This document shows, piece after piece, positions 1 through 64,000 of a DNA stretch of 64,000 nt (the first letter of the stretch is position 1; each line of letters begins with the position of its first letter). The translations under genes and the position numbers were made by a program. Below the pieces are notes generated by a model. The model did no database searches. It saw only the letters and a program-made list of their open reading frames with translations, and had not been told where the DNA came from. Source of the stretch: a virus; the IMG/VR virus record IMGVR_UViG_3300033145_000192, positions 62,001 through 126,000 of that record. One strand, given 5' to 3'.

Positions 1-52
1 ACAGCTTGATATTAGCGATGCACAGTTCCTCTATGAGTTGGCCAATCTTCAT
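1..52 (-). CDS. Partial gene, N-terminal 17 residues only
   Basis: An ATG at 52 overlaps the TGA of the preceding zinc-ribbon gene in the ATGA arrangement used throughout this operon. The frame stays open to the window edge and reads MKIGQLIEELCIANIKL. Only this N-terminus is visible, so no function can be given. It was accepted because of the start/stop coupling and the uninterrupted frame. Confidence 0.5.
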   Translation of the reverse strand, partial: MKIGQLIEELCIANIKL

Positions 53-228
53 TTGAACTCCAATTTACAAATACGACACCAATTTGGTCTCTCGATGGGG
101 TAGTTTTCCCATTTCATGTATAAATGACCACATAACGGACATTGGTTATGGGGCCCTGGCGCTGAATGCCAGACAGCCCCACACTTCATGCACTTGTTAT
201 GGGCTACGTATATTTCACGTTGTCCCAC
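49..228 (-). CDS. Small zinc-ribbon protein (59 aa)
   Basis: This short ORF begins at a GTG at 228, inside the end of the preceding glycosyltransferase-like gene, and ends at a TGA that overlaps the next ATG. It carries three regularly spaced cysteine pairs, CMKCG, CPLCG and CRIC, which strongly suggest one or two bound zinc ions. An internal ATG at 189 would cut into the first pair, so the GTG is preferred. Small multi-cysteine proteins recur in this carbohydrate block (6015-6440 and 16560-16766). Their role is unknown; binding to nucleic acid or to a partner enzyme are both possible. Confidence 0.65.
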   Translation of the reverse strand: MGQREIYVAHNKCMKCGAVWHSAPGPHNQCPLCGHLYMKWENYPIERPNWCRICKLEFK

Positions 229-1094
229 GTTGCTAGGTCCAATCCATATCTTTGCAGAACTACCCTATTGCGCTCCTCACACTGAGCCCTCGTGAACTTC
301 AGTGTGTTTCCGAAGTGCGTAAATCCGCCCCAATGCTGGTGTAGGCCCCACTGTTGCCTACGACTCTTGACGACATGGACACACTCATCAAATGCGCGGC
401 CATATGGTCCCATCTTGTCTTTGTAAACATCGACCTGTGGGATTAGGGCTTCCCCACTTCCCTCTTCGTGCGTTGCCCTATGAATGTTGCCGATAAGCGC
501 CCACTCAGTCGCTTTGACTTCTAGGTCACCTATGACGGGCATATCATACATGTAGCCGGTGTGCTTGCAGAAGTGGTGGTCTACGGCAAATAGCTGCGGC
601 ATAAGCTCATGGCCAAACCACTTGAGGTGATAGTCCTTGCCAAGCCCGCAGGGATTTTCAATGTGCCACGGGCCTCCCGCGCCGAGTTGGTCTGCCGCTA
701 CTGGCTTGCCGGTTTTCTTCCAGCGCCTAAGCTCGTCAAACAGGCCATCCTCTCCTAGTAGCAAAATGTCTCCGTGCATGTGGAAGATGCTGTCAATTAG
801 CCCATGCTCTCGTTCCATATCCTTCATCTCAAGCATACCGTGCTCAATCTGTTTCATGATAGAAATGGAGACAAGCACCTTGAAATAAGGTCCAACGATA
901 TCATCAAGATGCACGACGCGGGTATAAGGGTCGTTATTGTAAGTAATACTACGGTCAGTATCCCCGCTAATAACGAGAACAATAGGAGCGGTGGCAGTAT
1001 TCTTCCACTTAGTCCGTAGCATATCAATTGTAAACTGAACCTCGCGCAATTGGTCAAATGCCGTGATAAGAAACCCAACCTCATTTTTTACCAT
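204..1094 (-). CDS. Putative glycosyltransferase-like protein
   Basis: A 296-residue protein starting MVKNEVGFLITAFDQ. The N-terminus alternates hydrophobic strands as in a nucleotide-binding GT-A fold (FLITAFDQ, then APIVLVISG), and an acidic HGDILLL segment near residue 110 could serve as the metal-binding motif. No catalytic signature is clear enough to name a family. The start at 1094 gives a 7-base overlap with the nucleotidyltransferase gene; a longer reading from 1115 would overlap it further. It is the last sizeable gene before the left edge and lies in the same operon as the sugar-nucleotide enzymes, which supports a role in glycan assembly. Confidence 0.55.
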   Translation of the reverse strand: MVKNEVGFLITAFDQLREVQFTIDMLRTKWKNTATAPIVLVISGDTDRSITYNNDPYTRVVHLDDIVGPYFKVLVSISIMKQIEHGMLEMKDMEREHGLIDSIFHMHGDILLLGEDGLFDELRRWKKTGKPVAADQLGAGGPWHIENPCGLGKDYHLKWFGHELMPQLFAVDHHFCKHTGYMYDMPVIGDLEVKATEWALIGNIHRATHEEGSGEALIPQVDVYKDKMGPYGRAFDECVHVVKSRRQQWGLHQHWGGFTHFGNTLKFTRAQCEERNRVVLQRYGLDLATWDNVKYT

Positions 1095-1882
1095 TCCCAG
1101 CCTTCCTTCTTGCACTTCTTTACGAAGGCATCCAAATCCTCCGGTGTCCCCAATCCATGCATTACGTGAATAGGGTAAACACCAATTCGCTTCTGTAGTT
1201 CAATCATTTCGTTGAACACAGGACAAACGTAGAACTCATCGTTGACGCGGATATTCTTGCCCATCATGCGGTGCGCGGCCTCAACAAAGTCCTTTCCGTG
1301 CCTATACCAATAGATGCCAACGGTTGCACGATTGCTGATGACCTTCTTTTCTGCGACCGCAGTCACATATCCACTGCATGAGTCTACCTTTGCGTAGCTC
1401 CACTTTGGATGTGTAGCGTGGAAGGTGGCCATCGTTGCGTCCAATCCGCGAATTGCGGCATCGTTAATCATGTCCTGTATGTTGTCGCTCTCCTGCCACC
1501 TCACACCGATGTTTTCGAAGTTTCGCAACCAGACAACCTTCGACATGTCATTCCACACAGTCATTTGGTCACTGTTGGCAATGATAAGCGGCTCGTCTGT
1601 GTTGATTCTATCCTCTGCCAACAGAACGGTGCAAGCTGCCCCTTCAGTGATTTCATCTACGTAAATCACATTGGTCGCAAAGCTCATGTGTTGTTTTATG
1701 TAGCTTTCATGCTCTCGTCTGGCCAAGAAAATGAAGCGATATGGCTCATAGGGCGAGAGATTCTCTGTTACGTGCTCAATCATACTGCGGCCACACACGT
1801 CGATAAATGGCTTGGGCACCAGATATCCGGCGTCCGCAAAGCGACTGCCTCTGCCAGCCATAGGTATTACGATATTAAGCAC
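1088..1882 (-). CDS. Sugar-phosphate nucleotidyltransferase
   Basis: A 264-residue protein of the NTP-transferase family, which activates a sugar 1-phosphate to a nucleotide sugar. The signature is at the N-terminus: NIVIPMAGRGSRF followed by the conserved PKPFIDVCGRSMIEHV, matching the G-x-G-x-R-F...PK-P nucleotide-binding loop. The length suits a minimal catalytic domain without a left-handed beta-helix acyltransferase domain. The start is a GTG at 1882 preceded by GGAGG, overlapping the end of the glutamine synthetase gene by 8 bases. The substrate cannot be told; glucose-1-phosphate or a related hexose phosphate is typical. It would feed the neighbouring epimerases and glycosyltransferases. 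Confidence 0.85.
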   Translation of the reverse strand: MLNIVIPMAGRGSRFADAGYLVPKPFIDVCGRSMIEHVTENLSPYEPYRFIFLARREHESYIKQHMSFATNVIYVDEITEGAACTVLLAEDRINTDEPLIIANSDQMTVWNDMSKVVWLRNFENIGVRWQESDNIQDMINDAAIRGLDATMATFHATHPKWSYAKVDSCSGYVTAVAEKKVISNRATVGIYWYRHGKDFVEAAHRMMGKNIRVNDEFYVCPVFNEMIELQKRIGVYPIHVMHGLGTPEDLDAFVKKCKKEGWEW

Positions 1883-2864
1883 AGCACACCTCCATTAGAT
1901 ATTTCGTTATCTGATATGGGTCCGCATTTGCTCCTGGGCGACGGTCTTCGATGTATCCACCGTCACTTTGCTCCACATGCACAGGAATCCTAACAGATGC
2001 AGACCTGTCCCCAATTCCCCACTTGTATTTGTCCCAACTGCAAGTTTCATTGTCTCCAGTGAGCCTGCGCTTATAGTCGTGTCCATACACGTCGGGAAAT
2101 CCATTCTTCATAAAATCAACCGCTAACACCTCTGCTGCGTCTCTACATGCGGCAAATCTATTCCTCATTTCAACAGTGGAGAAATTCGTATGTGCTCCAG
2201 CGCCATTCCAGTTTCCACCAACGGGCTTGGAGTCTAGCTTAATCGTTACGCCATGATTCTCGGCAATACGATAAAGAAGATAACGAGCCAGCCACAGATG
2301 GTCAGATACTATCAGTGGGCTCTCTGGTCCAATCTGGAACTCCCACTGTCCTGGCATTACCTCGGCATTAACGCCAGCTATCATAAGGCTGGCCTTAACG
2401 CACGCCGCTAGATGTTCTTCTACAATCTTGCGTCCAAATGCTTCATCTGCCCCAACTCCACAATAGAATGGACCCTGTTGAGCGGGATATCCGCCTTCTG
2501 GCCAACCCAATGGAGTGCGGCCACAAAACATAGTATACTCTTGCTCTATGCCAAACAGTGGTTCAAGTCTACTAAAGGAATGATATGTTTTCACCATGCT
2601 ATGTCTATAGTTGGTGGCAGACGGAGTCCCAAAATAGTTACATACCTCGCATAGCGCCAATAAGTGTGGCCGACCGCGTAACGGGTCACCAATCACATAG
2701 ACTGGTTTTAGAATACAGTCTGATATTGTGCCTTCGGCTTGACCGGTGCTAGAGCCATCGAACGTCCACTCTGGAACATCGTCACTGGTAATAACTCTGG
2801 TCTTTGCTCTTAGCTTTGGAACTGGTTTAGTCCCATCAATCCAGATATATTCGACAAATTTCAT
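1875..2864 (-). CDS. glnII: Glutamine synthetase, type II (GSII)
   Basis: This 329-residue protein matches the eukaryotic/actinobacterial/rhizobial GSII family, which makes glutamine from glutamate, ammonia and ATP. Visible signatures are WTFDGSSTGQA (residues 33-43), the EQEY glutamate pair (107-110), NAEVMPGQWEFQIG (166-179), NWNGAGAHTNFST (218-230), GDNETCSWDKY and IEDRRPGANADPY near the C-terminus. All look intact and in order, and the length is close to the family norm of about 350. It does not look like type I GlnA, which is about 470 residues. ATG at 2864 overlaps the TGA of the upstream GDPD-like gene. Finding it inside a sugar operon suggests supply of glutamine, or amidation of a sugar or amino-acid substituent; the second role is inference. 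Confidence 0.93.
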   Translation of the reverse strand: MKFVEYIWIDGTKPVPKLRAKTRVITSDDVPEWTFDGSSTGQAEGTISDCILKPVYVIGDPLRGRPHLLALCEVCNYFGTPSATNYRHSMVKTYHSFSRLEPLFGIEQEYTMFCGRTPLGWPEGGYPAQQGPFYCGVGADEAFGRKIVEEHLAACVKASLMIAGVNAEVMPGQWEFQIGPESPLIVSDHLWLARYLLYRIAENHGVTIKLDSKPVGGNWNGAGAHTNFSTVEMRNRFAACRDAAEVLAVDFMKNGFPDVYGHDYKRRLTGDNETCSWDKYKWGIGDRSASVRIPVHVEQSDGGYIEDRRPGANADPYQITKYLMEVCCA

Positions 2865-3520
2865 ATGATTGCCTTATCTGGAACCTTTCTTTTTTGCTTA
2901 GAGGCAACTATAGGCTTGTCGAAAAAGTCCTTTGCGGCCTGCGGGGTCTTTGTAACGATAGCAAAGATTCTATCATCACCCTTCTTCTGAATCCGGTCCC
3001 TGGCCCAGCCCCAGCAATCCTCAATCATAGCGCCCCTTCTGCCGTGTAGCTCTGGACTACAAAGAATGACCTTGCCATCCTTCGGCACCTGATTTAGCAA
3101 CCCGCCGTATGCTGATGGATTCCAACTGCGCAATGGGTCTAGCCAAAACTTCTTACTTCTAGCTCCACCATGACCTCTTACGGATTCATATTCACTTAAT
3201 CTGTCCCAGACGGGCAGCTTCGCTTGGTGGGCATAGTATGCGGATGGATGTGGCACGTCGAACAGGCCAATGAGCTTCGTCCCAAATGCCTTGACAATCT
3301 TCTTAAGCCACTCAACGTCTAGGTTTTGCTTGATATCGACAAAGAACCTTTCGTAGCCAGAATGGTCGAAAATCATGCCTAGTTCGCCTGGCCTTGATTC
3401 GTTTGGCTCGTGAAACGCCCTAATCTTGCCATCGTGACTAATCTGAACATCTATTTCAGCCCCGTATACGCCAATGTTAACGGGCTTCCACTTGTTGACT
3501 CTATGAGCAATTATCTTCAT
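2861..3520 (-). CDS. Glycerophosphodiester phosphodiesterase-like protein
   Basis: A 219-residue protein beginning MKIIAHRVN. The arrangement HR (6-7), GAEIDV (20-25) and FHEPNE (36-41) matches the catalytic GDPD core, where a His-Arg pair, a Glu-x-Asp metal site and a second His act on phosphodiesters. Length is slightly short of the usual 240-300 residues. The ATG at 3520 follows AAGGAAAGAC and is preferred over an upstream alternative at 3559 because the conserved fold starts immediately. In this context it might hydrolyse a glycerol-phosphate or related substituent, or have lost catalysis and only bind. The family call is moderate to good; the substrate is unknown. Confidence 0.72.
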   Translation of the reverse strand: MKIIAHRVNKWKPVNIGVYGAEIDVQISHDGKIRAFHEPNESRPGELGMIFDHSGYERFFVDIKQNLDVEWLKKIVKAFGTKLIGLFDVPHPSAYYAHQAKLPVWDRLSEYESVRGHGGARSKKFWLDPLRSWNPSAYGGLLNQVPKDGKVILCSPELHGRRGAMIEDCWGWARDRIQKKGDDRIFAIVTKTPQAAKDFFDKPIVASKQKRKVPDKAII

Positions 3521-4586
3521 GTCTTTCCTTTTCCTCCAGCATACTCGCCACAATCTCATCGACTGATTCTTCGAGTGTGATTTCTGTTTCGAACCCTAGC
3601 ATATCCCTAGCCTTATTGACTAGTGGGACTCTCTTCTGAACATCGCACTCAAATGGCTTGTCGGAGACATATCTGAAAGGCAACTCTCCGTTGATTCTGG
3701 TCCAAACCATCTTCGCTAACTCCAACACCGATGTCTGTCGCGGACTAGAAAGGTTGAAGTCTTCATTCTGGAGTGGATTCTCCATAGCAAGTCGGATGCC
3801 TCTTGCGATATCCTTGCCATGAGTATAGCAACGAATTTGACTACCGTCTCCTAGAATATGAAGTGGATTCTGGCCAGAAAGGACTTTGTTCACAAGGTCT
3901 GGGAGCACATGGCTCATGCGCAACTTCACGTTGCCACTATAGATTTCCTCTTCTCCAACTGCCTCATCCTCACCAAGCCCAACGCAATTGAATGGCCTTA
4001 CGATTGTGAACGGCAAGCCATACTGCTGCCATGCACCCTTACAGAAATACTCTGATGCGAGCTTCTGGAATCCATATGTGCTATTTGGTGGGCCAAATAC
4101 CTTCTCTGCTCCTTCTGGAGTCGGCCACGGAGGCCAGAACTCAGAAGCCTCAAACAGATGCTTCCACGCCTCATCGGCTCCTTCAAATACCATTGAGGAG
4201 CTAATGACCACGACCTTCTTTATCTTCATCCATTTGTCTTTCCACAACTCAATGGAGGCGTCAAACGTATTTGATAGAATCCGCTCGTTCGTAGATAGTA
4301 GGTCATAGGCATACTTGTGAAAATAGCTAATGCCACCAATCATGGCGGCACATGCAATCACATAGTCTGGATTATGAGTTGAGAAATCAGGAGTCTCTTT
4401 GGACAAGTCCAATTCTACTAGGCGAAAGTTCTCATGGGAGTCATGCTCGCGCTTTACGCGGCCATACTTTGAGAAGTTGTCATAGCCAATGACGCGATAA
4501 CCACGGGCTAGAAGGTCTCGGCACAGGTAGCCGCCGATAAATCCTTGTGACCCAGTAAGTGCAACGGTCTTCATTCTGTTTGTCAT
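3501..4586 (-). CDS. NAD-dependent sugar epimerase/dehydratase (extended SDR)
   Basis: A 361-residue extended short-chain dehydrogenase acting on nucleotide sugars. The NAD-binding loop TGSQGFIGGYL lies at residues 11-21, the catalytic serine region at VVISSSMVFEG, and the Tyr-x3-Lys pair at YGFQK. The C-terminal half contains the expected substrate-binding segments, with LHILGDGSQIRCYTHGKDIARG typical of the UDP-glucose 4-epimerase/dehydratase group (quoted here only in outline). Either ATG at 4586 or 4574 could serve; the first has a better-spaced GAGA. It overlaps the methyltransferase gene by 4 bases. The exact sugar interconversion cannot be read from sequence. Confidence 0.85.
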   Translation of the reverse strand: MTNRMKTVALTGSQGFIGGYLCRDLLARGYRVIGYDNFSKYGRVKREHDSHENFRLVELDLSKETPDFSTHNPDYVIACAAMIGGISYFHKYAYDLLSTNERILSNTFDASIELWKDKWMKIKKVVVISSSMVFEGADEAWKHLFEASEFWPPWPTPEGAEKVFGPPNSTYGFQKLASEYFCKGAWQQYGLPFTIVRPFNCVGLGEDEAVGEEEIYSGNVKLRMSHVLPDLVNKVLSGQNPLHILGDGSQIRCYTHGKDIARGIRLAMENPLQNEDFNLSSPRQTSVLELAKMVWTRINGELPFRYVSDKPFECDVQKRVPLVNKARDMLGFETEITLEESVDEIVASMLEEKERHEDNCS

Positions 4587-5215
4587 TTTTTATCTCGTAT
4601 TGGCAAATCGGGTTGGCCTGTTTCCATGTAGGAACTGGCTCTAGGCGCGATTCGCTTATAGTTATGATTCATGATTGGGACTGCGTGAAAACACGCTCTA
4701 CAGAAGTCGTCCTTTTTCTCAAAGTCAATGACCTTCTTTATGTTGCCAAACTTGGCATTACTTAACATTCTTCTGAGACCTGCTTGATTTGGGGCCCACC
4801 AACAAGATTCTTCATCAAGAAATGTCATGATTGGACGGTTACCACTCAGATAGAGCTTTGTCTCCAACACAAGAAGTCCCTTCGTTATCCTTCTTAGTCT
4901 AGATAGGAGCGACATAGGATTCTCTACATGATAGAGGACGCCATTACATGAAACAACGTCATATTCCATTATTCGTAGGAATGATTCCGAAAAGATATCA
5001 AGTTGAACAAAGTCAAAGCCAAACTTGGCAATATTCCTTTTCAGACCTTCACATACACACATGTCAATCCCAATGGCGTGTTTTGCACCTCGCCTAAGAG
5101 CCTCTACGCACAGTGAACCATCCCAACAGCCAACCTCACAGAAGGTCTTTCCCTCCATGTCGATAGGCATATTGAATAGCTTCCATTTTTTGCTCAATCC
5201 CGAAACTGTTGTCAT
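4583..5215 (-). CDS. SAM-dependent methyltransferase (class I)
   Basis: A 210-residue class I methyltransferase. Motif I is CEVGCWDGSLCVEAL near residue 27, followed by the acidic GIDMCV loop that would bind the ribose of S-adenosylmethionine, and VVSCNGVLYHVENP resembles motif IV of the tRNA mo5U34/CmoB-like and sugar methyltransferases. It is flanked by two sugar-nucleotide oxidoreductases with ATGA-type overlaps on both sides, so sugar O- or N-methylation is the likely role. A small-molecule or tRNA target is not excluded. Confidence 0.75.
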   Translation of the reverse strand: MTTVSGLSKKWKLFNMPIDMEGKTFCEVGCWDGSLCVEALRRGAKHAIGIDMCVCEGLKRNIAKFGFDFVQLDIFSESFLRIMEYDVVSCNGVLYHVENPMSLLSRLRRITKGLLVLETKLYLSGNRPIMTFLDEESCWWAPNQAGLRRMLSNAKFGNIKKVIDFEKKDDFCRACFHAVPIMNHNYKRIAPRASSYMETGQPDLPIRDKK

Positions 5216-6018
5216 TTCAGTCTCATGTGCTCAAAAACAGTGGTGCGATAGAGGTCGTTGTCCTTGACTATAGTGCGGAAGATTTGTGCGTCAATGCCTA
5301 ACCCCTCTGCCAGTCTGGCGAAAGCCGCTGTGTCCTTCGGGAGACACACGCCGCCGAAGCCACGGAAATTCTCGTTGCAATCCAGGTAGAGATTTGTCAT
5401 TGTTGGTCGCGCCACAGCCGCGCTTTTAATTTTCGAATAGTCAGCCCCAAGTTTCTGGCATACCTCATAGAAGCCATTGGCAAATATGACCCTCATGGCA
5501 TTGAACACGTTCGAGAAGTATTTGGTCAGTTCTGCCTCTGTTGGAGACATCTTTACGAACTTCTGAGGATAGTGTCCGTGTGCCTCTTTGACCAAATCAA
5601 ACATGTGACTTGCAAACGGCCCGCTAACGCCAATAACACAGACATCATGGTGTTCAGTGAAGTCGCTAATGGCGTGTCGTTCACGCAAGAACTCTGGAAC
5701 AAAACAAATCATCGTTGGAGCGTATGTGTCAACTAGCATCTCTGTAAAGCCAGGAACAGTCGTTGATTTCACAACGATTACGCCCTTATAGTAGATTGCC
5801 ACCAGGTCTTCAATCACCCTTTCGACAATCGACGTATCACATGACCCATCTGCTGACTCCGGGGTCGGAACACAGATAAAGCACACCTCTGTATCTAGAA
5901 CGTCAAGAAGCTGTGTTTCCAGCACAATATCATGGACTCGAACCTCGTGGCCCAATTTCTCCATTCCATATTTCACAGCGCCACCAACCATACCAACGCC
6001 TACAATGCCTACCTTCAT
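5212..6018 (-). CDS. Short UDP-glucose/GDP-mannose dehydrogenase-like protein
   Basis: A 268-residue relative of UDP-sugar dehydrogenases, which oxidise the C6 alcohol of a nucleotide sugar to a uronic acid. The Rossmann loop VGIVGVGMVGGAV is at the N-terminus, the central helical domain follows, and the catalytic motif GGVCLPKDT places the nucleophilic cysteine at residue 225. The family normally continues for 130-180 residues with a UDP-binding Rossmann domain, and this domain is absent: the protein ends 43 residues after the cysteine and the next gene begins there. Either a natural short form, or one that pairs with another subunit. The TGA/ATG overlap at 6015-6018 shows the start is coupled to the upstream gene. 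Confidence 0.82.
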   Translation of the reverse strand: MKVGIVGVGMVGGAVKYGMEKLGHEVRVHDIVLETQLLDVLDTEVCFICVPTPESADGSCDTSIVERVIEDLVAIYYKGVIVVKSTTVPGFTEMLVDTYAPTMICFVPEFLRERHAISDFTEHHDVCVIGVSGPFASHMFDLVKEAHGHYPQKFVKMSPTEAELTKYFSNVFNAMRVIFANGFYEVCQKLGADYSKIKSAAVARPTMTNLYLDCNENFRGFGGVCLPKDTAAFARLAEGLGIDAQIFRTIVKDNDLYRTTVFEHMRLK

Positions 6019-6440
6019 TTGTCACCCCTATATAGTTTTCCAGTTAGCTTAGGTCCAAGCTGAACCTCTCTGCCTGTTAGTTTGGACTTTACTCTGTAAC
6101 GACAAGTCCATAGGTCCGTTCTCATATGGTCACTGTGTCCACACTTACAGCACATTACCTGCCACCAGCATGGATGCGATGTCATCACTTCGCCATCTTC
6201 TACTAAGTGATAGCAATGTTCACATTCCGGCTCAGGCTTCGCTTCTACTAGGAGAAGTTCTGGCGACCAAGCGTTGTATTTCGAGGCTAATTCCATTATC
6301 GCAGTAGAATTTTCACAGCCACCAAACCTGCCACAAGTGCTACAAGACCAGCAGGCGTAACATCCGGCCTTTGAATAGACCTTTTTTGGCTCTTCGCAAC
6401 AACATGGAAGGCTAACTTTGCCTGACTCTACGGACCTCAT
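6015..6440 (-). CDS. Cysteine-rich putative zinc-binding protein (141 aa)
   Basis: I do not recognise this family. It contains at least fifteen cysteines, including CCCEEP, GCYACWSCSTCGRFGGC, CEHCYHL and MCCKCGH, spaced like several zinc knuckles or ribbons. The ATG at 6440 follows GAGGTAATT and sits 2 bases past the stop of the preceding gene; a longer frame from 6470 is less likely because it lacks this site. Placement between a sugar dehydrogenase and a methyltransferase suggests it works with the glycan enzymes. A metal-dependent scaffold or a nucleic-acid binder are both possible. Confidence 0.65.
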   Translation of the reverse strand: MRSVESGKVSLPCCCEEPKKVYSKAGCYACWSCSTCGRFGGCENSTAIMELASKYNAWSPELLLVEAKPEPECEHCYHLVEDGEVMTSHPCWWQVMCCKCGHSDHMRTDLWTCRYRVKSKLTGREVQLGPKLTGKLYRGDK

Positions 6441-6442
6441 AA

Positions 6443-7132
6443 TTACCTCGATGTCAAAATCATGGCACAATTTCGTTTCATGCCTTTTCCTAGACCTATA
6501 TCTAATTCTTCACTCAATGATACTATTCTCTCTGGACCGACATCGGTATACAGGAGAATATCATGTGTCTTGCCTATTGCCTTCTCAAACAAAAACTTCT
6601 GTTCGCCAGTGCCTTTTCGGTCACTGTATGGAGACTTCATGTCATGGATGAACACTGGTTTTCTAACTTTGCATAGAAAATTGTTCCAGTAGTATTCAGC
6701 CATGTTCCACGAATGTTGGCAGTCAATAACTATCAAGTCAGACGCCTTGCATGCAGATAGAATTCTGTTTTGGAACTTCTTGTTCATTATGTTGCATACG
6801 GTGAACGGGATTTTGTCAAGTCCACCGGACAAGGCACCTTGCTCACTTAGCTCTAGCGAAAACGCACGCACACTGATTCCCATTAGTCGCATCAGTATTG
6901 TGCTTATGCCTACGCCAAACTCTGTTACAGTCTTGGCCCCAATATGTCGTATGTAGCAAGACAAGATATGAAGGTCAAGAGGACACATCGCATCGCCAAT
7001 GAAGAAACCAGGAGTATATGGAATTACGTTACCAATATCAATTAAATTGGCCAAATTCTCATCATGTGGAATCTTGCAACAGCCTGGAACACTAAATGCA
7101 AGCCCCTCCTTTTGTCTTTGGTTAGGCGTCAT
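6443..7132 (-). CDS. Putative class I methyltransferase-like protein
   Basis: A 229-residue protein with a degenerate SAM-binding core: TVTEFGVGISTIL near residue 68 resembles motif I, LIVIDCQHSW near residue 135 resembles motif IV, and VFIHDMKSPYS follows as in TylF-like and FkbM-like methyltransferases where an HD or DD pair binds metal. The start ATG at 7132 is preceded by AAGGAGC. It is less similar to the other methyltransferases in this block than those are to each other. The substrate is probably a sugar or glycan but that is inferred from context only. Confidence 0.58.
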   Translation of the reverse strand: MTPNQRQKEGLAFSVPGCCKIPHDENLANLIDIGNVIPYTPGFFIGDAMCPLDLHILSCYIRHIGAKTVTEFGVGISTILMRLMGISVRAFSLELSEQGALSGGLDKIPFTVCNIMNKKFQNRILSACKASDLIVIDCQHSWNMAEYYWNNFLCKVRKPVFIHDMKSPYSDRKGTGEQKFLFEKAIGKTHDILLYTDVGPERIVSLSEELDIGLGKGMKRNCAMILTSR

Positions 7133-7137
7133 GCTAT

Positions 7138-7725
7138 TTAGCTCCTTAGTGGATTGTTCTTTGCATGCTGAACGATATCTGGGTCAATAACTGCCTCCAG
7201 TGCTTCAACAGTCCCGCCACCAAGGAATTCACACAAGCCACCAAGAACCCCTGCATCCTTCTCTATGACCTTCTGGAATGGCAGTGAGTAAGCCTTGCAT
7301 CTAGTGGATTTCAAGTATCTCTGTGTCTCGTTTTGTATCCTGTTGAACGTCCCACAAATGGCAGGAATTGCCTGCGGCTTCCATCCAGTATACAGCTTAT
7401 TGCCACTAGCAATGCCCTCCTCTGGGTCTCTACTAGTCACAATGACGTGGACATCAAATCCTAGCTTCTGCAAAACAGGTATCCACTGCGCATACAGGTG
7501 AATCAGCTTAACGGCGTCTGCACCCTGCTCCTCTAGCTTTAGAATGGCTGGAGGAATGGCGTGTCTTTGAGCATTACTGAGCGGATTCTCGTTGTAGCCG
7601 CTTCGAAGTCCAAACTCCTGCATCGGATTGCACTCTCCGAAGCTGTAGCCACACGTTTTTACCAACTCGCAAGCTAGCGAAGTCCCACTTCTGCCTGGCC
7701 CGCACACAACAACAAACTTCTTCAT
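7138..7725 (-). CDS. Sulfotransferase-like P-loop protein
   Basis: A 195-residue protein starting MKKFVVVCGPGRSGTSLACELV. The GPGRSGTS loop is the 5'-phosphosulfate-binding signature of PAPS-dependent sulfotransferases, and VHVIVTSRDPEEG near residue 90 matches the 3'-phosphate-binding segment with its Arg-Asp. The length is at the short end of the family. The ATG at 7725 follows GAGGG and is preferred to an upstream start at 7773 because the P-loop strand begins directly after it. One of four such proteins in the block, close to the APS kinase gene that would make their donor. Nucleotide kinases share a similar loop and are the main alternative. Confidence 0.68.
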   Translation of the reverse strand: MKKFVVVCGPGRSGTSLACELVKTCGYSFGECNPMQEFGLRSGYNENPLSNAQRHAIPPAILKLEEQGADAVKLIHLYAQWIPVLQKLGFDVHVIVTSRDPEEGIASGNKLYTGWKPQAIPAICGTFNRIQNETQRYLKSTRCKAYSLPFQKVIEKDAGVLGGLCEFLGGGTVEALEAVIDPDIVQHAKNNPLRS

Positions 7726-7733
7726 GTCTTCCC

Positions 7734-8468
7734 TCATAGCTTTGTAAAGTATCCATGGCACTGATAGCCGCAATACAATTGACTGATACCCTCTGGCTTG
7801 TCAGCAAAGAACTCATCACAAGCCTTCTTCACTCCAGGCAGCGCATTGAGCACGTTGAGGTTCCTGTAGTTCTTCTTCCTCAACGAACCTAGTGAATCAA
7901 AAACCGGCTTAACGATGACTGGGTCGCAATAGTCATCTACTATGCAAATCCCGCCACTTGAGAGCCTCGGATATACCAACTCAAGCGATTCCATGATTGA
8001 GGTATAGAAGTCACCATCAAGATGGGCGAAAACGATTTCAGATGGAATGTCGCTGTCGGTAATCTCGTTAAACCACATTCTGTGAATAATCGGGTGCCTG
8101 AGCTTGAATTCGTCAAATAGCTCAAATATGTGGGCCTCATCGAACCCCTCTCCAGCTATGAGATGCTTTGGGGCATTCGGATTCGCGGACATTTGTCCTG
8201 CTCGGAATGGCGTATGGCCGTCTTCCGGACGCTTGCCAGGTAGGCCCTCAAACGAGTCGTATAGATGGACTTCTCTGTCGATTTCAAGAACATCAAGCAC
8301 CTTCTGCATGATTCTCGCAGTTTTGCCCCTATGACATCCAAGCTCAACGATATGCCCAGGAATGTTCAGCAACATGACCCTCATCAACAGATGATAGATG
8401 TTCATGGCCTGTTCCATGTTCACCATACCGGATGTCTTGACCATATCTACAATGAAGTTGTTATCCAT
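7734..8468 (-). CDS. TylF/MycF-family O-methyltransferase
   Basis: A 244-residue member of the macrocin O-methyltransferase (TylF) family, metal-dependent enzymes that methylate sugar hydroxyls. Signatures are IVELGCHRGKTARIM near residue 38, the LYDSFEGLP stretch characteristic of the family, and FAHLDGDFY with ICIVDDYCDP providing the metal-binding aspartates. Length is typical. ATG at 8468 overlaps the stop of the neighbouring methyltransferase-like gene in a TAATG arrangement. It is the best-assigned methyltransferase of the block and supports the idea that the glycan made here carries O-methyl groups. Confidence 0.85.
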   Translation of the reverse strand: MDNNFIVDMVKTSGMVNMEQAMNIYHLLMRVMLLNIPGHIVELGCHRGKTARIMQKVLDVLEIDREVHLYDSFEGLPGKRPEDGHTPFRAGQMSANPNAPKHLIAGEGFDEAHIFELFDEFKLRHPIIHRMWFNEITDSDIPSEIVFAHLDGDFYTSIMESLELVYPRLSSGGICIVDDYCDPVIVKPVFDSLGSLRKKNYRNLNVLNALPGVKKACDEFFADKPEGISQLYCGYQCHGYFTKL

Positions 8469-9037
8469 TAGTATACCTTGTATCCCTTAATGCTTCCCTG
8501 CTTTGTATCCTCATCACCACCATACAGACATTCAAACCCAAATAATTCCATCTCTCCACATCTTGTGGATTTGGATAGATGCGTTTTATCCTTGTCATAT
8601 CCACTGCCCCAAGGCAAATGAATGATGCATAGTTTCTTTGCAACTATGTCGATGCGCCTGAATGTATCAGCCCATTCGTCTTTGTAGATGTGCTCTGGAC
8701 CGGCAGACCAAAACACAAGGTCAAAGCTATCCTCATCAAACACCTCATCAATCAGCCTTACGTCTCCAGCCACAACGTCTCGTATGTATGGGTTATTCAC
8801 CTTTTTTTCTATGTATTCATCGAATAGCTCTAGTGTGACGAAATCAAGGTCACCAGGAAAAACTTCATCAAGAAAGCGCAACCACCTGATTGAATCAACA
8901 CCTCCATGTATGCCCAAGCCCACATTCAGAATAGACTTGATACCCATATCCTTGACTGCCTCGCGAATTTCGTTCCACCCATAGCCAAGCATGACTTTCT
9001 TCCACTTGTCGAAATCTACCTCTTTTCTCTCAATCAT
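8468..9037 (-). CDS. Methyltransferase-like protein, paralogue of 12486-13166
   Basis: A 189-residue protein with a class I methyltransferase outline: ILNVGLGIHGG (motif I-like), VTLELFDEYI (motif II-like) and DLVFWSAGPEHI (motif IV-like). It shares a clear set of matching blocks with the protein at 12486-13166: NVGLG-HG, GDVR-IDE, GPEHI-DEWADTF, IHLPWG-YD and DTKQ. The two are therefore paralogues within one operon. Both lack an obvious catalytic residue, so they may methylate different positions of a glycan or be a methyltransferase-fold protein with another role. ATG at 9037 overlaps the upstream stop by 8 bases. Confidence 0.65.
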   Translation of the reverse strand: MIERKEVDFDKWKKVMLGYGWNEIREAVKDMGIKSILNVGLGIHGGVDSIRWLRFLDEVFPGDLDFVTLELFDEYIEKKVNNPYIRDVVAGDVRLIDEVFDEDSFDLVFWSAGPEHIYKDEWADTFRRIDIVAKKLCIIHLPWGSGYDKDKTHLSKSTRCGEMELFGFECLYGGDEDTKQGSIKGYKVY

Positions 9038-9728
9038 TATATGCTCCGAAGTATTGCTCGTTCAGACTCAAAATGTCCGATGGTATTGATTTTATTCTTT
9101 CTCTCACTTCTGGAGCCTTATACCTATCCAAAATCTTCATCTTGGACGGATTGGTCCTGAAGTCCAGTTTGTCGAAGCTACTTCCTCCTCCACTCCCCAT
9201 GATGTATTCACGCCCCGCATCTGTAAATGGAACTGAGGCACCAAGCATCGCGCACACCTCTTCGAATATAGTGCGACGATAATCTAAGTCTATATGCCAT
9301 TTCGGAAAGTTCACAGTCACACTTTGGTCACCAAACGTCTTATGTCCAAGTGCGTGAAGAATATAGTCCTTCCATACTGCAAATAGCTTGGAGTGTCCGA
9401 TATTCCCATGTTTGAGAATACTAGCAAAGTGATTTTTGATATCGCGAACCACGATTACACGAGGAAGATTAGGACATGTGGGGGTATCAATCCTGCCCTC
9501 AAGGCCAACTCCTAGGAGATTGATAGGGTCGGCAAGCGGCCTTTTAACGTGTTGCTCTCCGTTCGCATACCACACTTTGAGATGGGCGCTAGGGCCGTAG
9601 TTATTCAAAAACAGTCCGAGCCCTGGGAATTGGCAGAATAACCAGTGAGATACTCCGTGCTGGCCGCACCTGGGATAGCCTAGCACAGCAAGTGATTTCT
9701 TGTGCTCCAGCCCTGCTATCTTGCTCAT
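9030..9728 (-). CDS. Sulfotransferase-like protein
   Basis: A 232-residue protein. LAVLGYPRCGQHGVSHWL near the N-terminus matches the sulfotransferase 5'-phosphosulfate loop (usually PRSGT or PKSGT) in a divergent form, and RVIVVRDIKNHFASILK near residue 90 matches the 3'-phosphate-binding segment with its Arg-Asp and a following serine. The next gene in this operon is the APS kinase fusion, with a 4-base overlap, so donor synthesis and transfer are translationally coupled. The divergent loop lowers confidence; the context raises it. Confidence 0.62.
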   Translation of the reverse strand: MSKIAGLEHKKSLAVLGYPRCGQHGVSHWLFCQFPGLGLFLNNYGPSAHLKVWYANGEQHVKRPLADPINLLGVGLEGRIDTPTCPNLPRVIVVRDIKNHFASILKHGNIGHSKLFAVWKDYILHALGHKTFGDQSVTVNFPKWHIDLDYRRTIFEEVCAMLGASVPFTDAGREYIMGSGGGSSFDKLDFRTNPSKMKILDRYKAPEVRERIKSIPSDILSLNEQYFGAYND

Positions 9729-10459
9729 TCTGCCGCCCTCTGCTCAAGGAACTCAAGCACCTTGTTGACGCTAAATTCGATTGACTCGTGCTCTGTGTTG
9801 ATTATCAAATCGGGGCTAGCTGGCTCCTCATAAGGTGCGCTTGGGTGAAATCCCGTAAGGTCCTTAATCTCGCCATCCATTGCTTTTTTATACAGACCCT
9901 TTGGGTCTCGCTTGGCGCACACACCAACCGGGCACTTGACGTAAACCTCGATGTAGTTGTCGCACAACTTTCGCGCATAGTCTCTTTGGCACTTGAATGG
10001 GGAGATGAACGAGGCCAGCACGATATGGTCGATTGCCAGGTAGCTCGCCACATGCACCGCTCGCTTGTTGTTCTCGTCCCTGTCGTCCTTAGAGAATCCA
10101 AGGTGCTTACTAAATGTAGCCCGCGCAACATCTCCGTCAAGGCGCTTGACCTGCAACATCTTTGCCTGTAATTTCGCCGCTATGGCATCTGCTAGAGTCG
10201 TCTTGCCCGACCCACTCAGACCTGTAAACCACACCACAACTCCGTCAGTAGTAACGCATTCACGACCAAAATTCACGCTATTCCACGCCCTTTCATGGAG
10301 ATAATACAACAAGGACTTTACCACCACATCCACTCCTATGAGTGCCGTAGCAATACCCCATGAGCCAGTAATGGCCCCACCGATGATAAAGAGTGCTAAC
10401 GTGGCCCAGAGTCGCCATGAGATTGTTTTGACTATTGACCTTTTGGAAGTTTCAACCAT
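9725..10459 (-). CDS. cysC: DUF2061 membrane domain fused to APS kinase (CysC)
   Basis: A 244-residue two-domain protein. Residues 5-62 match DUF2061, with two hydrophobic helices and the closing HERAW motif. Residues 73-240 are an adenylylsulfate kinase, which phosphorylates APS to PAPS: Walker A GLSGSGKT (80-87), LDGD (107-110), GFSKDDRDENNKR (121-133), the SPFKCQRDYAR substrate segment and RDPKGLYKKA are all intact. The ATG at 10459 with GAGGAG five bases upstream is preferred to the GTG at 10465. No ATP sulfurylase is present in the window, so APS would come from the host. The membrane domain suggests PAPS is made at the membrane. It overlaps a sulfotransferase-like gene on each side. Confidence 0.93.
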   Translation of the reverse strand: MVETSKRSIVKTISWRLWATLALFIIGGAITGSWGIATALIGVDVVVKSLLYYLHERAWNSVNFGRECVTTDGVVVWFTGLSGSGKTTLADAIAAKLQAKMLQVKRLDGDVARATFSKHLGFSKDDRDENNKRAVHVASYLAIDHIVLASFISPFKCQRDYARKLCDNYIEVYVKCPVGVCAKRDPKGLYKKAMDGEIKDLTGFHPSAPYEEPASPDLIINTEHESIEFSVNKVLEFLEQRAAE

Positions 10460-11079
10460 TTCCACTCCTCACATTCCATGCTATATACTTCGTCAATGTG
10501 CTTTATATCCTCTTCACTCAACTCTTTCATATATGCCTTAGTTTCGTAGTAGTGCTTCTTGCGCTCGAACATACCGTTAGAAGTGCGGCCTTTGTAGTGC
10601 TTTGCAATGTCAATGCATATGCCGCCGGAAGTGAGGGGAACTCCATACATTTCAACTATACTTCGAAGAATTTCGCGTGGGTGACCCATCATATCATCGT
10701 GCTGGATGTTAACCCAGTTTGGAACTATCGACTCGATGGTTCTAAACGTCTCTAATACATGATTGCGCATAGCTATCATGTCGCTAAAGTCGAAACCTTC
10801 TACACCCCAAGGCTCACGCATGGCCCGCGTTACGGAAAGCCCGCTCCTGATTACTCCATGCGTTTGACCAGTCATAGAGCAAATCCAAGCCCATATGTTC
10901 TTATGAATGTGTAGGAATAGCGTATCGCTCCAGTCTCTTTCTCTAAGAAACCTCAGATTCACACCATGCTTACTCCCGTGCTTACTCCCAACCTCTATAT
11001 CGAAGTTGGCAGCACATAGTCGTTGAAGTATGTTTGTCCCACTACATTGTAGTCCAAATACCTGGATATACTTAATCAT
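10432..11079 (-). CDS. Sulfotransferase-like protein
   Basis: A 215-residue protein starting MIKYIQVFGLQCSGTNILQ. The GLQCSGTN loop corresponds to the PAPS 5'-phosphosulfate loop, and DTLFLHIHKNIWAWICSM corresponds to the 3'-phosphate segment in a family where a Lys-Asn replaces the more common Arg-Asp. The ATG at 11079 overlaps the upstream stop by 8 bases; a start at 11121 would overlap that gene too far. It overlaps the APS kinase gene by 28 bases. Acceptor unknown. Confidence 0.65.
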   Translation of the reverse strand: MIKYIQVFGLQCSGTNILQRLCAANFDIEVGSKHGSKHGVNLRFLRERDWSDTLFLHIHKNIWAWICSMTGQTHGVIRSGLSVTRAMREPWGVEGFDFSDMIAMRNHVLETFRTIESIVPNWVNIQHDDMMGHPREILRSIVEMYGVPLTSGGICIDIAKHYKGRTSNGMFERKKHYYETKAYMKELSEEDIKHIDEVYSMECEEWKWLKLPKGQ

Positions 11080-11722
11080 CGCCTTCCGATTCTTCCCGCT
11101 CACCAACCATCTTCTTTGCAAAATCGTAAAGCTTCATATCCCACTCATTGTAGCCAAGCACCAATTCTACGTCCTTCTTAGGAAGGTTTTTCACTTTATG
11201 ATTCTTTGTTTTGTTGTCATGTCCTAATCCACCTAGGCCATAGTCAGCCCTAAGTCGTCTAGCAAGCTTCCCTAGATTATCTGTGAACCCCACATACTTA
11301 ACAAGCTCAAGATTCCTAACTGCATCGTCATAGTGACATTCATGAATGGGCCCATGGTAGAGTAATCCAAGACCACACAGTTGCCGAACAGCCAAATTCT
11401 GCACATTCCAAGCACAAAGCTGCTCCATAAACTCAGCAAGCGGAGGCTTCTTCTTTGGAGCCTTTCTGTAATTATATGCAAACTTACTAAATACTCTTTC
11501 CGCTGGATGACGCAATATGGTTACATACTCACAACTGTCTGGATTATACTGATGAATGCCATATGGAATATGTCCAAGTAGTGCTTTTCTTTTCCGTTTA
11601 CGAGCCATCTCCATTCGTTCTTTCAAGTCGCTTTGATGCGAAACAATCATCGGATTAAGCACACTCATCATGCCTCTTAGTGAAATTCCGCCAGTTTTCG
11701 CTATGTGGATGAAGATAAGCAT
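11072..11722 (-). CDS. Sulfotransferase (Sulfotransfer_2-like, carbohydrate type)
   Basis: A 216-residue protein and the clearest sulfotransferase here. FIHIAKTGGISLRGM at residues 4-18 is the 5'-phosphosulfate loop of the carbohydrate sulfotransferases related to heparan 2-O- and chondroitin/HNK-1-type enzymes (usual form HxPKTGGTS). VTILRHPAERVFSKF near residue 70 is the 3'-phosphate site with the expected Arg-x-Pro and serine. Family members transfer sulfate from PAPS to a sugar hydroxyl. The stop overlaps the start of the next sulfotransferase-like gene, and the APS kinase is two genes downstream. Confidence 0.85.
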   Translation of the reverse strand: MLIFIHIAKTGGISLRGMMSVLNPMIVSHQSDLKERMEMARKRKRKALLGHIPYGIHQYNPDSCEYVTILRHPAERVFSKFAYNYRKAPKKKPPLAEFMEQLCAWNVQNLAVRQLCGLGLLYHGPIHECHYDDAVRNLELVKYVGFTDNLGKLARRLRADYGLGGLGHDNKTKNHKVKNLPKKDVELVLGYNEWDMKLYDFAKKMVGEREESEGDD

Positions 11723-12492
11723 TACCTATCTTCTCTCTCCCCACGAACGAAGTGATACGTAATACAGTCACCAACGAGATAGTTTGGAATTCCAGCATGC
11801 TGATATTTGTCATGAATGATGACATCGCCAGTTATCCCACCAACGATTGTGGGCATTGGACCGAACTTCTTCCAGTATTTCCTGTCCTGCAACCAGCTAC
11901 ATCCATCAGTCCTAGGAGGTCCGTTAATCATCCTAGTAGGTTTCTTCCAGTGCTCTAGGCACTCTAGAATGGTATATGGTCCAGGCTTCACTATCTCCTC
12001 ACAAAACTTAACGAACTCGTCTTCCTTGTAGGTGTCATATGTGAGCCCAAAATCGCGGCAAAAATGTCTGGAGCCAGGGTGACTAAGCATGGACTCTACG
12101 GTCTGCGCCTGTAGGATTGCATCTCCTTGGAGGTCGTTGTAGCAATCGAGTATGGTAGCGAACGAACCTGGGAACCAAGTCTGGTCACTTCCACCACGGA
12201 AAACTAGTGGATGCTCGCCAAGTGTGTAGCCCAAGTTCCAACAGTCATAGAGGCGTTTGATGAAAGGCTTGCTCGGGTCCTCGTAGTGTAGATGATACTT
12301 GATGTCATGCTGCTCACAAATAGCAACAAGCTCGTCTGTTACTGCTTGGGGAATCTTCGCATTGTAGTAGATGATGACGTTAAACGTCCACACGTCTCGT
12401 GTAAGTCCAGCGTTGCGTAGGACATTGTCTACATGTCCCCTAAAGAGTCCAGGGTCTCTACCAATAATCGTATAGTAATCCATCGTTAACAT
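11722..12492 (-). CDS. Putative glycosyltransferase (GT-A-like)
   Basis: A 256-residue protein. The N-terminal half is arranged as alternating strands and helices (YYTIIGRDPG, FNVIIYYNA, IKYHLHYED), followed by PLVFRGGSDQTWFPGSF, where a GSDQ stands in the place of the metal-binding DxD of GT-A enzymes. The ATG at 12492 has GGGGA five bases upstream and overlaps the preceding stop; an alternative ATG lies at 12483. I cannot assign a CAZy family. It could equally be a non-catalytic relative. Confidence 0.55.
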   Translation of the reverse strand: MLTMDYYTIIGRDPGLFRGHVDNVLRNAGLTRDVWTFNVIIYYNAKIPQAVTDELVAICEQHDIKYHLHYEDPSKPFIKRLYDCWNLGYTLGEHPLVFRGGSDQTWFPGSFATILDCYNDLQGDAILQAQTVESMLSHPGSRHFCRDFGLTYDTYKEDEFVKFCEEIVKPGPYTILECLEHWKKPTRMINGPPRTDGCSWLQDRKYWKKFGPMPTIVGGITGDVIIHDKYQHAGIPNYLVGDCITYHFVRGEREDR

Positions 12493-13166
12493 ACTAATCC
12501 CCGCTTCCAGCCATACATACATGACTGCTTCGTGTCCCTTATTCCAGTATATCTTACCTTAAACCCAAACTGTTCCATTTCATCCCTCATAACGGACCCA
12601 GAAAGGTGCTGGTCTCCCAGTGGGAATTTCTTGTTTTGGTTATTGTCGTATGCCTTACCCCACGGAAGATGGATAACAATAATCTTGCCGAGCTTATCTA
12701 ACTTGGCGAAAGTATCCGCCCACTCATCCCTATTGATATGCTCGGGTCCATGGGACCATAGAATAAGGTCAAATGGTCCTATGTCCAACTCGTCAATCTT
12801 GCGAACATCTCCAAGATGACACTTGTCGATGTATTCTCGGTTTGCTCCCTTGACGGCCCTCATCTTTTTAATTCGGCTCGCAACCAACTCTAGGTTTTCA
12901 AATCTATTTATGTCGAAAAGCCAGTTGTATACCTTGAGCCACTTGATGGTTTCCCCATGCTCTCCCAGTCCCACATTCAGCAACGAATTGATTTCTGGAA
13001 CCGCTGTAGCAATCTCCTTATACATTTCAGCAAACCCCACCCCTTTGCCTATGCCTCTTTTTGGATTAGACTTTGGTGGAAACTTCTTGTGTGCGTTATC
13101 CCAACATTTCGCGAATATCTGAGAGCGCATAAGGATTTTCTTTACTTCTGCCGGGTCTAACAACAT
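12486..13166 (-). CDS. Methyltransferase-like protein, paralogue of 8468-9037
   Basis: A 226-residue protein that shares ordered blocks with the 189-residue protein at 8468: LLNVGLGEHG, HLGDVRKIDEL, LWSHGPEHINRDEWADTF, IVIHLPWGKAYD and DTKQS. The outline is that of a class I SAM methyltransferase. The chosen ATG at 13166 follows GGAGCATTTCA and overlaps the wecB gene by 71 bases; a later ATG at 13130 has no good ribosome site. Function is inferred from fold and context only. Confidence 0.62.
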   Translation of the reverse strand: MLLDPAEVKKILMRSQIFAKCWDNAHKKFPPKSNPKRGIGKGVGFAEMYKEIATAVPEINSLLNVGLGEHGETIKWLKVYNWLFDINRFENLELVASRIKKMRAVKGANREYIDKCHLGDVRKIDELDIGPFDLILWSHGPEHINRDEWADTFAKLDKLGKIIVIHLPWGKAYDNNQNKKFPLGDQHLSGSVMRDEMEQFGFKVRYTGIRDTKQSCMYGWKRGLVC

Positions 13167-14316
13167 TGAAATGCTCCAGTATGAATGGGTCAAGTATAGG
13201 AATGGAGCTTCCAAGCTCTACCCTGTTGAAATATCTTCTCTTGCCATCAAGCCTCTTTACAAGGTTCTCGACAATGCGCTCCGAACTCTTACCATCTCCT
13301 AGAGTAAAATCTTCATTGAGCGTGCCAGTCAATGCTAGCTCCGTAGCTTCTTCAATCGCACTACTGTATGGGCTACTCATAAACGTGATGCCAGACTTAA
13401 ATGTCTCTGGCCTTTCTGTTGCTTCTCTCGTTACAACACATGGAGTCCCAAGTAGCGCCGAAACCTCCTGGTTGGTTCCGCTGTCAGTATACTCAATCAT
13501 CGCATTGGCCTCAAGGCGAATGAAATCGAAAAATCCCAATGGAGGCATTGTGTGGAAGTGTTGCGGATACTTGATTCCTAGCTTCTTCAGTCTCGGCATC
13601 TCAATGAGTATTACCGGAATTCCAAGTTTCTTGGTTGTCTCTCCTACAGTTCGGATAATTCCCTCTGCCATTCCCTTTATCTCTACGTGCTCATTCCTAT
13701 GCAACGTCATCAACGCATACTCGCCAGGTTTGCATGGAAGTGGCGCAATTCCCTTGTGCATCCAATCCAATTTATCTCGGTGTTCATTCACCACATCGAC
13801 AATTACATTTCCAACAACCTCAATCCTAGTTGGCTCAACGCCTTCTCTTACTAGGTTAATCTTGTAGTCATGCTGATACACATACAGGATATCACTTACT
13901 CTATCAATCAAAACTCTGTTGCGCTCCTCTGGCATCTTCCAGTTAAAAGAACGCATACCTGCTTCGATGTGTGCGATAGGAATACCCATCTTTAGCGGAG
14001 CTACGCATCCAATAGTGGCGTTCGCATCTCCTAGGAACAAACAAACGTCTGGTTGAAGCTTCTCAAGCTCTTGCCCCAATTGCATAATCAATTGGCTATG
14101 CTGCCCAAAATGACTATCGGCCCTAGTTTGCAACTGAATGTCTGGGCGTGGCACGCCTAACTCATCAAAGAAGATGTCACTCAGATTATGGTCATAGTGC
14201 TGACCTGTATGTAGGAATGTAGCCTCTACGTTTGGATGCTCCTTAAGCAACCTCAAAACAATTGATGTCCTAATGAAATCTGGGCGGATGCCCAGAACTA
14301 CTGCAACCTTGTGCAT
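13096..14316 (-). CDS. wecB: UDP-N-acetylglucosamine 2-epimerase (non-hydrolysing, WecB/WbjD-like)
   Basis: A 406-residue GT-B-fold epimerase that interconverts UDP-GlcNAc and UDP-ManNAc or the corresponding deoxy-sugars. Signatures: VVLGIRPDFIR at the N-terminus, HTGQHYDHN (36-44), HIEAGMRSF with PEERNRVLIDRVSD, and SGTNQEVSALLG followed by TREATERPETFKSG, the conserved UDP-binding stretch. Length is normal (about 370-400). The AGMRSF...PEERNR wording is closer to the WbjD/FnlC subgroup than to classical WecB, and the RmlD-like gene next to it fits that subgroup's N-acetylfucosamine or related pathway. Confidence 0.92.
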   Translation of the reverse strand: MHKVAVVLGIRPDFIRTSIVLRLLKEHPNVEATFLHTGQHYDHNLSDIFFDELGVPRPDIQLQTRADSHFGQHSQLIMQLGQELEKLQPDVCLFLGDANATIGCVAPLKMGIPIAHIEAGMRSFNWKMPEERNRVLIDRVSDILYVYQHDYKINLVREGVEPTRIEVVGNVIVDVVNEHRDKLDWMHKGIAPLPCKPGEYALMTLHRNEHVEIKGMAEGIIRTVGETTKKLGIPVILIEMPRLKKLGIKYPQHFHTMPPLGFFDFIRLEANAMIEYTDSGTNQEVSALLGTPCVVTREATERPETFKSGITFMSSPYSSAIEEATELALTGTLNEDFTLGDGKSSERIVENLVKRLDGKRRYFNRVELGSSIPILDPFILEHFNVVRPGRSKENPYALSDIREMLG

Positions 14317-14323
14317 TTAACCC

Positions 14324-15172
14324 TCAAATTCGGCGCATATCCCGTTCGTATTCCGCCATCTCTTCTATCATTCCTGCGAAGTCTTGCGGAATAACCAAAT
14401 CATTCAATCCTCTCTCCGTCCTTAGAGAGCGGTTGATACCAATGTCTGTTTCGTGCGGATTTACCTTAATTTCGAACCCGAACTGCCTAATGATTTCTGA
14501 TACCAACTCAAACTTGGTAACATCAGAAGAGAATACGTGAAATAGGCTAGGCTCATACAAGTCTTCAAATATGATGTCATAAATGATGCGCCCCAACTCA
14601 AGTGTCGTCACTCCGTTCCAAACGTGGTTCGTGAACCCGTTTATCTCTTTTCCATCTTGGCTTCTCAGCCACTCCAATAGGCTCCGACTTCTGCCGCCAA
14701 ACTCCGGACCAATGATGCTTGTCCGCAACACCATGCAGTCATCTGGTTCACCCAAACTCTTGGACTTGCCATACGAATCTAATGCATTGTGCTTGTCGGT
14801 TTCCTTGTATTCACCCCTCCAGCCGTCATAGACGCAATCTGTCGTAATGTGAACAATTCTCGTATTTGTTAGTGTTCCCCACGTTGATAGTTGACGCGGG
14901 AAGATAGCATTTGTATAGATAGCATTCGCCACATCCGTAGGATTCGCAAACATTGGCTTAATCGCACCAATGCAGTTGATGACATAATCAACTCTGAACC
15001 CTAGTAGCGTCGAAAGCTTAGTTCCTATCTGATTGAGTGTCCTTGGCTCAATAACCAACGCCTCTCTTCCGTAGGCATTGATATCCATGTAAGTCCCCAC
15101 GGACTTTGACTTGAGCGTATGTTCTACCATATGCCCAAGCATTCCAGTTCGACCCAATATCGCTATCTTCAT
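14324..15172 (-). CDS. RmlD-like nucleotide-sugar reductase (SDR)
   Basis: A 282-residue short-chain reductase of the dTDP-4-dehydrorhamnose reductase group. The cofactor loop is AILGRTGMLGHMV, the catalytic pair is YGKSK, and IHITTDCVYDG is the family's conserved TDYVF-like strand. Length fits RmlD (about 290). It lies between wecB and an RmlC-like cupin, and the ATG at 15172 overlaps the cupin stop by 4 bases. By analogy to capsule loci it may reduce a 4-keto UDP-sugar rather than dTDP-sugar, since no RmlA/RmlB pair is obvious in the window. Confidence 0.85.
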   Translation of the reverse strand: MKIAILGRTGMLGHMVEHTLKSKSVGTYMDINAYGREALVIEPRTLNQIGTKLSTLLGFRVDYVINCIGAIKPMFANPTDVANAIYTNAIFPRQLSTWGTLTNTRIVHITTDCVYDGWRGEYKETDKHNALDSYGKSKSLGEPDDCMVLRTSIIGPEFGGRSRSLLEWLRSQDGKEINGFTNHVWNGVTTLELGRIIYDIIFEDLYEPSLFHVFSSDVTKFELVSEIIRQFGFEIKVNPHETDIGINRSLRTERGLNDLVIPQDFAGMIEEMAEYERDMRRI

Positions 15173-15618
15173 CTGTTTTCCACACCAAAGATGATGTTGA
15201 TGTCTTCGTCTGAGACTTTCATTCTGTGGTCGTCCTTCTTCACTTCTTCGAAGCTAAGAGTAGAATAAACGAGCATTCTGGTATCTTCCTCAAGCGTTAC
15301 GGTTCCGTTATACCAACCTGGTGGAATCCAAATAATGCCTGGCTTCCTATCGCTTAGTGTCGCTACTGTAACCTCGGCTGGATTGTCCATCCTTCTGGCT
15401 GCAATCTTGGCTGTCCCCTTAATCACATGGATACCAGTCCAGCCCTTTTTGTGTCCGTGCCATGCACGAATCAGTCCAGAATTCCAATTCTGGATTACGT
15501 AAGTTCTGCTGATATCAAACTGTATCTCGTGGTTTCCGATGTTGTCTACTGGACAGTAAACACTACCTCTATCATCAACATACAATGGAAAGTATACGAC
15601 TTCTGGCTGCCTATCCAC
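15169..15618 (-). CDS. RmlC/WxcM-like cupin (sugar 3,5-epimerase or isomerase family)
   Basis: A 149-residue single-domain cupin. YVIQNWNSGLIRAWHGHKK matches the RmlC-type active site, in which the His of RAWHGH is the catalytic base, and PGIIWIPPGWYNG is the conserved C-terminal strand. The start is a GTG at 15618 overlapping the preceding stop by 8 bases. The adjacent RmlD-like gene suggests the two act one after the other on the same 4-keto sugar. In the CapF enzyme of capsule loci an SDR and a cupin are joined in one chain; here they are separate. Confidence 0.8.
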   Translation of the reverse strand: MDRQPEVVYFPLYVDDRGSVYCPVDNIGNHEIQFDISRTYVIQNWNSGLIRAWHGHKKGWTGIHVIKGTAKIAARRMDNPAEVTVATLSDRKPGIIWIPPGWYNGTVTLEEDTRMLVYSTLSFEEVKKDDHRMKVSDEDINIIFGVENR

Positions 15619-16567
15619 TCATCACCTCTCCTACATATTGTGCGTTGTGGAATCTCTTGTCCCACACGTCAGCTATTCTGCCCTCATTCATGACCTTAAT
15701 CATTTCAGAGACTCCAGTATGCACTGATATGCCTGCGATAAATCCACTATTCTTCGCCTTGGCATTGTCAACTCTATAGTTTCTCAAGTCCTCAAACTTC
15801 ATATCAGTTCTGGTAATGTCACCCTTACCGGCACACAGAATGATACGTTCTGCTAGGTCAATGATTCTCATGTTCGACCTTGAAAGCACCCATGTTCCAT
15901 TGTCGGGCAACACTGCTGCTTGCGCGAATATCTGGCCAGCATCACGGACATGAAGGAGCGGCCTCCATTGCTCTCCACCGAATACAGTCAACGGCTTACC
16001 TTGCATTACCCTATATGTAAGGATGTTCGCCACAAGGTCGCACCTAATCCTGGCATGCTCGGTGCTCAGACCAAATAGAGTGCCCAGGCGGAAAATCGCG
16101 TGAGATGGAACCTTGCTTACTGCGGCCTCAGCATTTAGCTTTGTCCCTGCATACAAACTAAGAGGATTGGTGGCACTCTCTTCGTCTAAGAGGTCATTGT
16201 TAGCTCCGTAGACGCTGCACGTTGAGGCAAATATCATTCGCACACCGAACTTGGTGCAGAGGTGAGCAATCCTATTGGTTGCCAATTCATTTACATCGAC
16301 CGTGAATGCCTGATTTACCTGACATGCGCCATCGCCAACGATTCCAGCCAAGTGAACTAGTGAGTCGTAATTCTCACTTTTCATACAAAGACGCATGAAG
16401 GTATAGTCAGTGATATCGCCACGAATGAATTTAACACCACGACGCATATACATTCCGCCATACATGAGGTTGTCCAAGACTGTGACCTCGTGACCATCAT
16501 TGACTAGATGTTCAGCAACACAATCTCCAATATATCCCGCCCCACCCGTTATGAGTATCTTAGCCAT
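15611..16567 (-). CDS. NAD-dependent nucleotide-sugar epimerase/dehydratase
   Basis: A 318-residue extended SDR. ILITGGAGYIGDCV is the NAD loop, FASTCSVYG holds the catalytic serine strand and YAGTK the Tyr-x3-Lys pair. The body resembles UDP-glucose 4-epimerase and dTDP-glucose 4,6-dehydratase-type proteins, and the conserved RPLLHVRDAGQ region binds the nucleotide. The ATG at 16567 is favoured over a GTG six bases upstream on ribosome-site spacing. It is the first of four consecutive sugar-nucleotide genes (this one, cupin, RmlD-like, wecB). Confidence 0.87.
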   Translation of the reverse strand: MAKILITGGAGYIGDCVAEHLVNDGHEVTVLDNLMYGGMYMRRGVKFIRGDITDYTFMRLCMKSENYDSLVHLAGIVGDGACQVNQAFTVDVNELATNRIAHLCTKFGVRMIFASTCSVYGANNDLLDEESATNPLSLYAGTKLNAEAAVSKVPSHAIFRLGTLFGLSTEHARIRCDLVANILTYRVMQGKPLTVFGGEQWRPLLHVRDAGQIFAQAAVLPDNGTWVLSRSNMRIIDLAERIILCAGKGDITRTDMKFEDLRNYRVDNAKAKNSGFIAGISVHTGVSEMIKVMNEGRIADVWDKRFHNAQYVGEVMSG

Positions 16568-16766
16568 CTCCACCCGCCTTTATGTGTCGTAGAAAGTAAA
16601 GCGTCTTCCTTGTTGGATAACAGTTCGAAAGTGCCTTCTTGTCAAGGGGTAAACTTATTACACAAACAGGTCCACCACAATAGCAGACCTGTTCGCTTAA
16701 AGGCATTATCTCTTTACAATCAGCACACTCTCTAGCCCAAAAGGTGCTTTCTGAAGAACCATGCAC
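16560..16766 (-). CDS. Small zinc-ribbon protein (68 aa)
   Basis: A short ORF that fills the space between the protease gene and the epimerase gene, with a GTG start at 16766 and a stop overlapping the epimerase start by 8 bases. CADCKE near residue 14 and CYCGGPVC near residue 28 look like a four-cysteine zinc site. The GTG start lies 35 bases inside the protease gene; an ATG at 16706 would delete the first cysteine pair. I do not recognise the family. Similar small zinc proteins occur at 49-228 and 6015-6440. Confidence 0.5.
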   Translation of the reverse strand: MHGSSESTFWARECADCKEIMPLSEQVCYCGGPVCVISLPLDKKALSNCYPTRKTLYFLRHIKAGGDG

Positions 16767-17604
16767 AAATCAAAACTCCTAGTATCTCAAAAACCATAAG
16801 TGGATAGTATGGATTGATGTTAATTGGCTCACTTTGCTCTTCATAGATAAAGGCGAGTCCTCTTTCATCCAAACATGCTTTAATGTCTGCTGCTGGCACA
16901 TACTCGCACCAGTTGGCCAAAGGAACGTCATTTCTGGTTCTCATGTGGAGCATCATCATTCCATTCTCCGTTGGAACCATTAGTCTGATGTTGCCGTGCA
17001 TCTGTCCAAGTCCAAGCCTCGTAACGATTCCAGCGAGTTCTTGGTCCTGACTCCAGATTCCACCTCCACTATTACCTCTCCATACGGCTAGTCCTGCCCT
17101 GGCTAGTCCACCAACATCTGAAGATGCTCGACCTTCTGAAATGTTTGGGTCCGACCCACTAGTGCATCCGATGGCAAATACTCTTTCACCAAACTCAACG
17201 TCTGTTAGATGAATGTCGCTCTCTGGTGGATTTGGAACTTCTAGGACTGCAATGTCGTTGCCAGCATACGTTCCACAAAATACAACGGAAGCGGACTGAA
17301 TGTCTGCCACAGAGCCAAAGAACTCTACATCAAGATTCTTCTCCTCTGGGTCTAGTCGCTCGTTCATGTTGATATCGACACAATGCGCTGCTGTTAGGAT
17401 GTATCCTGTATTAAGTGTTACGCCTGTCCCATAAATCGTTCCTTGTGGGTGTGTCATTGTAACGCGGCACGTTGAGTGATACGCGCCCCACACAGAATCC
17501 TTCACAGCAATGTTTGAGGGCTGTGGCCAGAAGATGACCATTGCGGCAATGAGCCATCCTACTAGAACGGTAAAGGCAGTAAGCAAAAGTGTCTTTCTCA
17601 TCAT
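16732..17604 (-). CDS. Membrane-anchored trypsin-like serine protease
   Basis: A 290-residue chymotrypsin-fold protease. The triad is visible: His74 in LTAAHC, Asp117 in GNDIAVLEV and Ser179 in WRGNSGGGIW. Residues 5-26 form an N-terminal membrane helix and residues 268-285 a second near the C-terminus, so the catalytic domain should sit outside the cytoplasm or be held in the membrane. After the active His comes DINMNERLDPEE, an EF-hand-like D-x-N-x-N calcium loop. It is the only protease in a block of glycan genes. It may process a host surface protein or a virion protein; the sequence does not say which. Confidence 0.85.
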   Translation of the reverse strand: MMRKTLLLTAFTVLVGWLIAAMVIFWPQPSNIAVKDSVWGAYHSTCRVTMTHPQGTIYGTGVTLNTGYILTAAHCVDINMNERLDPEEKNLDVEFFGSVADIQSASVVFCGTYAGNDIAVLEVPNPPESDIHLTDVEFGERVFAIGCTSGSDPNISEGRASSDVGGLARAGLAVWRGNSGGGIWSQDQELAGIVTRLGLGQMHGNIRLMVPTENGMMMLHMRTRNDVPLANWCEYVPAADIKACLDERGLAFIYEEQSEPININPYYPLMVFEILGVLICAWFFRKHLLG

Positions 17605-17605
17605 T

Positions 17606-18346
17606 TCAAACCTTACTAGCTATGGGTAGCTTAAAAACATCGTTGGCTGAATGTAGTGGCAAAGGATAATTAAACCAATCTTGTCTTGACCTCATTACAC
17701 TTAGGCCACGCTCATTGATTAGTCTATCCAGCTTCCATCCATCTTGGCCATGCTTCTTGTATAGCTGATACTTATACAGAATGTCCTCGTCTGAGGCAAA
17801 TCCATAATGAAGTAACTGTAGCTTAGTAAAGCCCTCATTGTCTGTCATACCAATAGGATAATTCGTAAGGTGAAGTCCCTTTTGGACCTTAAACTTCAAT
17901 CCTTCCGGCGGAATACGCCAAAGTCTGTTAAAGACTACATCGTTGTATGAGTTGTCCAGTCTATAGAAACACGGAGAACGCCAAAGGTTGACGGTATGAA
18001 ATGCCCAAGAGTCGAATTCTGCGGTTTCGCACAACTCTCTAACACCTCCGTCTTCACCAGCCTTCTCAACTACCTCATCACAATCAATACGCCAAACCCA
18101 ATCCGCACCCATGTCACGAATCATATCAAGCTGCATCTGCTTGTGTTCTAGTTCATTGGCAAAATCGTTTACTTCTCCCGAGATGACTTCTGCGCCAAAC
18201 TCACGATACACGTCAACAGACTTATCTGTAGAACAATCGTCATAAACACATATGTCATCACAATATCGACTTACGCTTCGTAAACATCTATAGAGGTTTC
18301 CTTGTTCAAGCTCATTGAATGCCTGTATCATTGCTACAATTTTCAT
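17606..18346 (-). CDS. Family 2-type glycosyltransferase
   Basis: A 246-residue GT-A glycosyltransferase. IVAMIQAFNE opens the fold, ICVYDDCSTDKSV binds the nucleotide, and VWRIDCDEVVE contains the metal-binding DxD. The neighbour at 18312-19130 has the same layout (QMFNE, MYDDCSTDGSV, IWLDVDEVIE, then a LHYGF/IHYGF block), so the two are paralogues. The ATG at 18346 is preceded by GGAGTTAGTTA and the gene overlaps its paralogue by 35 bases. Confidence 0.82.
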   Translation of the reverse strand: MKIVAMIQAFNELEQGNLYRCLRSVSRYCDDICVYDDCSTDKSVDVYREFGAEVISGEVNDFANELEHKQMQLDMIRDMGADWVWRIDCDEVVEKAGEDGGVRELCETAEFDSWAFHTVNLWRSPCFYRLDNSYNDVVFNRLWRIPPEGLKFKVQKGLHLTNYPIGMTDNEGFTKLQLLHYGFASDEDILYKYQLYKKHGQDGWKLDRLINERGLSVMRSRQDWFNYPLPLHSANDVFKLPIASKV

Positions 18347-19130
18347 TAACTAACTCCACCAGCCTTTTATCATAAACCATGGTAGTGGGTCCATGTGGTC
18401 CAGCATCAAACCACACGGAGCTGATATCAGCCAGTCGCAATGATTCTTCGTCTATAAGACGAGCGAGTGCTCTACCTGATTGGCCATGTTTCCTGTAGTT
18501 GAAATACTTGTCTAGGATAAACGAATCCTTGACAAATCCATAGTGAATCACCTTTAGCTTTGCTGTGTCTCTACCAATTATACCCTTCGGAACCAAGTCT
18601 TGGTGCAATCCTTCTTGCGGCTTGTAGTGTAACTCCGAAGTTAGCCTCCAAAGTCTACAAAATAGACCCTTGTTCCACAGTTCATCCACGCGATAGTATC
18701 GGTCTGTCCTCCACAAGTTGACGTTGAACAGATTGTAGGCTCCACGCTTGGCAGCCTCACACAATTCACGAACGCGCCCCTTCTCGCCTCTAGCTTCGAT
18801 GACCTCATCTACATCGAGCCAGATTACCCAGTCTGTGCCGATTTCTCTGCATTTACTGAGAGCTTCCGCCTTGTGCTCCATTTCGTGCTTAAAATCATTC
18901 TTCTGTCCATGGATGACGTGAATTTCTTTCAGTCTAACACCACACATACTGAGACTTTTCTTACACATCTCAAGATATCCGACACTACCATCAGTCGAGC
19001 AGTCATCATACATAACAAGAGCATCACAGTATTTAGCGATGCTCCTTATGAAACGACTCAAATTGGTCTGCTTGTCCCACCCAGCTTTCGTGTGTTCGTT
19101 GAACATTTGGGCCATACATGTTAGTTTCAT
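18312..19130 (-). CDS. Family 2-type glycosyltransferase, paralogue of 17606-18346
   Basis: A 272-residue GT-A enzyme. CMAQMFNEHTK, MYDDCSTDGSV and VIWLDVDEVIE mark the nucleotide- and metal-binding parts; KLKVIHYGFVKDSF and DKYFNYRKHGQ near the C-terminus are shared with the downstream paralogue. The substrate is unknown. ATG at 19130 is coupled by a 4-base overlap to the GT-B gene upstream and follows GAGGTTAG. Confidence 0.82.
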   Translation of the reverse strand: MKLTCMAQMFNEHTKAGWDKQTNLSRFIRSIAKYCDALVMYDDCSTDGSVGYLEMCKKSLSMCGVRLKEIHVIHGQKNDFKHEMEHKAEALSKCREIGTDWVIWLDVDEVIEARGEKGRVRELCEAAKRGAYNLFNVNLWRTDRYYRVDELWNKGLFCRLWRLTSELHYKPQEGLHQDLVPKGIIGRDTAKLKVIHYGFVKDSFILDKYFNYRKHGQSGRALARLIDEESLRLADISSVWFDAGPHGPTTMVYDKRLVELVNENCSNDTGIQ

Positions 19131-20056
19131 CTAACCTCTTCCCCTCTTAGTCTTCCCACAATGGTTGCAAGTTTACGAGCATAGAACTCATAGGAAAGAA
19201 AGCCTACGCCAGCCCTGCGGCTGACCGATGGTGCCAGAATGGTATGTAGGATGCTTGCCAATTCATCCGTGGCGTTTGGCGGAAACAGATAGTCCACCGG
19301 AAGGTCTGCACCACACCAGCCGACATTTGCTGCGATGATAGGAATGCCCTTGGCATTTGCCTCAATCACGCTCATTGGGCCGCCCTCCCACAAGGAAGGA
19401 ATTAGGAGGTAGTCAATCTTGTCATACTCTTGGGCGTAGCCTTCTGGATATGACAGGTTTGTATCTCCAAGGTCAGTGACCTCCATGCCAAATGCTTCCA
19501 TCTTTTCAACGACCGGACCCCAGTCATTGCCTACAAAGTGCCACTTGAATGAGTCAAGTATCCACATATGTTTGTCAAGCATCTCTGACATGAAATGGAA
19601 TCCCTTACCCTCATACTTACCACGCTGGAAAATTCCGATAGTGGGCTTCTTCAAGTAGAAACCTTCTGGAATCTCACCAGGGTAAATGAGGTCCATCTTG
19701 GACTCCGGATAGAACTGCTTGAACACATCATAGTATCTAGTGCATTTGTGAACTATGAAATCAAGCTTGAGCCAATGTGGCTGAATGTGCTTTTGGTCAT
19801 TCTCATGTAGATGGGTAAAGTAGCCAATATCAAGAACTGAAGTGGGTCCGCGATAACAGTTCTGGATATCTACGTAGTAATTGGCTGCACAGTCTACCCT
19901 TGGGACATGGGACAATCTCCAGCGAATTCCTTCTTTGATTGTTCCATTATGCGGCTGTCTAGTGTGCAAGTCTTGCCTGTTCCCAGCCTCTACAATTCGT
20001 TCGGCTATCTTCTGAAGAATCCAGCCTGATGATACGGTTACGACATTTATGTGCAT
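19127..20056 (-). CDS. GT-B glycosyltransferase (family 4-like)
   Basis: A 309-residue retaining-type GT-B protein. MHINVVTVSSGWILQKIAE begins the N-terminal Rossmann domain; the C-terminal domain has IGIFQRGKYEGKGFHF, where family 4 enzymes place the phosphate-binding residues, and LIPSLWEGGPMSVIEANAKGIPIIAAN, the donor-binding E-x7-E motif in outline. The frame is open further upstream, but the ATG at 20056 follows GGGGTTATC and avoids overlap with the neighbouring gene. Family 4 enzymes commonly extend capsule or O-antigen chains. Confidence 0.85.
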   Translation of the reverse strand: MHINVVTVSSGWILQKIAERIVEAGNRQDLHTRQPHNGTIKEGIRWRLSHVPRVDCAANYYVDIQNCYRGPTSVLDIGYFTHLHENDQKHIQPHWLKLDFIVHKCTRYYDVFKQFYPESKMDLIYPGEIPEGFYLKKPTIGIFQRGKYEGKGFHFMSEMLDKHMWILDSFKWHFVGNDWGPVVEKMEAFGMEVTDLGDTNLSYPEGYAQEYDKIDYLLIPSLWEGGPMSVIEANAKGIPIIAANVGWCGADLPVDYLFPPNATDELASILHTILAPSVSRRAGVGFLSYEFYARKLATIVGRLRGEEVR

Positions 20057-20072
20057 GATAACCCCGTGTGAG

Positions 20073-20804
20073 CTAGTCGTTTCCAAAAAGCTCTTTTGCA
20101 AGAGCCTTACAATCATCAGCAGCGGACTTTTCTTCTGCCGCCCTGTTTCCAGTAATTTGACCACCATGAACTCTGAATGCTGACAGTATGGAGCCATTGA
20201 CCACAGCAAATTGGGTGTGCTGTGCTGCTCTCACTGTCCAATGGAAGTCTTCACAAATTCTATCCCAGTATGGTCCAGTCTTGTCCCATAGCGCCTTTGT
20301 ATACAAAAACGCCATCCCGACATCGTATCCTTCTATAAGGTCTTTGCCAGTCTGTGGTTGAGCATGTAGAACATCTCGCAGCTTCATGCCATCTTCGCGC
20401 ATGAAACAGAAGTCGCCATAAACAAGCTCAATTGACTCCTCAGCCTTAATCTCAAGCGTTTTCATTGCGTCTACTAGAGTGAGAAGGAAGTGCGGGAAAT
20501 AGATGTTGTCGTCGGAAACCCATGTGCAGTATTTACCGCGTGCTCTTTCGTGACCATGGTTTAGCGCACTGCCAGTGCCACCGTTCTCCTTCTTGTAGTA
20601 GCGCAAGTTGCGGAAAAATGAGAAATGGTCTACGACCTTCTTGGTGTTGTCGGTGCTACCATCATCCACGACAATGATTTCAAAATCGCGGAATGTCTGC
20701 GTGACAAGGCTATTGAGTCCCTGGGCTAAGAACTTCTCTCCATTATACACTGGTAGCACTATGCTGATAAGCGGCTCTTTACTATCTAGTTCTATTGTCT
20801 TCAT
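20073..20804 (-). CDS. Family 2 glycosyltransferase
   Basis: A 243-residue canonical GT2. ISIVLPVYNGEKFLAQGL, FEIIVVDDGSTDNT and CTWVSDDNIYFP mark the nucleotide-binding strand, the DDGS turn and the DD metal site. GSALNHGHERARGKY is the conserved segment preceding the catalytic loop. This is the most typical GT2 of the block and might act on a UDP-hexose or UDP-HexNAc. ATG at 20804. Confidence 0.9.
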   Translation of the reverse strand: MKTIELDSKEPLISIVLPVYNGEKFLAQGLNSLVTQTFRDFEIIVVDDGSTDNTKKVVDHFSFFRNLRYYKKENGGTGSALNHGHERARGKYCTWVSDDNIYFPHFLLTLVDAMKTLEIKAEESIELVYGDFCFMREDGMKLRDVLHAQPQTGKDLIEGYDVGMAFLYTKALWDKTGPYWDRICEDFHWTVRAAQHTQFAVVNGSILSAFRVHGGQITGNRAAEEKSAADDCKALAKELFGND

Positions 20805-20805
20805 A

Positions 20806-21828
20806 TCACACCTTAATCACATTGATGAATGGTTTCATTCTTTGCCATGGCCCCATCATAAATAGCACGATAGTTGGTAGTGCCTCTTCGGCATACACAA
20901 AGTCCGTCTTCCAGTCGGCAAACTCCTTGTCCTCATATGTTTCCTCATACTCATCATAAATGGGTAAGCCCTCAACCGGCATGGGATGCAGCCCTGGATA
21001 GGAAAGGATTGTATTGCGCTCCTCTGTGTGCTCCATGAACTCTACGAACTTTTCATCAAACTTATCAGATGCGTTTGTTCCATCTTCCAGGTCAAACTTT
21101 CCAAGCTCTGACTTGTAGAAATCTCTCTTCATCTCATGGAACTTCTTGCCCTTAGCGTGTCCATAATGATAGATGTATAGGTCTACCATTGTGAATCGCT
21201 TTGGCTGATAGCTAGCATCGAAATACGTGCATCTACCATCTGGAGCAGTTACCACTGGATGCGTGTGGTATCTCATGCCTGGCTGGTAACGAATGATTCT
21301 CTGGTGTTGAGGTTGCCATTCTGGATGTGGGGCCTTTACGTGCCTAATGTCTCTGTAGAAATGAAGAAACGTAGGAATAATCTCAGATGCATCGGGACGC
21401 GACTTAATGGCCTCGCGGACCCTATCAATCTCCCCTTCGTGATAGAACTCATCGCAGTCAACAATGAATAGCCATTCGCCTTCCTTTGAGTGGTCTATGA
21501 ACGTCTGCTTTTGTTCTTCAAGGCTCTTAAAGAATCTCTTCGCCTGGAATAGTTCGATTTTGTTATCTGGGTCTGGAAACGCTCGTATGATATCGAGTGT
21601 TCTGTCCGTAGAATGACCTTGCACTGTGCTATCCGGACGGCCCTCAACAGCCCCTTCGACAACTCGGATAATATCAAACTCATCGTAGTTATTCCTTAGA
21701 TTGGCTTCAATCCAACCCTCCTCATTGTGTGCGGCAAGACACTTGACAAGCACTGGTTCATACTTTGGCACATTGACTGTGCTAAGTATCTGTGTCATTT
21801 GCTTTACTGGAACTTGAGGCATGTTCAT
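20806..21828 (-). CDS. Glycosyltransferase-like protein (GT2 type)
   Basis: A 340-residue protein. VLVKCLAAHNEEGWIEANL opens a GT-A fold, GHSTDRTLDIIRAF replaces the DDGSTD turn and LFIVDCDEFYHE holds the DxD. A long C-terminal extension after residue 200 contains conserved aromatic and histidine segments (YIYHYGHAKG). The ATG at 21828 follows GGAGGCGCT and overlaps the upstream stop as ATGA; an earlier start at 21864 is unlikely. Such GT2 proteins with charged extensions are common in phage glycan loci, but the substrate is not known. Confidence 0.75.
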   Translation of the reverse strand: MNMPQVPVKQMTQILSTVNVPKYEPVLVKCLAAHNEEGWIEANLRNNYDEFDIIRVVEGAVEGRPDSTVQGHSTDRTLDIIRAFPDPDNKIELFQAKRFFKSLEEQKQTFIDHSKEGEWLFIVDCDEFYHEGEIDRVREAIKSRPDASEIIPTFLHFYRDIRHVKAPHPEWQPQHQRIIRYQPGMRYHTHPVVTAPDGRCTYFDASYQPKRFTMVDLYIYHYGHAKGKKFHEMKRDFYKSELGKFDLEDGTNASDKFDEKFVEFMEHTEERNTILSYPGLHPMPVEGLPIYDEYEETYEDKEFADWKTDFVYAEEALPTIVLFMMGPWQRMKPFINVIKV

Positions 21829-22925
21829 AGCGCCTCCTCGATTTTCTTCACTGTATTGGCCCACGTAAATTCATTCACAGTATCATTCAAGCCTGGGAAT
21901 CCCATTGCAACTTCGTGGTCTTGCTTAATCTTGTGCGCTCTGCGCATTTGATGGACTAGTTCGTCTACACTGAACTTGCACCAGTTTCCATTACCGTGGA
22001 ACCAAATACCGTCTTGTGCGGATTCCATGCCGTCAGGCTCCACAAGGAGTGAGTTTGCATCATTCAAGAATTCCGTATGGCCACTGTAGTTGGTCGCAAT
22101 ACTAGGCACACCACACGCCATCAACTCTAGAATTTCTAGGTTCCAACCTTCGGCATGAGATGGGAAGACACCAAAGTCTACCTGGTTGAATAGCACCCTC
22201 AATTCCGCTTGCGTGTTCATCCTAGATAGAATCTTGATTTTGCTACCCATCTTAGAAGAGATATACTTCCTCTTCCATTCCTCATTGCCACCAGATGAAC
22301 GCAAGAACGGATTGTCATTCAACATCCATAGCTCTACGTCGTCATCAGGCTCAAATGCCATGTTGAAAGCCTTAAGCAATTCCTCGTGACCCTTTCTCTT
22401 TTCCCACTTTCCAATGTTGATGAAGATTGTAGACTCATGAGTCCAGTATGGACGATGCTTACGAGCTTCTTCGTCACGATAGAAAATCGTTGGGTCAACT
22501 CCTAGAGGGATAACATGGACGGGAATATCGAATTGTAGCGCAGGAGGCGGCGAAGACTGAACAACATCCCTTGCCCATTGCGAGCATACGAAGATGGCAT
22601 TCAAATTCTGAAGGTGATGAAGCTCAATTTCATTGAAAGTATCAAGCTCGAAAATTGGCCAACCGATTCTCTTGCCTGCGCCTGGGAACATATCAAGTTG
22701 GTTCTGGTGCCAGATGCGAATAGATGGAGCCTCCACATTATACGTCCTGGCATTCTTGATGGTTTCATCAATGATTTTCTGGGCGTGTGGGTCTCCACTC
22801 CATTCTGGCTTACCAATCGGCCAATAAGACACAGAGTGTCCAGCGTTGTATAGATGCTTGAGCGTATTGTATCCAACAACTCCATATCCCAATGGATTGG
22901 TAGGCGCTACAAGATTAACGAACAT
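21825..22925 (-). CDS. GT-B glycosyltransferase (family 4-like)
   Basis: A 366-residue GT-B protein. MFVNLVAPTNPLGYGVVGY begins the acceptor domain. INIGKWEKRKGHEELLKAF marks the phosphate-binding strand at the start of the donor domain, and FPSHAEGWNLEILELMACG is the conserved E-x7-E region. The ATG at 22925 overlaps the TGA of the next gene upstream. It is similar in layout to 22925-24076 and to 24076-25794; the three form a run of GT-B enzymes at the start of the block. Confidence 0.88.
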   Translation of the reverse strand: MFVNLVAPTNPLGYGVVGYNTLKHLYNAGHSVSYWPIGKPEWSGDPHAQKIIDETIKNARTYNVEAPSIRIWHQNQLDMFPGAGKRIGWPIFELDTFNEIELHHLQNLNAIFVCSQWARDVVQSSPPPALQFDIPVHVIPLGVDPTIFYRDEEARKHRPYWTHESTIFINIGKWEKRKGHEELLKAFNMAFEPDDDVELWMLNDNPFLRSSGGNEEWKRKYISSKMGSKIKILSRMNTQAELRVLFNQVDFGVFPSHAEGWNLEILELMACGVPSIATNYSGHTEFLNDANSLLVEPDGMESAQDGIWFHGNGNWCKFSVDELVHQMRRAHKIKQDHEVAMGFPGLNDTVNEFTWANTVKKIEEAL

Positions 22926-24076
22926 CAGTTCACCTTCTTCCATTGGTTGTAGTATTTCAAGATTGAATCTCTGAGCCTCGGGCCAATTAGCTCATTGCTA
23001 AAGCCCTCAACTCTTTCCCTAGCAGCCGCTTGCATCTTTGGCCACATAGCCCACTCACCAACATCTCTATGCTGCCATAGGTCAAAGGCGTTCCTCATTG
23101 CTGCTTTCAAATCACAAACATGAGGCTCTCTCCAGTTATCAGCGGCGGTATACATAAACTCATGCGGGTGAGGCATATCACAAACTGGACTGCTATTTGA
23201 AGCAACCAGCCAGCCACATTCATGGTTCACGAAGGCGGCAGGGCCAGTGTGGTCTGTAGCAATCACAGGGAGGCCGTAGCCTAATGCATCGAAGTGTGGG
23301 ACTCCCCACCCCTCTCCTCTTGATGGAAGCGCGTAGCAATCCGCAGTGGCATATAGCCTCTCGATGTCTTCGTGGGACATCACTTCATGGATGAGTTTGA
23401 TTGGTGGATAATTCTTAAGACGCAATATCCCCTTCATGGCATTGATAATTGACAGAATTCTATTGTTTTCCTGCACACCATCTTGTGGCCCCATGTAAAC
23501 CTTGAGGATAAGAACTACTGGGTCCTCTCTAGTAAACTCAGTAAAGTATGCCTTTAGAAGTGGGTCCATTCCCTTCTTCTTCGAATACTGCAAGATAGAC
23601 AAAAACTTGAAGCTATCGTCAGCCCCAGGAAGAACGAATGGCTCTACTTTCTTCTTATACTTGGTCATGTTGAACGAGTATGGAACCACTACGATTGGCT
23701 TAACAACACCACTCTTCTGTGCGGCAATTCTGTTCTGTTCAATTGGCACAAGAACCAAGTCCATTTGATTCAGCATATCAACCCACTGCTTAGGAATCCT
23801 ATCGGTTTCCCAGCAGAATGCGTTAATGTTGAACACTCCATCCTTACGCTCAGTCTCGTTTGGCGTAGTTTGCTGAATAACAATGTCTACGTCCTGCGTG
23901 TCCCTGTTCGCAAGTTTCTTCTCACGCTCACTTCTCTTGTATTCTCCACCATCGTATCTTAGGTCTCTGGTGACGAGATGCATTCCAGCAATATCAAGAG
24001 CCCTAACGTAATTCCTGGCAGCTTCAGCATATCCACTGAAGTCCAAAAGTGGGCCCACATATAGAGTTTTAAGCAT
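22925..24076 (-). CDS. GT-B glycosyltransferase (family 4-like)
   Basis: A 383-residue GT-B protein. LYVGPLLDFSGYAEAARNY is the N-terminal glycine-rich loop, FLSILQYSKKKGMDPLLKAY the start of the donor domain and LPSRGEGWGVPHFDALGYG the conserved nucleotide-sugar site. Length is typical of family 4. ATG at 24076 overlaps the stop of the 572-residue enzyme in a TAATG-like coupling. Confidence 0.88.
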   Translation of the reverse strand: MLKTLYVGPLLDFSGYAEAARNYVRALDIAGMHLVTRDLRYDGGEYKRSEREKKLANRDTQDVDIVIQQTTPNETERKDGVFNINAFCWETDRIPKQWVDMLNQMDLVLVPIEQNRIAAQKSGVVKPIVVVPYSFNMTKYKKKVEPFVLPGADDSFKFLSILQYSKKKGMDPLLKAYFTEFTREDPVVLILKVYMGPQDGVQENNRILSIINAMKGILRLKNYPPIKLIHEVMSHEDIERLYATADCYALPSRGEGWGVPHFDALGYGLPVIATDHTGPAAFVNHECGWLVASNSSPVCDMPHPHEFMYTAADNWREPHVCDLKAAMRNAFDLWQHRDVGEWAMWPKMQAAARERVEGFSNELIGPRLRDSILKYYNQWKKVN

Positions 24077-25794
24077 CAGACTATCATCCCCGGCATAGTA
24101 TTTGTGGAAGAAACACCAGTAGATGTATCAACCTCTATGCCTCTAAGAGCCAAGCTCCGTGTCCATCTAACTTCCTCAAACTTGTTCCTGGCATTTACTT
24201 GGTCACGGAAAAACGCCTCAACATTGTCCCTGGGAGTTCCACCCTTAAGACCACTCATCCAGTCATTCATCCCCTTCTCTTCTGGCTCACGACCAAGGAT
24301 GTTCGTGTAACACCATCTGACGAAAAGCTCATCTGAAATATCGCCCGATGGCCTCTTTGCTGTTACTGACTCAAACTTTGGAGGCTTGTCCCAAGTTGCG
24401 CTTCTCTCAAAAAGCTCAATGTCATTGAGGATTCTCTCAATCTTTTCTCCTGTAAGGTCCCACGAATGCATGCGCTCTGCGCAAGCCCTCGCCTGTGTGG
24501 CCAGCTTCTTCCGCTTATTCTCATCAAACGCCAACAGTTCCATCTTGTTAGCCATATCATCAATGTCTGGCAGAGCCCTAATCGCCTCTGTCTCTGCTTC
24601 GTGATATAGACGCTGAACCTTGATTGGCAATCCACCACCATTCTCTACATGGTCTTCCATCGCGGAGTAGTTCTGATACAAGCCAGCAATTCCACAAGCC
24701 TTTGATTCCATGATTGGAAGTCCCCAGCCCTCACAAATGGCCGGATGGACATAAATGTCTATGATATTGAATAGTTCAATCAGGTCTTCTTCCGACACTC
24801 CACTGTGGGTGCTCGGCATATGTGCGGCCATCTTTCCACACTTCCTGCACGCAGTAGCGCCCTGTGGAGTAGATGGAGCAAACCAATGAACATAGACATA
24901 GTCACAAGCATCGCACTTATAGGTGAAGAGCGTGTGTCTTTGAAGATTGAAATGCTGCACCAGATGCGGAATATTCCACCCCATATCTGGCCAACTGGTG
25001 TGGCAGAATAGCGCACTGTGTTGAATCCTGAGAGCATTAAACTCCTTCGCATCCAGCTTACCACCAGCCTGGACCTTCTTCTTAATCCTGGCTATCTTCT
25101 GTGGGGTGACCCACTTCCTGCGCAGTTGTGCATATGCGTGGAACAAGTCTGGATAGAGCTTACGCTTTTGATTTCTCATCACTGTGCCAAACACAAGTAG
25201 GGTTGGCTTAAGAATAAACTTGTCCCTAATCTCCGTGTGTGGAAGTGGCTTCCATACGTCAAGATTGACACCGGGGGAGGTAACGTCTGCCACCTCGATG
25301 CCATCTGCTTCTAGGACACGTTTGCCGTAGCGACTGTATGTTGAGATTGCGTCGGCCTGTTTGAAGATTCCCTTCACCCACTGCTTCTTTTGTGGTTGAG
25401 AATCTACGGTTGGCATTAGATAAAGCTTGAAGTTGCCACGGAATCTGGAAGCCTGTAGGTGTTCTACCATCCAGGGGTCGCGTGGGTCGAAAACAATATC
25501 TGGCTGGAAATCAGCTAGGATTGCATCAATCTTATACTTGCCAAACTGGTTTTGTGGGTGGCTGTCGTAAATCTTCTTCTCGCCCTCGTTTAGCGGAAGA
25601 ATACCATAGAATTTCCATGGCAACTTCTTACTCTCAGGACATACTGGCGGAGCATACGAACCAACTTCTGCAAGTTCATACTTTCCGGTAGCATGGAGCC
25701 TCTTTAGAAGCTCTCGATTGAAGATTGAAAATCCCGTAGCTAGAAAGCTGGCTTCGCCAGATATTAGAATTCTTTTCTTAGTGGGACTCGTCAT
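24076..25794 (-). CDS. Large GT-B glycosyltransferase with zinc insert and DUF4214-like tail
   Basis: A 572-residue protein with three parts. The GT-B core begins ILISGEASFLATGFSIFNR and contains LLVFGTVMRNQKRKLYPDL and HPAICEGWGLPIMESKACG, the donor site. Inserted in the core near residue 290 is a CDAC...CRKC segment that should bind zinc. The last 100 residues (FVRWCYTNILGREPEEKG...) resemble DUF4214, a domain often found in secreted repeat-bearing proteins and in glycosyltransferases. It is the first enzyme transcribed in the block after the sigma-like gene. The insert and tail make it the most unusual of the glycosyltransferases. Confidence 0.82.
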   Translation of the reverse strand: MTSPTKKRILISGEASFLATGFSIFNRELLKRLHATGKYELAEVGSYAPPVCPESKKLPWKFYGILPLNEGEKKIYDSHPQNQFGKYKIDAILADFQPDIVFDPRDPWMVEHLQASRFRGNFKLYLMPTVDSQPQKKQWVKGIFKQADAISTYSRYGKRVLEADGIEVADVTSPGVNLDVWKPLPHTEIRDKFILKPTLLVFGTVMRNQKRKLYPDLFHAYAQLRRKWVTPQKIARIKKKVQAGGKLDAKEFNALRIQHSALFCHTSWPDMGWNIPHLVQHFNLQRHTLFTYKCDACDYVYVHWFAPSTPQGATACRKCGKMAAHMPSTHSGVSEEDLIELFNIIDIYVHPAICEGWGLPIMESKACGIAGLYQNYSAMEDHVENGGGLPIKVQRLYHEAETEAIRALPDIDDMANKMELLAFDENKRKKLATQARACAERMHSWDLTGEKIERILNDIELFERSATWDKPPKFESVTAKRPSGDISDELFVRWCYTNILGREPEEKGMNDWMSGLKGGTPRDNVEAFFRDQVNARNKFEEVRWTRSLALRGIEVDTSTGVSSTNTMPGMIV

Positions 25795-26140
25795 GCGCGT
25801 CGTAACTCCATTGCCTTATCCTTAGCAACTCCTCAAGCTCCTCAATAGTCATCTTGTTGCAGCCTAGGAGTTTTTCCTTACCAAACCTTTTAAGCTTCTT
25901 GTATTTGAGCAGTAGGTTGAACACCTGAGAATTCAGTGCAAAGGGCTTATGAAGTTTTGCCAGTTCACGAATCATCTCATTAGTAACGCACCTATACAGA
26001 TAGCCCCTAAGATTGCTCCTAACTGTCCTCTTGTTTTTGAGTCCATTAAGCAATCCTATGTATCCTGCCTGTCGAGCATCTTCCCTTAGCCCCTCTGGGA
26101 TATGCCTTATGGCTACATTGATGATATCCTCGTGGTCCAT
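25778..26140 (-). CDS. Truncated sigma70-like protein (sigma region 2 to 3)
   Basis: A 120-residue protein. DARQAGYIGLLNGLKNKRT with NLRGYLYRCVTNEMIREL matches sigma region 2 (usual form DLxQEGxIGLxxAxxxFD...FxxYAxxxIRxxI), and residues 65-105 suit sigma region 3 with the IEELEELLRI helix. There is no region 4, so promoter -35 recognition is not expected unless another protein supplies it. The ATG at 26140 follows GGAGTTCAT and is 18 bases past the terminator hairpin. It sits at the head of the carbohydrate block and could redirect RNA polymerase to it. Alternatives are a sigma-like DNA binder or a degraded remnant. Confidence 0.62.
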   Translation of the reverse strand: MDHEDIINVAIRHIPEGLREDARQAGYIGLLNGLKNKRTVRSNLRGYLYRCVTNEMIRELAKLHKPFALNSQVFNLLLKYKKLKRFGKEKLLGCNKMTIEELEELLRIRQWSYDAHDESH

Positions 26141-26158
26141 ATGAACTCCAGTATTAGA

Positions 26159-26184
26159 TTCGGGGCAGCCGAAGCTACCCCGAA
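26159..26184 (-). terminator. UUCG-capped hairpin, probable terminator or processing site
   Basis: On the minus strand the arms are TTCGGGGTAGC and GCTGCCCCGAA around a TTCG tetraloop, an 11-base-pair stem with one G-U pair. It lies just after the ssb stop and before the sigma-like start. A long T-run does not follow, so it may act as an attenuator or RNA-processing hairpin rather than a full terminator. It marks the border between the replication block and the carbohydrate block. Confidence 0.7.
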
Positions 26185-26197
26185 CCCCTGTCCTATT

Positions 26198-26638
26198 TCA
26201 GAATGGCAGGTCGCTGCCACCAGCATTTGCTGGCGCTGACGCTGGAGCGGAGTCAGGCTGTGCCTGCCCCTGGCCAGCATCCTGGTTAGCATCCTCGCCG
26301 GGCTTATCCTGACGTGGGCGCTCTGCCTGAATTTCACTGGCGTAAATCTTCAGCTTGCTTCTCTTCTGACCTTCCTTGGAGGTCCACTCGTCAGTCTCAA
26401 GCTGGCCTCTGACCATAACTGGAGTGCCCTTCTTGACGTATTGCGAAGCATAGTCGGCTCTTTGATTCCAAACCTCACAGTCGATATATGTGGCCTTTTC
26501 ATCATATGTGCCATCACGCTTCTTGATTCTACGGTTAGAAACAAGCCTGAATGTGGCAACGCGAGATTCTCCAACGCTCTTCAACTCTACGTCCTTAACT
26601 GCACGCCCTAGGAAACGAACTTCATTGAGGTAAAACAT
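26198..26638 (-). CDS. ssb: Single-stranded DNA-binding protein (SSB)
   Basis: A 146-residue OB-fold SSB. LNEVRFLGRAVKDVELKSV, the ATFRLVSNR strand, YIDCEVWNQRADYASQYVKKG and VMVRGQLETDEW are the family's conserved strands. A Gln/Pro/Ala-rich flexible linker follows, and the chain ends in DLPF, the acidic tip through which bacterial SSBs bind partner proteins. The start at 26638 follows AAGGAGAAGTGTA. A promoter-like pair just upstream at 26687-26714 suggests additional expression of ssb on its own. Confidence 0.95.
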   Translation of the reverse strand: MFYLNEVRFLGRAVKDVELKSVGESRVATFRLVSNRRIKKRDGTYDEKATYIDCEVWNQRADYASQYVKKGTPVMVRGQLETDEWTSKEGQKRSKLKIYASEIQAERPRQDKPGEDANQDAGQGQAQPDSAPASAPANAGGSDLPF

Positions 26639-26686
26639 TACACTTCTCCTTACAAATATTGAACCAACTACGGTCCATGTGGCTTG

Positions 26687-26714
26687 ATTATAGGCTGCTG
26701 AAAATCAAAGTAAA
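26687..26714 (-). promoter_or_regulatory. ssb: Candidate sigma70-type promoter upstream of ssb
   Basis: On the minus strand TTTACT (-35 box) and TATAAT (-10 box) are 16 bases apart, in the 83-base gap between dnaE-C and ssb. The -10 box is a perfect consensus and the -35 box matches four of six positions. This would allow ssb, and perhaps the genes past the hairpin, to be transcribed independently. Confidence 0.55.
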
Positions 26715-26721
26715 GCCCAAA

Positions 26722-28308
26722 TCAAAGGTGGTCAATTGCCCTGACCAAAAAGCTGTCCCGGTCTTTCTTACCAGTAATCAGCACAGGCTTGCCTTCTTCG
26801 ATAATCCAGCCAATCCTGTTGTAGATACTAGAGAATACCACTACTGAATCAATCATGTAGGTTTCATCAGATACGGTCAGGAAGCACATTTCATTGTGAT
26901 TCTTGTCCTTAATCTTACGAACCTTCTCGATTACGACACCGATACAACCATCGGTCTTGTTTCTAAGTTTGCCCATGTTTTTGAGCTTGATGTTCACTCT
27001 TGGGTTGTAATGGAGGTCTACTAGGCTTCCAGATAGTGGAATACCGAGATAATACTTCTCCCATGCAATGCACATCTTCTTTGGTGTGCCGCCAAGTTCA
27101 CGGGCAACCTCTCCAATTGCTTCCTTGATTCTTGGCTTTCTCGACTTGTTTGGAACCTTTGAATCCATCAGGTTATTCAGGGCCTCATTAAGTGAGGACC
27201 CATCATCTAGCTGACTGAACATAAAGTCTCGCTCACGCTTTGTGAGAATACCGAAGACCTTATACCACGACAAGAGCCTGACTCTGTGTGGTGTCATGTA
27301 GTCTAAAGCACCAGATTTAATCAGTGCTATGACCACACCCTTGTTGACCTTAGTTCCTTCTCCAAATGCCTTTCTGAGAAATTCTACATCTCCCTTTGCA
27401 TCTGCAATCTTCGCTAATGCCTTTAGCGCACTCTTTCCAACTCCCTTGATATGACCAAGGCCAAAGGCTATCGTAGCACCATCAACGATGTCGAAGTCGT
27501 GGTTCAACTTCTTCAGACATGGCGGCTGAACAGTGATATTAAATAGCCTAGCCTCATGCACAAGCTCTTGAATTTCTTCCAACGAATCCTGCTTACTATC
27601 AGAGTTCGTCAACATGGCCTTAAAGAACTGTAGCGGATAGTGGCACTTTGCGTATGCCGTCTTGTAACCAATCATGGCATACGACACACCATGAGATTTA
27701 TTGAAGCCATAGCCACTGAACTTGGAAATCCAGCCAAAGATGGTCTCAGCAATCTCAGGGTCATGCCCTCTAGCTGCGGCTCCAGCAAGGAACTTCTCCT
27801 TTACTATGGCCATCACATCTTCTTTTTTCTTACCAACAGCCTTTCGGGCTACGTCAGCTTCCTTTAGCGAGAACCCAGCAAAGTCGGTGCAGATACGCAT
27901 GATTTGCTCTTGGTAAATCGGCACGCCATTGGTGTCACAAAAGATTGGCTCAAGCACCGGATGAATATATTCCGGCTCCCATTCTCCATTCCGAACTTTG
28001 ATATAGCTGTGGGTGATGGATGAGAACTCACCAGGTTTGTCTGGCTTCTCTCGATACTCGGCCTCAAGACATCCTGGCCTGATAAGCGACACAACGTCAC
28101 TTAGCTCCTCAATGTCTCTAGGCTTTACTTCTCTAGCATACCTCTTTCCAAGGTTACCTTCAAGCTGAAAAACACCCTTTGTGTATCCAGTGCCTATTAG
28201 GTCCCAGGTCGGGCCATCATCAAGAGGAATTTCCGCAAAGTCTAGCTTTGTTTTCTTGGCTTTAAGCGCCAGCGTCTTTTCTCTTCTTTCCTCTGCTTCA
28301 CTTTTCAT
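26722..28308 (-). CDS. dnaE: DNA polymerase III alpha subunit (DnaE), C-terminal half
   Basis: A 528-residue protein equal to the part of DnaE that follows the palm: the fingers (GVFQLEGNLGKRY, VVSLIRPG, YQEQIMRI, AKCHYPLQFFKAML), helix-hairpin-helix (GLGHIKGVGKSALKAL) and the OB-fold near the C-terminus (GVVIEKVRKIKDKNHNEM). The catalytic aspartates are not here; they are in the gene at 30061-31854. It has its own ATG at 28308 overlapping the tdk stop. Neither gene shows an intein-like end, so the two chains probably assemble non-covalently. Confidence 0.93.
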   Translation of the reverse strand: MKSEAEERREKTLALKAKKTKLDFAEIPLDDGPTWDLIGTGYTKGVFQLEGNLGKRYAREVKPRDIEELSDVVSLIRPGCLEAEYREKPDKPGEFSSITHSYIKVRNGEWEPEYIHPVLEPIFCDTNGVPIYQEQIMRICTDFAGFSLKEADVARKAVGKKKEDVMAIVKEKFLAGAAARGHDPEIAETIFGWISKFSGYGFNKSHGVSYAMIGYKTAYAKCHYPLQFFKAMLTNSDSKQDSLEEIQELVHEARLFNITVQPPCLKKLNHDFDIVDGATIAFGLGHIKGVGKSALKALAKIADAKGDVEFLRKAFGEGTKVNKGVVIALIKSGALDYMTPHRVRLLSWYKVFGILTKRERDFMFSQLDDGSSLNEALNNLMDSKVPNKSRKPRIKEAIGEVARELGGTPKKMCIAWEKYYLGIPLSGSLVDLHYNPRVNIKLKNMGKLRNKTDGCIGVVIEKVRKIKDKNHNEMCFLTVSDETYMIDSVVVFSSIYNRIGWIIEEGKPVLITGKKDRDSFLVRAIDHL

Positions 28309-28874
28309 CTATCCTGCTCCCAGCACTTAAAGCACCTTGGTTCATACAATTCGGCACCACCAACAGCAACCTGCTCGGTGCTCCCATCTTTCCTAAATGT
28401 CCTCGTGGCAGCATGGAGCGTTTTACACTCAGCACACACAGCCTTGAGATTTATTATGTTGTCCGCAACTGCTAGGAGAGAAGGCATTGCGCCAAATGGC
28501 CTACCTTCCGAGTCTTGTGACAGTCCAGCACAGATGACCTCGTAACCCCACGAGCATACCATTTTGGATACCAACGTCTCGAAGCTCTTCACGTCAAAGA
28601 ACTGAGCCTCATCGAAGATGATAACGTCTACTGGGTGTGCTGGCTGTATCTTACGAATGATTTCAAAGCATCCACCTGGCTCATCCTTGTTCAAGATAAA
28701 CGCCGGGAACTGGTGTTTGTCATGCGTAAGAATAAGGCTAGCAGACTCATACCTTGTGTCATTTGATGGCTTGAATCCAACCACCATCTTACCAGCGACA
28801 ACATTGGCGAGGGCTAATGAAATCAGCCTAGAAGTCTTCCCCGCGAACATTGGCCCGTTAATGACTGTCAGCAT
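28305..28874 (-). CDS. tdk: Thymidine kinase (type II)
   Basis: A 189-residue thymidine kinase that salvages thymidine for DNA synthesis. VINGPMFAGKTSRLI is the P-loop, IIFDEAQFFDV the Walker B motif, and CAECKTLHA with CFKCW supply four cysteines for structural zinc. YEPRCFK near the end suits the family. It is one of four genes separating the two dnaE halves. Together with thyX and dut it gives the phage its own dTTP supply. Confidence 0.95.
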   Translation of the reverse strand: MLTVINGPMFAGKTSRLISLALANVVAGKMVVGFKPSNDTRYESASLILTHDKHQFPAFILNKDEPGGCFEIIRKIQPAHPVDVIIFDEAQFFDVKSFETLVSKMVCSWGYEVICAGLSQDSEGRPFGAMPSLLAVADNIINLKAVCAECKTLHAATRTFRKDGSTEQVAVGGAELYEPRCFKCWEQDR

Positions 28875-29092
28875 TACTTCTCTCCAAGTTCCTTACCGTA
28901 TGTCTTCTTGAACCAGTCTCCAGCCCTAACCTTCGGCATACCAAAGGTGGCACCAGGAGCTATAATCCTTCGACATAGTCCAATGCATCTGGAATCTTCG
29001 CAGTTGTATAGAATCTTCGCATCGTGTGACATTGGAAGCTTTAAGCTGTATTTGGCTTTACACCTCTCACACTTGTATACGTAGTTAGGCAC
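28874..29092 (-). CDS. FmdB-like zinc-ribbon protein (72 aa)
   Basis: A 72-residue protein beginning MPNYVYKCERCKAKY with a second CEDSRCIGLCRR stretch, the layout of the FmdB/zinc-ribbon regulator family (YxYxCxxCxxxFE...C). The start is a GTG at 29092 overlapping the previous stop by 8 bases. The function of phage members is not established; some may bind DNA. Small proteins of this kind are frequent in phage replication blocks. Confidence 0.68.
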   Translation of the reverse strand: MPNYVYKCERCKAKYSLKLPMSHDAKILYNCEDSRCIGLCRRIIAPGATFGMPKVRAGDWFKKTYGKELGEK

Positions 29093-29564
29093 AAATTACC
29101 ACCACTTCATATGGAACACCATCGCCAACAATCTTATCGAGACTGACCAGCGCAAGGTGGAACTTCTTCCTGTCTCCACCCTTCTTTACTGTCACATTGG
29201 ATGGTTCAAGAATATACTCGCGCAGCTTGCCTAACTCGAACTTGTAAATGTTCCTAGACTCGCCCGCCGGAACTACATAGTAGACATCGTGTGCCTTGGT
29301 CCCAAGCATACCAGTGAGCTTCTTGCCATTAGAAAGTTCAAAACAAAGGTTTCCGGTCTTCTCAGCCATGACATCGAACTTCACTTCAATGTCTACTGGC
29401 GTGCCATCAAGCCCGTTTGGGTATGACCGAATATCGCCATGCTCCTGTTCCTTCTTGCCCTCAAGTTCATGACACGTAATGTCATTGTCTACGAGGTGGT
29501 CCATCACAATCTCGACTGCTTCCTGTGAAAGTGCTAAGTCTTTCCTAAATGAGTAATGCGCCAT
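29085..29564 (-). CDS. Hypothetical protein, possible PD-(D/E)XK nuclease
   Basis: A 159-residue protein I do not recognise with certainty. A GDIRSYPNG...VDIEVKFD stretch near residues 43-65 suits the PD-(D/E)XK nuclease core, with the aspartate of GDIR and the Glu-x-Lys of IEVK, followed by MAEKTGNLCFEL as seen in some phage nucleases of this fold. No catalysis has been shown, so this is a fold-level guess. It lies between dut and the zinc-ribbon gene inside the dnaE interval. Confidence 0.5.
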   Translation of the reverse strand: MAHYSFRKDLALSQEAVEIVMDHLVDNDITCHELEGKKEQEHGDIRSYPNGLDGTPVDIEVKFDVMAEKTGNLCFELSNGKKLTGMLGTKAHDVYYVVPAGESRNIYKFELGKLREYILEPSNVTVKKGGDRKKFHLALVSLDKIVGDGVPYEVVVICA

Positions 29565-29579
29565 TTTCAGTGCTCCAAG

Positions 29580-30074
29580 CTATTGTTTTCCTGTGCTTCC
29601 AAATCCACCATCTCCACGAAGCGTTGCATCAAGGTCATCCACTGAAGCAAACATCGCTTGAGGTGCCTTCTTCAAAACAAACTGAGCAATACGCTCATTG
29701 GCTTCAATCGCATACGGCTCTTCGGTGTTGTTGTGCAACAGCACCATGCACGGCCCGCGATAGCCAGAATCAATTGTGCCAGGAGAGTTGGCGACTACAA
29801 TGCCGCGCTTTGCTAGTCCACTCCTAGAACGAACTTGTATCTCCCAGCCCTTCGGGATTGCCATGCGGAAGCCTAGCGAAATTAGCTTTGTTTCTCCAGG
29901 CGCAAGAAAGTATCCGCCCTTTTTAACAATAGCTGAGTTACCACTAGACTGGCCGGTATAGCGTCCAGACTCATTGACTGGGTTCTGGATAGCTCGAACA
30001 TCGGCACCCGCATCTCCAGCATGCTTATACTCTGGCAGACTGCCGCCCTCTAGTTTTACCTTAACCAGTTCCAT
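29580..30074 (-). CDS. dut: dUTPase (trimeric type)
   Basis: A 164-residue dUTP pyrophosphatase that converts dUTP to dUMP, limiting uracil in DNA and feeding thymidylate synthesis. The five motifs are visible: AGDAGADVRA (motif 1), VRSRSGLAKRG (motif 2), SPGTIDSGYRG (motif 3), ANERIAQFVL (motif 4) and RGDGGFGSTGK at the C-terminus (motif 5). The ATG at 30074 follows GGAGGAGG and overlaps the end of dnaE-N by 14 bases; earlier starts at 30170 would sit inside dnaE-N. Confidence 0.95.
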   Translation of the reverse strand: MELVKVKLEGGSLPEYKHAGDAGADVRAIQNPVNESGRYTGQSSGNSAIVKKGGYFLAPGETKLISLGFRMAIPKGWEIQVRSRSGLAKRGIVVANSPGTIDSGYRGPCMVLLHNNTEEPYAIEANERIAQFVLKKAPQAMFASVDDLDATLRGDGGFGSTGKQ

Positions 30075-31854
30075 TGATTTCCTCCTCCATGTCACCGAGC
30101 ACGTCCATAGTTTTGAGACCAAGGACATCCATTTTAACGTATCCCATACCATCAAGAGTCTCACCATCATACTCGGTGATTTTGACCTTGTCCTTCGTGT
30201 CCCACCTTAGCGGAACGCCACCATTCTCGAATGGCTCATCGGAAATAATCAAACCAGCGGCATGCTTGCCTCTACTCTTCTGGCAACCTTGTAGTTTCTT
30301 AGCAATCCTAAATAGCCTCGGATGCTTCTTTTCGTATTCCTGTAGTCTCTCAGAGTTCTCTAGTGCCTTCTCGATTGTCTTTGCCTTGAGACCAACCAAA
30401 CGTGTCATTACGTTGGCGTCCTCAAAGCTCATTCCATTCTTCCCTAGCACCTTCGCAACGTCCTTCAGCACTGCCTTTGGCATCAGTCTATTGAACGTGA
30501 CCATCTGGGCAACCCTATCCTCACCGAACCTATCTCGGATGTAGTTGATTACCTTTCCACGATTCTTCTTAGAGAAGTCCATGTCGATGTCAGCAAGTGA
30601 GCCCTTACGCCCAGCGTTGTAGAACCTTTCCCAAATCAAACCGAATTTAATCGGCTCAATCTCGGTGATGCTCAAGCAATAAGACACCAGAGAGCCAGCA
30701 GCACTACCTCTGCCTGGTCCCACCGAAATCCCCTCACTGCGAGCCCAACTAACAATGTCCCAAACAATGAGGAAATAGTCGGCCAGCCCCGCGTCTTTGA
30801 TGTCGGCCATCTCTTTTGCGATGCGAGCCTGGTATACTTCTGACGCATCTCCCAGTCTATGTCCGAATACCATCCCATAGCCATCCTCCACTAGTTTTTC
30901 TAAATACTGGAATGAATCGAAACGGATATCTGGAATGAATGCATACTTCGGTAGATGCATCTTCTTCTCAATCTCAACGTCCCCGATTCTATCTACGACC
31001 TCAAGGGTAGCCTCTAGTTCATGTTGAAGCAGACTGGTCATCCTCTGCTCGTTGTTCTCTGTGGTTAGAGGCTCGCCAAGAATATGGTGAGCATCCTTCA
31101 GCCAATACTCTCGTGTTGAGTAGTATGGACGGAATCCACGGCCCTTTCCATATCCGATTGGAGTATCAAACGTGTGGCCAGTTCTGATTGCCCAAATGCC
31201 CTCGTGTGCCTCTACGTCTTCTTTGTCGATGTAATGGGAATCAATCGTTCCAACGCACTTCATATCCAGCTTACGACCCATTAGACGCAATGCCTGGTTA
31301 ACTTCCGGCTGGACATCTAGTCCACCGTCTTGAACTTCTAGGTAGAGTCTATCACCGAAAATCCCTCTGAGCATGACGAGATTCTTCATTGCCTCGTCGA
31401 AGTCCTTCTCAGCTAGGTTGTAAGGCACGATTCCCTTAAGGCAGCCGGTCAGACAGATGATGCCATCCGAGTGAAGGGTAAGGTCTTTGTAGTCGATGCG
31501 CGGCACGTAGTAGAACTTCTCGTTCGCCTTCGTCGTTAGCTTCTTTATGTTAATCCAGCCTTCTGCATTCATTGCTAGAAGAACTAGGTGGTGGGCCAAC
31601 CTTTTCTTGTCGGCCCTAGACTGCTCTGCATCAGCGACCATATAGAACTCAGATGCGAAGATTGGCTTAATCCCCTGCTTCTTGCACTCTCTGAAGAACT
31701 CAGGAACTCCAGCGATTGTGCCGTGGTCAGTAAGTGCAATTGCCTTATGACCAAACTCCAATGCTCGCTTAACAAGCTGTGGAATCTTGGCAATAGCGTC
31801 GAGTTCGCTATAAGTGCTGTGAGTGTGGAGGTGGGCCATTTCAACTTTTTTCAT
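30061..31854 (-). CDS. dnaE: DNA polymerase III alpha subunit (DnaE), N-terminal half with PHP domain
   Basis: A 597-residue protein carrying the PHP domain (1-280) and palm (about 290-597) of DnaE. The PHP metal ligands look intact: His10, His12, Asp19, His44, Glu69, a His at 88/89, Cys138, Asp205 and His207. The palm has GPGRGSAAGSLV (379-390), the catalytic DIDMDF motif (422-427) and the third aspartate in VKMDVLG (576). The chain ends GDMEEEINGTG immediately before the finger domain that continues in the separate gene at 26722-28308. The start at 31854 has AAGGTG seven bases upstream. An intact PHP site can give proofreading in relatives such as mycobacterial DnaE1. Confidence 0.94.
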   Translation of the reverse strand: MKKVEMAHLHTHSTYSELDAIAKIPQLVKRALEFGHKAIALTDHGTIAGVPEFFRECKKQGIKPIFASEFYMVADAEQSRADKKRLAHHLVLLAMNAEGWINIKKLTTKANEKFYYVPRIDYKDLTLHSDGIICLTGCLKGIVPYNLAEKDFDEAMKNLVMLRGIFGDRLYLEVQDGGLDVQPEVNQALRLMGRKLDMKCVGTIDSHYIDKEDVEAHEGIWAIRTGHTFDTPIGYGKGRGFRPYYSTREYWLKDAHHILGEPLTTENNEQRMTSLLQHELEATLEVVDRIGDVEIEKKMHLPKYAFIPDIRFDSFQYLEKLVEDGYGMVFGHRLGDASEVYQARIAKEMADIKDAGLADYFLIVWDIVSWARSEGISVGPGRGSAAGSLVSYCLSITEIEPIKFGLIWERFYNAGRKGSLADIDMDFSKKNRGKVINYIRDRFGEDRVAQMVTFNRLMPKAVLKDVAKVLGKNGMSFEDANVMTRLVGLKAKTIEKALENSERLQEYEKKHPRLFRIAKKLQGCQKSRGKHAAGLIISDEPFENGGVPLRWDTKDKVKITEYDGETLDGMGYVKMDVLGLKTMDVLGDMEEEINGTG

Positions 31855-32077
31855 TTTTCAACACCTTAAATCTTACTTCTATCTCTGAGTCATCTAAGAA
31901 TAGCGGCTCTGTGTGCCATGCTGGAGTCTCTAGGCAATTATCATAGGTTACGCCAGCCAGCTTGTAACCGTTGATTACTCGTCTGGCTGTGTTTGCGTAT
32001 ATCCAAATGTTATGCCACTCACTCGTCAGTCTGAACAGGTATCTCGGGTGTGTATTCACCGCCCCTGTGGATTTCAT
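31841..32077 (-). CDS. Hypothetical protein (78 aa)
   Basis: A small ORF that bridges the space between the iron-sulfur nuclease gene and dnaE-N and overlaps both. It has no recognisable domain; the body is mixed alpha/beta in outline with WHNIWIYANTARRVINGYKL near the middle. An in-frame GTG at 32059 with GGGG just upstream is an alternative start that shortens the overlap with the nuclease gene. Accepted because it fills an otherwise empty 165-base space and ends in a coupled stop/start. Confidence 0.5.
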   Translation of the reverse strand: MKSTGAVNTHPRYLFRLTSEWHNIWIYANTARRVINGYKLAGVTYDNCLETPAWHTEPLFLDDSEIEVRFKVLKNEKS

Positions 32078-33116
32078 TGTGCCCCCTACAAGCGTAAGTC
32101 ATTTTGTCTACACTGTTTATCCTCACTGCGTCGGGATTTTCTACCCGCAGACCGCCGTGACAAGGGTTCTCGTCTCCTTCCATCCTACATGAGATAATAG
32201 GTAGACTGAATTGTCTGTCAACGGTGAATTTATTACGAATCTTGCCACACGCTTCCCACCCGATGCAATAGTTGCAAAGCCAACTCTTTATCCTGAGAGG
32301 GTTTACGTTTCTCGTGATTTGATTCCAGTTGTTCTTGAGACTTTTAACCGTCAGTTCGTTCATCTCTGTTGTGATTGGAACTGTGACTGGACCTTTTCTC
32401 AGGAACCACAAGGTAACAAGGACGTATTTGTATTGAGGGTATAGCTGAGAGATAATCTTGCCATACAGCCTAACCTGTGGGTCCTTGTAAGCTGCCGCAT
32501 AGCTCATCGCCCTGCCGCCAGTCTTGTAGTCAACGACCTCAATCGTGTCGGCATCCTCTTCAACTGCTAGGTCAAGGAAGGCCCGAAGCGGAATTCCATC
32601 TATCTCGCCATCGAACTTGAGTTCTACGCCCAATATCTTCTTCTTGAAATCTCCATCCTTATTGCGGTTCAAGACCTGGCAATCCTTCGACTTGATGGCA
32701 CCTTCGACTAGAGCAAGGTCATCATCGTAGTTGACACGAGGACATCCATCAACAATGCCCACTGGGACTGACAAAATAGAACATTCGCCACCCTTGGTCA
32801 TGTGCGGACAAAGTTCACAGTTCTTCGCTTGTGGGTAAGGGTCTCCACGCTCAGGCTTTCGGTCGTCCAGAAGCCAGAGGCGATGCTCGACATAGTAGTC
32901 ACGCAGCGTTTTTACGTAATCAATTTCGGCATTCTCTTCTTTCCCGAGAACCGCATTTACCCACTGCTCAAGCACCTCATGAACGGCAGAGCCCTTGTGA
33001 GTATAGATGTTTCCCTTCCTGGTCTCAGGAATCTTGAGATGATACTCGATAAAGTATTTCATCTCACATTGCTTGTTTGTCTTGATTCTAGAAGCACTTG
33101 CTGCTGACATATCCAT
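32019..33116 (-). CDS. PD-(D/E)XK exonuclease, AddB/Cas4 iron-sulfur type
   Basis: A 365-residue RecB-family nuclease. The core is visible: His46 in GSAVHEVLEQW, Asp182 in FLDLAVEED and the EVVDYKTGG motif with Asp196 and Lys198. Cys17 in NKQCEMKYF plus C281, C284 and C290 in CNYCIGWEAC give the C...C-x2-C-x5-C layout that binds an iron-sulfur cluster in AddB and Cas4. More cysteines near residues 100-125 and at the C-terminus may bind zinc. Such phage nucleases process DNA ends in replication and recombination; recA lies in the same block. There is no adjacent cas1 or cas2, so it is not part of a CRISPR system. Confidence 0.85.
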   Translation of the reverse strand: MDMSAASASRIKTNKQCEMKYFIEYHLKIPETRKGNIYTHKGSAVHEVLEQWVNAVLGKEENAEIDYVKTLRDYYVEHRLWLLDDRKPERGDPYPQAKNCELCPHMTKGGECSILSVPVGIVDGCPRVNYDDDLALVEGAIKSKDCQVLNRNKDGDFKKKILGVELKFDGEIDGIPLRAFLDLAVEEDADTIEVVDYKTGGRAMSYAAAYKDPQVRLYGKIISQLYPQYKYVLVTLWFLRKGPVTVPITTEMNELTVKSLKNNWNQITRNVNPLRIKSWLCNYCIGWEACGKIRNKFTVDRQFSLPIISCRMEGDENPCHGGLRVENPDAVRINSVDKMTYACRGHNEIHRGGEYTPEIPVQTDE

Positions 33117-33161
33117 TGTTATGTTTCTCCTAACCTATCCTGCATAGTTCCCGCGCCGACC

Positions 33162-33776
33162 TCAACTATTAGTTCCGAAAACTGCTGGGCAGTGCGCCCT
33201 CAATGTTTCCTGAGCATCATTCATAATCTCTTGAATCTGCGGGTGAGCCCTTGGATTCTCTGACGTTCGGAGAGAGAACACATGGAGCCATTCTCTAAAG
33301 TTGCACGTCATCACTATTTCCGTCTTAAGACAGTTCGGCAAAACCGAGCGAGCTATCTGTGGTGACTCACCTATCTGGAGTAGCATCAAGTAGGCAGCTT
33401 CGGCCTGCTCACATGCATTCTTCCAGACACTAGCACCGTCTTCTGTTTGTAGTGGCGGCTCAATAAACTTGACCTGTCCACCGAACTTTGTCTTGCCATA
33501 GTTGCAGTAACGAGTGCTCTCCTGGCTGTATGCTGCAAGTCTATGACGCACCATCTCGTGTGTAACTCCTCTGTCACACACAAACCTAAAGGAAGCAGAG
33601 CCATGCTCAAGAACTGACCAGTGCCCCATGTCCTTAATCTTCTTGACAAACTTGACTGCGGAGCTAGGAGTAATCTTGTCTTCCGATTTGTAACAAGTCC
33701 TACCGGCGGCTTCAATCACTTGTTCGGGATTAGGTGTTATCCATACCAATGTAGCAGATGGTTTCACTATTAACAT
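33162..33776 (-). CDS. thyX: Flavin-dependent thymidylate synthase (ThyX)
   Basis: A 204-residue ThyX, which makes dTMP from dUMP using FAD, NADPH and methylenetetrahydrofolate. The signature RHR-x7-S is present as RHRLAAYSQES (77-87), with EHGSASFRF upstream and NWLHVFSLR-like residues near the C-terminus (written here as EWLHVFSLR). Length is close to the usual 215-250. Following dut in the pathway, it takes dUMP to dTMP. The stop overlap with the neighbouring gene is 7 bases at 33770-33776. Confidence 0.96.
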   Translation of the reverse strand: MLIVKPSATLVWITPNPEQVIEAAGRTCYKSEDKITPSSAVKFVKKIKDMGHWSVLEHGSASFRFVCDRGVTHEMVRHRLAAYSQESTRYCNYGKTKFGGQVKFIEPPLQTEDGASVWKNACEQAEAAYLMLLQIGESPQIARSVLPNCLKTEIVMTCNFREWLHVFSLRTSENPRAHPQIQEIMNDAQETLRAHCPAVFGTNS

Positions 33777-34408
33777 GTCGATTCCTTTGTAAAGGGGTCC
33801 TTTGCATTAGGATGCTTGTCAACGATGGCAGCAGCCTTTTTATTAAACTCTGCTAGGAGTTCAATTGGTAGCGACGGTGGCCTGTCGTCAACCCACTTCT
33901 TTACCATCATAGCATCCCGGAGAACCATAAGGCTAGCAATCGCCTTAATAATGTGGTTCAGTCCGCTGTCTGGGTCAATGTCCTGGCCAAAGTCCCACCA
34001 TGCGGTGAGATGTCTAAATGCTGCATCGTGATATACAGAGGCCCTTACGCCCTTAATTCTATAGTTGTGCCTACCATACTTTCTCGCACCTTCAAGCATT
34101 GCTAGGCCAAGCTCCAGCATCACACCATTGGATACTGTGCTAATCGGAGCCTTCCTGACACCAACTGCATCCTTCGGATTTGTGTCCTTGATGCTTTGCG
34201 ACAACTTGGAATCCCTCATCTCCTTGATGGTTGGTGCGTTCCGCTTATTCTCTTCAATCATCTCTTTACGAGCATGCTCGAATTCTTCCGCAGACATCTG
34301 TGGACCTCCACCAAGACACATAGGAATATCTTCATCGTTGTTCACGGGGCCAGGAAGGTCCCTATCCTTCTTCCATCCATACTCACCGTGGGTAAGACCG
34401 TCGCCCAT
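33770..34408 (-). CDS. dATP/dGTP diphosphohydrolase N-terminal-like protein (DUF5664 family)
   Basis: A 212-residue protein of the phage family annotated as dATP/dGTP diphosphohydrolase N-terminal domain. Matching segments are DTNPKDAVGVRKAPISTV, GLAMLEGARKYGRHNYRIKG, ASVYHDAAFRHLTAWWDFGQDIDPDSG and HIIKAIASLMVLRDA. The first 60 residues are a divergent, charged N-terminus. The name comes from family knowledge; the activity in this protein is not proven. Its role would be to trim the dNTP pool. It is coupled to the nucleotidase gene upstream by a TAATG overlap. Confidence 0.8.
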   Translation of the reverse strand: MGDGLTHGEYGWKKDRDLPGPVNNDEDIPMCLGGGPQMSAEEFEHARKEMIEENKRNAPTIKEMRDSKLSQSIKDTNPKDAVGVRKAPISTVSNGVMLELGLAMLEGARKYGRHNYRIKGVRASVYHDAAFRHLTAWWDFGQDIDPDSGLNHIIKAIASLMVLRDAMMVKKWVDDRPPSLPIELLAEFNKKAAAIVDKHPNAKDPFTKESTC

Positions 34409-34986
34409 TATACCAACTCCTCAGCTTCAAGGAACTCAGACCAATCGCACACTCTGGTAAACCAGCCTAGCGAATCGTCTAGCTTTCTGTTGTAGGGCGC
34501 GTCCATGCAATACACGGTAGCCCTTGTTCCAGTAGTGATTTGCTCGACAGTCTTCGGACTGTCATCAATGAATACGTCCACGCCAAGCTCTTGAATGATT
34601 GGGGCCTTATTTCCCTTGGCAAAGATGATGTTGGCCTTTGGAAAGCCAGCTTCTTCGATAGCATCAATCGTGTCTTGTCTGGCATACTCTGGCCTATTTG
34701 TGATGAACACAATCTCGTGACCAGCAGCGACAATGATGTCTAGGGCAGCCAGCGTCCCTGGCAGAATTTCTAAGTTCCTGTAGCCATGGCCAGCCATACC
34801 AAACCTATCGAACTCTTTCCAGAAAGTAGCTTCTGATAGTCCGTCAATGCACTCATGCCAATAGTATGATGTAATCTCTTCATACTTATACTCAACGCCA
34901 CATGTCCTTTGGAGCCATGCGCCGAACAAACTCATGAAGTCGAAACAAACACCATCCAGGTCAACTCCGTATCTCTTCTTTGACAT
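34408..34986 (-). CDS. 5'(3')-deoxyribonucleotidase-like HAD phosphatase
   Basis: A 192-residue haloacid dehalogenase-fold protein. YGVDLDGVCFDF is motif I with the nucleophilic DxD, IVFITNRPEYAR is motif II and VFIDDSPKTVEQI is motif III. The cap segment between motifs I and II suits the NT5C family, which dephosphorylates deoxynucleoside monophosphates. Placed next to the diphosphohydrolase-like gene, thyX and dut, it is probably part of the nucleotide-pool set. It overlaps the primase gene by 26 bases. Confidence 0.8.
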   Translation of the reverse strand: MSKKRYGVDLDGVCFDFMSLFGAWLQRTCGVEYKYEEITSYYWHECIDGLSEATFWKEFDRFGMAGHGYRNLEILPGTLAALDIIVAAGHEIVFITNRPEYARQDTIDAIEEAGFPKANIIFAKGNKAPIIQELGVDVFIDDSPKTVEQITTGTRATVYCMDAPYNRKLDDSLGWFTRVCDWSEFLEAEELV

Positions 34987-35983
34987 TGAAAGCCTCTCTT
35001 ATTTCCTCAGTCGTCAAATCCCCTATGTCATTTCTGCCTTCTGGCAAACTGACGACTTCCACATCGAAAAAGTTACTTGCAGTCTTGACTGCCGCGTGCA
35101 TTCCACTAATGCCTGCTGCATCGTTATCTAGGGCAAGCCTTAGTTTGAAAGCCTGCACGTTCATCAAAATCTGCATCTGCTCGTTGTATAGCGTTTTTCC
35201 TAAGACAGCGACAGAATTTCTAACACCCGCATCTTCTAGGCGAAGAACATCAAGCGGGCCTTCACAAACAATGACCTCGCTCAAATCCCTAATGTGGTCC
35301 TTTGCCCTGTCAATGTTAAATAGGTTGTGCTTCGCATCGTAGTCTCTGCTGTGCAACCACTTGGGAGTGTTGCGGGCCTTCCAGTCTTCATAGAGAGTCC
35401 TGCCGGTAAAGCCGACAATCTCTCCATCTATATTGCGAATTGGGAACACCACCCTATTTGACATATACTTACCAGTGCTTTGGCCAACCCCCACATGGTA
35501 TTCTTCGACAATCTCTCTGGAGAATCCTCGCTCTTCTTCAAGATATCCGTGATATTGTAGCGACGACAAACACGTCTCGGGATAAACTTGCTTCCTGCTC
35601 TTTGTCCTCCTTGCCTTGACAACGAATTCTCGGTTCTGTCTTTCATCTCTAATCTTCCTCAATTCCTCTGGGGAGATATCTAGATTTACAAACCCCTTCA
35701 CGTATTCTATTGCTTCGACAAACGAATAGCTCTTCAGCGCCTTAACTAAACCGAAGATATCGGCATCATACTTGGTATGGCAGTGACGAGAAAAGCACGA
35801 CCAGATACAGCGGTCAACGTGCCAACTCCAAGAGTCGTGTCTACTGCTCCCATGAACAGGGCACGGCCCGGTTAGAGAATGATATCTGTCCCTGTATTCC
35901 ACACCGAGGTCATCCAGAATCTCATGTATCTTAGCTGCTGCAAGGTCTTTGATTACTTTAATGGTTTCACTGTCTGCAAACAT
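34961..35983 (-). CDS. DNA primase (zinc finger and Toprim)
   Basis: A 340-residue DnaG-type primase that makes RNA primers. A zinc-binding module is seen near residues 40-70 (CPVHGS, then CIWSCFSRHCH), and the Toprim domain follows with VIVCEGPLDVLRLEDAG (the catalytic glutamate) and LALDNDAAGISG (the DxD metal site). The ATG at 35983, six bases past GAGG, is preferred to a TTG at 35995. Shorter than host DnaG (about 600), lacking the C-terminal helicase-binding domain, as is common in phages. It lies next to dnaB. Confidence 0.9.
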   Translation of the reverse strand: MFADSETIKVIKDLAAAKIHEILDDLGVEYRDRYHSLTGPCPVHGSSRHDSWSWHVDRCIWSCFSRHCHTKYDADIFGLVKALKSYSFVEAIEYVKGFVNLDISPEELRKIRDERQNREFVVKARRTKSRKQVYPETCLSSLQYHGYLEEERGFSREIVEEYHVGVGQSTGKYMSNRVVFPIRNIDGEIVGFTGRTLYEDWKARNTPKWLHSRDYDAKHNLFNIDRAKDHIRDLSEVIVCEGPLDVLRLEDAGVRNSVAVLGKTLYNEQMQILMNVQAFKLRLALDNDAAGISGMHAAVKTASNFFDVEVVSLPEGRNDIGDLTTEEIREAFNVKEEIRS

Positions 35984-36023
35984 TTTTAGCCTCAAGTCCT
36001 TTAGAAGTTAAGTCAAGTCCCGA

Positions 36024-37493
36024 CTATTCCTCCCTCGTGTCTCCTAGAAGAGTTGGTGTCTCTTCGTCATTCAGTCTGTCGCGAATCTGTCTGAGGTTCT
36101 GAATACTAGCAGTAATCTCTGAGTTCCTCTTGTCTTCCTTCAACCTGCACGAGCTTCGGTCGAAGTGGAAGTTAATCCAATCATCATAGTCATGCCCTGG
36201 ACCGTGGCGAGCGAGAATGACCTTCGCCATGTGGTCACCTCTCTGGGTGCCGTCCAGTTCAATCTCTTCAGGTCTCTTCTTTCTGAACAGTGTCAATGAG
36301 TCAAGATTATGACTGATTCTATCAGAACCGGCGATTGTGGATACGCTGTCCACCTTCAGTGCTTCGCGATTCAACTGTCCGAATACGAGAATTGGAATGT
36401 TCTCCTGAACTGCTAGGTCATGTAGCGCCGAGATTAGGAATCCCAGCATTTGCCACTCTGCTGCGTTCTTGAGGTCCTTCGGGTTGGACAGCTTGACATA
36501 ATCATACACGACCAGGCATCTTGGCGTTGGGCCTTTCGAACGACCAACATTTCTCCTGACGAACTTGCGAACTACTGGTATGACGTGATTAACACTTCGG
36601 CCAGCGATGTTCTTGTAGAAGAATGGTGCGTCCTTCACCTTTGCGAAGGCTTCCTTGAGTAGCTCAATTTGGTCTGGCTTTGACTTCCATGTTCCGCTCT
36701 CGATTACATCGAACGGGATGCCAGTGAGTAGCGAGCAAATCCTCATCTGTTGGTCACGAAGCAGTAGCTCGGAATCCAGATACAGGACCGGCAATTTGCC
36801 GAAGTCTGCGCTACCCTCTATGGCGACCATAGCCCCAGCATGTGCAGCGATTTGTGATTTACCAGCCTTAGCTCTGGCGAAAATACCAGTGACGGTTCCA
36901 TTCTTGATTCCGCCACAGTCTCTCTGCCATCTCTTGAAGCCGATGTCTAGCGACTGAACGAAGTCCCCATCAGCAAAGCTCTGAATGGTCTCCTCAAATG
37001 TATCTGCTAGGTTCTCTACGTCCTCCTGTCCTTCGTCTATATACTTGATGGTCTTGAAGACATTGTCCTCTACCATGTTCCTAAGTTCGAGTGGACTTCC
37101 ACTGAAGCTCTCGATGTCATCCTTTAGATAATCAAACGTGCCTATCATCTGACGCTTGATGGATGCCATCTTAATAGCGCCAACATGCTTCATTATCGCT
37201 TCGGGATTGATTGAATCTCTAGTGGCTTCTAGCGCCTCAATAAGCGCACCATTTTGTGTAGCTCCCAAGAAATCCTTCAGGCCCTTCTCTTCAGCCTTGC
37301 TAATCAGGACGTAGCTGTCCAGTTTTGTAGATGGGTCTTCGGTGACAATATCACGCATCAGCCCATAAATCATCTGGTTGCCATTGTTAGTGAAGTCATC
37401 TACGTCTAGAATGTCGTCTACTAAAAGCAGCGTATCAGGCTGCTTCAGTAGTATTGCCAATACCGCTCTCTCAGCCCCTATCGCTTGAAGCAT
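36024..37493 (-). CDS. dnaB: Replicative DNA helicase (DnaB family)
   Basis: A 489-residue DnaB-type helicase. The N-terminal domain (AERAVLAILLKQPD...) is followed by a RecA-like domain with Walker A ARAKAGKS (206-213), Walker B in CLVVYDYVKL, and the H3 and H4 region ENIPILVFGQLNREAL. Length is normal for DnaB. The ATG at 37493 follows GGAGGGCATACG and avoids most of the overlap with the upstream gene. With the primase next door it forms the primosome pair. Confidence 0.93.
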   Translation of the reverse strand: MLQAIGAERAVLAILLKQPDTLLLVDDILDVDDFTNNGNQMIYGLMRDIVTEDPSTKLDSYVLISKAEEKGLKDFLGATQNGALIEALEATRDSINPEAIMKHVGAIKMASIKRQMIGTFDYLKDDIESFSGSPLELRNMVEDNVFKTIKYIDEGQEDVENLADTFEETIQSFADGDFVQSLDIGFKRWQRDCGGIKNGTVTGIFARAKAGKSQIAAHAGAMVAIEGSADFGKLPVLYLDSELLLRDQQMRICSLLTGIPFDVIESGTWKSKPDQIELLKEAFAKVKDAPFFYKNIAGRSVNHVIPVVRKFVRRNVGRSKGPTPRCLVVYDYVKLSNPKDLKNAAEWQMLGFLISALHDLAVQENIPILVFGQLNREALKVDSVSTIAGSDRISHNLDSLTLFRKKRPEEIELDGTQRGDHMAKVILARHGPGHDYDDWINFHFDRSSCRLKEDKRNSEITASIQNLRQIRDRLNDEETPTLLGDTREE

Positions 37494-37851
37494 CGTATGC
37501 CCTCCATTTGGCTTCCCGGACCTTGCGGTCATAAATCTTCTTGTAAAGGTCTATCTTGACCTTAACGGCTTCCGTGAATGGTTTTATTTGATTCAACTTG
37601 ACACGTTCATTCTTGTCGCCATTGAACTGGACACGAGAAAATATCTGGCCCATCTCGGCGTTAAGGAATGTGTAGTATCCGTCTAAAATTACCAGATGCT
37701 CACCGAACTCATCAAGTGACATGCTGCTAATGTCTACTCCAGTTAGGTTCATTGCCTTAGCAATTGGGTCGCTTTCTGGTCGTGATACGAATTGAAAGCC
37801 CACTTTGCTTCTCCACGTCGATATGTGATTTCTAAGTTCTTCACTTGTCAT
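37471..37851 (-). CDS. Hypothetical protein (126 aa)
   Basis: I do not recognise this protein. It is largely alpha-helical in outline, with a charged C-terminus (KIYDRKVREAKWRAYD), and has no motif that identifies an activity. ATG at 37851 is preceded by AAGGAGATGCAGC. It lies between the PD-(D/E)XK gene and dnaB and overlaps dnaB by 23 bases, so a helicase accessory or loader role is conceivable but not shown. Confidence 0.75.
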   Translation of the reverse strand: MTSEELRNHISTWRSKVGFQFVSRPESDPIAKAMNLTGVDISSMSLDEFGEHLVILDGYYTFLNAEMGQIFSRVQFNGDKNERVKLNQIKPFTEAVKVKIDLYKKIYDRKVREAKWRAYDASSDRG

Positions 37852-37896
37852 GCTGCATCTCCTTGCCGTGGATGATTGGGCGAGTCAATTGGAGAG

Positions 37897-38295
37897 TCAA
37901 GGCAGCAGATTTATTATGTTTTCTCTGTCCTCGCCCCACTCGATTTCTATGAGGGTGATTTTGTTTATTTCGCACCACTCCTTCTTTCGCTTGTCCCTGC
38001 CCTGAGATGCCTTGAACGCGGCCTTGTCGTGATGGAAGAACGGGTTGAATGTGTGGTGTTGCGAACCCTGGACTTCAATTGCTAGGAGTCTTCTAGGGAG
38101 AAAGAAGTCTAGCGACAATCCCTCGCCCTTACAGGGGAACTCCTCTAAGATGATGTCGGTCGGATATGTCTCATCGAGGATTTCACCCACCTCGCTTTGA
38201 AACAGTCCCCGACCTTCACCCGCCTCTTTGCGCGGCCACCTGGACGGACGAATGTCTATCTTGTGTTCGCGGCCTCTTGTGTCAAAAAATCGCAC
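37897..38295 (-). CDS. Putative PD-(D/E)XK endonuclease
   Basis: A 132-residue protein. SEVGEILDE supplies a possible first acidic residue, LSLDFFLPRRLLAIEVQGSQHH gives the core in outline with Asp and the Glu-x-Gln in place of Glu-x-Lys, and LIEIEWGEDRE ends the fold. This is the layout of short endonucleases and resolvases of the restriction-endonuclease fold seen in phage genomes. It sits between recA and the helicase genes, so a role in recombination intermediates is plausible. Confidence 0.68.
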   Translation of the reverse strand: MRFFDTRGREHKIDIRPSRWPRKEAGEGRGLFQSEVGEILDETYPTDIILEEFPCKGEGLSLDFFLPRRLLAIEVQGSQHHTFNPFFHHDKAAFKASQGRDKRKKEWCEINKITLIEIEWGEDRENIINLLP

Positions 38296-38300
38296 AGCAC

Positions 38301-39338
38301 TTAGTCAGCAAGAAGTTCTTTGGTTTGCTTGATGATTCCATCTCTAAACTCCTTGTTGTTCCTAATTAGGTCCAACATAAATGCTTCGCGCTTCCTGACT
38401 CCCTCTGGATTCTCCTCGTTAACGAGGGTATACCAGCCCTTGTTGTAGTCAATGATACATAGGTCTCTAGCTAACTGTAGTAGGTCGAGTCCCTTGTCAA
38501 TTCCATGACCATACATAATCGGAACTGATACTTCCCTAAATGGCCTAGCCATGTTGTTCTTCATAACACGACAAATGGTCATCTGGCCAACGATATCACC
38601 CTTAGCATCCTTGATGAGATGAGAGTTCAGTCTCTTCAGCCTAACGATTTGTGATGCCATGTCACCAACAGCCTTACCACCCTTCTTGGTGTCACCAGAG
38701 GCGTAGGGATTTAGATTGGATGTCAGGTGAGAGATAAACAGGATGGTGCAGCGGTTTCTTTCCGCTGGACCAAGCGTCTTTCTGACCATCTTCCAACACA
38801 AGCGAGCTACCAATCCCATTGTTTGCTTCTCTGCACCCTCTGCATCCTCAACTTCTGGAAGCATGGCAGTGATGCTATCAAACACAACGAGACAGCCTGG
38901 GACCTCCGTTACGCACTTATGGACCATGTTTACCGCTTCTTCGCCGGTATCTGGTCTAATACGCACGAACATCTTTCTGGCCTCAGCCTTCTTCAGTCCA
39001 CGAATCATATTGATTTGGGACTCACGCAGCTTACGCTCAACATCGAAATAGAATACTGGCTTGCCCATCTGAATGGCATTTGCCGCAACTTCTAGAGCGA
39101 ATGTGCTCTTGCCAGTTGAGTGGTCACCGTAGATTTCATTAGCGGACCCTTCGATGAACGGAACACCGAGGGCCCAATCTAGCTTGACGGAACCAGTAGA
39201 AATGGACGCAAGGTCGCCGTCCTTGATGTCTGGTCCGACACAGACTTTGCCGGACCACTCCTTGAAAATGCTCTCCTGAAAGCCAATGATATCCTCAAGG
39301 CTTAGGGGCTTAGTGCTTAGGTCTTTTTTCTTCGCCAT
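38301..39338 (-). CDS. recA: RecA recombinase
   Basis: A 345-residue RecA-family recombinase. Walker A is GDHSTGKST (71-79), Walker B is CLVVFDSITAML and the L2-like region follows. FYFDVERKLRES matches the conserved catalytic-glutamate segment. Length is typical of bacterial RecA (about 350). ATG at 39338 overlaps the mazG stop. It would pair broken or replicating phage DNA with the help of SSB and the nucleases in this block. Confidence 0.94.
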   Translation of the reverse strand: MAKKKDLSTKPLSLEDIIGFQESIFKEWSGKVCVGPDIKDGDLASISTGSVKLDWALGVPFIEGSANEIYGDHSTGKSTFALEVAANAIQMGKPVFYFDVERKLRESQINMIRGLKKAEARKMFVRIRPDTGEEAVNMVHKCVTEVPGCLVVFDSITAMLPEVEDAEGAEKQTMGLVARLCWKMVRKTLGPAERNRCTILFISHLTSNLNPYASGDTKKGGKAVGDMASQIVRLKRLNSHLIKDAKGDIVGQMTICRVMKNNMARPFREVSVPIMYGHGIDKGLDLLQLARDLCIIDYNKGWYTLVNEENPEGVRKREAFMLDLIRNNKEFRDGIIKQTKELLAD

Positions 39339-39724
39339 TAAGAGTCTGCTCTGGCGTCAATCTTGAGTCTCTTGGCTCTCAGTTTCTTGCTGCCTGTATC
39401 AAGTAGGGTGGACAGCGGAATATCGAACTGCTCTGCCATAAGGAATGCCACGTTAATGACATCTCCCAACTCTTCTGTCATGCGGCCTAGTGGCGAAACA
39501 CCGGCATCGCGGAGCTTCTTTACCTTCCTGCGGCTACCCTGTTGTGCCAGGATGGCCTCAGAAAGCTCGCCAACCTCTTCTGACAACTTCGTCATGTAAT
39601 ACAGCTTGTTGTTTGGCCTATGGCGGTTCTTCCTGTAGGTCTCAAGCTCATCAATGTATGTGGCCATGTGAAGGGCGGTCTTGGTCTTTTCCTCTAGGTT
39701 GGGCTTAAATGCTTCGTTTCTCAT
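39338..39724 (-). CDS. mazG: MazG-like nucleotide pyrophosphohydrolase
   Basis: A 128-residue single-domain MazG-like protein. KLSEEVGELSEAIL and MTEELGDVINVAF form the ExxE...ExxD metal site of the all-alpha NTP pyrophosphatases. Cellular MazG lowers NTPs or ppGpp, and phage versions are thought to adjust the nucleotide pool. It overlaps the upstream hypothetical gene by 20 bases. Confidence 0.9.
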   Translation of the reverse strand: MRNEAFKPNLEEKTKTALHMATYIDELETYRKNRHRPNNKLYYMTKLSEEVGELSEAILAQQGSRRKVKKLRDAGVSPLGRMTEELGDVINVAFLMAEQFDIPLSTLLDTGSKKLRAKRLKIDARADS

Positions 39725-40157
39725 TCGAGAACTCCTCTAATCTTTCAAATAGCCCCAGTGGCTTCGGGGCCGGTTTTCTATCTGTTCTAAGGTCATCAAC
39801 ATCTTCAGCTACTTCTGGTTTCACTGGGGATGTGTCTTTTAATTCTGCCAGTCGTTCTTTCCTTTCCTTAATCCGTTGAAGCAAGAACTCCACCTTGGCG
39901 TAATCGGTCCAGGTGGTGATATGATTTTCCATGGCAATCAAAAGCACAGCAGGCTCGCCGTATTTCTTGATGAATTTACGGCAAGCCTGTATTTCTCGAC
40001 GGTATCGGAATTTGTATCTGTGTGTTTGCCAGAATTTGGCTGGAAGGCGTAGCCCGTGATTGTCTCGCAAGAACGCAAGCTCTACAAGGTAATTGGAGCA
40101 GTCCTGCTTTGTTCCGGGCGTGCTCAGGGAATTGAATCTAGCTTTTCTTTTCGCCAT
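39705..40157 (-). CDS. Hypothetical protein (150 aa), first gene of the replication block
   Basis: I do not recognise this protein. It is rich in Lys and Arg in the first 100 residues (FWQTHRYKFRYRREIQAC) with a Pro/Glu-rich linker near 110-130, which suits a nucleic-acid or polymerase-interacting protein but proves nothing. ATG at 40157 follows GAAGGAGAAAGCAA. It is the first gene after the strong promoter at 40218-40246, a position often held by early regulatory or host-takeover proteins. Confidence 0.78.
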   Translation of the reverse strand: MAKRKARFNSLSTPGTKQDCSNYLVELAFLRDNHGLRLPAKFWQTHRYKFRYRREIQACRKFIKKYGEPAVLLIAMENHITTWTDYAKVEFLLQRIKERKERLAELKDTSPVKPEVAEDVDDLRTDRKPAPKPLGLFERLEEFSNEKRSI

Positions 40158-40217
40158 TTGCTTTCTCCTTCAGTCTGCACGCTTTGTTTTCGCTCTACGC
40201 TTGTTCCCACTAGAAGT

Positions 40218-40246
40218 AGTATAGTGCGAAGAAGCCGATGGGTCAA
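40218..40246 (-). promoter_or_regulatory. Strong sigma70-type promoter for the replication block
   Basis: On the minus strand the -35 box is TTGACC and the -10 box is TATACT, separated by exactly 17 bases, both one base off consensus. It lies in the 96-base gap between the last structural gene and the first replication gene and points at the latter. It is the best promoter I can see in the window and marks a transcription-unit border. No operator is obvious. Confidence 0.75.
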
Positions 40247-40253
40247 GGCTGAA

Positions 40254-42920
40254 TCAATCACCGAAGGTTACTAGCCCTCCAGCAGCCTTTCCGCCTTCCT
40301 TCAATCCCATTCCCTGATTGCCGTCAGTGCCCTGTAGGCCAATCTCAGGACGAGGCTGAGTCGTGCCCTCTGGGTTAGTGTCATCGCTAGGTCCAGTATC
40401 ACTGCCAGTTCCGCCACTTGTGCTCTTACCAGAGCTTCCGCCCTTACACGTAATGAGCTTTGGCTTACCGGAACATGGGTCGTGAAGCAGGATAATGCCG
40501 CAGTCGGGTGGGTCTGGAGGTGGAACTTTAGGTTCTCTTGGAACGGTGCCAGGAGTTTGGCCTCCACCGGCCACTGACCCAGGCCCACTCTTACCGCCGC
40601 CTGTAGTAGAACCACCTCCGGTATCAGGTGGGTCATCTGGAGTATCGGTTCCACCCTTACCAGTTCCTCCGCCAGTGCTAGCATCTTGCTCAACTGTAGG
40701 AGCGGTGGCTGTTGTTGGTGTTACCGATGTTGCACCAAGCTCATTTAGCTGTTCGTTAATAGCACCGACTGTTTCAGCAGTGGCATCGTTAAATGCACCA
40801 GCTAGGCCATTCAGTGCTGCCTGTTGTTTCTTATGACCTTCACCGACAGCGTCATCAACATCCTTTGGAGTGGCAAAACCATCTTGGCCATTAACGAGTC
40901 CGATATCATCAATGCCACCATCTCCACCAGTTAGCTCATTGACCAATGAATCGAGTGCCGCCTTATTCTTCTTGCAACAATCCTCTGCACTCTCCTGTGC
41001 TTCCTTATCACCTCCAAGTGCATTTTCGGCATCGTCAAGTGCTTCATCTGCGTTTGCGTTTGCTTCCTCTTGCTGGTCCTTTGCAGCCTTCTCCTCATCA
41101 GTTGGATGTGGTGGACCAGCCTTTCCTTGCTCGTCTTCCCAATCCTTCTTAGCATCTTCTGCTTCCTGCTGGCCCTCTCTCGCTTCCTCAACCGTATCGG
41201 TCGCAGTCGCTCTAGCAGCTTCAGCGGTTTCTTGTGCAGCATCATCTACTCTCTGTGCTGCATCCTTCTTTGCTCTAGCATCTGCCGATGTTTCGCCAGC
41301 TTCGGCCAAAGCAGCTTCAGCATCTCTCGCATCTCTTCTCGCGTTCATTCTATCAGCGGAACTCAAATCCTGGTCCGCAGCCCTCGCTTCAGCATCATTT
41401 AGTGCTGCATGAGCGGTTTCAACTGCATCATATGCCTCAGAATATTCTGCATTAGCATCTGCTAGGTCATCTGATGTTTCGTTAGCATAATCAGTGGCGG
41501 TCTTTACGGTATCCAAAGCCTCTTCAACTTTGAATAGGTCTTGTCCGTATTCAGCCTGCTTCAGCCACGCTTCATCCTTTGCTGAATCAAGTGCTTCATT
41601 TCCACTGTCACCAATGGCATCAATCGAGTCAGCAGCCTCACTTACCTCTTCGGCCACGTCACCCATCTTCGCTGCGGCACCTCCTAGTTTCCCTGGGTCG
41701 TTTGTTCCGCCCTTTGCAAAACCGTGGAGCTTTAGAATCAACTCACATACTTCGCAAATCTTACGAGCAAGCGAGATGTCATTAGTGAATGTGCGGTCCC
41801 AATAAATCTTCTCGGTTCCGCTACAGATGTCGTGCTGGACTACTGGAGACCATACGCCACCTTCGAACTTCATCTCTCCAATGATATCTACCTTTGGATT
41901 GTATGGGTTCTTGGTGAAGTTAATTGGACCGTCCCTGGTCATATCCATATGGAACCAGACTTCAGTCTTAAGTTCGATGGTAGACATGGATGTGGTTTCG
42001 CTACCGCATGTTACTGGACAGGTTGGAGTTCTGTGAATGAGGAATATATCAGCCATCGCGCCAGCACACTTATAGTCGTCATCATACCACTTGTGAAGCA
42101 GGGTGGTGCAAATCTCAGCAGATGTAATCCTGTCTGTGTTATCTCCAATGACACCAGCAAAGTCGCAAGTTTTTCTTACCCACCAGGCTTGCTCTAGGCG
42201 ACCCTTCAAAAATGGGAATCCACACGTAGTATCTGAATTTGTCGCAAAGACAAGTGTCCCTTCGTTCTTCCAGCTTAGTGGCTGGTCAACGATTAGGTCA
42301 TTGAATGCTCTCCAGCAATGTCTCTTGCTGTCCCATCGCATATCAACTGGGCCAAACTTCCAGCTTGAAGCGTCTAGCTTGTGCTCATCGTCATTTTTTC
42401 GTTTATCCACTGGGTCTGGGTCAGTTGGTCGTATACCAATTGACTTGCCCCAGCCAGCCATTTGAATAGGCCCACGCACACCAATACTACGCACCTCGTC
42501 GTAATTGGATACCTTCGCCTCACCCCTAGCAGTCTTTACCTTGTTCTTCGAAACCAGAAATTGAATTTGTTGATTTCCACCCGGACTCTCATAGAGATTA
42601 AGATTCTCTCCAGTCGGGATTCCAGCAAATGCACCACCAAGGTCAGCAGCATTCCATGCTGCACTAGTCATCTCCCAGCCAGGAAGGAGCGTGAGGAAGG
42701 AGTCCATAGATGCGCCAAATGTCGCGCCCCATGCATCGTCACTATAACCAAATGCTCCAGGTGGAGTTGGCGTAATAAGCATAGGAGGGCCATCTAGGGT
42801 TTTCTTGCCATTAGACGTTCCAGTTACCCTACTAGCCTCTTGGCCAGAAAGTGCGTATGTCTGGATTGGATAGTTCTTTTTCTTTAGCCTATCCTTATTC
42901 CTTACTTCTTTCCTAGTCAA
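40254..42920 (-). CDS. Virion protein with coiled-coil and low-complexity C-terminus
   Basis: An 888-residue protein, probably tail tip or fibre. The first 400 residues look globular with several cysteines. A long Ala/Glu/Asp-rich segment follows (DNA about 41690-40900) and should form coiled-coils; the C-terminus (about 40720-40260) is Gly/Thr/Pro-rich with a short cysteine-bearing CGIILLHDPCSG insert. I chose the TTG at 42920, which overlaps the upstream stop by 8 bases and has GGAGG upstream. Longer in-frame starts would overlap the neighbouring gene by more than 100 bases. No receptor-binding domain is recognised. Confidence 0.75.
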   Translation of the reverse strand: MTRKEVRNKDRLKKKNYPIQTYALSGQEASRVTGTSNGKKTLDGPPMLITPTPPGAFGYSDDAWGATFGASMDSFLTLLPGWEMTSAAWNAADLGGAFAGIPTGENLNLYESPGGNQQIQFLVSKNKVKTARGEAKVSNYDEVRSIGVRGPIQMAGWGKSIGIRPTDPDPVDKRKNDDEHKLDASSWKFGPVDMRWDSKRHCWRAFNDLIVDQPLSWKNEGTLVFATNSDTTCGFPFLKGRLEQAWWVRKTCDFAGVIGDNTDRITSAEICTTLLHKWYDDDYKCAGAMADIFLIHRTPTCPVTCGSETTSMSTIELKTEVWFHMDMTRDGPINFTKNPYNPKVDIIGEMKFEGGVWSPVVQHDICSGTEKIYWDRTFTNDISLARKICEVCELILKLHGFAKGGTNDPGKLGGAAAKMGDVAEEVSEAADSIDAIGDSGNEALDSAKDEAWLKQAEYGQDLFKVEEALDTVKTATDYANETSDDLADANAEYSEAYDAVETAHAALNDAEARAADQDLSSADRMNARRDARDAEAALAEAGETSADARAKKDAAQRVDDAAQETAEAARATATDTVEEAREGQQEAEDAKKDWEDEQGKAGPPHPTDEEKAAKDQQEEANANADEALDDAENALGGDKEAQESAEDCCKKNKAALDSLVNELTGGDGGIDDIGLVNGQDGFATPKDVDDAVGEGHKKQQAALNGLAGAFNDATAETVGAINEQLNELGATSVTPTTATAPTVEQDASTGGGTGKGGTDTPDDPPDTGGGSTTGGGKSGPGSVAGGGQTPGTVPREPKVPPPDPPDCGIILLHDPCSGKPKLITCKGGSSGKSTSGGTGSDTGPSDDTNPEGTTQPRPEIGLQGTDGNQGMGLKEGGKAAGGLVTFGD

Positions 42921-45219
42921 AGCTACCTGCTCCTCCGGAGGTTGCAGAAGTGTTGGAACTTCCACGACCACCAAGCTGTCTTGAAATCGTTGTTCTGTGT
43001 CTTTCGATGAACTCAACCGTATTCTGAGGTAGAGTTCTAGCCCCACCTCTTCTAGCGAACAAACTGAGCGAAGCTAGTTCCCCTCTACTAAGTTCACCGA
43101 AGCGCCTCAAGAAGCTAGAAAGCCTATACGTGGTTGTTACCTGGCCTTGCAAGCCAATTGAGATGTCGTTAATGTTTGAGTTCTGACCAATTGATTCACC
43201 GATTGAGTAAAGCGGGAAGCCTTCAATCGTAACATCTGCACTCTCTACAGTCTTCACTTTGCTTGACGAGTTGTCAACCTTAAGTTGCATAGCATCGAGC
43301 ATTACAGTAAAGCCACCAAACTCCCATGGAGCAAAGCCATCATCCTGTGTGATGTCAAGACGACCCTGTGAATCCTTGTCGATGTTACTGGCAAACACTG
43401 GTCCATATCTCGTAAACCTAGACCTAGTAGGGACATAGACATACACTGGCTGATATACCTTGGCATGGACTTCAGAATATGCTCCCTCTGTGCCATGCAT
43501 ATGTCCACGCATTTGACGTGTAGACTTGGCTTCGTCTCTAGTAGAACCAAACATTGTCTTGTGTGTTGTTCCTGTCGCACCAGATTCGATTTCTTCGGGA
43601 ATTTCCTGTGTTTCTGGGATGTAGTAAATGACTGGATTGTCAATCTTAACAATGTTTCCTTCTTCAATTGTAGCAGATACATACAGCTTGTTGTTCTTGA
43701 TGATATAGTCTGCCTTGTCTGCTTGAGTAAGCTGCTCATCAATATCAAACTGAGTCCTTAGTTCGAGTGGCAATGCCTGGGCTGCGTTCTCGCCCTTACC
43801 AAAAGCAAAGTAGCCACCAAATCCTACTACTCCACCAGGAGGAGGTGGAACTGTAAGCGCACCGCTATCCTCATACTGAACGTATGCACGAGTCTTGCCT
43901 TGACTGTTTCTAAAGTATTCGTTCGGGTCATTGTTGCCAGAGACGGTGTCCACGGTCCATGCGGCCTCAATGTAGTCAACATCTACTGCTTGCTGGAACA
44001 AGAATCTTTTGCCGTAAGTGGCTTCAGCAGCACCCTTTAGCTTTTCGTATATCTTGCCCTTCTTTGCAAAGTCCTCATCACTCTCTTCCAGTGCATCAAC
44101 ATCGACACCATTTTGAGTCTTTACGTCTGCACTGCTATCGCCGGTTACAGTAGGCTTTGCATTTAGACTCGACAAGCTGTAGCGAGAAAAATCCCCATTG
44201 GTCTTAACCCAATACTGCCAACCATCCTTTGTCCCCAATACAATCCTCATTTCCGCCTCGGTCATGAAGTATTTATTTGAGCCACCTTCATCAGACAGGT
44301 CAATTGGGTTGTTTGCCGCGCCAGTGATATTTAGTTGTCTCATCTGCTCTAGTGGAGCACCATACAGAACGGCACAAGCCAATTCGTTCCTAAGCTCATA
44401 TCCTCTTTTGGCACTGAGAATCAATCCAGAATGCGCTGCCAGGAAGTCATCTAGGGACAAATCTACATTATCGAATCTGCGGTCAATGACGTGAATCGTT
44501 ACATCAATGACATCGTCGGTCTTATTTCTCTCAGACGTGACATACCAATCAAAGGCGTAGCGTTGTGCAAGCTCCTGAACGAAATCCGCAAGAGACAATA
44601 GATTGGAGTTAATGCGGTGGCCAGTATCAACTGCTGCCGAAACCTCATCTAGATTGAACCTATACCTCTCACCGAATGCCTTTGGAACAATCGACGTTAC
44701 TTTGAACTCCCAGCCAACATCTGTAACTATGCCTCCAGTAAATGTCTTAGCAATCTTCTCATATGTCATTCCAGACTGGTTCCATCCAGACAGGTTGATT
44801 CCACTATTGTCGTAGTCGTCATATGCGCCAAACACATCGGCCAACGAACATCCAGTTTCATCTACTTCCTCTACTGCATTCCTGAAACCAGGAGCGATAA
44901 TCATTGGGATACTCTGCATAATCTCGCGTGGGTCTGAAACATTTACAGTAATCGCCCTGCCGGAGATATTTCTGACATCCTCATCATATCCAGTTACTAT
45001 ACCAGTGAATCTGAACCTAGAGCCAACCTGAATGGTAGTATATTCGCCCATCGCTGGTGCAGAAAATGTTACTTGTGGAGTGACATTTAAGTCCTCAACC
45101 AAAGTGACTTGGCATGAACTTGGTGACTGTTGTAAGCCAAGGCTTGATGAAACATGTATGACATATGCTCCGTAGAGCGTTACCGGATTGCCACCCAATC
45201 CTAAATCAGTAGCCGTCAT
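42913..45219 (-). CDS. Tail tip/baseplate-type structural protein
   Basis: A 768-residue protein I cannot name precisely. VQVGSRFRFTGIVTGYDEDV-like beta strands in the first 120 residues (quoted in outline) and IVTGY, YAFDWYVTSERNKTDD and SAKRGYELRNELACAVLYG further on suggest the gp27/gpD-type hub fold of tail tip proteins. A long middle region is rich in beta-prone residues. It lies between two large structural genes in the tail block. ATG at 45219; 9 bases from the upstream stop. Confidence 0.68.
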   Translation of the reverse strand: MTATDLGLGGNPVTLYGAYVIHVSSSLGLQQSPSSCQVTLVEDLNVTPQVTFSAPAMGEYTTIQVGSRFRFTGIVTGYDEDVRNISGRAITVNVSDPREIMQSIPMIIAPGFRNAVEEVDETGCSLADVFGAYDDYDNSGINLSGWNQSGMTYEKIAKTFTGGIVTDVGWEFKVTSIVPKAFGERYRFNLDEVSAAVDTGHRINSNLLSLADFVQELAQRYAFDWYVTSERNKTDDVIDVTIHVIDRRFDNVDLSLDDFLAAHSGLILSAKRGYELRNELACAVLYGAPLEQMRQLNITGAANNPIDLSDEGGSNKYFMTEAEMRIVLGTKDGWQYWVKTNGDFSRYSLSSLNAKPTVTGDSSADVKTQNGVDVDALEESDEDFAKKGKIYEKLKGAAEATYGKRFLFQQAVDVDYIEAAWTVDTVSGNNDPNEYFRNSQGKTRAYVQYEDSGALTVPPPPGGVVGFGGYFAFGKGENAAQALPLELRTQFDIDEQLTQADKADYIIKNNKLYVSATIEEGNIVKIDNPVIYYIPETQEIPEEIESGATGTTHKTMFGSTRDEAKSTRQMRGHMHGTEGAYSEVHAKVYQPVYVYVPTRSRFTRYGPVFASNIDKDSQGRLDITQDDGFAPWEFGGFTVMLDAMQLKVDNSSSKVKTVESADVTIEGFPLYSIGESIGQNSNINDISIGLQGQVTTTYRLSSFLRRFGELSRGELASLSLFARRGGARTLPQNTVEFIERHRTTISRQLGGRGSSNTSATSGGAGSFD

Positions 45220-45228
45220 TTACTTCTC

Positions 45229-47187
45229 CTATAGGTATAGCCACGAAACACTGCGCGTGAACACATTGGTTTGTCTGTTGAAACCGTAAGTGTCGGCAAT
45301 TTTGAATACCGCCGAGGATTCTGGCTTTTCACCTCTTGAATCATCAGTTGGTGTGTTGTTGATGATTATGTTCGATTCAGCCAAGCCTATATCTATTAGC
45401 AAGTTGCTATTTGTTGTGCTTCTTGTGCATGCATCTGTCTGTGTTTTCATCGTGAAGTTGATTGTCAATTGCTTTTGTTTTCCTGTAACCGTTTCTTGGT
45501 CCTGAAGAATCGGTCCACTAGCCTTGCCAGGGACTTGCATAACAGCAACTACGCTAGCTGGCAGCGTGTAGCTGACATCAATAGTTTCCTTCACAATGTT
45601 CTCGTTTTGTGTTAGGAATCTACTAGTGTAAGTCCTGCCATATGTGATTGTTCCGCCGAACTGATTATAGCCAAATGACCTTGACACTGGTTCGCTCAAT
45701 ACGCATGTTCCGGTTGGGACAATCTGCGCTACACGAGACGCAATAAGCGGCTCAACAGTTCCGTAGTATGCACCAGATGCATTTGCGAACCTGACACTGC
45801 TCTTTGTTCCGGTTTCTACTCCGTGGCCCTGGACCGTTCCATTGATAGTAACGGATGTTTCTGAAGAATCGGTCTGTTGCTGTCTGGATACCTCGTATGT
45901 TTCCGTCCATAGTGCAGTCGTTTGGTCCACGAATGCACGAGTTAGACTGAAGCTCTTAACCGCATCATCTCTTTGTGTGCTGACACTCATAAGGTTGCCA
46001 GACAATGATGCTGAGAATTCTGGCGTTGCGGAGTCAATTGGATAGTTATTCGCAAAACAGTATTGAACAACGGGTTCAATCGTAGCTGTGCTACCACGTC
46101 TAATTTGTGCAGATGTCGTTACGGTCTGAACAACGCTTCCATCTGCTCCTCGTTCTATGGACCTCGAAATAGAACGACCTTCGATGTCATCTCCGGATGG
46201 AATTGTGACAATCGTATACTGGATAGTTCCAGCGAATCTGTTATCTGTTCTAGCTTTGCTACCAATTCCTGTAGTTTCTCCGAATCCAATTGCAGGACTA
46301 ATTGTATTATCGAAAGCACTTACTGCATTTGCATACTTATCAAACGTAGTGTCGCCATATCCTTGAATGGAACCATTGACACTTAGAGTTTCTACTAGGG
46401 CCTCATTGGCGTCAAGCTCCCAAGAATGCTCGATTGTCCTGTCGTCCTTGTAGTTTCCAGAGGCAAGAATCCACGTCTCTGTTATGTCATACGCACCAGC
46501 GGTTAAATCACTATTCTCCTGCAACAAATGGTTGTAGTGCGATAGTGTGTTCACGTCCACCATAGCCTGGACATATGGCGCAACGACGAACGCGGCCTGT
46601 GTTTTGTCTAGCCCAACCCTGGTTAGAACAAAGTCCTTTGCGTTCTGGTTTGCTGTCTTGTTGAGTGATGGCTCGCTAAATCCTATGGCGTTTACTGTAT
46701 GCACAACTGAGACTGTATCGTCTATCTCTTGGTTGAATGCCCATGTCTCGTTGTATTCTCTTACCTTCTGGTTGAGTGAGAAGTCCTCCTCGAACTCAAA
46801 AATTACATTATACTTCCTGTGATGGACAATTTGGCTTTCCTCAAAGCTAAGGGACATAACCTTTGGCTTTATCGAAATGACTGGATAGCCGCTGGCATCA
46901 ACAATTAGCAAGTCCCCGTAATCCTCTGAGAGAGCGGAGTTTAGCTGGTCGCTCTTTCTGTCTAGAAGTTCAATGCATGATGCAGCATCTTGAACACCAG
47001 ATAGTGCTGGCATATCAGGAAGCAAGTATCCATTGAAGGTTAGAGTTGTAACGGCTCCAAGCCTAGTATCAGCAGTCTTTAGATATTCCTTAGACTCTGC
47101 TAGGAGAGGAACTGGTTCAAAGCAATATGTCGCACCATCGGATACCCTTGTGTAGAACATCCTTGTGCCTGAGTTGAAATCAACCAC
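45229..47187 (-). CDS. Structural protein with internal ~180-residue repeats
   Basis: A 652-residue beta-rich virion protein with no cysteine-based or enzymatic motif I can see. It contains at least two related units: ETLSVNGSIQGYGDTTFDK (near DNA 46380) and ETSVTINGTVQGHGVETGT (near 45850), each followed by AxxAFDNTISPAI/ASGAYYGTVEPLI-type strands, about 530 bases apart. The start is a GTG at 47187 with GGAGAGACAAA upstream. It is probably a tail or fibre component made of tandem beta-domains. Confidence 0.72.
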   Translation of the reverse strand: MVDFNSGTRMFYTRVSDGATYCFEPVPLLAESKEYLKTADTRLGAVTTLTFNGYLLPDMPALSGVQDAASCIELLDRKSDQLNSALSEDYGDLLIVDASGYPVISIKPKVMSLSFEESQIVHHRKYNVIFEFEEDFSLNQKVREYNETWAFNQEIDDTVSVVHTVNAIGFSEPSLNKTANQNAKDFVLTRVGLDKTQAAFVVAPYVQAMVDVNTLSHYNHLLQENSDLTAGAYDITETWILASGNYKDDRTIEHSWELDANEALVETLSVNGSIQGYGDTTFDKYANAVSAFDNTISPAIGFGETTGIGSKARTDNRFAGTIQYTIVTIPSGDDIEGRSISRSIERGADGSVVQTVTTSAQIRRGSTATIEPVVQYCFANNYPIDSATPEFSASLSGNLMSVSTQRDDAVKSFSLTRAFVDQTTALWTETYEVSRQQQTDSSETSVTINGTVQGHGVETGTKSSVRFANASGAYYGTVEPLIASRVAQIVPTGTCVLSEPVSRSFGYNQFGGTITYGRTYTSRFLTQNENIVKETIDVSYTLPASVVAVMQVPGKASGPILQDQETVTGKQKQLTINFTMKTQTDACTRSTTNSNLLIDIGLAESNIIINNTPTDDSRGEKPESSAVFKIADTYGFNRQTNVFTRSVSWLYL

Positions 47188-47198
47188 TTTGTCTCTCC

Positions 47199-50100
47199 TT
47201 ATACTTCATCGTTGAAGCAAGTAGTTGGAAGAGTATACGTTGGAATTGATACCAGAGGAACTGTGCCATGAGAGCCGCAGATTCCATCTTGAACACCAAA
47301 CAAGACTCCGTTAATTTGACTGTTAGGTGCTTGAGCACCAACCATGAACGAGTTGATAGAGCCACTGCCAATTCCGCTGATACCAGCTATGTATCCGTTA
47401 ATCTCTTCCGTTGCAAATCCCTGTATGTATCCGTTTATGTTACCAGAACCAAATTCTGCACCCTTCAGATATGCAAAGACTTCAGAAAGTTCCTTACTGT
47501 TTACATACCCGTTAATTGCCCCACTCACGCCAGTATTGAACAAGAACCCCTTGATGTATCCGCTAGGTCTTCCTTGACAAACGGCCATGTATGCGTGAAT
47601 TGAGCCTTGGCCCTCTACTCCGCTTATGTATGCATGTATGATGCCTGTGACGCTGGCAAATGACTTCATGTATCCAAGGATGTTACCAGAGCCGCCGTAT
47701 CCTCGAACATATGCATTGATTTCTTCGTATGACCCAGGTGGACCATAGACGTATGCGTTGATTGTTCCGCTCGCCATGCCTCCATTTAAGAAGCCGTTGA
47801 TTACTCCGCTATCTGTTACCCAGGCTCCTGCAACGTAGCCATCAATTGTTCCAGTTATCGAGCCTGAGCTATACGCTCCAGCGTATCCATAAATTTGCGA
47901 TTGCTTATTACCAAGAAGGTATGCACAAATTGAGGATATATCTCCAGACTGAACAGCGACATATGTGTTGATAGAACCTGTTGGATACGAGACTAAACCA
48001 GAGCCTCCAAGGACATACCCTTGAATCTTTCCTTCAGCGGGGCCCAACATGTATCCATGAATGTTGGAGTAGGCATTTGGTTGACCTTCCATATAGCCAT
48101 GGAAGAACGGGAAGAACATATAAGCAGACGTATATCCAAGAACATTCTGATGTATGGCCTTATGAAGCGTTCCATAGATTCCAGTCGGTGTCGTATATGA
48201 ATTCTCTCCTGTGATAAAACCATTGATGGTTGGCGTAGGAGGTGCATCAATTCCTCGGACATTATCAATCCATACAATTCCTCTTTCCCCCGCACTGGTG
48301 CGAGGTGGGTTTACGGTTCCTCTCTTGTAGACCCATTTTATTGTATTAAGTCCGGTTGGCACCGCAAAGCTGACATTATACCAGTCACATTGGCTCATGA
48401 AACAATTGCCTTGAGCCCAATAGTTGACTACCTCGGTTTCTGCACCAGCGTAATCGGTATGGAAGATTTTGAAATAGTCGTCCTCCGGACCACCCATGGT
48501 TCCAGAACCCAACATGTCATATCTTACATCAAATCCGATTGTCCTTCCTGGGTCTCCATTCTCGTTGAACTCGTTCTCCGCAACATGAACATCGACTTCT
48601 AGGATACCTGATGTTCCTAGCGGTGCGCCGACAGTTCTGCCACGCAACGTCGTTGGGTGTTGCCAGCCAGATTCAACTGTTCGCATAACAAAGCCATCAT
48701 AGCGACCTTGTGCAGCTTGATTAAATACTCCACCCTCCTGTAGTCCCTTCTGTGGTGGAAGTGTGGTTAGTCTACTTGTGCGAGACATGTCTCCACTAGC
48801 GCGGACAAACCAGTTCCAGTCTCCGGAACGTCTCCACCCTGGAGGAACCTCTCCTTCCCTGAATGACCTGAAAGTTTCTGTGATTGTTCTGACGACTGGT
48901 TGGGCGACATCGAATCTTCGCGTCCATGCAAGCCAATCTGCACCGGCTTCTTTGCCAGTTAGCCATTCTCCCTTTGTGGTATGTGGTCCATAAACTCGGA
49001 TTTGTCTGAATGAGTGGCCAAATGTGCTAGTCCATTGATACTTCAAATACTTACACACAAATGCTTCCATGTGCCAATTCTGATGTATAGAGTCGTCTCT
49101 TAGAGGCAAACTCCTATCTGCTGTGATTTTTGATATAGCCTTATCGCTTTTTGTTCCAGTATCATCGGCAACTTGCGCAAACACAGTTCGATAATCGACA
49201 TCATCTAGGGATGCAAGAAGGTGATAATCTCCAAGTGTTGCAGACAGCGAACCACGCTGAAATAGCAATTCTGCCCTAGTGATAACTACTGGTTTGGAGA
49301 ATTCAATAATGAGCCAGTCATTAGTATTTACGTTAAGCGAAGTGGTAATATCATCGTCGAACAACTTCCAGGCTGGTTCATCATCAAAGATGCCCATTCC
49401 ATGTCTGGCAATACCAGTGAAGATTGGGTTTGTGCCAGATGGTGGCTGTGTAAGCATAAACTCATAGCTTGGTAGCGCGAAAGGCCCAGTGGCTCTAACT
49501 GATTTATCATAGTCCCAGCAGACTAGCTTTGCTGTTCCAGACGGAGAAACAGAATCTCCTAGTGTAGCAATAAGCTCTGGCTTTGGGCAGCCCTGTGTTT
49601 GGTCAACAGGGTGATGTAGTGCCTGGAAGCCTCTCCAGAATAGCTGGAACTTATGTCCCTTTTCTCTAATGTCGCATCCACAGTTGTCCGTCCATGCCAT
49701 TGCTTCAGACACTAGGCCAGATGCAGGCTGAGATAGTTCGGATATTCTCCATCCTGTAAATGAAGTTGTGTTAGTAACGCCACCCTTAGTGTTCTGGCAT
49801 TCGGGCGTAATCTTCATTCTTGAAATGCGCTGAACGCCATTGCCGTCTAGGTCTTGGAAGTAGACGTGCATTACGCCTTTTTCATTACACCAGGAGATGT
49901 CCGTATTTGTTCCTCCGATTGTCCTCCTGTTTTTGTTCAGGTATGCACCAGCCACTCCGGGAATACCAGAGGCAACACCCCACAGGGGCCACCCTTCCGG
50001 TGCTCTCCTGCGCGTTCCCTGCGTTCCAACATATGTGCTGTCCATACGAGCGAAGAACGAGCCATTGCCCATAGGTTCGCTGCCGTGACAGTAACATTCA

Positions 50101-50987
50101 ATTCCACTTACATTTGGAACGATAACTGGCCAGTTGTATCCTACGTCTGGGTCTGTTGGGATAGTTCCGCTACACCATGACATGCCTGGACCATATGGAT
50201 ATAGCCCACTTCCTTGGTTGGTAGCCAGTGGAGCGCCAGCGCCCGTCTTAGTTTCATTCCATCCGCCCCAGAATCCCCATCCGCGAGTAGCGTATGCAAT
50301 TGTTCCACTAGTAGATGTCCACGATAGGGACACAACGCGATTTGATGGGAACGAAGCGTGAGTGTGGCCCCAGATTGGATAGCCGCCATCTTCGCCTGGC
50401 TGCGGAACGCCCCATGCAGTAGCGACTCCAGCGTCCTTCTTTGGATTTGACTTGAAGTCTCCACCGGCAGTTCTTCCTAGATACCAACATTCAATGGTGT
50501 TGGCTACGGTCTTAACAGCCATGCGGACTGCCGGGAATGACGTGCTGATATCAGACGACATTGGACCAGCACTCCATAGCAGTGAGCCCATCATTCCACT
50601 AGGGCCTGCTGCTGGAGATGTCTCGAATGAAACTCTGCCATCGCCCACAGTAAGGTCCCAGCCTTCGCCTACCTTCTTTGCGAACTTATAGCAGCCAGAG
50701 CTAGCATACTGGAATAGACAGTGGATGTTACCCTTATTGTCCATCACTGTATCGAAGTTATCTGCCTGAGAGAAGTCGTCACACGAGAATAGGAACTTTG
50801 CATCGTCCCAGGTAACTCCAGAGTCAGCAGACCTTACATAATCAACCTCATAGTTGCCAGAGGCATATGCCAGGAATACTTCTCCAGAGTTGGGGTCTTG
50901 CCAAAAGGCCCTTCCCCACGATGGCAGACTTATCCCTGGGACGTTTGTCACGCCTGCTGTTGCTTTAATAAGGTTTGAGTAAGCCAT
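47199..50987 (-). CDS. Tail fibre-like protein: sialidase-like, discoidin-like and repeat regions
   Basis: A 1262-residue protein with three regions. Residues 1-530 contain short beta units including SADSGVTWDD, a sialidase Asp-box (S-x-D-x-G-x-x-W), as in a beta-propeller. Near residues 540-690, WLIIEFSKPVVITRAELLF suits a discoidin (F5/8 type C) carbohydrate-binding domain, followed by a jelly-roll-like section. From about residue 916 to the end there are about twenty short repeats (DNA about 47290-48240). Such a layout suits a receptor-binding protein that recognises surface glycans. ATG at 50987 overlaps the tape-measure stop. Confidence 0.78.
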   Translation of the reverse strand: MAYSNLIKATAGVTNVPGISLPSWGRAFWQDPNSGEVFLAYASGNYEVDYVRSADSGVTWDDAKFLFSCDDFSQADNFDTVMDNKGNIHCLFQYASSGCYKFAKKVGEGWDLTVGDGRVSFETSPAAGPSGMMGSLLWSAGPMSSDISTSFPAVRMAVKTVANTIECWYLGRTAGGDFKSNPKKDAGVATAWGVPQPGEDGGYPIWGHTHASFPSNRVVSLSWTSTSGTIAYATRGWGFWGGWNETKTGAGAPLATNQGSGLYPYGPGMSWCSGTIPTDPDVGYNWPVIVPNVSGIECYCHGSEPMGNGSFFARMDSTYVGTQGTRRRAPEGWPLWGVASGIPGVAGAYLNKNRRTIGGTNTDISWCNEKGVMHVYFQDLDGNGVQRISRMKITPECQNTKGGVTNTTSFTGWRISELSQPASGLVSEAMAWTDNCGCDIREKGHKFQLFWRGFQALHHPVDQTQGCPKPELIATLGDSVSPSGTAKLVCWDYDKSVRATGPFALPSYEFMLTQPPSGTNPIFTGIARHGMGIFDDEPAWKLFDDDITTSLNVNTNDWLIIEFSKPVVITRAELLFQRGSLSATLGDYHLLASLDDVDYRTVFAQVADDTGTKSDKAISKITADRSLPLRDDSIHQNWHMEAFVCKYLKYQWTSTFGHSFRQIRVYGPHTTKGEWLTGKEAGADWLAWTRRFDVAQPVVRTITETFRSFREGEVPPGWRRSGDWNWFVRASGDMSRTSRLTTLPPQKGLQEGGVFNQAAQGRYDGFVMRTVESGWQHPTTLRGRTVGAPLGTSGILEVDVHVAENEFNENGDPGRTIGFDVRYDMLGSGTMGGPEDDYFKIFHTDYAGAETEVVNYWAQGNCFMSQCDWYNVSFAVPTGLNTIKWVYKRGTVNPPRTSAGERGIVWIDNVRGIDAPPTPTINGFITGENSYTTPTGIYGTLHKAIHQNVLGYTSAYMFFPFFHGYMEGQPNAYSNIHGYMLGPAEGKIQGYVLGGSGLVSYPTGSINTYVAVQSGDISSICAYLLGNKQSQIYGYAGAYSSGSITGTIDGYVAGAWVTDSGVINGFLNGGMASGTINAYVYGPPGSYEEINAYVRGYGGSGNILGYMKSFASVTGIIHAYISGVEGQGSIHAYMAVCQGRPSGYIKGFLFNTGVSGAINGYVNSKELSEVFAYLKGAEFGSGNINGYIQGFATEEINGYIAGISGIGSGSINSFMVGAQAPNSQINGVLFGVQDGICGSHGTVPLVSIPTYTLPTTCFNDEV
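47290..48240 (-). repeat. Tandem ~20-residue protein repeats
   Basis: The C-terminal 320 residues of the protein at 47199-50987 consist of about twenty imperfect repeats whose core reads x-I-N/H-G/A-Y-I/V-x-G followed by a variable Gly/Ser-rich loop of 8-20 residues. Examples of the core are INGYIAG, IHAYISG and INAYVYG. The regular spacing suggests a solenoid or beta-helix. DNA copies are diverged, so these are old repeats rather than recent duplications. Confidence 0.8.
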
Positions 50988-53900
50988 TAGCCGCCTCCGT
51001 TACCACCTGTATTTGGAAAATCACCAGGAGAAATCATGCCTGCCTTAATAAGTGGTGCCGCTATCTTCATAATCTGCTGTCTAATCATCTCCACTGTTGC
51101 CTTATCATCAAAGTGCTTTGCCAATTGTTCAGTCAACTGTCTTGCAAATTCATCACCACTGATTGCATTTCCAACGCTGATTTCAATATCGTGCTTCATC
51201 TTGGGCACATCAATGAAAATCTTCGAGCCCTCTAGCTCTGCGTTAATCTTTTCTCCAAATACCGTGCCCCAGTTACTTATGTCCTTGAATGTGATGTCGT
51301 TTGCTTCTTTCCATGCTTCTCTGATTGTTGTATTTAGTCTCTCCATGGCTTCTGGAGTAAACAGGTCGAAGTTCTTCGTAATTGAATCAATCTTCTCGAT
51401 GATTTGCTTGTTCGTGTCTTGGCCACGGCTGATTCCTTCATTCAGTCTGCCAATTGACTCAGCGAATCCTTCAGTCAATATCCTCTGCATATTACGCGCA
51501 GCATCTTCCGATACCTTCGTGGTGTTATTACTCAACTGCTCAGAAAGCTTCAAGAACTTGTCAACTGCATCGGCAGCCTGACCCTTTGTCTTGATGCCTC
51601 TAGCTACATCACCAAATCCCTGTGAACCTAGAAGCTGTCTTGTTCTTTCAACATTGATATGTCTACGTCCACGCTTGCCTTCGCCACGAACACCCTTTAG
51701 GTCCTTGACAAACGAGGTATCTCTTCCGCCTCTTTGTTGTAGTAGTCCTCTAAAGCTACTCTCAACGGCTTCCTTGCCACCTTCCTGTGCCATTAGGTGC
51801 TTGTAAATTGCGCGTCCTTGTCCACGCTTGCCGCCCCCATGAACCTTGAGACTTTGACGCTTCAGCCTTCTTAGCAGATTACGCTGCTCTCTAGTTCCTC
51901 CGCTATCCGAAATCTTACGCTCAAGCTCCTTTATGCGTGGGTCAATTAGTCTAACTCCTCCACCTCCGATGGTAGGACGAACTGTTTTCTGTAGCCTTGA
52001 CAAGACTCCACCCATACCCTGCTTGAATTGTCCACCACCCATTCCGCCAGGAGCAGTTAGGGCACCAATTCCACTTGGCCTCTTACCCATTCCAGTGATT
52101 TCTCCAAGGACCCTTGCGAATTCCTTGAGCTTCGGAGTGGCTTCATCCATACTGCCAGCCAATTTATCAGTAGAGCCCTTCAGCTTCTCCTTCTTAGGGT
52201 CAACTGCGGGTAGGTCTCCAATTGTGCCACTAGAGATGATTCCCTGAACATAGTCGATGGTTTCCTTGGTTGCAGTCTTATTCCTGATGTCCTTCATCAT
52301 CTTCTGGATTCCAGCAACGGTTTCCATTTCCTTCTTGTAGCTGGCCTTTCTCTTCTCATCTCTCTCTGGGTCTCTCTTATAGCCGGAGTCTCTGAAGTCT
52401 TGCTGCAATTGGCCTCTTACATCCCACTGCTTGTGCCTGAAGCCCTTAAGTGCCTCCCATACCTTCTCACTTCCCTTTACTCTACCCTCTGGACCAAGTA
52501 TTTTACCATACGCTGCTGTGGTGAGTCTAGCACGGTTAAGTGCATCAATACCGGTCTTTAGCTTGTCCATGTCTGTAGTAAGCTGGGCTCTAGAACCCTG
52601 TAGCGCCTTGATAATATCGGTCCTTTGCTGCATTGCAATCTGAGCATCTAGGGACGCAACCTTCAATAGCTGCTGCTGAATGTTGGCATCGAACTCGTCT
52701 ATTGCGATAATCCTGTCTTGCTTTTCCTTAATCTGCTTCTGGATTTCTGCGATGCGAGCGGCTTCCTTCTCTCTCTGCTTTCCAATCTTTTCTGGTGAGA
52801 ATATCTGTAGTTGACTGAATAGCTGTAGTAGCTCCTTATTGCCAACTCCACTTACTAGCTCTGGTCCACCAAATCTATCTTGTGACTGCATACCCTGAAG
52901 GACACGAAGTAGGACTTGGCTGCCGCCCTGCTCCCTTACTCTCTTGATTCTGCCACCAAGCTGTCCCAGCCCCTCCTTACCAACACCCTTGATACCGCTA
53001 ACAAAGGCTTTGGCCAGGTTCATGTTCTTGATAGCTTCTTTGAACTTATCTGGACTTTCGAGAAGTAGACGGCCAAACTCAGCCTGCTGATTACGCCTTT
53101 GGGCATATAGCTGATTTTCCTGCTGCATACGCGTTTGGAGAGCGCCTATTTGCTGCTGTAGGGCGACCTTTCTAATCTCTATTTCGCGCTGAGTGCTCCT
53201 TACTCTAAGTTCTACATCGGAACGTAGTTCGGCTGCGGCCTGCCTTTCATTAGCAAGCTTGAATCTGATAAGTCCTGTTTCTTCGTCAACAACCGTTTGG
53301 TTTGCCTTAACGCCTGCTACCTTGATTGCCTTAGATAGCGCACCTATCATTTGACCTAGGCCAGCAGTTCCGCCAACGCCTGGACCAACAGTTCCAAGCT
53401 GCCTACCGGCTCCATGCTGGATAGCAGCCAATTGCTGCGCGGCTCCACGCCTGATTTCAGTTAGTCTACGCTCTACGCTTGCACCACTGGTCTCAAGTAG
53501 CTGTAGTTGCTTACCTGACATGTCAGAGATTTTCTTAACAAGCGCACTGCCTATGGTGGCAAATACTGAAGCTAGTCTTTCCTGTGCTCCTATTACATTT
53601 TCGAACGCACCAGCAGCATTAGAAGCGGCCTCTTCCCATGCCTGAATCTGGTCGAGTGTCTTGTCCTTAGACCACTCTACCATATCCATTTGGGCCTTCA
53701 TCTCAGCCGCTAGCATATTGTGCTTGGCGTCCTCAATTTGCTTCGCAGTCTTCTTACTGCTAGCCTGAAGACGCTTGGCTTCTTCGCTACTCTCAGCCGT
53801 AGTTGAATCTAGTAGTCCCTTTTGTATCGTCAACGACTCAATTTGTCTCTTGAATTCACCCTTGTCAAACTTTAGAGTAGCGCCGATTGCACTTCTGCCA

Positions 53901-56527
53901 CCAACACCAGCCATCATTCCCTGTTGAATTACACTTCGCTGCTTCGCAAGGTTATTGTCTTCCTCTTGGATACGTAGGATGCGCTCTAGAACAACGAGTC
54001 TTTCTTGTTCTACTTCCGCCATTTTTCCTACGGTTTCAAATCCAAGCTGCTTCAACTTGGCATACTTAGATTCCATTGCTTTTCTGAGGGTTACCTGATA
54101 GGCTGCGTCAGCTTCGCCCTCGGCAATTTGCAAGCCTATACGCTCAATGTCCTTAAGGATTTTGGCTCTTCGTTTTGCAGCATCTACCGCAGCAGCCGCC
54201 CTTTCGGCGTCATTCTTTGCTTCCTTAGCAACCTGCTGTCTAGTAGTAAGTTCGGCCTTTAGCTCCTCTAGCCTTTGCTTCTGTTGCCCAGTTAGACGGT
54301 CACCGTCCTTTACCTGGGCATTCATCCACTTGAATAGCGCCTTTGCCTTAGCTACTCCTGGGTCCTTGTTTTCAATTGCAGTTAGTTTATCTAGCTGCTC
54401 TTGTGTAGCTTCGCCACTGGCCTCAATTACCCTCAATCTTTCGATTTCGGCAGTTGGCTTAATCATTCTTCTGGCTTGCTTGACGAGTTGTAGTGACTCT
54501 CCTATCTTCTTAAGGTCATTTGCCTTCTTTGTAGCTTCATCGAATTGTTCCTCATACTTACCAATGGCGAACCCAAAGCCTGCTCCAACGGCAGCACCAA
54601 CAATGGCTCCGATAGGTCCACCAAGCATAGCGCCCATACCAGCGCCTCTGGCGGCTTCTCCTAGGCCCTTACCTAGTCCCTTACCTGCGGACTTGGATAC
54701 AGTTTCTTCTAGAGGACCAGAGATAGCAGTAAGCGCCATACCAGCGACCATACTGCCCATACCTGGCATCATCCTGCCCATACCAGAGCCCATGCCACCA
54801 AAGCGGCTAGCAATGCCACGACCAGCGCCAGCAACTCCACGGCCTGCCATTCTGGCACCAAAGCCGCCAACCTGTCCTGCTCCTCTTAGGAAACCACCAG
54901 CCCTGCTGCCCATAACAGCACCACCGGCTCTTCGTCCAACGTCAGCTACTCTTCCTCCGACTGCACCAAAGCCACCAGCGATACGGCTACCAAATCCGCC
55001 AACGGCACTCATGCCACGACCGAGTGTGCTTCTCTGTCTCTGCATAGCTCCTAGGCCAGTAGCCATTGGGGCTTGTGCTCCAATTGCTGCGCCACCCATT
55101 GTTCTGGCAGATTGTGCTACCTTGTTGCTAAGGTTTTGAATACCTACGCCAAGCCTACTCTTGTTAATCTTGTCTGCTGTGGAACTAACACTGGCCCCAA
55201 AGGACTTAAGTGGCTGCTTGACATTCTTATTGAAATCACCCGCTCTACTCTTGTCAAAGTCCGCAGAACGAGCCAGTGCTCTCTTCGTGATATCAGCCTG
55301 TGCTCCAGTGCTGGCACGAGTTGTTAGCCTTTCTCCACTGCGCATAATGGCAGAGGTTGGGTCACCAGTTACGGTTTGGCCTCTGCGTCTCATGGCAGAA
55401 AGCTTGCTTGCAGCCCTCTGTGTTGGAGATACAGTGTGTCCAGCCTGTGACCTTAGTGCGACTCTCATAGGGTCGTTAGCTGGCATTGATGATAGTTGTC
55501 TCATACCAGGAGTTGTCATTGCTGGCATTGGCATTGGCATGCCTGGCATTGGTGCCATCATACCTGGTAGTGGTGTAAGTCCACCTCTTACCTTCTTCAA
55601 TGCCTCTGTGGATTGCCACTGCCTCATTCCTGCTAGAGCTGGATATTGCATTGGCATTGTTCTGTCTGCACCAGCGCCGATACTGCGAAGACCTCCTCTT
55701 ACTCCTTGAAGTGCGGAAACCTGTCCAGCAATTGGCGCACCCTGTCCGACTCTCGTTGGTCTTCCGGCAAACATGTTTCCACGAACATTCGGTCCACCGA
55801 ACCACGCCTTTGTTGCTTTGGATGCAGTAGATGCTGGGGCATTAGGATGCATAGGCTGTGAGTATGGCAACATACTCTGTCTTCTTTGTTGCCTCTGCAT
55901 GCCCAGGACTTCTCTATCCTGACGCCTATAGTTTAGGTTTCCAGGTGCGCTTCCTAGTGGACGACCAGCCATTTGCCTTGTTGGCGTTCCTGCTGGCTGT
56001 AGTCTACTACTTGCCTTACCCGTGAAGAATACTCTTGTTCCTAGTGACGCAGAGCTAGCTGGAGCCTTTGGGTCTAGGTGTGAAGGTAGACGTGGGCCCT
56101 GCATTGCCCCAGTTGTTGGGAATGTTCTAGTAGCTCTTGTTGTTCCGGACCTTAGCATTGCGGAGCTTACCGCTGGGGAAAGACCTCTTCCTCCCATATT
56201 TCTGGCAACTGCCGCTTCTCTTGCAAAGTCTCTTCCAGTTCCTAGGCCAGAGAGTTGGAGCTTCCTTTGTCCACCCCACGATGCACCCTCGATTTGTCCA
56301 CCACTTCTAGTAGGACCTATTCTGCGTCTACCACCTAGAGGAAGTGTTGGTAGAGGGAGTTGTCGTTGTCCAGCAGCGGCAAGGAAATCCTTTGAATAAC
56401 CAGAACTGCCAGGACTAAGTAGACGACCACCCACTCCGGGATGTTGGCCACCACCACCAAGCCATCCTCTTGTAAAGCCGGGACTAGGTAGCTGACCACC
56501 TTGGGCACTTGGAATTGGACCCAACAT
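50987..56527 (-). CDS. Tape-measure protein, C-terminal part
   Basis: An 1846-residue protein. The first 350 residues are Gly/Pro/Arg/Met-rich and low-complexity, with two related units (PKAPASSASLGTRVFFTG and PNAPASTASKATKAWFGG). A hydrophobic Gly/Ala-rich stretch follows (MLGGPIGAIVGAAVGAG), then long coiled-coil segments. This is typical of the body of a phage tape-measure protein, which sets tail length. The frame is open upstream past the ATG at 56527 to about 56770, overlapping the N-terminal gene in the -1 frame. It is therefore probably the continuation of the gene at 56611-58368. The weak GGTGG upstream of the ATG gives little support for independent initiation. Confidence 0.85.
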   Translation of the reverse strand: MLGPIPSAQGGQLPSPGFTRGWLGGGGQHPGVGGRLLSPGSSGYSKDFLAAAGQRQLPLPTLPLGGRRRIGPTRSGGQIEGASWGGQRKLQLSGLGTGRDFAREAAVARNMGGRGLSPAVSSAMLRSGTTRATRTFPTTGAMQGPRLPSHLDPKAPASSASLGTRVFFTGKASSRLQPAGTPTRQMAGRPLGSAPGNLNYRRQDREVLGMQRQQRRQSMLPYSQPMHPNAPASTASKATKAWFGGPNVRGNMFAGRPTRVGQGAPIAGQVSALQGVRGGLRSIGAGADRTMPMQYPALAGMRQWQSTEALKKVRGGLTPLPGMMAPMPGMPMPMPAMTTPGMRQLSSMPANDPMRVALRSQAGHTVSPTQRAASKLSAMRRRGQTVTGDPTSAIMRSGERLTTRASTGAQADITKRALARSADFDKSRAGDFNKNVKQPLKSFGASVSSTADKINKSRLGVGIQNLSNKVAQSARTMGGAAIGAQAPMATGLGAMQRQRSTLGRGMSAVGGFGSRIAGGFGAVGGRVADVGRRAGGAVMGSRAGGFLRGAGQVGGFGARMAGRGVAGAGRGIASRFGGMGSGMGRMMPGMGSMVAGMALTAISGPLEETVSKSAGKGLGKGLGEAARGAGMGAMLGGPIGAIVGAAVGAGFGFAIGKYEEQFDEATKKANDLKKIGESLQLVKQARRMIKPTAEIERLRVIEASGEATQEQLDKLTAIENKDPGVAKAKALFKWMNAQVKDGDRLTGQQKQRLEELKAELTTRQQVAKEAKNDAERAAAAVDAAKRRAKILKDIERIGLQIAEGEADAAYQVTLRKAMESKYAKLKQLGFETVGKMAEVEQERLVVLERILRIQEEDNNLAKQRSVIQQGMMAGVGGRSAIGATLKFDKGEFKRQIESLTIQKGLLDSTTAESSEEAKRLQASSKKTAKQIEDAKHNMLAAEMKAQMDMVEWSKDKTLDQIQAWEEAASNAAGAFENVIGAQERLASVFATIGSALVKKISDMSGKQLQLLETSGASVERRLTEIRRGAAQQLAAIQHGAGRQLGTVGPGVGGTAGLGQMIGALSKAIKVAGVKANQTVVDEETGLIRFKLANERQAAAELRSDVELRVRSTQREIEIRKVALQQQIGALQTRMQQENQLYAQRRNQQAEFGRLLLESPDKFKEAIKNMNLAKAFVSGIKGVGKEGLGQLGGRIKRVREQGGSQVLLRVLQGMQSQDRFGGPELVSGVGNKELLQLFSQLQIFSPEKIGKQREKEAARIAEIQKQIKEKQDRIIAIDEFDANIQQQLLKVASLDAQIAMQQRTDIIKALQGSRAQLTTDMDKLKTGIDALNRARLTTAAYGKILGPEGRVKGSEKVWEALKGFRHKQWDVRGQLQQDFRDSGYKRDPERDEKRKASYKKEMETVAGIQKMMKDIRNKTATKETIDYVQGIISSGTIGDLPAVDPKKEKLKGSTDKLAGSMDEATPKLKEFARVLGEITGMGKRPSGIGALTAPGGMGGGQFKQGMGGVLSRLQKTVRPTIGGGGVRLIDPRIKELERKISDSGGTREQRNLLRRLKRQSLKVHGGGKRGQGRAIYKHLMAQEGGKEAVESSFRGLLQQRGGRDTSFVKDLKGVRGEGKRGRRHINVERTRQLLGSQGFGDVARGIKTKGQAADAVDKFLKLSEQLSNNTTKVSEDAARNMQRILTEGFAESIGRLNEGISRGQDTNKQIIEKIDSITKNFDLFTPEAMERLNTTIREAWKEANDITFKDISNWGTVFGEKINAELEGSKIFIDVPKMKHDIEISVGNAISGDEFARQLTEQLAKHFDDKATVEMIRQQIMKIAAPLIKAGMISPGDFPNTGGNGGG

Positions 56528-56610
56528 GCCACCGGCAGGACCACGGGTTCCGCCTGCTCCTGGGAGTCGTGCAGTTCCAGCAGTAAATCTTCTGAAGTCA
56601 CGACCGGCAA

Positions 56611-58368
56611 TTAGTGACCCGCCGCCACCACCGATGAAAGGTCCAGCGCCAAATCCTGCTCTACCGGCTCCAGCAGCGCCACCGCCGCCTCCACCTCTTC
56701 CACCGCCTCCACCGCGATAATGCCGCCTCTTACCATACCGGCTGGTCCACCAGCGGCAGATATTCTTCTAGAGCCAGATTCGATTACTCTTTGCTGCCCA
56801 ATGATGTCATTGAGGGCTGCGGAAACTTCCTTGACTGACCTTACTGAATCTCTCAAGCCTGCTACGAAATTCCATACGGCCCTTACAATCGTAACGCCGA
56901 TTGTTATTCCAATCGCAGTAAGTATTGTCGAGTTACTAGCAATGAGACCTATCGTAGACTTGAATCCATCTACCATGGCTGTAGCGCCAGAAATCACCAT
57001 CTTCAAGAAGGTTCGCGTTTCTTCAGAGTTTACTAGAGAAACGAACGCTGCCTTAAGTCTGTTGATAGAACCCTGAAGACTGTTAGCCAAGTCCTCATTC
57101 TTACGCATTACGGCAATCGTGCTTTCGACTGCGAACTTGACTCTCTCCTCTTCATCACCAAACTTCTCAACGGACTCTCTTAGTTTGTCGATGTTTAGGG
57201 CGTAGGCAAGTGTCTGTTCGATGTTTCTACCACCAAAAGCTCGCGCCAACTGCTCGGAGATAGCGGTTCCAGCAGTATCACGGATTCTCTCTAGGATATC
57301 TAGGATGACTGTTAGTCCCTTGATTTGGCCGCTAGATGGGTCAATGACCTCAATGCCACTGATTTCCTTAATCATCTTCTGGTTCTTTGCGGCGAATGTA
57401 ACCATTCTCCTAAGACCAGTTGATAGGCGGCTTACGCTAGCACCAGTTACGTTGAAGCCTGTGGCGATGAATGCCATAGTCTGGTCTAGGTTAATGTTTT
57501 GAACATTCCTGAAAGCCGAACCGACTCTACGCGTTGCCTCCATCAATTCCTTGGCGTTAGCAATGGTCCTACTGGACGTGGCAGCTAGCTGGCTAGAAAT
57601 CTTGGTGAAGATGCCCATTTCCGTAGAGGCATCCTTGGCCACACCGATGTATTGGAGCTTAATGGCTGTAAGGCTACGAACGGCATCGGTAGCACTCAAT
57701 AGTCCATCCTCAAGACGAACTAGAGTCGTTACGGCATTTAGGAACTCGCTACTTGCGGTAGCCGTAGAGGAGCCCAGCTTTGTTGTCACTCCAATTAGTT
57801 GTTGACCAACACGAGCGGTCGTTAGAACGGCGTCAGTAACATCATCTAGGGAAAGACCAAGTTTCCTAGAAGTATTGATGATTAGGTTGATACCTGCCGA
57901 AGTCTTCTTTGCTTCAGACCCTAGCTTTGCGAATGCCTTTGCCGTTGTTCCCAGTCCTGCCATTGCATCAGAAAGTCCCGCAACATCACGCGTAAGACCT
58001 TTGGTTGCTTTACTTGTTTCAATGAATACGCGGCCTCCACCAGCGAAGAAAGATAGCCTGCGAGCCTGAGTATCAAGCTTGATGATTTGCTGAACAGCAG
58101 ACTTTAGCGCACCAATAGTAGCGAAGATGGCGGCGGCTGGAGCAGTCCAAGCCATTAGCCTCTTGGCAGCAAACTGGACCTGTCTACCAAACTGGAACGC
58201 ATTAGACGTTCCTTGCTTGATAGCCTTGTTCAAGTTTACCTGGTTTTTGGTTACTCTATCAATCAGTCTAGAGCTTTGGCCCATGAATATCCTGTTGATA
58301 TCCATTTGGGCTCTTTTAATTGATGATGGAGTGATGCCAACACTAAATTGAATGTCATCTCTGGGCAT
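56611..58368 (-). CDS. Tape-measure protein, N-terminal part (TP901-like core)
   Basis: A 585-residue protein matching the TP901 tape-measure core: the alanine-rich helical N-terminus (MAWTAPAAAIFATIGALKSA), TKGLTRDVAGLSDAMAGLG, TLVRLEDGLLSATDAVRSL and SRLSTGLRRMVTFAAKNQ, with membrane-prone helices near residue 490. It ends in an odd Val/Glu/Ala-rich tail that comes from reading a Gly-codon-rich tract in the wrong frame; in the -1 frame the same bases encode a run of glycines leading into the 1846-residue protein. ATG at 58368 with GTAGGAG upstream. Confidence 0.88.
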   Translation of the reverse strand: MPRDDIQFSVGITPSSIKRAQMDINRIFMGQSSRLIDRVTKNQVNLNKAIKQGTSNAFQFGRQVQFAAKRLMAWTAPAAAIFATIGALKSAVQQIIKLDTQARRLSFFAGGGRVFIETSKATKGLTRDVAGLSDAMAGLGTTAKAFAKLGSEAKKTSAGINLIINTSRKLGLSLDDVTDAVLTTARVGQQLIGVTTKLGSSTATASSEFLNAVTTLVRLEDGLLSATDAVRSLTAIKLQYIGVAKDASTEMGIFTKISSQLAATSSRTIANAKELMEATRRVGSAFRNVQNINLDQTMAFIATGFNVTGASVSRLSTGLRRMVTFAAKNQKMIKEISGIEVIDPSSGQIKGLTVILDILERIRDTAGTAISEQLARAFGGRNIEQTLAYALNIDKLRESVEKFGDEEERVKFAVESTIAVMRKNEDLANSLQGSINRLKAAFVSLVNSEETRTFLKMVISGATAMVDGFKSTIGLIASNSTILTAIGITIGVTIVRAVWNFVAGLRDSVRSVKEVSAALNDIIGQQRVIESGSRRISAAGGPAGMVRGGIIAVEAVEEVEAAVALLEPVEQDLALDLSSVVAAGH

Positions 58369-58382
58369 TTAATTCTCCTACG

Positions 58383-58428
58383 AAAAAAGACCATGTGCGC
58401 AGTTAATTATCTGAGCAACATGGCCTTT
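58383..58428 (-). terminator. Rho-independent terminator before the tape-measure gene
   Basis: On the minus strand AAAGGCCATGT and ACATGGTCTTT form an 11-base-pair stem with one G-U pair around a 21-base loop, followed directly by TTTTTT. It lies after the stop at 58451 and 15 bases ahead of the tape-measure start. It should reduce readthrough, giving less tape-measure than tail-tube message. Confidence 0.78.
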
Positions 58429-58450
58429 AGTTTAGTCCGTTTGAGAGGAT

Positions 58451-59230
58451 TTAGTCTTTGGATGCAGCCTTCTTTTTTCTCTTCTTAGCCTTTTTAGGCT
58501 TTGCTTCTGGTTCCGGTTCATCAGCTTCGGCCTCTACTTCTGCCTCTGCTTCTGCTTCTTTTGCTGCTTCTTCTGCTTCTATCTTTACTCGTTCTTCCTC
58601 GGCCACTCGTTCTGAATAGGCTGTTAGCCACCTGTTCTCAGAATAGATTTGGCTAAGGTCGCTTGGAAGCTCTTCACCCATGGTGACCTCTAGGGATGCG
58701 ATTACCGTCTCCATATAGGAGTCCCTAGCTGCCTGCTCCTCGGCACGACTTTTGAAATCCTCTACACTCTTATATACACGAGAACCAGTTGTCTTGTGAT
58801 AGATACATTGGGTAACCAGGAATTGGTTACGCTCTTCTCCACCAACAGATTCACATGTGTTCTCGGCAATAGAGACAATGGGGTCGTTATGATTCTGGAG
58901 TTCGGTTCTAAGCACAACAAGCTCTTCACAGATAGCCTTTGCTGCTTCATCCCCAAGCTCTTCTTCTCCATCCTTCAGTTTGGCTTCTAGATTTCCAATC
59001 TGGAGTTGGAGCACTGCTGCCTCACGCTCCTTATCGTCATCCCAAATGCCACGCTCACGTAGAATCTTTTCTACCTCAACGCTGGTCAGGATGCCATCCC
59101 TAAAGCATTTCGAGAATGTCTTTTTGAAAATCAACTCTGCCGCGTTAAGCGAACCTTGACTTGGTGGACGGAATTCCAAAACCAAATCGTTTCCATTCTC
59201 ATCCTTCGTGGTGAAAACCCTAATCCTCAT
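58451..59230 (-). CDS. Putative tail assembly chaperone
   Basis: A 259-residue protein I do not recognise by sequence. By position, directly before the tape-measure gene, it is a candidate tail assembly chaperone. It has a globular N-terminus (FRPPSQGSLNAAELIFKK), helical middle and an extremely charged Ala/Glu then Lys-rich tail. The N-terminal 80 residues resemble those of the protein at 59541-60740: both have a QG, an FKK-like helix, and DGILTSVEVEKILRERGIW matching TGVLGRFELKRILNERELW. The two are therefore likely paralogues. ATG at 59230. Confidence 0.65.
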   Translation of the reverse strand: MRIRVFTTKDENGNDLVLEFRPPSQGSLNAAELIFKKTFSKCFRDGILTSVEVEKILRERGIWDDDKEREAAVLQLQIGNLEAKLKDGEEELGDEAAKAICEELVVLRTELQNHNDPIVSIAENTCESVGGEERNQFLVTQCIYHKTTGSRVYKSVEDFKSRAEEQAARDSYMETVIASLEVTMGEELPSDLSQIYSENRWLTAYSERVAEEERVKIEAEEAAKEAEAEAEVEAEADEPEPEAKPKKAKKRKKKAASKD

Positions 59231-59241
59231 CCTATCCTCCG

Positions 59242-59541
59242 TTATTCTGGTGGCGGGATAATCTTGAAATCAATGTGATAGTTCAAGAACTCAATGTTGT
59301 ATTGATTATCCAACTCAGATTCCATGTTCCGAATTTGGTCGTTACCAATATTCAATATCTTAGACCTCAGCTTCCTGAAGGTCTCCTCTTCCAGTGCTCC
59401 GTCTGCCCTCTCTTTATCAAGGGCATCTAGAACTCCTACATAAATACGTTTCATCTTGTGACGGACGCTAGCCTTCAACTTCTTCTTGGACTTGTCAGAC
59501 CAATTGTCTGTTTTTTTCTCGATGTGTTTACCAAGCCTCAT
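59242..59541 (-). CDS. Hypothetical tail-region protein (99 aa)
   Basis: A 99-residue, Lys-rich, mainly helical protein without recognisable motifs. It lies between the two related putative chaperones, coupled by a 1-base overlap to the upstream gene and 11 bases from the downstream start. It is probably a small assembly factor, which is inferred from location only. Confidence 0.7.
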   Translation of the reverse strand: MRLGKHIEKKTDNWSDKSKKKLKASVRHKMKRIYVGVLDALDKERADGALEEETFRKLRSKILNIGNDQIRNMESELDNQYNIEFLNYHIDFKIIPPPE

Positions 59542-60740
59542 CAGATTGTCCCTCCTGGGAACTGCTTGAAGGCGTTCCGACCACCTTGTCGCCCGCCTCG
59601 TCGTTGTCCACCACGGCTCTTCTTATCCAAAACAGCATCGGTAGAACCGATTATTCTTCGCGCACCACGATTGTTTCGTGAACGCAAGTCCTTTTCGTTC
59701 AATACCTTCTTATCTCGGATATGACCAAGCTCCTTCATTTTGAACTTACGAGTATTAGGTGAGTTTAACTCATCAACAACGGCTGTGTCTGGTGCGTTAG
59801 GGTTGATGTCCGGGTTGGTTACGATGAACACTTCACCGTGTCGTGCTACCTCTTGCGATACCTTAACGCCACGTCCGACATCTTCTCTAGTTCCAGAAGT
59901 CCTAGACTTTCTCTTCTTGCGTTGCTTATCTTGCACCTCGAACCAAGCATCCAATTTAGCATCATTTTCAATCACCTCCTCTGGTGGAGGCTCTGGAGAT
60001 TCGTATACAGAGTCATATACCTGACTCCAGTATAGTAGATTTTGTTGGTCATTGTCCAACTCAATAATCGGTTTTCCAAACAAACTATCTATGTTGCTCT
60101 TTGCACCATTCCACCTAAAGCGCCAGTGGGAACTTCTAGCAACCTCTCTTGTTTCACTAATAGGAACAGTGGTATCTTCGGCTAACGCAATTATCAACCC
60201 ACCAATTAGAGTTATATCGGTTTCGTTTAGGAAATCGTCCCACGTTTCCCATAACCTCTTGTCGTTCTCATCATACGATAAGCAGTAGGCTAGTGCAAGA
60301 CTTCTGACTTCTTCTGCATATACTTCTGCCGAAGCGGCAAACATCGACCGCTTCTTTTGTTCTAGTTCTTTTAGTGCGCGGCCTTGGGCTTCAATAACCT
60401 TGGCAGTTCTCTTGAAAACTCTTGAATTCTTCTTCGCACCTGTGATTTCTTCCCCAAGCTCCTTGATGCGCTTTTTGGACCGCTTAATGGCATCGTCCTC
60501 ATGTGGACCCCATAGCTCTCGCTCATTTAGAATTCGCTTAAGCTCAAAGCGACCCAAAACACCAGTAGACATAGCTTCCTTGAGCGCCTTATCATAAATG
60601 AAAGACACAAAGCCTTTTTGTCTACTATTTGGGGATTTGAGTATGACAATCTTTTTCTTGCCATATTCATTTTCGATGTAATTATACCTGGAGCCCCACG
60701 TAATCCTAGCAATCCTATCCTCAATCTCCTCTGGAGACAC
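59541..60740 (-). CDS. Putative tail assembly protein, paralogue of 58451-59230
   Basis: A 399-residue protein. The first 110 residues resemble the 259-residue neighbour (shared helix VLGRFELKRILNERELW). A middle region with acidic and aromatic residues (LETWDDFLNETDITLIGG) is followed by a Lys/Arg/Gly-rich basic tail that ends RRGGRQGGRNAFKQFPGG. I cannot assign an activity. The start is a GTG at 60740 with AAGGGGG upstream. It lies between the tail-tube gene and the tape-measure gene, where chaperones are found in most siphoviruses. Confidence 0.65.
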   Translation of the reverse strand: MSPEEIEDRIARITWGSRYNYIENEYGKKKIVILKSPNSRQKGFVSFIYDKALKEAMSTGVLGRFELKRILNERELWGPHEDDAIKRSKKRIKELGEEITGAKKNSRVFKRTAKVIEAQGRALKELEQKKRSMFAASAEVYAEEVRSLALAYCLSYDENDKRLWETWDDFLNETDITLIGGLIIALAEDTTVPISETREVARSSHWRFRWNGAKSNIDSLFGKPIIELDNDQQNLLYWSQVYDSVYESPEPPPEEVIENDAKLDAWFEVQDKQRKKRKSRTSGTREDVGRGVKVSQEVARHGEVFIVTNPDINPNAPDTAVVDELNSPNTRKFKMKELGHIRDKKVLNEKDLRSRNNRGARRIIGSTDAVLDKKSRGGQRRGGRQGGRNAFKQFPGGTI

Positions 60741-60757
60741 ACCACCCCCTTATAGGG

Positions 60758-60781
60758 TAAAGGGGCGAGCAAGCCCGCCCC
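60758..60781 (-). terminator. GC-rich hairpin terminator after the tail-tube gene
   Basis: On the minus strand GGGGCGGGC and GCTCGCCCC form a 6-9 base-pair GC stem with a short loop followed by TTT. It is in the 62-base gap after the 385-residue structural gene. With a candidate promoter upstream of that gene it would give a short, abundant message. Confidence 0.6.
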
Positions 60782-60802
60782 AGACCTTTCCTTAACCAGA
60801 CC

Positions 60803-61960
60803 TTATAGGAACACCTCGTGCGAGATTGTCAAATCGTTGAAGGTGCTGTAGTTGTAAGTCACGCTCATGTTGTCGCCACCAGCTTCTCCACCCGTTAGGT
60901 CGATAGACTGCAAACGACTCTTGTTTCCAAGGTTAATCCTCAAACCCTCGCAGAGCTTGATGATGATTTCCTGGTCAGCAGTGTTCTCGGCTACAACGCA
61001 GTTCACTGCCTCGTAGGAGATAGCATCGACCAAGTCACCCTGGGAAGTAATTGCCTCAATGGCGCACGTTACCTCAACTGGATAGGAAACATACTTGAAG
61101 AACGGACGCTTGGAGCCAAGCTCAAAGATGTCCTCACGTCCAAGGTCACAGGAAATTGTGATGCCCTGAATGTGCTCGCTGATGTTTGTCAATGTTCCGG
61201 ACGCACTGACGCCAGGAATATCGGTTGGTAGGCGAGATACAACTAGGTCGAAGCCTTCGCGTCTTTCGACACCAGAACCGATTGTCGTAGCGGACTCACC
61301 ACCACTCGTTGTGAATGGAGTAATTCCACCAGGATTAGGAGCCAAGATACCACTTGGGTAACCTAGCTGCGTCTGCGTGCTTCCACCATCTCCAACACCG
61401 CTACCTCTTAGTAGGTTAGTTGGAAGTGGGTCTCCACCCTCAAAGTTGGACCAAATCTTGTCATTACCAACTAGGGTGACAGACTCGGTGAAGTTTCCGT
61501 CAACTGGGAACGAGTAGTTGATGGAGCTTAGATACATACCGGAACCGTATGCCATAGATAGTGGCGTTCCAATTGCGCTCGTCTGAGTATCCGCATAGAT
61601 AGGAACGGCAATGTCTGCTCTATAGCTGGCAGTTCTCCCGATAAGAGTCGAAGTTCCACGAGGACCAGTAGTCATGAACCATAGAGGCTTAGTTCCATCA
61701 AGAACCTTCTCAATGGTGAACTCAATCTCTGGCTCAAGCTCTACATACTCGTATAGCTGGATTTGACCAAGCTGGAATACTTGTTCGAAGTTGAATGTCG
61801 TTGTCATTCCAACGGACTGAACGCCGCGTGGGATATCCCAGCGGCCAGAAGGAGCAACGTCAACTCCTGCGATAAGTGGAACTACTTCGTTTGTGGGTGT
61901 AGTCCCATTTTCCTTAATTGCTACACTGTGAATAGCGTAGAATACTCTATTGTTAGGCAT
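60803..61960 (-). CDS. Probable major tail-tube protein
   Basis: A 385-residue beta-rich protein. It contains immunoglobulin-like strands (EIEFTIEKVLDGTKPLW, YLSSINYSFPVDGNFTESVTL) and a C-terminal region with GLRINLGNKSRLQSIDLTGGEAGGDNMSV-type strands (in outline), consistent with the tail-tube or virion neck families. The location, two genes ahead of the chaperones and tape-measure, favours tail tube. It is bracketed by a TATAAT promoter-like site and a GC-rich terminator, which suits a highly expressed protein. A capsid-decoration role cannot be excluded. ATG at 61960 follows GGAGGGAGTAGAAA. Confidence 0.7.
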   Translation of the reverse strand: MPNNRVFYAIHSVAIKENGTTPTNEVVPLIAGVDVAPSGRWDIPRGVQSVGMTTTFNFEQVFQLGQIQLYEYVELEPEIEFTIEKVLDGTKPLWFMTTGPRGTSTLIGRTASYRADIAVPIYADTQTSAIGTPLSMAYGSGMYLSSINYSFPVDGNFTESVTLVGNDKIWSNFEGGDPLPTNLLRGSGVGDGGSTQTQLGYPSGILAPNPGGITPFTTSGGESATTIGSGVERREGFDLVVSRLPTDIPGVSASGTLTNISEHIQGITISCDLGREDIFELGSKRPFFKYVSYPVEVTCAIEAITSQGDLVDAISYEAVNCVVAENTADQEIIIKLCEGLRINLGNKSRLQSIDLTGGEAGGDNMSVTYNYSTFNDLTISHEVFL

Positions 61961-62013
61961 TTTCTACTCCCTCCGAATTAGGACTGCTGATGTCTAAAAC
62001 CACTGGCTACTTG

Positions 62014-62019
62014 ATTATA
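62014..62019 (-). promoter_or_regulatory. Candidate -10 box upstream of the tail-tube gene
   Basis: A perfect TATAAT on the minus strand lies in the 69-base gap before the ATG at 61960. The corresponding -35 position (about 62036-62041) reads only poorly like TTGACA, so this is a candidate promoter, not a secure one. It would suit separate strong expression of the 385-residue protein. Confidence 0.4.
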
Positions 62020-62029
62020 CACCAAACAC

Positions 62030-62950
62030 CTAAAAGTTCGGATATACTCTAGCATTAAAATTGACTCTGGTGCGCTCTATCTCAAACAAAGGCATATCCT
62101 TCGTCGGACCAGTTTGGTCTAGATAGATTCGTCTCCAAAAATATTGGCCATTCACATCAGCCAAGGTTGAGTAAGTTGTGAAATTTGGATTGCGTTCCCC
62201 TCTACTTAAGAGTGGATATTGAGCCGTATTGAAGTCGATTCCAACGAGCACTTGTCTTTGTTCATCCGCAAGGATATCCTCAATCATATCCCTTTGGAAA
62301 TCATCGTGTGCCCATACATGGAATACACCAAAATAATCGGCAACTAGTGACCTCCAACCGAGTTCGTATCCAAACGACGTTCTGGTCAATATATCAATGA
62401 ATACGGCAGGAAGCGTCCTTGTATCTGATGTAGGATAACTCTCTACACCAGTTTGGGCCGGGTTATCTTTCATCGAAGTCTCTATTTGCAATGGCATGTT
62501 TTCATTATTGAATGCATTGGCGAAATCAACAGTGACTTCTTTGAATGAGTAGTTTGCTTGAACAACTGGGCTGCCCGTTAGTGGACTATCGAAAATCACT
62601 CTTCCATTTGGAAAATCAATTATGTGCGCGTATGTCCCAGTTGTCTGTGTCGTCTGATAAAACGTCCCGTCTACTATAACACCAGAAGAGACAACCGGAG
62701 GCGAGATAATTCCGGATTCGATAGGAATGATACCGCTCTCATAGACCCAGCCTTTGTATGGACTTTGGAACACAGTTCCGTCAACAGGAAATGTGGGGTC
62801 TTGGGATGGCATCAAACGACTTATGTCATTTCCATACACATCCGTAGTTCCAGATGCAATAGTGGTGAAGAGTCCATGTCTGAGGAATAGGTCATTTAGC
62901 CACAACTCAAGGTTTGACTTTAGCAATGCTTTCTTGCCCATTGTAGCCAT
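62030..62950 (-). CDS. Virion structural protein (tail completion region)
   Basis: A 306-residue protein with mixed alpha/beta content and no motif that I can assign. It lies between the HK97-gp10-like gene and the tail-tube gene, the usual place of the tail terminator or completion protein. HVWAHDDFQRDMIEDIL and YELGWRSLVADYFGVF suggest a globular domain. ATG at 62950 is coupled to the upstream stop (TAATG). Confidence 0.68.
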   Translation of the reverse strand: MATMGKKALLKSNLELWLNDLFLRHGLFTTIASGTTDVYGNDISRLMPSQDPTFPVDGTVFQSPYKGWVYESGIIPIESGIISPPVVSSGVIVDGTFYQTTQTTGTYAHIIDFPNGRVIFDSPLTGSPVVQANYSFKEVTVDFANAFNNENMPLQIETSMKDNPAQTGVESYPTSDTRTLPAVFIDILTRTSFGYELGWRSLVADYFGVFHVWAHDDFQRDMIEDILADEQRQVLVGIDFNTAQYPLLSRGERNPNFTTYSTLADVNGQYFWRRIYLDQTGPTKDMPLFEIERTRVNFNARVYPNF

Positions 62951-63612
62951 TATGCACCCCTCCTAGGTATAATCTTGGCACCGCGAGACTTAATTGCTCT
63001 AACGGCGTCAGCACGAACCTCGTCCATTGTGTCTAGTAGCCTCATCACCTTCGGTAGAAATACCCATAGACCGCCTCGAATCATTATGCCAGCACCAGTT
63101 CTCGACGTTTTTGGAATCGGCTGATGTGCGCTGAACCTTGCACCAACAACAGTCTGACCATCAATGAACCACTCCATCCATGGGATATTGGTGAAGATTG
63201 TATTTGATACTTCGATATTGCATTCTGGTGCATCAAACCATCTATCAGTATTTAGCTTTATCGAAACAGTTCCATTTCCTCCTATACCAGCAACAACTTT
63301 TATCGTCATGACTGTTGTAGGATGTTTTGGAGATAGCAATTTCCATGCAGCTTGGGTCTTGTCACGCCTAATCGCGCCCCCCATTCCGATACCCAACTGT
63401 GCAGCCTCATCGTCTGTTGGAATGAATCTCTCCTTATTTCTGGTTATAGTTCGGTCAACAGAATCTTCTACATATGGCTGTAGGTTTGCGAAGTTGTTCT
63501 TGAATTTTCTACGAACGAGTTGCCCAAAAAGACTCTTGGCCTTTTCTACTGTTCCTCGCACGATTTTGAATTCAATAAGTCTTTCAGCCACTACTTGTCC
63601 ATCTTTCTCCAT
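62950..63612 (-). CDS. HK97-gp10-like head-tail connector protein
   Basis: A 220-residue protein. FGQLVRRKFKNNFANLQPYVEDSVDR near the N-terminus (quoted in outline) and the later basic segment suggest the HK97 gp10/neck protein fold, which joins head and tail. The ATG at 63612 (MEKDGQVVAERLIEF) is preferred to a start at 63708 because the longer frame overlaps the neighbouring gene by over 100 bases. The family call is tentative. Confidence 0.6.
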   Translation of the reverse strand: MEKDGQVVAERLIEFKIVRGTVEKAKSLFGQLVRRKFKNNFANLQPYVEDSVDRTITRNKERFIPTDDEAAQLGIGMGGAIRRDKTQAAWKLLSPKHPTTVMTIKVVAGIGGNGTVSIKLNTDRWFDAPECNIEVSNTIFTNIPWMEWFIDGQTVVGARFSAHQPIPKTSRTGAGIMIRGGLWVFLPKVMRLLDTMDEVRADAVRAIKSRGAKIIPRRGA

Positions 63613-64000
63613 GTAGCTTGAACATAATAGACGGTTCCACCAAATGCACGCTTCTCTAGGTCTCCAATTAGCTTGTAGTTCTCTCCATCTATAGTTGCTC
63701 CAATGCACTTCTGCAAATGCACATATGACGCAATAACCGTCTTTGTAATCAAGACGCGCTGAGATATTCTTCCTGCTGGAGTATCCTGTCCACCACTATC
63801 GGCACTCTCTAGCTTCATCTCTTCATGGCGGATATTTGCAGTATATGAGGTTTGCCTTTGCTCTAGCATGAACCCCTCGCCCTTACAGGCTCCACAAATA
63901 CCACCAGTGGCGCTCATGTGTTTCTTATAGGTCGAGTTGTATCTACACGAACCTACACATGCAGACTTTAGTGGCGGAAGGTGAAGCGTAATCGCTCTTC
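63591..64000 (-). CDS. Neck-region protein with zinc-binding cysteines, 5' end beyond the window
   Basis: The frame of this 108-residue reading (ATG at 63917) stays open to the window edge, and upstream codons encode PPLKSACVGSCRYNSTYK before the methionine. With CGACKGEG downstream of it, this makes a CVGSC...CGAC four-cysteine site, so the true gene almost certainly starts outside the window. The C-terminal 60 residues (IGATIDGENYKLIGDLEKR) look like a beta-rich neck protein. I cannot assign a family. It lies immediately ahead of the HK97-gp10-like gene, overlapping it by 22 bases. Confidence 0.62.
   Translation of the reverse strand, partial: RAITLHLPPLKSACVGSCRYNSTYKKHMSATGGICGACKGEGFMLEQRQTSYTANIRHEEMKLESADSGGQDTPAGRISQRVLITKTVIASYVHLQKCIGATIDGENYKLIGDLEKRAFGGTVYYVQATWRKMDK

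Follow-up and report, generated by a model that had tools for sequence, protein, structure and literature searches.

The phage described here probably turns host-made APS into PAPS, with which neighboring sulfotransferase-like proteins would sulfate an acceptor, most likely the glycan of the surrounding gene island. The window, which is the whole stretch of DNA that was analyzed, comprises 64,000 nucleotides and corresponds to positions 62,001 to 126,000 of the 177-kb viral record IMGVR_UViG_3300033145_000192. An intact kinase lies among sulfotransferase-like and sugar genes, and the pairing of kinase and sulfotransferase recurs in dozens of unrelated phages. By this evidence, cysC-type "sulfur assimilation" genes in phages seem mostly to serve the sulfation of some acceptor, probably a glycan.

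Table 1. Features of the kinase operon and the surrounding glycan island (window positions)
Feature	Position	Strand	Basis
UDP-glucose/GDP-mannose dehydrogenase-like, short (268 aa), glycan island	5212..6018	-	profile search
Sulfotransferase-like (CGPGRSGTSL ... SRDP..S)	7138..7773	-	motif by eye; L085 orthologue; paralogue in record
TylF-type O-methyltransferase, same operon	7734..8468	-	Pfam 2.9e-24
Methyltransferase-like gene, same overlapping operon	8468..9037	-	under Pfam cut-off
Sulfotransferase-like (GYPRCGQHG ... VRDIKNHFAS)	9030..9728	-	motif alone, by eye
DUF2061::APS kinase fusion (CysC-type), 246 aa	9725..10465	-	profiles and motifs
P-loop GLSGSGKT of kinase, residues 82-89	10199..10222	-	motif reading
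DUF2061 part of fusion	10256..10465	-	two hydrophobic stretches and conserved residues
Sulfotransferase-like P-loop protein (GLQCSGTN ... HKNIWAWICS)	10432..11121	-	marginal Sulfotransfer_3; sibling conservation
Sulfotransferase, Sulfotransfer_2 type (FIHIAKTGG ... LRHPAERVFS)	11072..11722	-	profile, viral HMM, hhalign
Protein without known family, just upstream; possibly glycosyltransferase, by reading	11722..12522	-	82% identical L085 homologue
UDP-GlcNAc 2-epimerase (WecB type), glycan island	13096..14316	-	profile searches
RmlD-like, FdtA-like, and NAD-dependent epimerase genes, glycan island	14324..16573	-	

The DUF2061-APS kinase fusion

The fusion protein consists of DUF2061 at residues 11-62, followed by the APS kinase at residues 75-223 (Pfam). 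The kinase domain has a Pfam E-value of 7.4e-52 (175.9 bits against a cut-off of 21.1), and the NCBIfam apsK equivalog domain TIGR00455 matches at 199.1 bits against 138.7. In addition to the P-loop, the kinase contains the motifs DGD (110-112), DRxxNxxR (128-135), FISP (153-156), the RDPKGLYKKA lid (186-195), and LTG...PYEEP (203-215), and it was aligned with solved APS kinases residue by residue. The first-pass annotation, made from the DNA letters, had described an APS kinase with complete catalytic motifs that makes PAPS. The family cut-offs are passed and every motif is present, which supports both statements, and the kinase very likely makes PAPS. Two other identities were rejected, a nucleotide kinase because the apsK models are far ahead of other P-loop models, and a degenerate kinase because the catalytic motifs are all intact.

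The DUF2061 portion (PF09834) matches with an E-value of 1.5e-15 (57.8 against 23.1 bits), and hydropathy places two hydrophobic stretches within residues 10-56, in line with the two-helix membrane domain that had been described as fused to the kinase. The KR, R, K, and YYxHERxW residues of this portion are common to viral DUF2061 proteins. It is the hydropathy that points to a membrane location of the fusion. Together with the repeated position of DUF2061 in sulfate-activation operons, it suggests that DUF2061 probably keeps the kinase at the membrane, near host sulfate uptake and ATP sulfurylase or near the lipid-linked glycan. That this tethering matters is somewhat doubtful.

Sulfotransferase-like genes and the glycan island

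The gene at 11072 is at the Pfam Sulfotransfer_2 cut-off (22.2 against 22 bits) and has both PAPS-binding motifs. A viral Sulfotransfer_2 HMM built in this analysis matches it at 1.1e-6, hhalign gives 63%, and its PDB match is a heparan 3-O-sulfotransferase, at an E-value of only 0.08. It is a convincing predicted sulfotransferase. The gene at 10432 is barely at the Sulfotransfer_3 cut-off (27.4 against 27 bits), its 55%-identical orthologue in the sibling phage L085 has no Pfam match, and its second motif contains lysine where the usual 3'-phosphate-binding arginine is expected. The gene at 7138 matches Sulfotransfer_3 under the Pfam cut-off (E 0.08) and has a paralogue at record positions 141981-142616 (E 8.5e-16). 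For the gene at 9030, the Pfam search gives no sulfotransferase family match, and no homologue was found. The record also contains NKWYS/Sulfotransfer_1-like sulfotransferase-like genes at record positions 27760-28785 and 134775-135512.

Searches with 7138, 9030, and 10432 against PDB profiles return chance matches only, and hhalign of viral sulfotransferase profiles against the three gives no signal. Single-sequence AlphaFold models of 9030 and 10432 have pLDDT values of 33.7 and 32.3, too low to be informative. No close relatives of 11072, 10432, and 9030 were confirmed in a scan of viral contigs, and tblastn of 10432, 7138, and 11072 against phages and plasmids gives no matches. The earlier claim of four sulfotransferase-like genes stands as a statement about motifs for all four, but by profile only one or two are supported: 11072 securely and 10432 marginally, while 7138 and 9030 are not. 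That three of the four have no secure profile match counts against the sulfation reading.

The genes along 7138-11722 overlap one another by 1 to 50 bases, and the kinase operon sits inside a glycan-synthesis island. The sibling phage L085 retains 10432, the kinase, and 7138 in unchanged order; its kinase is free-standing, with DUF2061 absent from the kinase protein. The L085 orthologue of 7138 is 77% identical. The kinase and the two sulfotransferase-like genes have pN/pS values of 0.18-0.35 against L085, at saturated synonymous sites, which indicates that they are under purifying selection between the two phages. Because of the overlaps, the retention in L085, and these values, the gene set is not a product of chance.

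Proposed sulfation route

ATP sulfurylase Sat is not found by profile search in the whole 177-kb record, which may be incomplete, and neither are CysD, a CysN domain, CysH (PAPS reductase), or any other cys reduction gene. A CTP_transf_like protein at record positions 22791-23093 was rejected as an ATP sulfurylase, as its sequence reads as a sugar-type cytidylyltransferase. The lack of ATP sulfurylase, first reported for the window, thus extends to the record, and the dependence on host APS deduced at that time is supported. The host would supply APS and remove PAP. The fusion, whose family and motifs are those of an APS kinase, would add a phosphate to the 3'-OH of APS and so produce PAPS. 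The sulfotransferase-like neighbors would then use this PAPS to sulfate an acceptor on the virion or on the surface of the infected cell; a sugar within the island's glycan is the likeliest candidate. It is an even chance that the acceptor is a glycan, and sulfation of the one built by the neighboring genes is plausible.

Viral APS kinases and their neighbors

The comparison covers 50 non-redundant viral records with an APS kinase. A Pfam sulfotransferase is present in 28 of them at E<=1e-3; the 22 records without one speak against sulfation, though many of these are fragments. The sulfotransferase nearest to the kinase lies within 3 kb in 15 of the 28 records against 2.4 expected by chance, and none of 20,000 shuffles is as high; the expectation comes from random placement inside the same records, and part of the difference could be due to a general tendency of glycan genes to cluster in islands. 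RecA and ThyX gave 2 and 14 relatives, too few for a neutral control of overall sulfotransferase prevalence.

Neither Sat nor CysH is over the cut-off in any of the 50 records, and PAPS_reduct is over it in two, both being CysD beside CysN-CysC. ATP sulfurylase accompanies the kinase in viral contigs L132 and L125, and L132 has a sulfotransferase, CysD, and CysN-CysC all together. Since sulfotransferases cluster at the kinase, Sat is absent from the 50 records, and PAPS_reduct represents only CysD, viral cysC mostly looks like PAPS supply for sulfation. The clustering and the absence of CysH also support the first-pass view that the PAPS is used for sulfation and not for cysteine synthesis, and sulfation is its likely destination. 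A search for the gene set in other phages, as had been proposed, finds relatives in many of them; the set is therefore not a one-off.

Alternative explanations

It is unlikely that the kinase is instead an auxiliary gene with which the infecting phage boosts assimilatory sulfate reduction in the host, from PAPS via sulfite to cysteine. This is how auxiliary metabolic genes of the viral cysC type have been read in print (PMC10914622, PMC9529941, PMC8190135). These belong to the same enzyme family as the window kinase and to environmental phages, often with large genomes. DUF2061 adjoins viral APS kinases in 19 of 57 loci and lies near CysD in 36 of 80 bacterial loci, and both counts were taken in favor of the sulfation reading. 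Its occurrence in bacterial cysH-cysD-cysN and cysJ-cysI operons favors assimilation. In contrast, no CysH accompanies the viral kinases, their clustering with sulfotransferases is far above chance, and the window kinase has a genomic context that points to sulfation, a glycan island in a record lacking cys reduction genes. DUF2061 adjoins sulfate-activation genes in Sulfurovum (L170), Marinilabiliaceae (L163), and Thiomicrorhabdus (L235) as it does in the window, but the cellular operons mostly have no APS kinase beside it and end in reduction, whereas sulfation is the reading for the phage. The membership of bacterial DUF2061 in reductive assimilation operons was counted against sulfation, as it could point to assimilation. 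No sulfur role for DUF2061 was found in the literature.

The Thiomicrorhabdus protein joins DUF2061 to an APS-kinase-like domain in the same order as in the window, and it adjoins CysN; with this architecture and with DUF2061 in bacterial cys operons, the fusion was rejected as a phage invention. The kinase part of the Thiomicrorhabdus protein is degenerate, with both DGD and KGLYKKA missing, as would suit a fusion whose main task is to regulate host sulfate activation or to scaffold it at the membrane, its kinase activity being of lesser weight. Such a role is highly improbable for the phage protein, which keeps every motif and has a free-standing counterpart without DUF2061 in L085. It is also improbable that the kinase makes PAPS while most of its P-loop neighbors are not sulfotransferases, so that PAPS would serve host sulfotransferases or only gene 11072. 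The failure of 7138 and 9030 to reach any sulfotransferase cut-off, the lack of a Pfam match for the L085 orthologue of 10432, and the empty PDB and hhalign searches are in line with this, but the paired motifs occur in all four proteins, 10432 and 7138 are co-conserved with the kinase in L085, and the same genome holds the 7138 paralogue.

Relation to known systems

The rhizobial system NodPQ-NodH, for sulfation of Nod factors, and Xanthomonas RaxPQ-RaxST each combine ATP sulfurylase and APS kinase with sulfotransferases whose substrate is a secreted product. The window resembles these systems in its predicted pairing of dedicated PAPS synthesis with sulfotransferases (see also PMC4216712). 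However, it belongs to a phage, its record has no ATP sulfurylase, its kinase is fused to DUF2061, and a glycan island surrounds its several sulfotransferase-like genes. Among the viral contigs, L132 is the closer match to NodPQ-NodH. The viral setting would be new, while the chemistry is already known. Other phages also have sulfotransferase-family genes (phrog_3347, and Sulfotransfer_3 in OM43 phages), whose function has been called unclear (PMC10580990). The literature searched contains neither a tie between phage sulfotransferases and a phage PAPS-making gene nor a description of sulfation of phage or infected-cell glycans. If the sulfation reading is true, the widely reported viral "sulfur cycling" genes (cysC) have been assigned to the wrong process, and would alter surfaces, adsorption, or immunity to phage instead of feeding cysteine synthesis. 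DUF2061 would then have a place in sulfate activation, open to testing, in phages and bacteria alike.

Nucleotidyltransferase beside viral kinases

The commonest neighbor of viral APS kinases is a NadM-like nucleotidyltransferase of 120-155 aa. It clusters with 22 of the 57, although in two of these 22 cases it is a distant NadM/Nudix protein. L005 has the gene row sulfotransferase, kinase, nucleotidyltransferase, and DUF2061, and in L129 the nucleotidyltransferase is fused to the kinase. It is rather unlikely that many phages have a self-contained sulfation module, comprising this protein as an ATP sulfurylase of a third type, an APS kinase to which it is sometimes fused, a HAD phosphatase possibly removing PAP, sulfotransferases, and DUF2061 as a membrane protein for sulfate supply or scaffolding, with the window phage as a host-dependent form. 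One member touches an ATP-sulfurylase model at 4.6e-4, under the cut-off. The nucleotidyltransferase may instead serve NAD metabolism; its closest solved structures are NMN adenylyltransferases, and its scores with NMN adenylyltransferase models fall far short of the cut-off. In Stenotrophomonas phage Suzuki, a Sulfotransfer_4 gene lies two genes upstream of a related kinase-nucleotidyltransferase gene. Such a gene is also present in Stenotrophomonas phage DLP6, and both phages are cultivable.

The kinase fusion and DUF2061

The DUF2061::APS kinase fusion is a single protein with two hydrophobic stretches in its DUF2061 part. Profile searches place DUF2061 at residues 11–62 (E 1.5e-15) and APS kinase at residues 75–223 (E 7.4e-52), and alignment to solved APS kinases covers the whole kinase domain. 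The first-pass annotation described the catalytic motifs as intact, and the full expected set is indeed present: GLSGSGKT, DGD, DRDENNKR, FISP, RDPKGLYKKA, and LTG...PYEEP. A nucleotide kinase is the alternative for such a P-loop protein, but the NCBIfam apsK model, at 199 bits against its cut-off of 139, leaves all other P-loop families far behind.

Features discussed in the text (window coordinates unless a record or locus is named)
Feature	Position	Strand	Remark
DUF2061::APS kinase fusion	9725–10465	-	246 residues
Paralogue of 7138	G000:C1 (whole source record) 141981–142616	-	8.5e-16
NKWYS/Sulfotransfer_1-like protein	G000:C1 27760–28785	+	sulfotransferase-like
NKWYS/Sulfotransfer_1-like protein	G000:C1 134775–135512	-	sulfotransferase-like
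Small NadM-like nucleotidyltransferase	L102:10524–10991; L131:10515–10931; L129:9926–11002; L005:1265–1621; others		fused to APS kinase in L129

The literature found that mentions DUF2061 gives it no role in sulfur metabolism. Of 80 bacterial DUF2061 loci, 36 have CysD nearby, the usual order in Campylobacterota being DUF2061-cysH-cysD-cysN; in L163, DUF2061 follows genes reading as cysJ and cysI. In Thiomicrorhabdus (L235), a fusion of DUF2061 with a degenerate APS kinase (1572–2294) comes after CysN; its kinase part lacks DGD and the KGLYKKA motif and may be a pseudo-enzyme. DUF2061 therefore accompanies sulfate activation in cells and phages alike; a putative membrane tether or an aid in sulfate supply are the simplest readings. 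DUF2061 stands at the head of or inside bacterial sulfate-assimilation operons with cysH-cysD-cysN or cysJ-cysI (L170:7971–8237, L163:8001–8231, and others among L163–L242).

Sulfotransferase-like genes

Four neighbouring genes had been called sulfotransferase-like, which holds for 11072, is marginal for 10432, and finds no profile support for 7138 and 9030, where the evidence is a motif pair. Gene 11072 is a good sulfotransferase candidate, being at the Pfam cut-off of Sulfotransfer_2, with 1.1e-6 against an HMM made here from phage Sulfotransfer_2 proteins and 63% in hhalign. Gene 10432 exceeds the Sulfotransfer_3 cut-off by 0.4 bits and its orthologue falls short. Structure prediction without homologues gave no usable model for 9030 and 10432. 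The source record of 177,375 bases, of which the window is 62,001–126,000, has three more such genes elsewhere; one of the two NKWYS genes stands, by reading, between virion-assembly-like genes.

Probable operon, glycan island and sibling phage

Genes 11722 down to 7138 very probably form one operon, because neighbours overlap by 1 to 50 bases. The surrounding glycan island comprises UDP-GlcNAc 2-epimerase, a UDP-sugar dehydrogenase-like gene, a sugar nucleotidyltransferase, methyltransferases, and RmlD-like, FdtA-like, and epimerase-like genes. It also contains a glutamine synthetase gene (1875–2864, -), and a trypsin-like protease with hydrophobic ends lies amid glycan genes (16732–17604, -; 66% identity in the sibling phage fragment L085). 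DNA polymerase III alpha (26722–31854, -) is apparently split into two ORFs, 30061–31854 and 26722–28308, which flank dUTPase- and thymidine-kinase-like genes.

The arrangement is kept in L085, in the order 11722 homologue, 10432 (55% identity), APS kinase (54%), methyltransferase, and 7138 (77%); its kinase lacks DUF2061, and the fragment has no counterparts of 9030 and 11072. With synonymous sites saturated and pN/pS at 0.18–0.35, the common genes are under purifying selection. The kinases of the window and L085 pair in the tree (98/98), where its three DUF2061 fusions take three separate positions, the Thiomicrorhabdus branch being too long for placement.

Viral APS kinases: sulfation or reduction

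A kinase-only scan found relatives in 139 viral contigs; the best 80, with near copies dropped and a few phage records added, gave 57 loci. Next to these kinases, a small NadM-like nucleotidyltransferase is most frequent (22, two being distant NadM/Nudix proteins about 3 kb off), followed by DUF2061 (19) and NAD-dependent epimerases (16); UDP-sugar dehydrogenases rank lower (6). At least one Pfam sulfotransferase match (E<=1e-3, some weak) occurs in 28 of 50 viral APS-kinase records, a sample biased to relatives of the window's kinase and including many fragments. Relatives of the gene set occur in many phages. In 15 of the 28 a sulfotransferase sits no more than 3 kb from the kinase, against 2.4 expected from random kinase placement, and among records of at least 90 kb the figure is 10 of 16 against 0.7.

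Viral cysC has been published as an assimilatory sulfate reduction gene (PMC10914622, PMC9529941, PMC8190135). That reading is hard to reconcile with the gene context, since no CysH accompanies the kinase in the 50 records; the PAPS reductase family exceeds its cut-off in two, both CysD adjoining CysN-CysC fusions. Sulfation is easy to reconcile. The sequence data establish the genes themselves, the families of the kinase, DUF2061 and 11072, the intact motifs, their conservation, and the repeated neighbourhood. In the mechanism that we infer, activity, acceptor, and location included, host ATP sulfurylase would supply APS, the phage kinase, membrane-held via DUF2061, would convert it to PAPS, phage sulfotransferase(s) would transfer sulfate to the island-encoded glycan or another acceptor, and a host CysQ-type phosphatase would clear PAP.

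Sat-type ATP sulfurylase exceeds its cut-off in none of the 50 records. The nucleotidyltransferase recurs in a row of kinase, nucleotidyltransferase, HAD, and DUF2061 (L019, L045; L005 without HAD) and is fused to the kinase in L129 and the isolated phages Suzuki and DLP6. It may be either a non-canonical ATP sulfurylase or an NMN adenylyltransferase; should APS be its product, it would add a third kind to the known ATP sulfurylases. A role in NAD metabolism is a live alternative, because NMN adenylyltransferases are the closest proteins to it with solved structures and a NADAR-like gene adjoins it in Suzuki (per annotation of its relative Bhz60). In Stenotrophomonas phage Suzuki (L265:2564–4324), a Sulfotransfer_4-like gene lies two genes upstream of the fusion, all annotated hypothetical. 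A NodPQ-H-like set also occurs on a 160-kb viral contig (L132:6337–11283), which carries a sulfotransferase, CysD and CysN-CysC together with what reads as a TauE/SafE-like transporter.

Follow-up and report, generated by a model that had tools for sequence, protein, structure and literature searches.

A phage family C DNA polymerase apparently encoded as two genes, with DnaE divided just before the fingers domain

Family C polymerases copy bacterial chromosomes. To our knowledge they are known as one chain, and the known natural two-gene DnaE is rejoined by an intein. The 64,000-nucleotide stretch analysed here (the window), part of a 177,375 bp virus record (a metagenomic assembly; linear and possibly incomplete), raises the question of whether a phage can build such a polymerase from two separate gene products. 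A preliminary description of the window had read two open reading frames as the halves of one DnaE with four genes between them. Both were recovered with the positions and sizes given in Table 1, and each half is present as a single copy in the 177,375 bp record. Our reading, to which we assign a probability of about 0.85, is that they encode a two-subunit family C replicative polymerase of a phage, which would assemble non-covalently and would be active as a polymerase.

Table 1. Positions of the two dnaE genes, the catalytic codons and neighbouring genes in the window
Feature	Coordinates	Strand	Length	Content or evidence
dnaE_N	30061-31854	minus	597 aa	PHP + palm + thumb
Asp422 codon	30589-30591	minus		invariant in alignments
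Asp424 codon	30583-30585	minus		invariant in alignments
Asp576 codon	30127-30129	minus		invariant in alignments
dut, dUTPase	29580-30074	minus		PF00692, phrog_135
PD-(D/E)XK-like nuclease	29085-29564	minus	159 aa	alignment motif
Small zinc-ribbon protein	28874-29092	minus	72 aa	GTG start; PF09723, E 6e-4, below cutoff
tdk, thymidine kinase	28305-28874	minus		PF00265, phrog_592
dnaE_C	26722-28308	minus	528 aa	fingers + HhH + OB
ssb	26198-26638	minus		PF00436; directly downstream of dnaE_C

Pfam domains, PHROG 405 and fold alignments to Taq DnaE agree on one DnaE cut just before the fingers. dnaE_N matches PHP (PF02811) and DNA_pol3_alpha (PF07733); dnaE_C matches the DnaE finger domain (PF17657) and HHH_6 (PF14579), and its OB fold gave a weak match to PF01336, below the cutoff. 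Alignment of both proteins to full-length DnaE, proposed in the preliminary description, showed that they tile it without gap or overlap. Positions 40-615 of the phage DnaE family phrog_405 are matched by dnaE_N and positions 618-1081 by dnaE_C, and on the Taq DnaE sequence the alignment of dnaE_N stops at residue 630 and that of dnaE_C begins at 634. The folds predicted using AlphaFold2 (pLDDT 90 for dnaE_N and 86 for dnaE_C) aligned to a single experimental Taq DnaE structure, chain 2hpi, over residues 5-639 and 639-1121, respectively. The rmsd of the long dnaE_C match to 2hpi is large (about 11 Å), probably owing to a different placement of the HhH and OB parts in the model; the fingers-containing part alone gave 3.7 Å over 317 residues against chain 5lew. 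The break point lies immediately before the IPLDD motif. The FNKSH motif is found at residue 202 of dnaE_C, and the split is not at FNK. By fold alignment, dnaE_C ends at about E. coli residue 1073, and the C-terminal (tau-binding) domain is the sole part of bacterial DnaE that is missing from the two halves. Together they are a family C DnaE, but without the full DnaE1 architecture (PHP, Pol3, HhH2, OB, CTD).

As had been described, all of the catalytic aspartates (422, 424 and 576) lie in the first half, and the three are intact in every split relative checked. The HHDHEH[C/H]DH metal-binding signature has been used as the criterion for an active PHP exonuclease (PMC12926913). In the window this signature is intact as HHDHEHCDH (H10, H12, D19, H44, E69, H89, C138, D205 and H207), and the PHP domain of dnaE_N is predicted to be a zinc-dependent 3'-5' proofreading exonuclease that is probably active. 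The signature is also intact in all split members without a DnaQ gene between the halves. Among the three contigs with an inter-half DnaQ, the set is mostly lost in L156, its C is changed to A in L162 and L157 still fits the signature, a pattern in three contigs that would fit a trade-off between PHP and DnaQ proofreading. dN/dS against L001 was 0.042 for dnaE_N and 0.051 for dnaE_C, which indicates strong purifying selection on both. Pfam models for PolA, PolB, the beta clamp, DnaQ-type exonuclease and the clamp loader gave zero matches in the record (linear, possibly incomplete), while positive controls worked; the two genes are the only DnaE detected in it.

The four genes between the halves were identified using Pfam, PHROG and alignment as dut, a nuclease-like protein, a zinc ribbon and tdk, in agreement with the preliminary description. 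dut most likely starts at the ATG at 30074, overlapping the last 14 nt of dnaE_N (the start being placed as in L001). The nuclease-like protein has no Pfam match; D44 ... E60-x-K62 is invariant in its alignment. The small zinc-ribbon protein is conserved in relatives. The TGA stop of tdk overlaps the ATG of dnaE_C (ATGA), and dnaE_C has its own start codon, preceded by a Shine–Dalgarno-like stretch (GGGAGC). The genes around the split form a tight minus-strand series, and ssb is close to dnaE_C in most relatives too. The neighbours are thyX, a dATP/dGTP diphosphohydrolase-like protein, a 5'-nucleotidase, primase, DnaB helicase, RecA, MazG and SSB.

The arrangement dnaE_N, dut, nuclease, zinc ribbon, tdk, dnaE_C was found in ten other contigs, with identities from 93% to about 50%, and because homologues in ten contigs share it the arrangement is far beyond chance. 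Within this set L023 is without tdk, and contig L022 ends inside the nuclease gene, before any C half. Finding one uninterrupted frame in other isolates had been named beforehand as evidence against the split; the opposite was found, every close relative being split. In a sister group (L064, L066 and L067; about 40% identity) dnaE is divided at the same place, and the interval between the halves holds the nuclease, placed ahead of dnaE_C, and otherwise small ORFs; the nuclease is the only inter-half gene common to this group and the clade of the window. L064 comes from a bin labelled 'archaeon'. A further five contigs, more divergent, are also cut at this site and carry other genes between the halves: a zinc-ribbon protein in L151, a macro-domain protein and a uracil-DNA glycosylase in L154, a DnaQ-like 'DNA polymerase exonuclease subunit' in L156 and L157, and a glycosylase with a DnaQ-like protein in L162. 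Two relatives only, L006 (GIY-YIG/NUMOD3) and L036 (LAGLIDADG), have a homing endonuclease between the halves, and none is present at the break in the window. A cut that recurs in so many related viruses appears to be a stable, functional arrangement rather than the result of gene damage or faulty sequencing.

Nine split C halves (L006, L032, L033, L036, L151, L154, L156, L157 and L162) begin with CxC, mostly as F-x-C-G-C, followed by a further Cys at the position of the second Asp of IPLDD in the window. CxC was present in the matching stretch of 0 of 145 distinct one-piece DnaEs (raw counts, with kinship ignored), and in every sequence with an alignable third position the Cys residues occur as a complete set or not at all. 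The dnaE_C of the window is without the CxC motif and has a predicted helical extension instead. RPGC was rejected as a split-specific Cys motif, being present in 15 fused DnaEs as well. At a guess, the CxC...C element is a putative metal site at the new N terminus. A broader proposal, which we hold as tentative and rather doubtful, is that this phage DnaE subfamily is an obligate two-subunit polymerase through one ancient fission, that the gap between the halves would serve as a slot for replication and nucleotide-pool genes (dut, tdk, nuclease, uracil-DNA glycosylase and DnaQ proofreader) and that the split-specific, metal-site-like CxC...C at the new fingers end would help to hold the halves together.

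Three other accounts of the two genes were weighed. An assembly error or a decaying pseudogene has to be considered for a record from a metagenomic assembly, but contigs from several other metagenomes carry the same arrangement, and these independent contigs already refute error; since the arrangement recurs and dN/dS is about 0.04-0.05 in both halves, the locus is neither decaying nor misassembled, and we give this account practically no weight. That the halves are covalently rejoined, by a split intein, RNA trans-splicing or translational bypass, is suggested by cyanobacterial DnaE, which is split and rejoined via a split intein, and by relatives that carry inteins inside their dnaE halves. 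These intact inteins (in L003, L023, L026 and L036) lie at GPGRG/S and FNK/S, not at the split: the dnaE_N intein, GPGRG/C...HN/S with a LAGLIDADG endonuclease, is found in L003 and L026, and the dnaE_C intein, FNK/C...SN/S, in L003, L023 (FNR in L023) and L036. They would splice in cis. At the break itself the N-half ends (EINGTG, EINGSTS and EINGAA) and the C-half starts contain no intein residues, the first half ends in its own stop codon, the second opens with its own start codon and about 1.8-2.8 kb of conserved genes separates the halves. A search of 24000-34500 against Rfam gave no intron or other RNA element at E values up to 1, and such an element between the halves was rejected. The view that this is not the cyanobacterial split-intein arrangement therefore holds, with extein-like halves only and no intein sequence at either end, and covalent rejoining is very improbable. 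Somewhat less remote, but still improbable, is the account in which the two proteins have taken up separate jobs, for instance as a PHP exonuclease and a DNA-binding protein, and no longer form a polymerase. A PHP domain can act as an exonuclease by itself, but the palm aspartates are invariant, the most conserved motifs of the fingers are kept in dnaE_C, the halves evolve equally slowly and no other polymerase was found in the record (linear, possibly incomplete).

In the two-subunit polymerase that we favour, both halves would be expressed from a single compact run of genes whose start and stop codons overlap. dnaE_N would contribute the palm and thumb with all three catalytic aspartates, and dnaE_C the fingers, tandem HhH and OB fold, including the Arg/Lys helix which we take to face the incoming nucleotide in solved DnaEs. 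The halves should meet non-covalently at the natural palm–fingers domain boundary, and, to judge from solved DnaEs, neither should polymerise alone because the catalytic aspartates and the fingers are in different halves. Non-covalent assembly is the most likely mechanism, and it has two precedents: the halves of split gp43 (43A/43B) co-purify and are active, and split Aeh1 NrdA has full function (PMC2988022).

The history of the cut was followed in trees calculated from the aligned halves under LG+G4. The 19 split contigs and seven one-piece DnaEs form one subfamily with full support, and related lineages hold one-piece DnaEs. A single clade of all 19 splits in the subfamily was borderline (p-AU 0.052). 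A break at this point before IPLDD is also present in the mycobacteriophages MrMiyagi, Fowlmouth and Cuke, whose two genes overlap by 4 nt with no insertion; their sister is the one-piece Indlulamithi. A fission shared with these phages was rejected (p-AU 5.7e-8); the mycobacteriophage fission is independent at the same site, and the palm–fingers boundary has thus been cut at least twice. Rossellomorea phage phiT1 also has this break, with its halves 0.15 kb apart and a 49-aa ORF between; a fission shared with it was not rejected (p 0.22). Microbacterium phage Dauntless and Gordonia phage LittleFella likewise have two adjacent dnaE genes, but cut after the PHP domain and not before the fingers.

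For the window, the likely origin is an old fission within the phage DnaE subfamily that would have been followed by gain and loss of inter-half genes. Homing endonucleases are a plausible agent of the fission because of the GIY-YIG and LAGLIDADG enzymes between the halves of L006 and L036, and homing elements do target this locus, since inteins with endonuclease domains also lie inside the halves. Both observations speak against an origin by ordinary rearrangement or internal stop–start mutation, with genes landing later and no homing endonuclease involved. The mycobacteriophages speak for it: their halves show that the break needs no intervening gene, a near relative keeps one gene, and phiT1 has just its small ORF. 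We place this origin only slightly below even odds; it concerns how the cut arose and not what the halves do.

Cyanobacterial DnaE, likewise made from two genes, is cut beside the FNK motif and rejoined by protein trans-splicing, whereas the DnaE of the window is cut between palm and fingers and has no intein. Phage genes in pieces offer further comparisons. As in Aeh1 nrdA and gene 43 of phage 25, a conserved enzyme is split that is uninterrupted in relatives. The 43A/43B PolB of the T4-related Aeromonas phages 25 and 44RR is also a two-gene phage replicative polymerase, but of family B rather than family C, and the interval between its halves holds a homing endonuclease or an untranslated spacer, against four widely kept metabolic genes in the clade of the window. 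Aeh1 NrdA (the mobE insertion), another phage enzyme in pieces, is a ribonucleotide reductase with one insertion and with the endonuclease still in place. Two-gene phage DnaEs already appear, as annotations alone, in a small number of isolated phages, and two DnaE-like genes were noted in cluster EF Microbacterium phages (PMC13080520). Within the open-access literature no paper was found on a divided phage DnaE, on where it is cut or on how widely the cut is kept, which is weak evidence of novelty.

The split is a further variant on the phage 'genes in pieces' theme of T4-like gp43 and Aeh1 nrdA. Here a DnaE apparently works in two pieces, with a cut at a domain boundary that was also made independently by at least one other phage lineage. 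The need for a covalent link between palm and fingers thereby becomes testable, subunits that can be handled separately become available for biochemistry, and the recurrence points to a rule on where polymerases tolerate fission.

Complete inteins were found within split DnaE halves of four related contigs (L003, L026, L023 and L036). The insertion sites were located between GPGRG and S (LAGLIDADG) and between FNK and S, and in L003 both halves were interrupted, by one intein each. Free-standing homing endonuclease genes lay between the halves in two contigs.

The N-terminal start of the fingers half, dnaE_C, carried a CxC motif and a third Cys in L006, L032, L033, L036, L151, L154, L156, L157 and L162; this Cys motif was present in 0 of 145 distinct one-piece DnaEs. 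The one-piece DnaE of Pectobacterium phage PcaP2EGY (OR599646.1, 28012-31143) is annotated solely as a hypothetical protein.

In two of the three contigs with a DnaQ-like gene between the halves (L156, L157 and L162), the PHP metal site deviated from the active pattern.

L064 (JANQNF010000016.1) is a 176-kb contig from a bin labelled as an archaeon. It encodes a phage-like split DnaE, an SSB and a RecB-like nuclease, and may be a misbinned phage.

Features of the window and of related contigs with split DnaE
Feature	Source	Position
Intein-bearing DnaE halves	L003	2027-5200; 7221-9689
	L026	8720-11956
	L023	13037-15445
	L036	8965-11358
GIY-YIG/NUMOD3 homing endonuclease	L006	3306-4016
LAGLIDADG homing endonuclease	L036	7768-8409
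DnaQ-like exonuclease between halves	L156	5691-6368
	L157	6228-6923
	L162	6159-6923
Small protein (120 aa), sigma-70 region 2 only	Window	25778-26140
Nucleotide-pool genes: thyX, PF18909 (dATP/dGTP diphosphohydrolase-like), NT5C nucleotidase, MazG	Window	33162-34986; 39338-39724

In the window, the gene for the sigma-70 region 2 protein adjoins ssb, and it is kept in this place in many relatives. The thyX, PF18909, NT5C and MazG genes form a dense nucleotide-pool cluster, which could go with unusual DNA bases.
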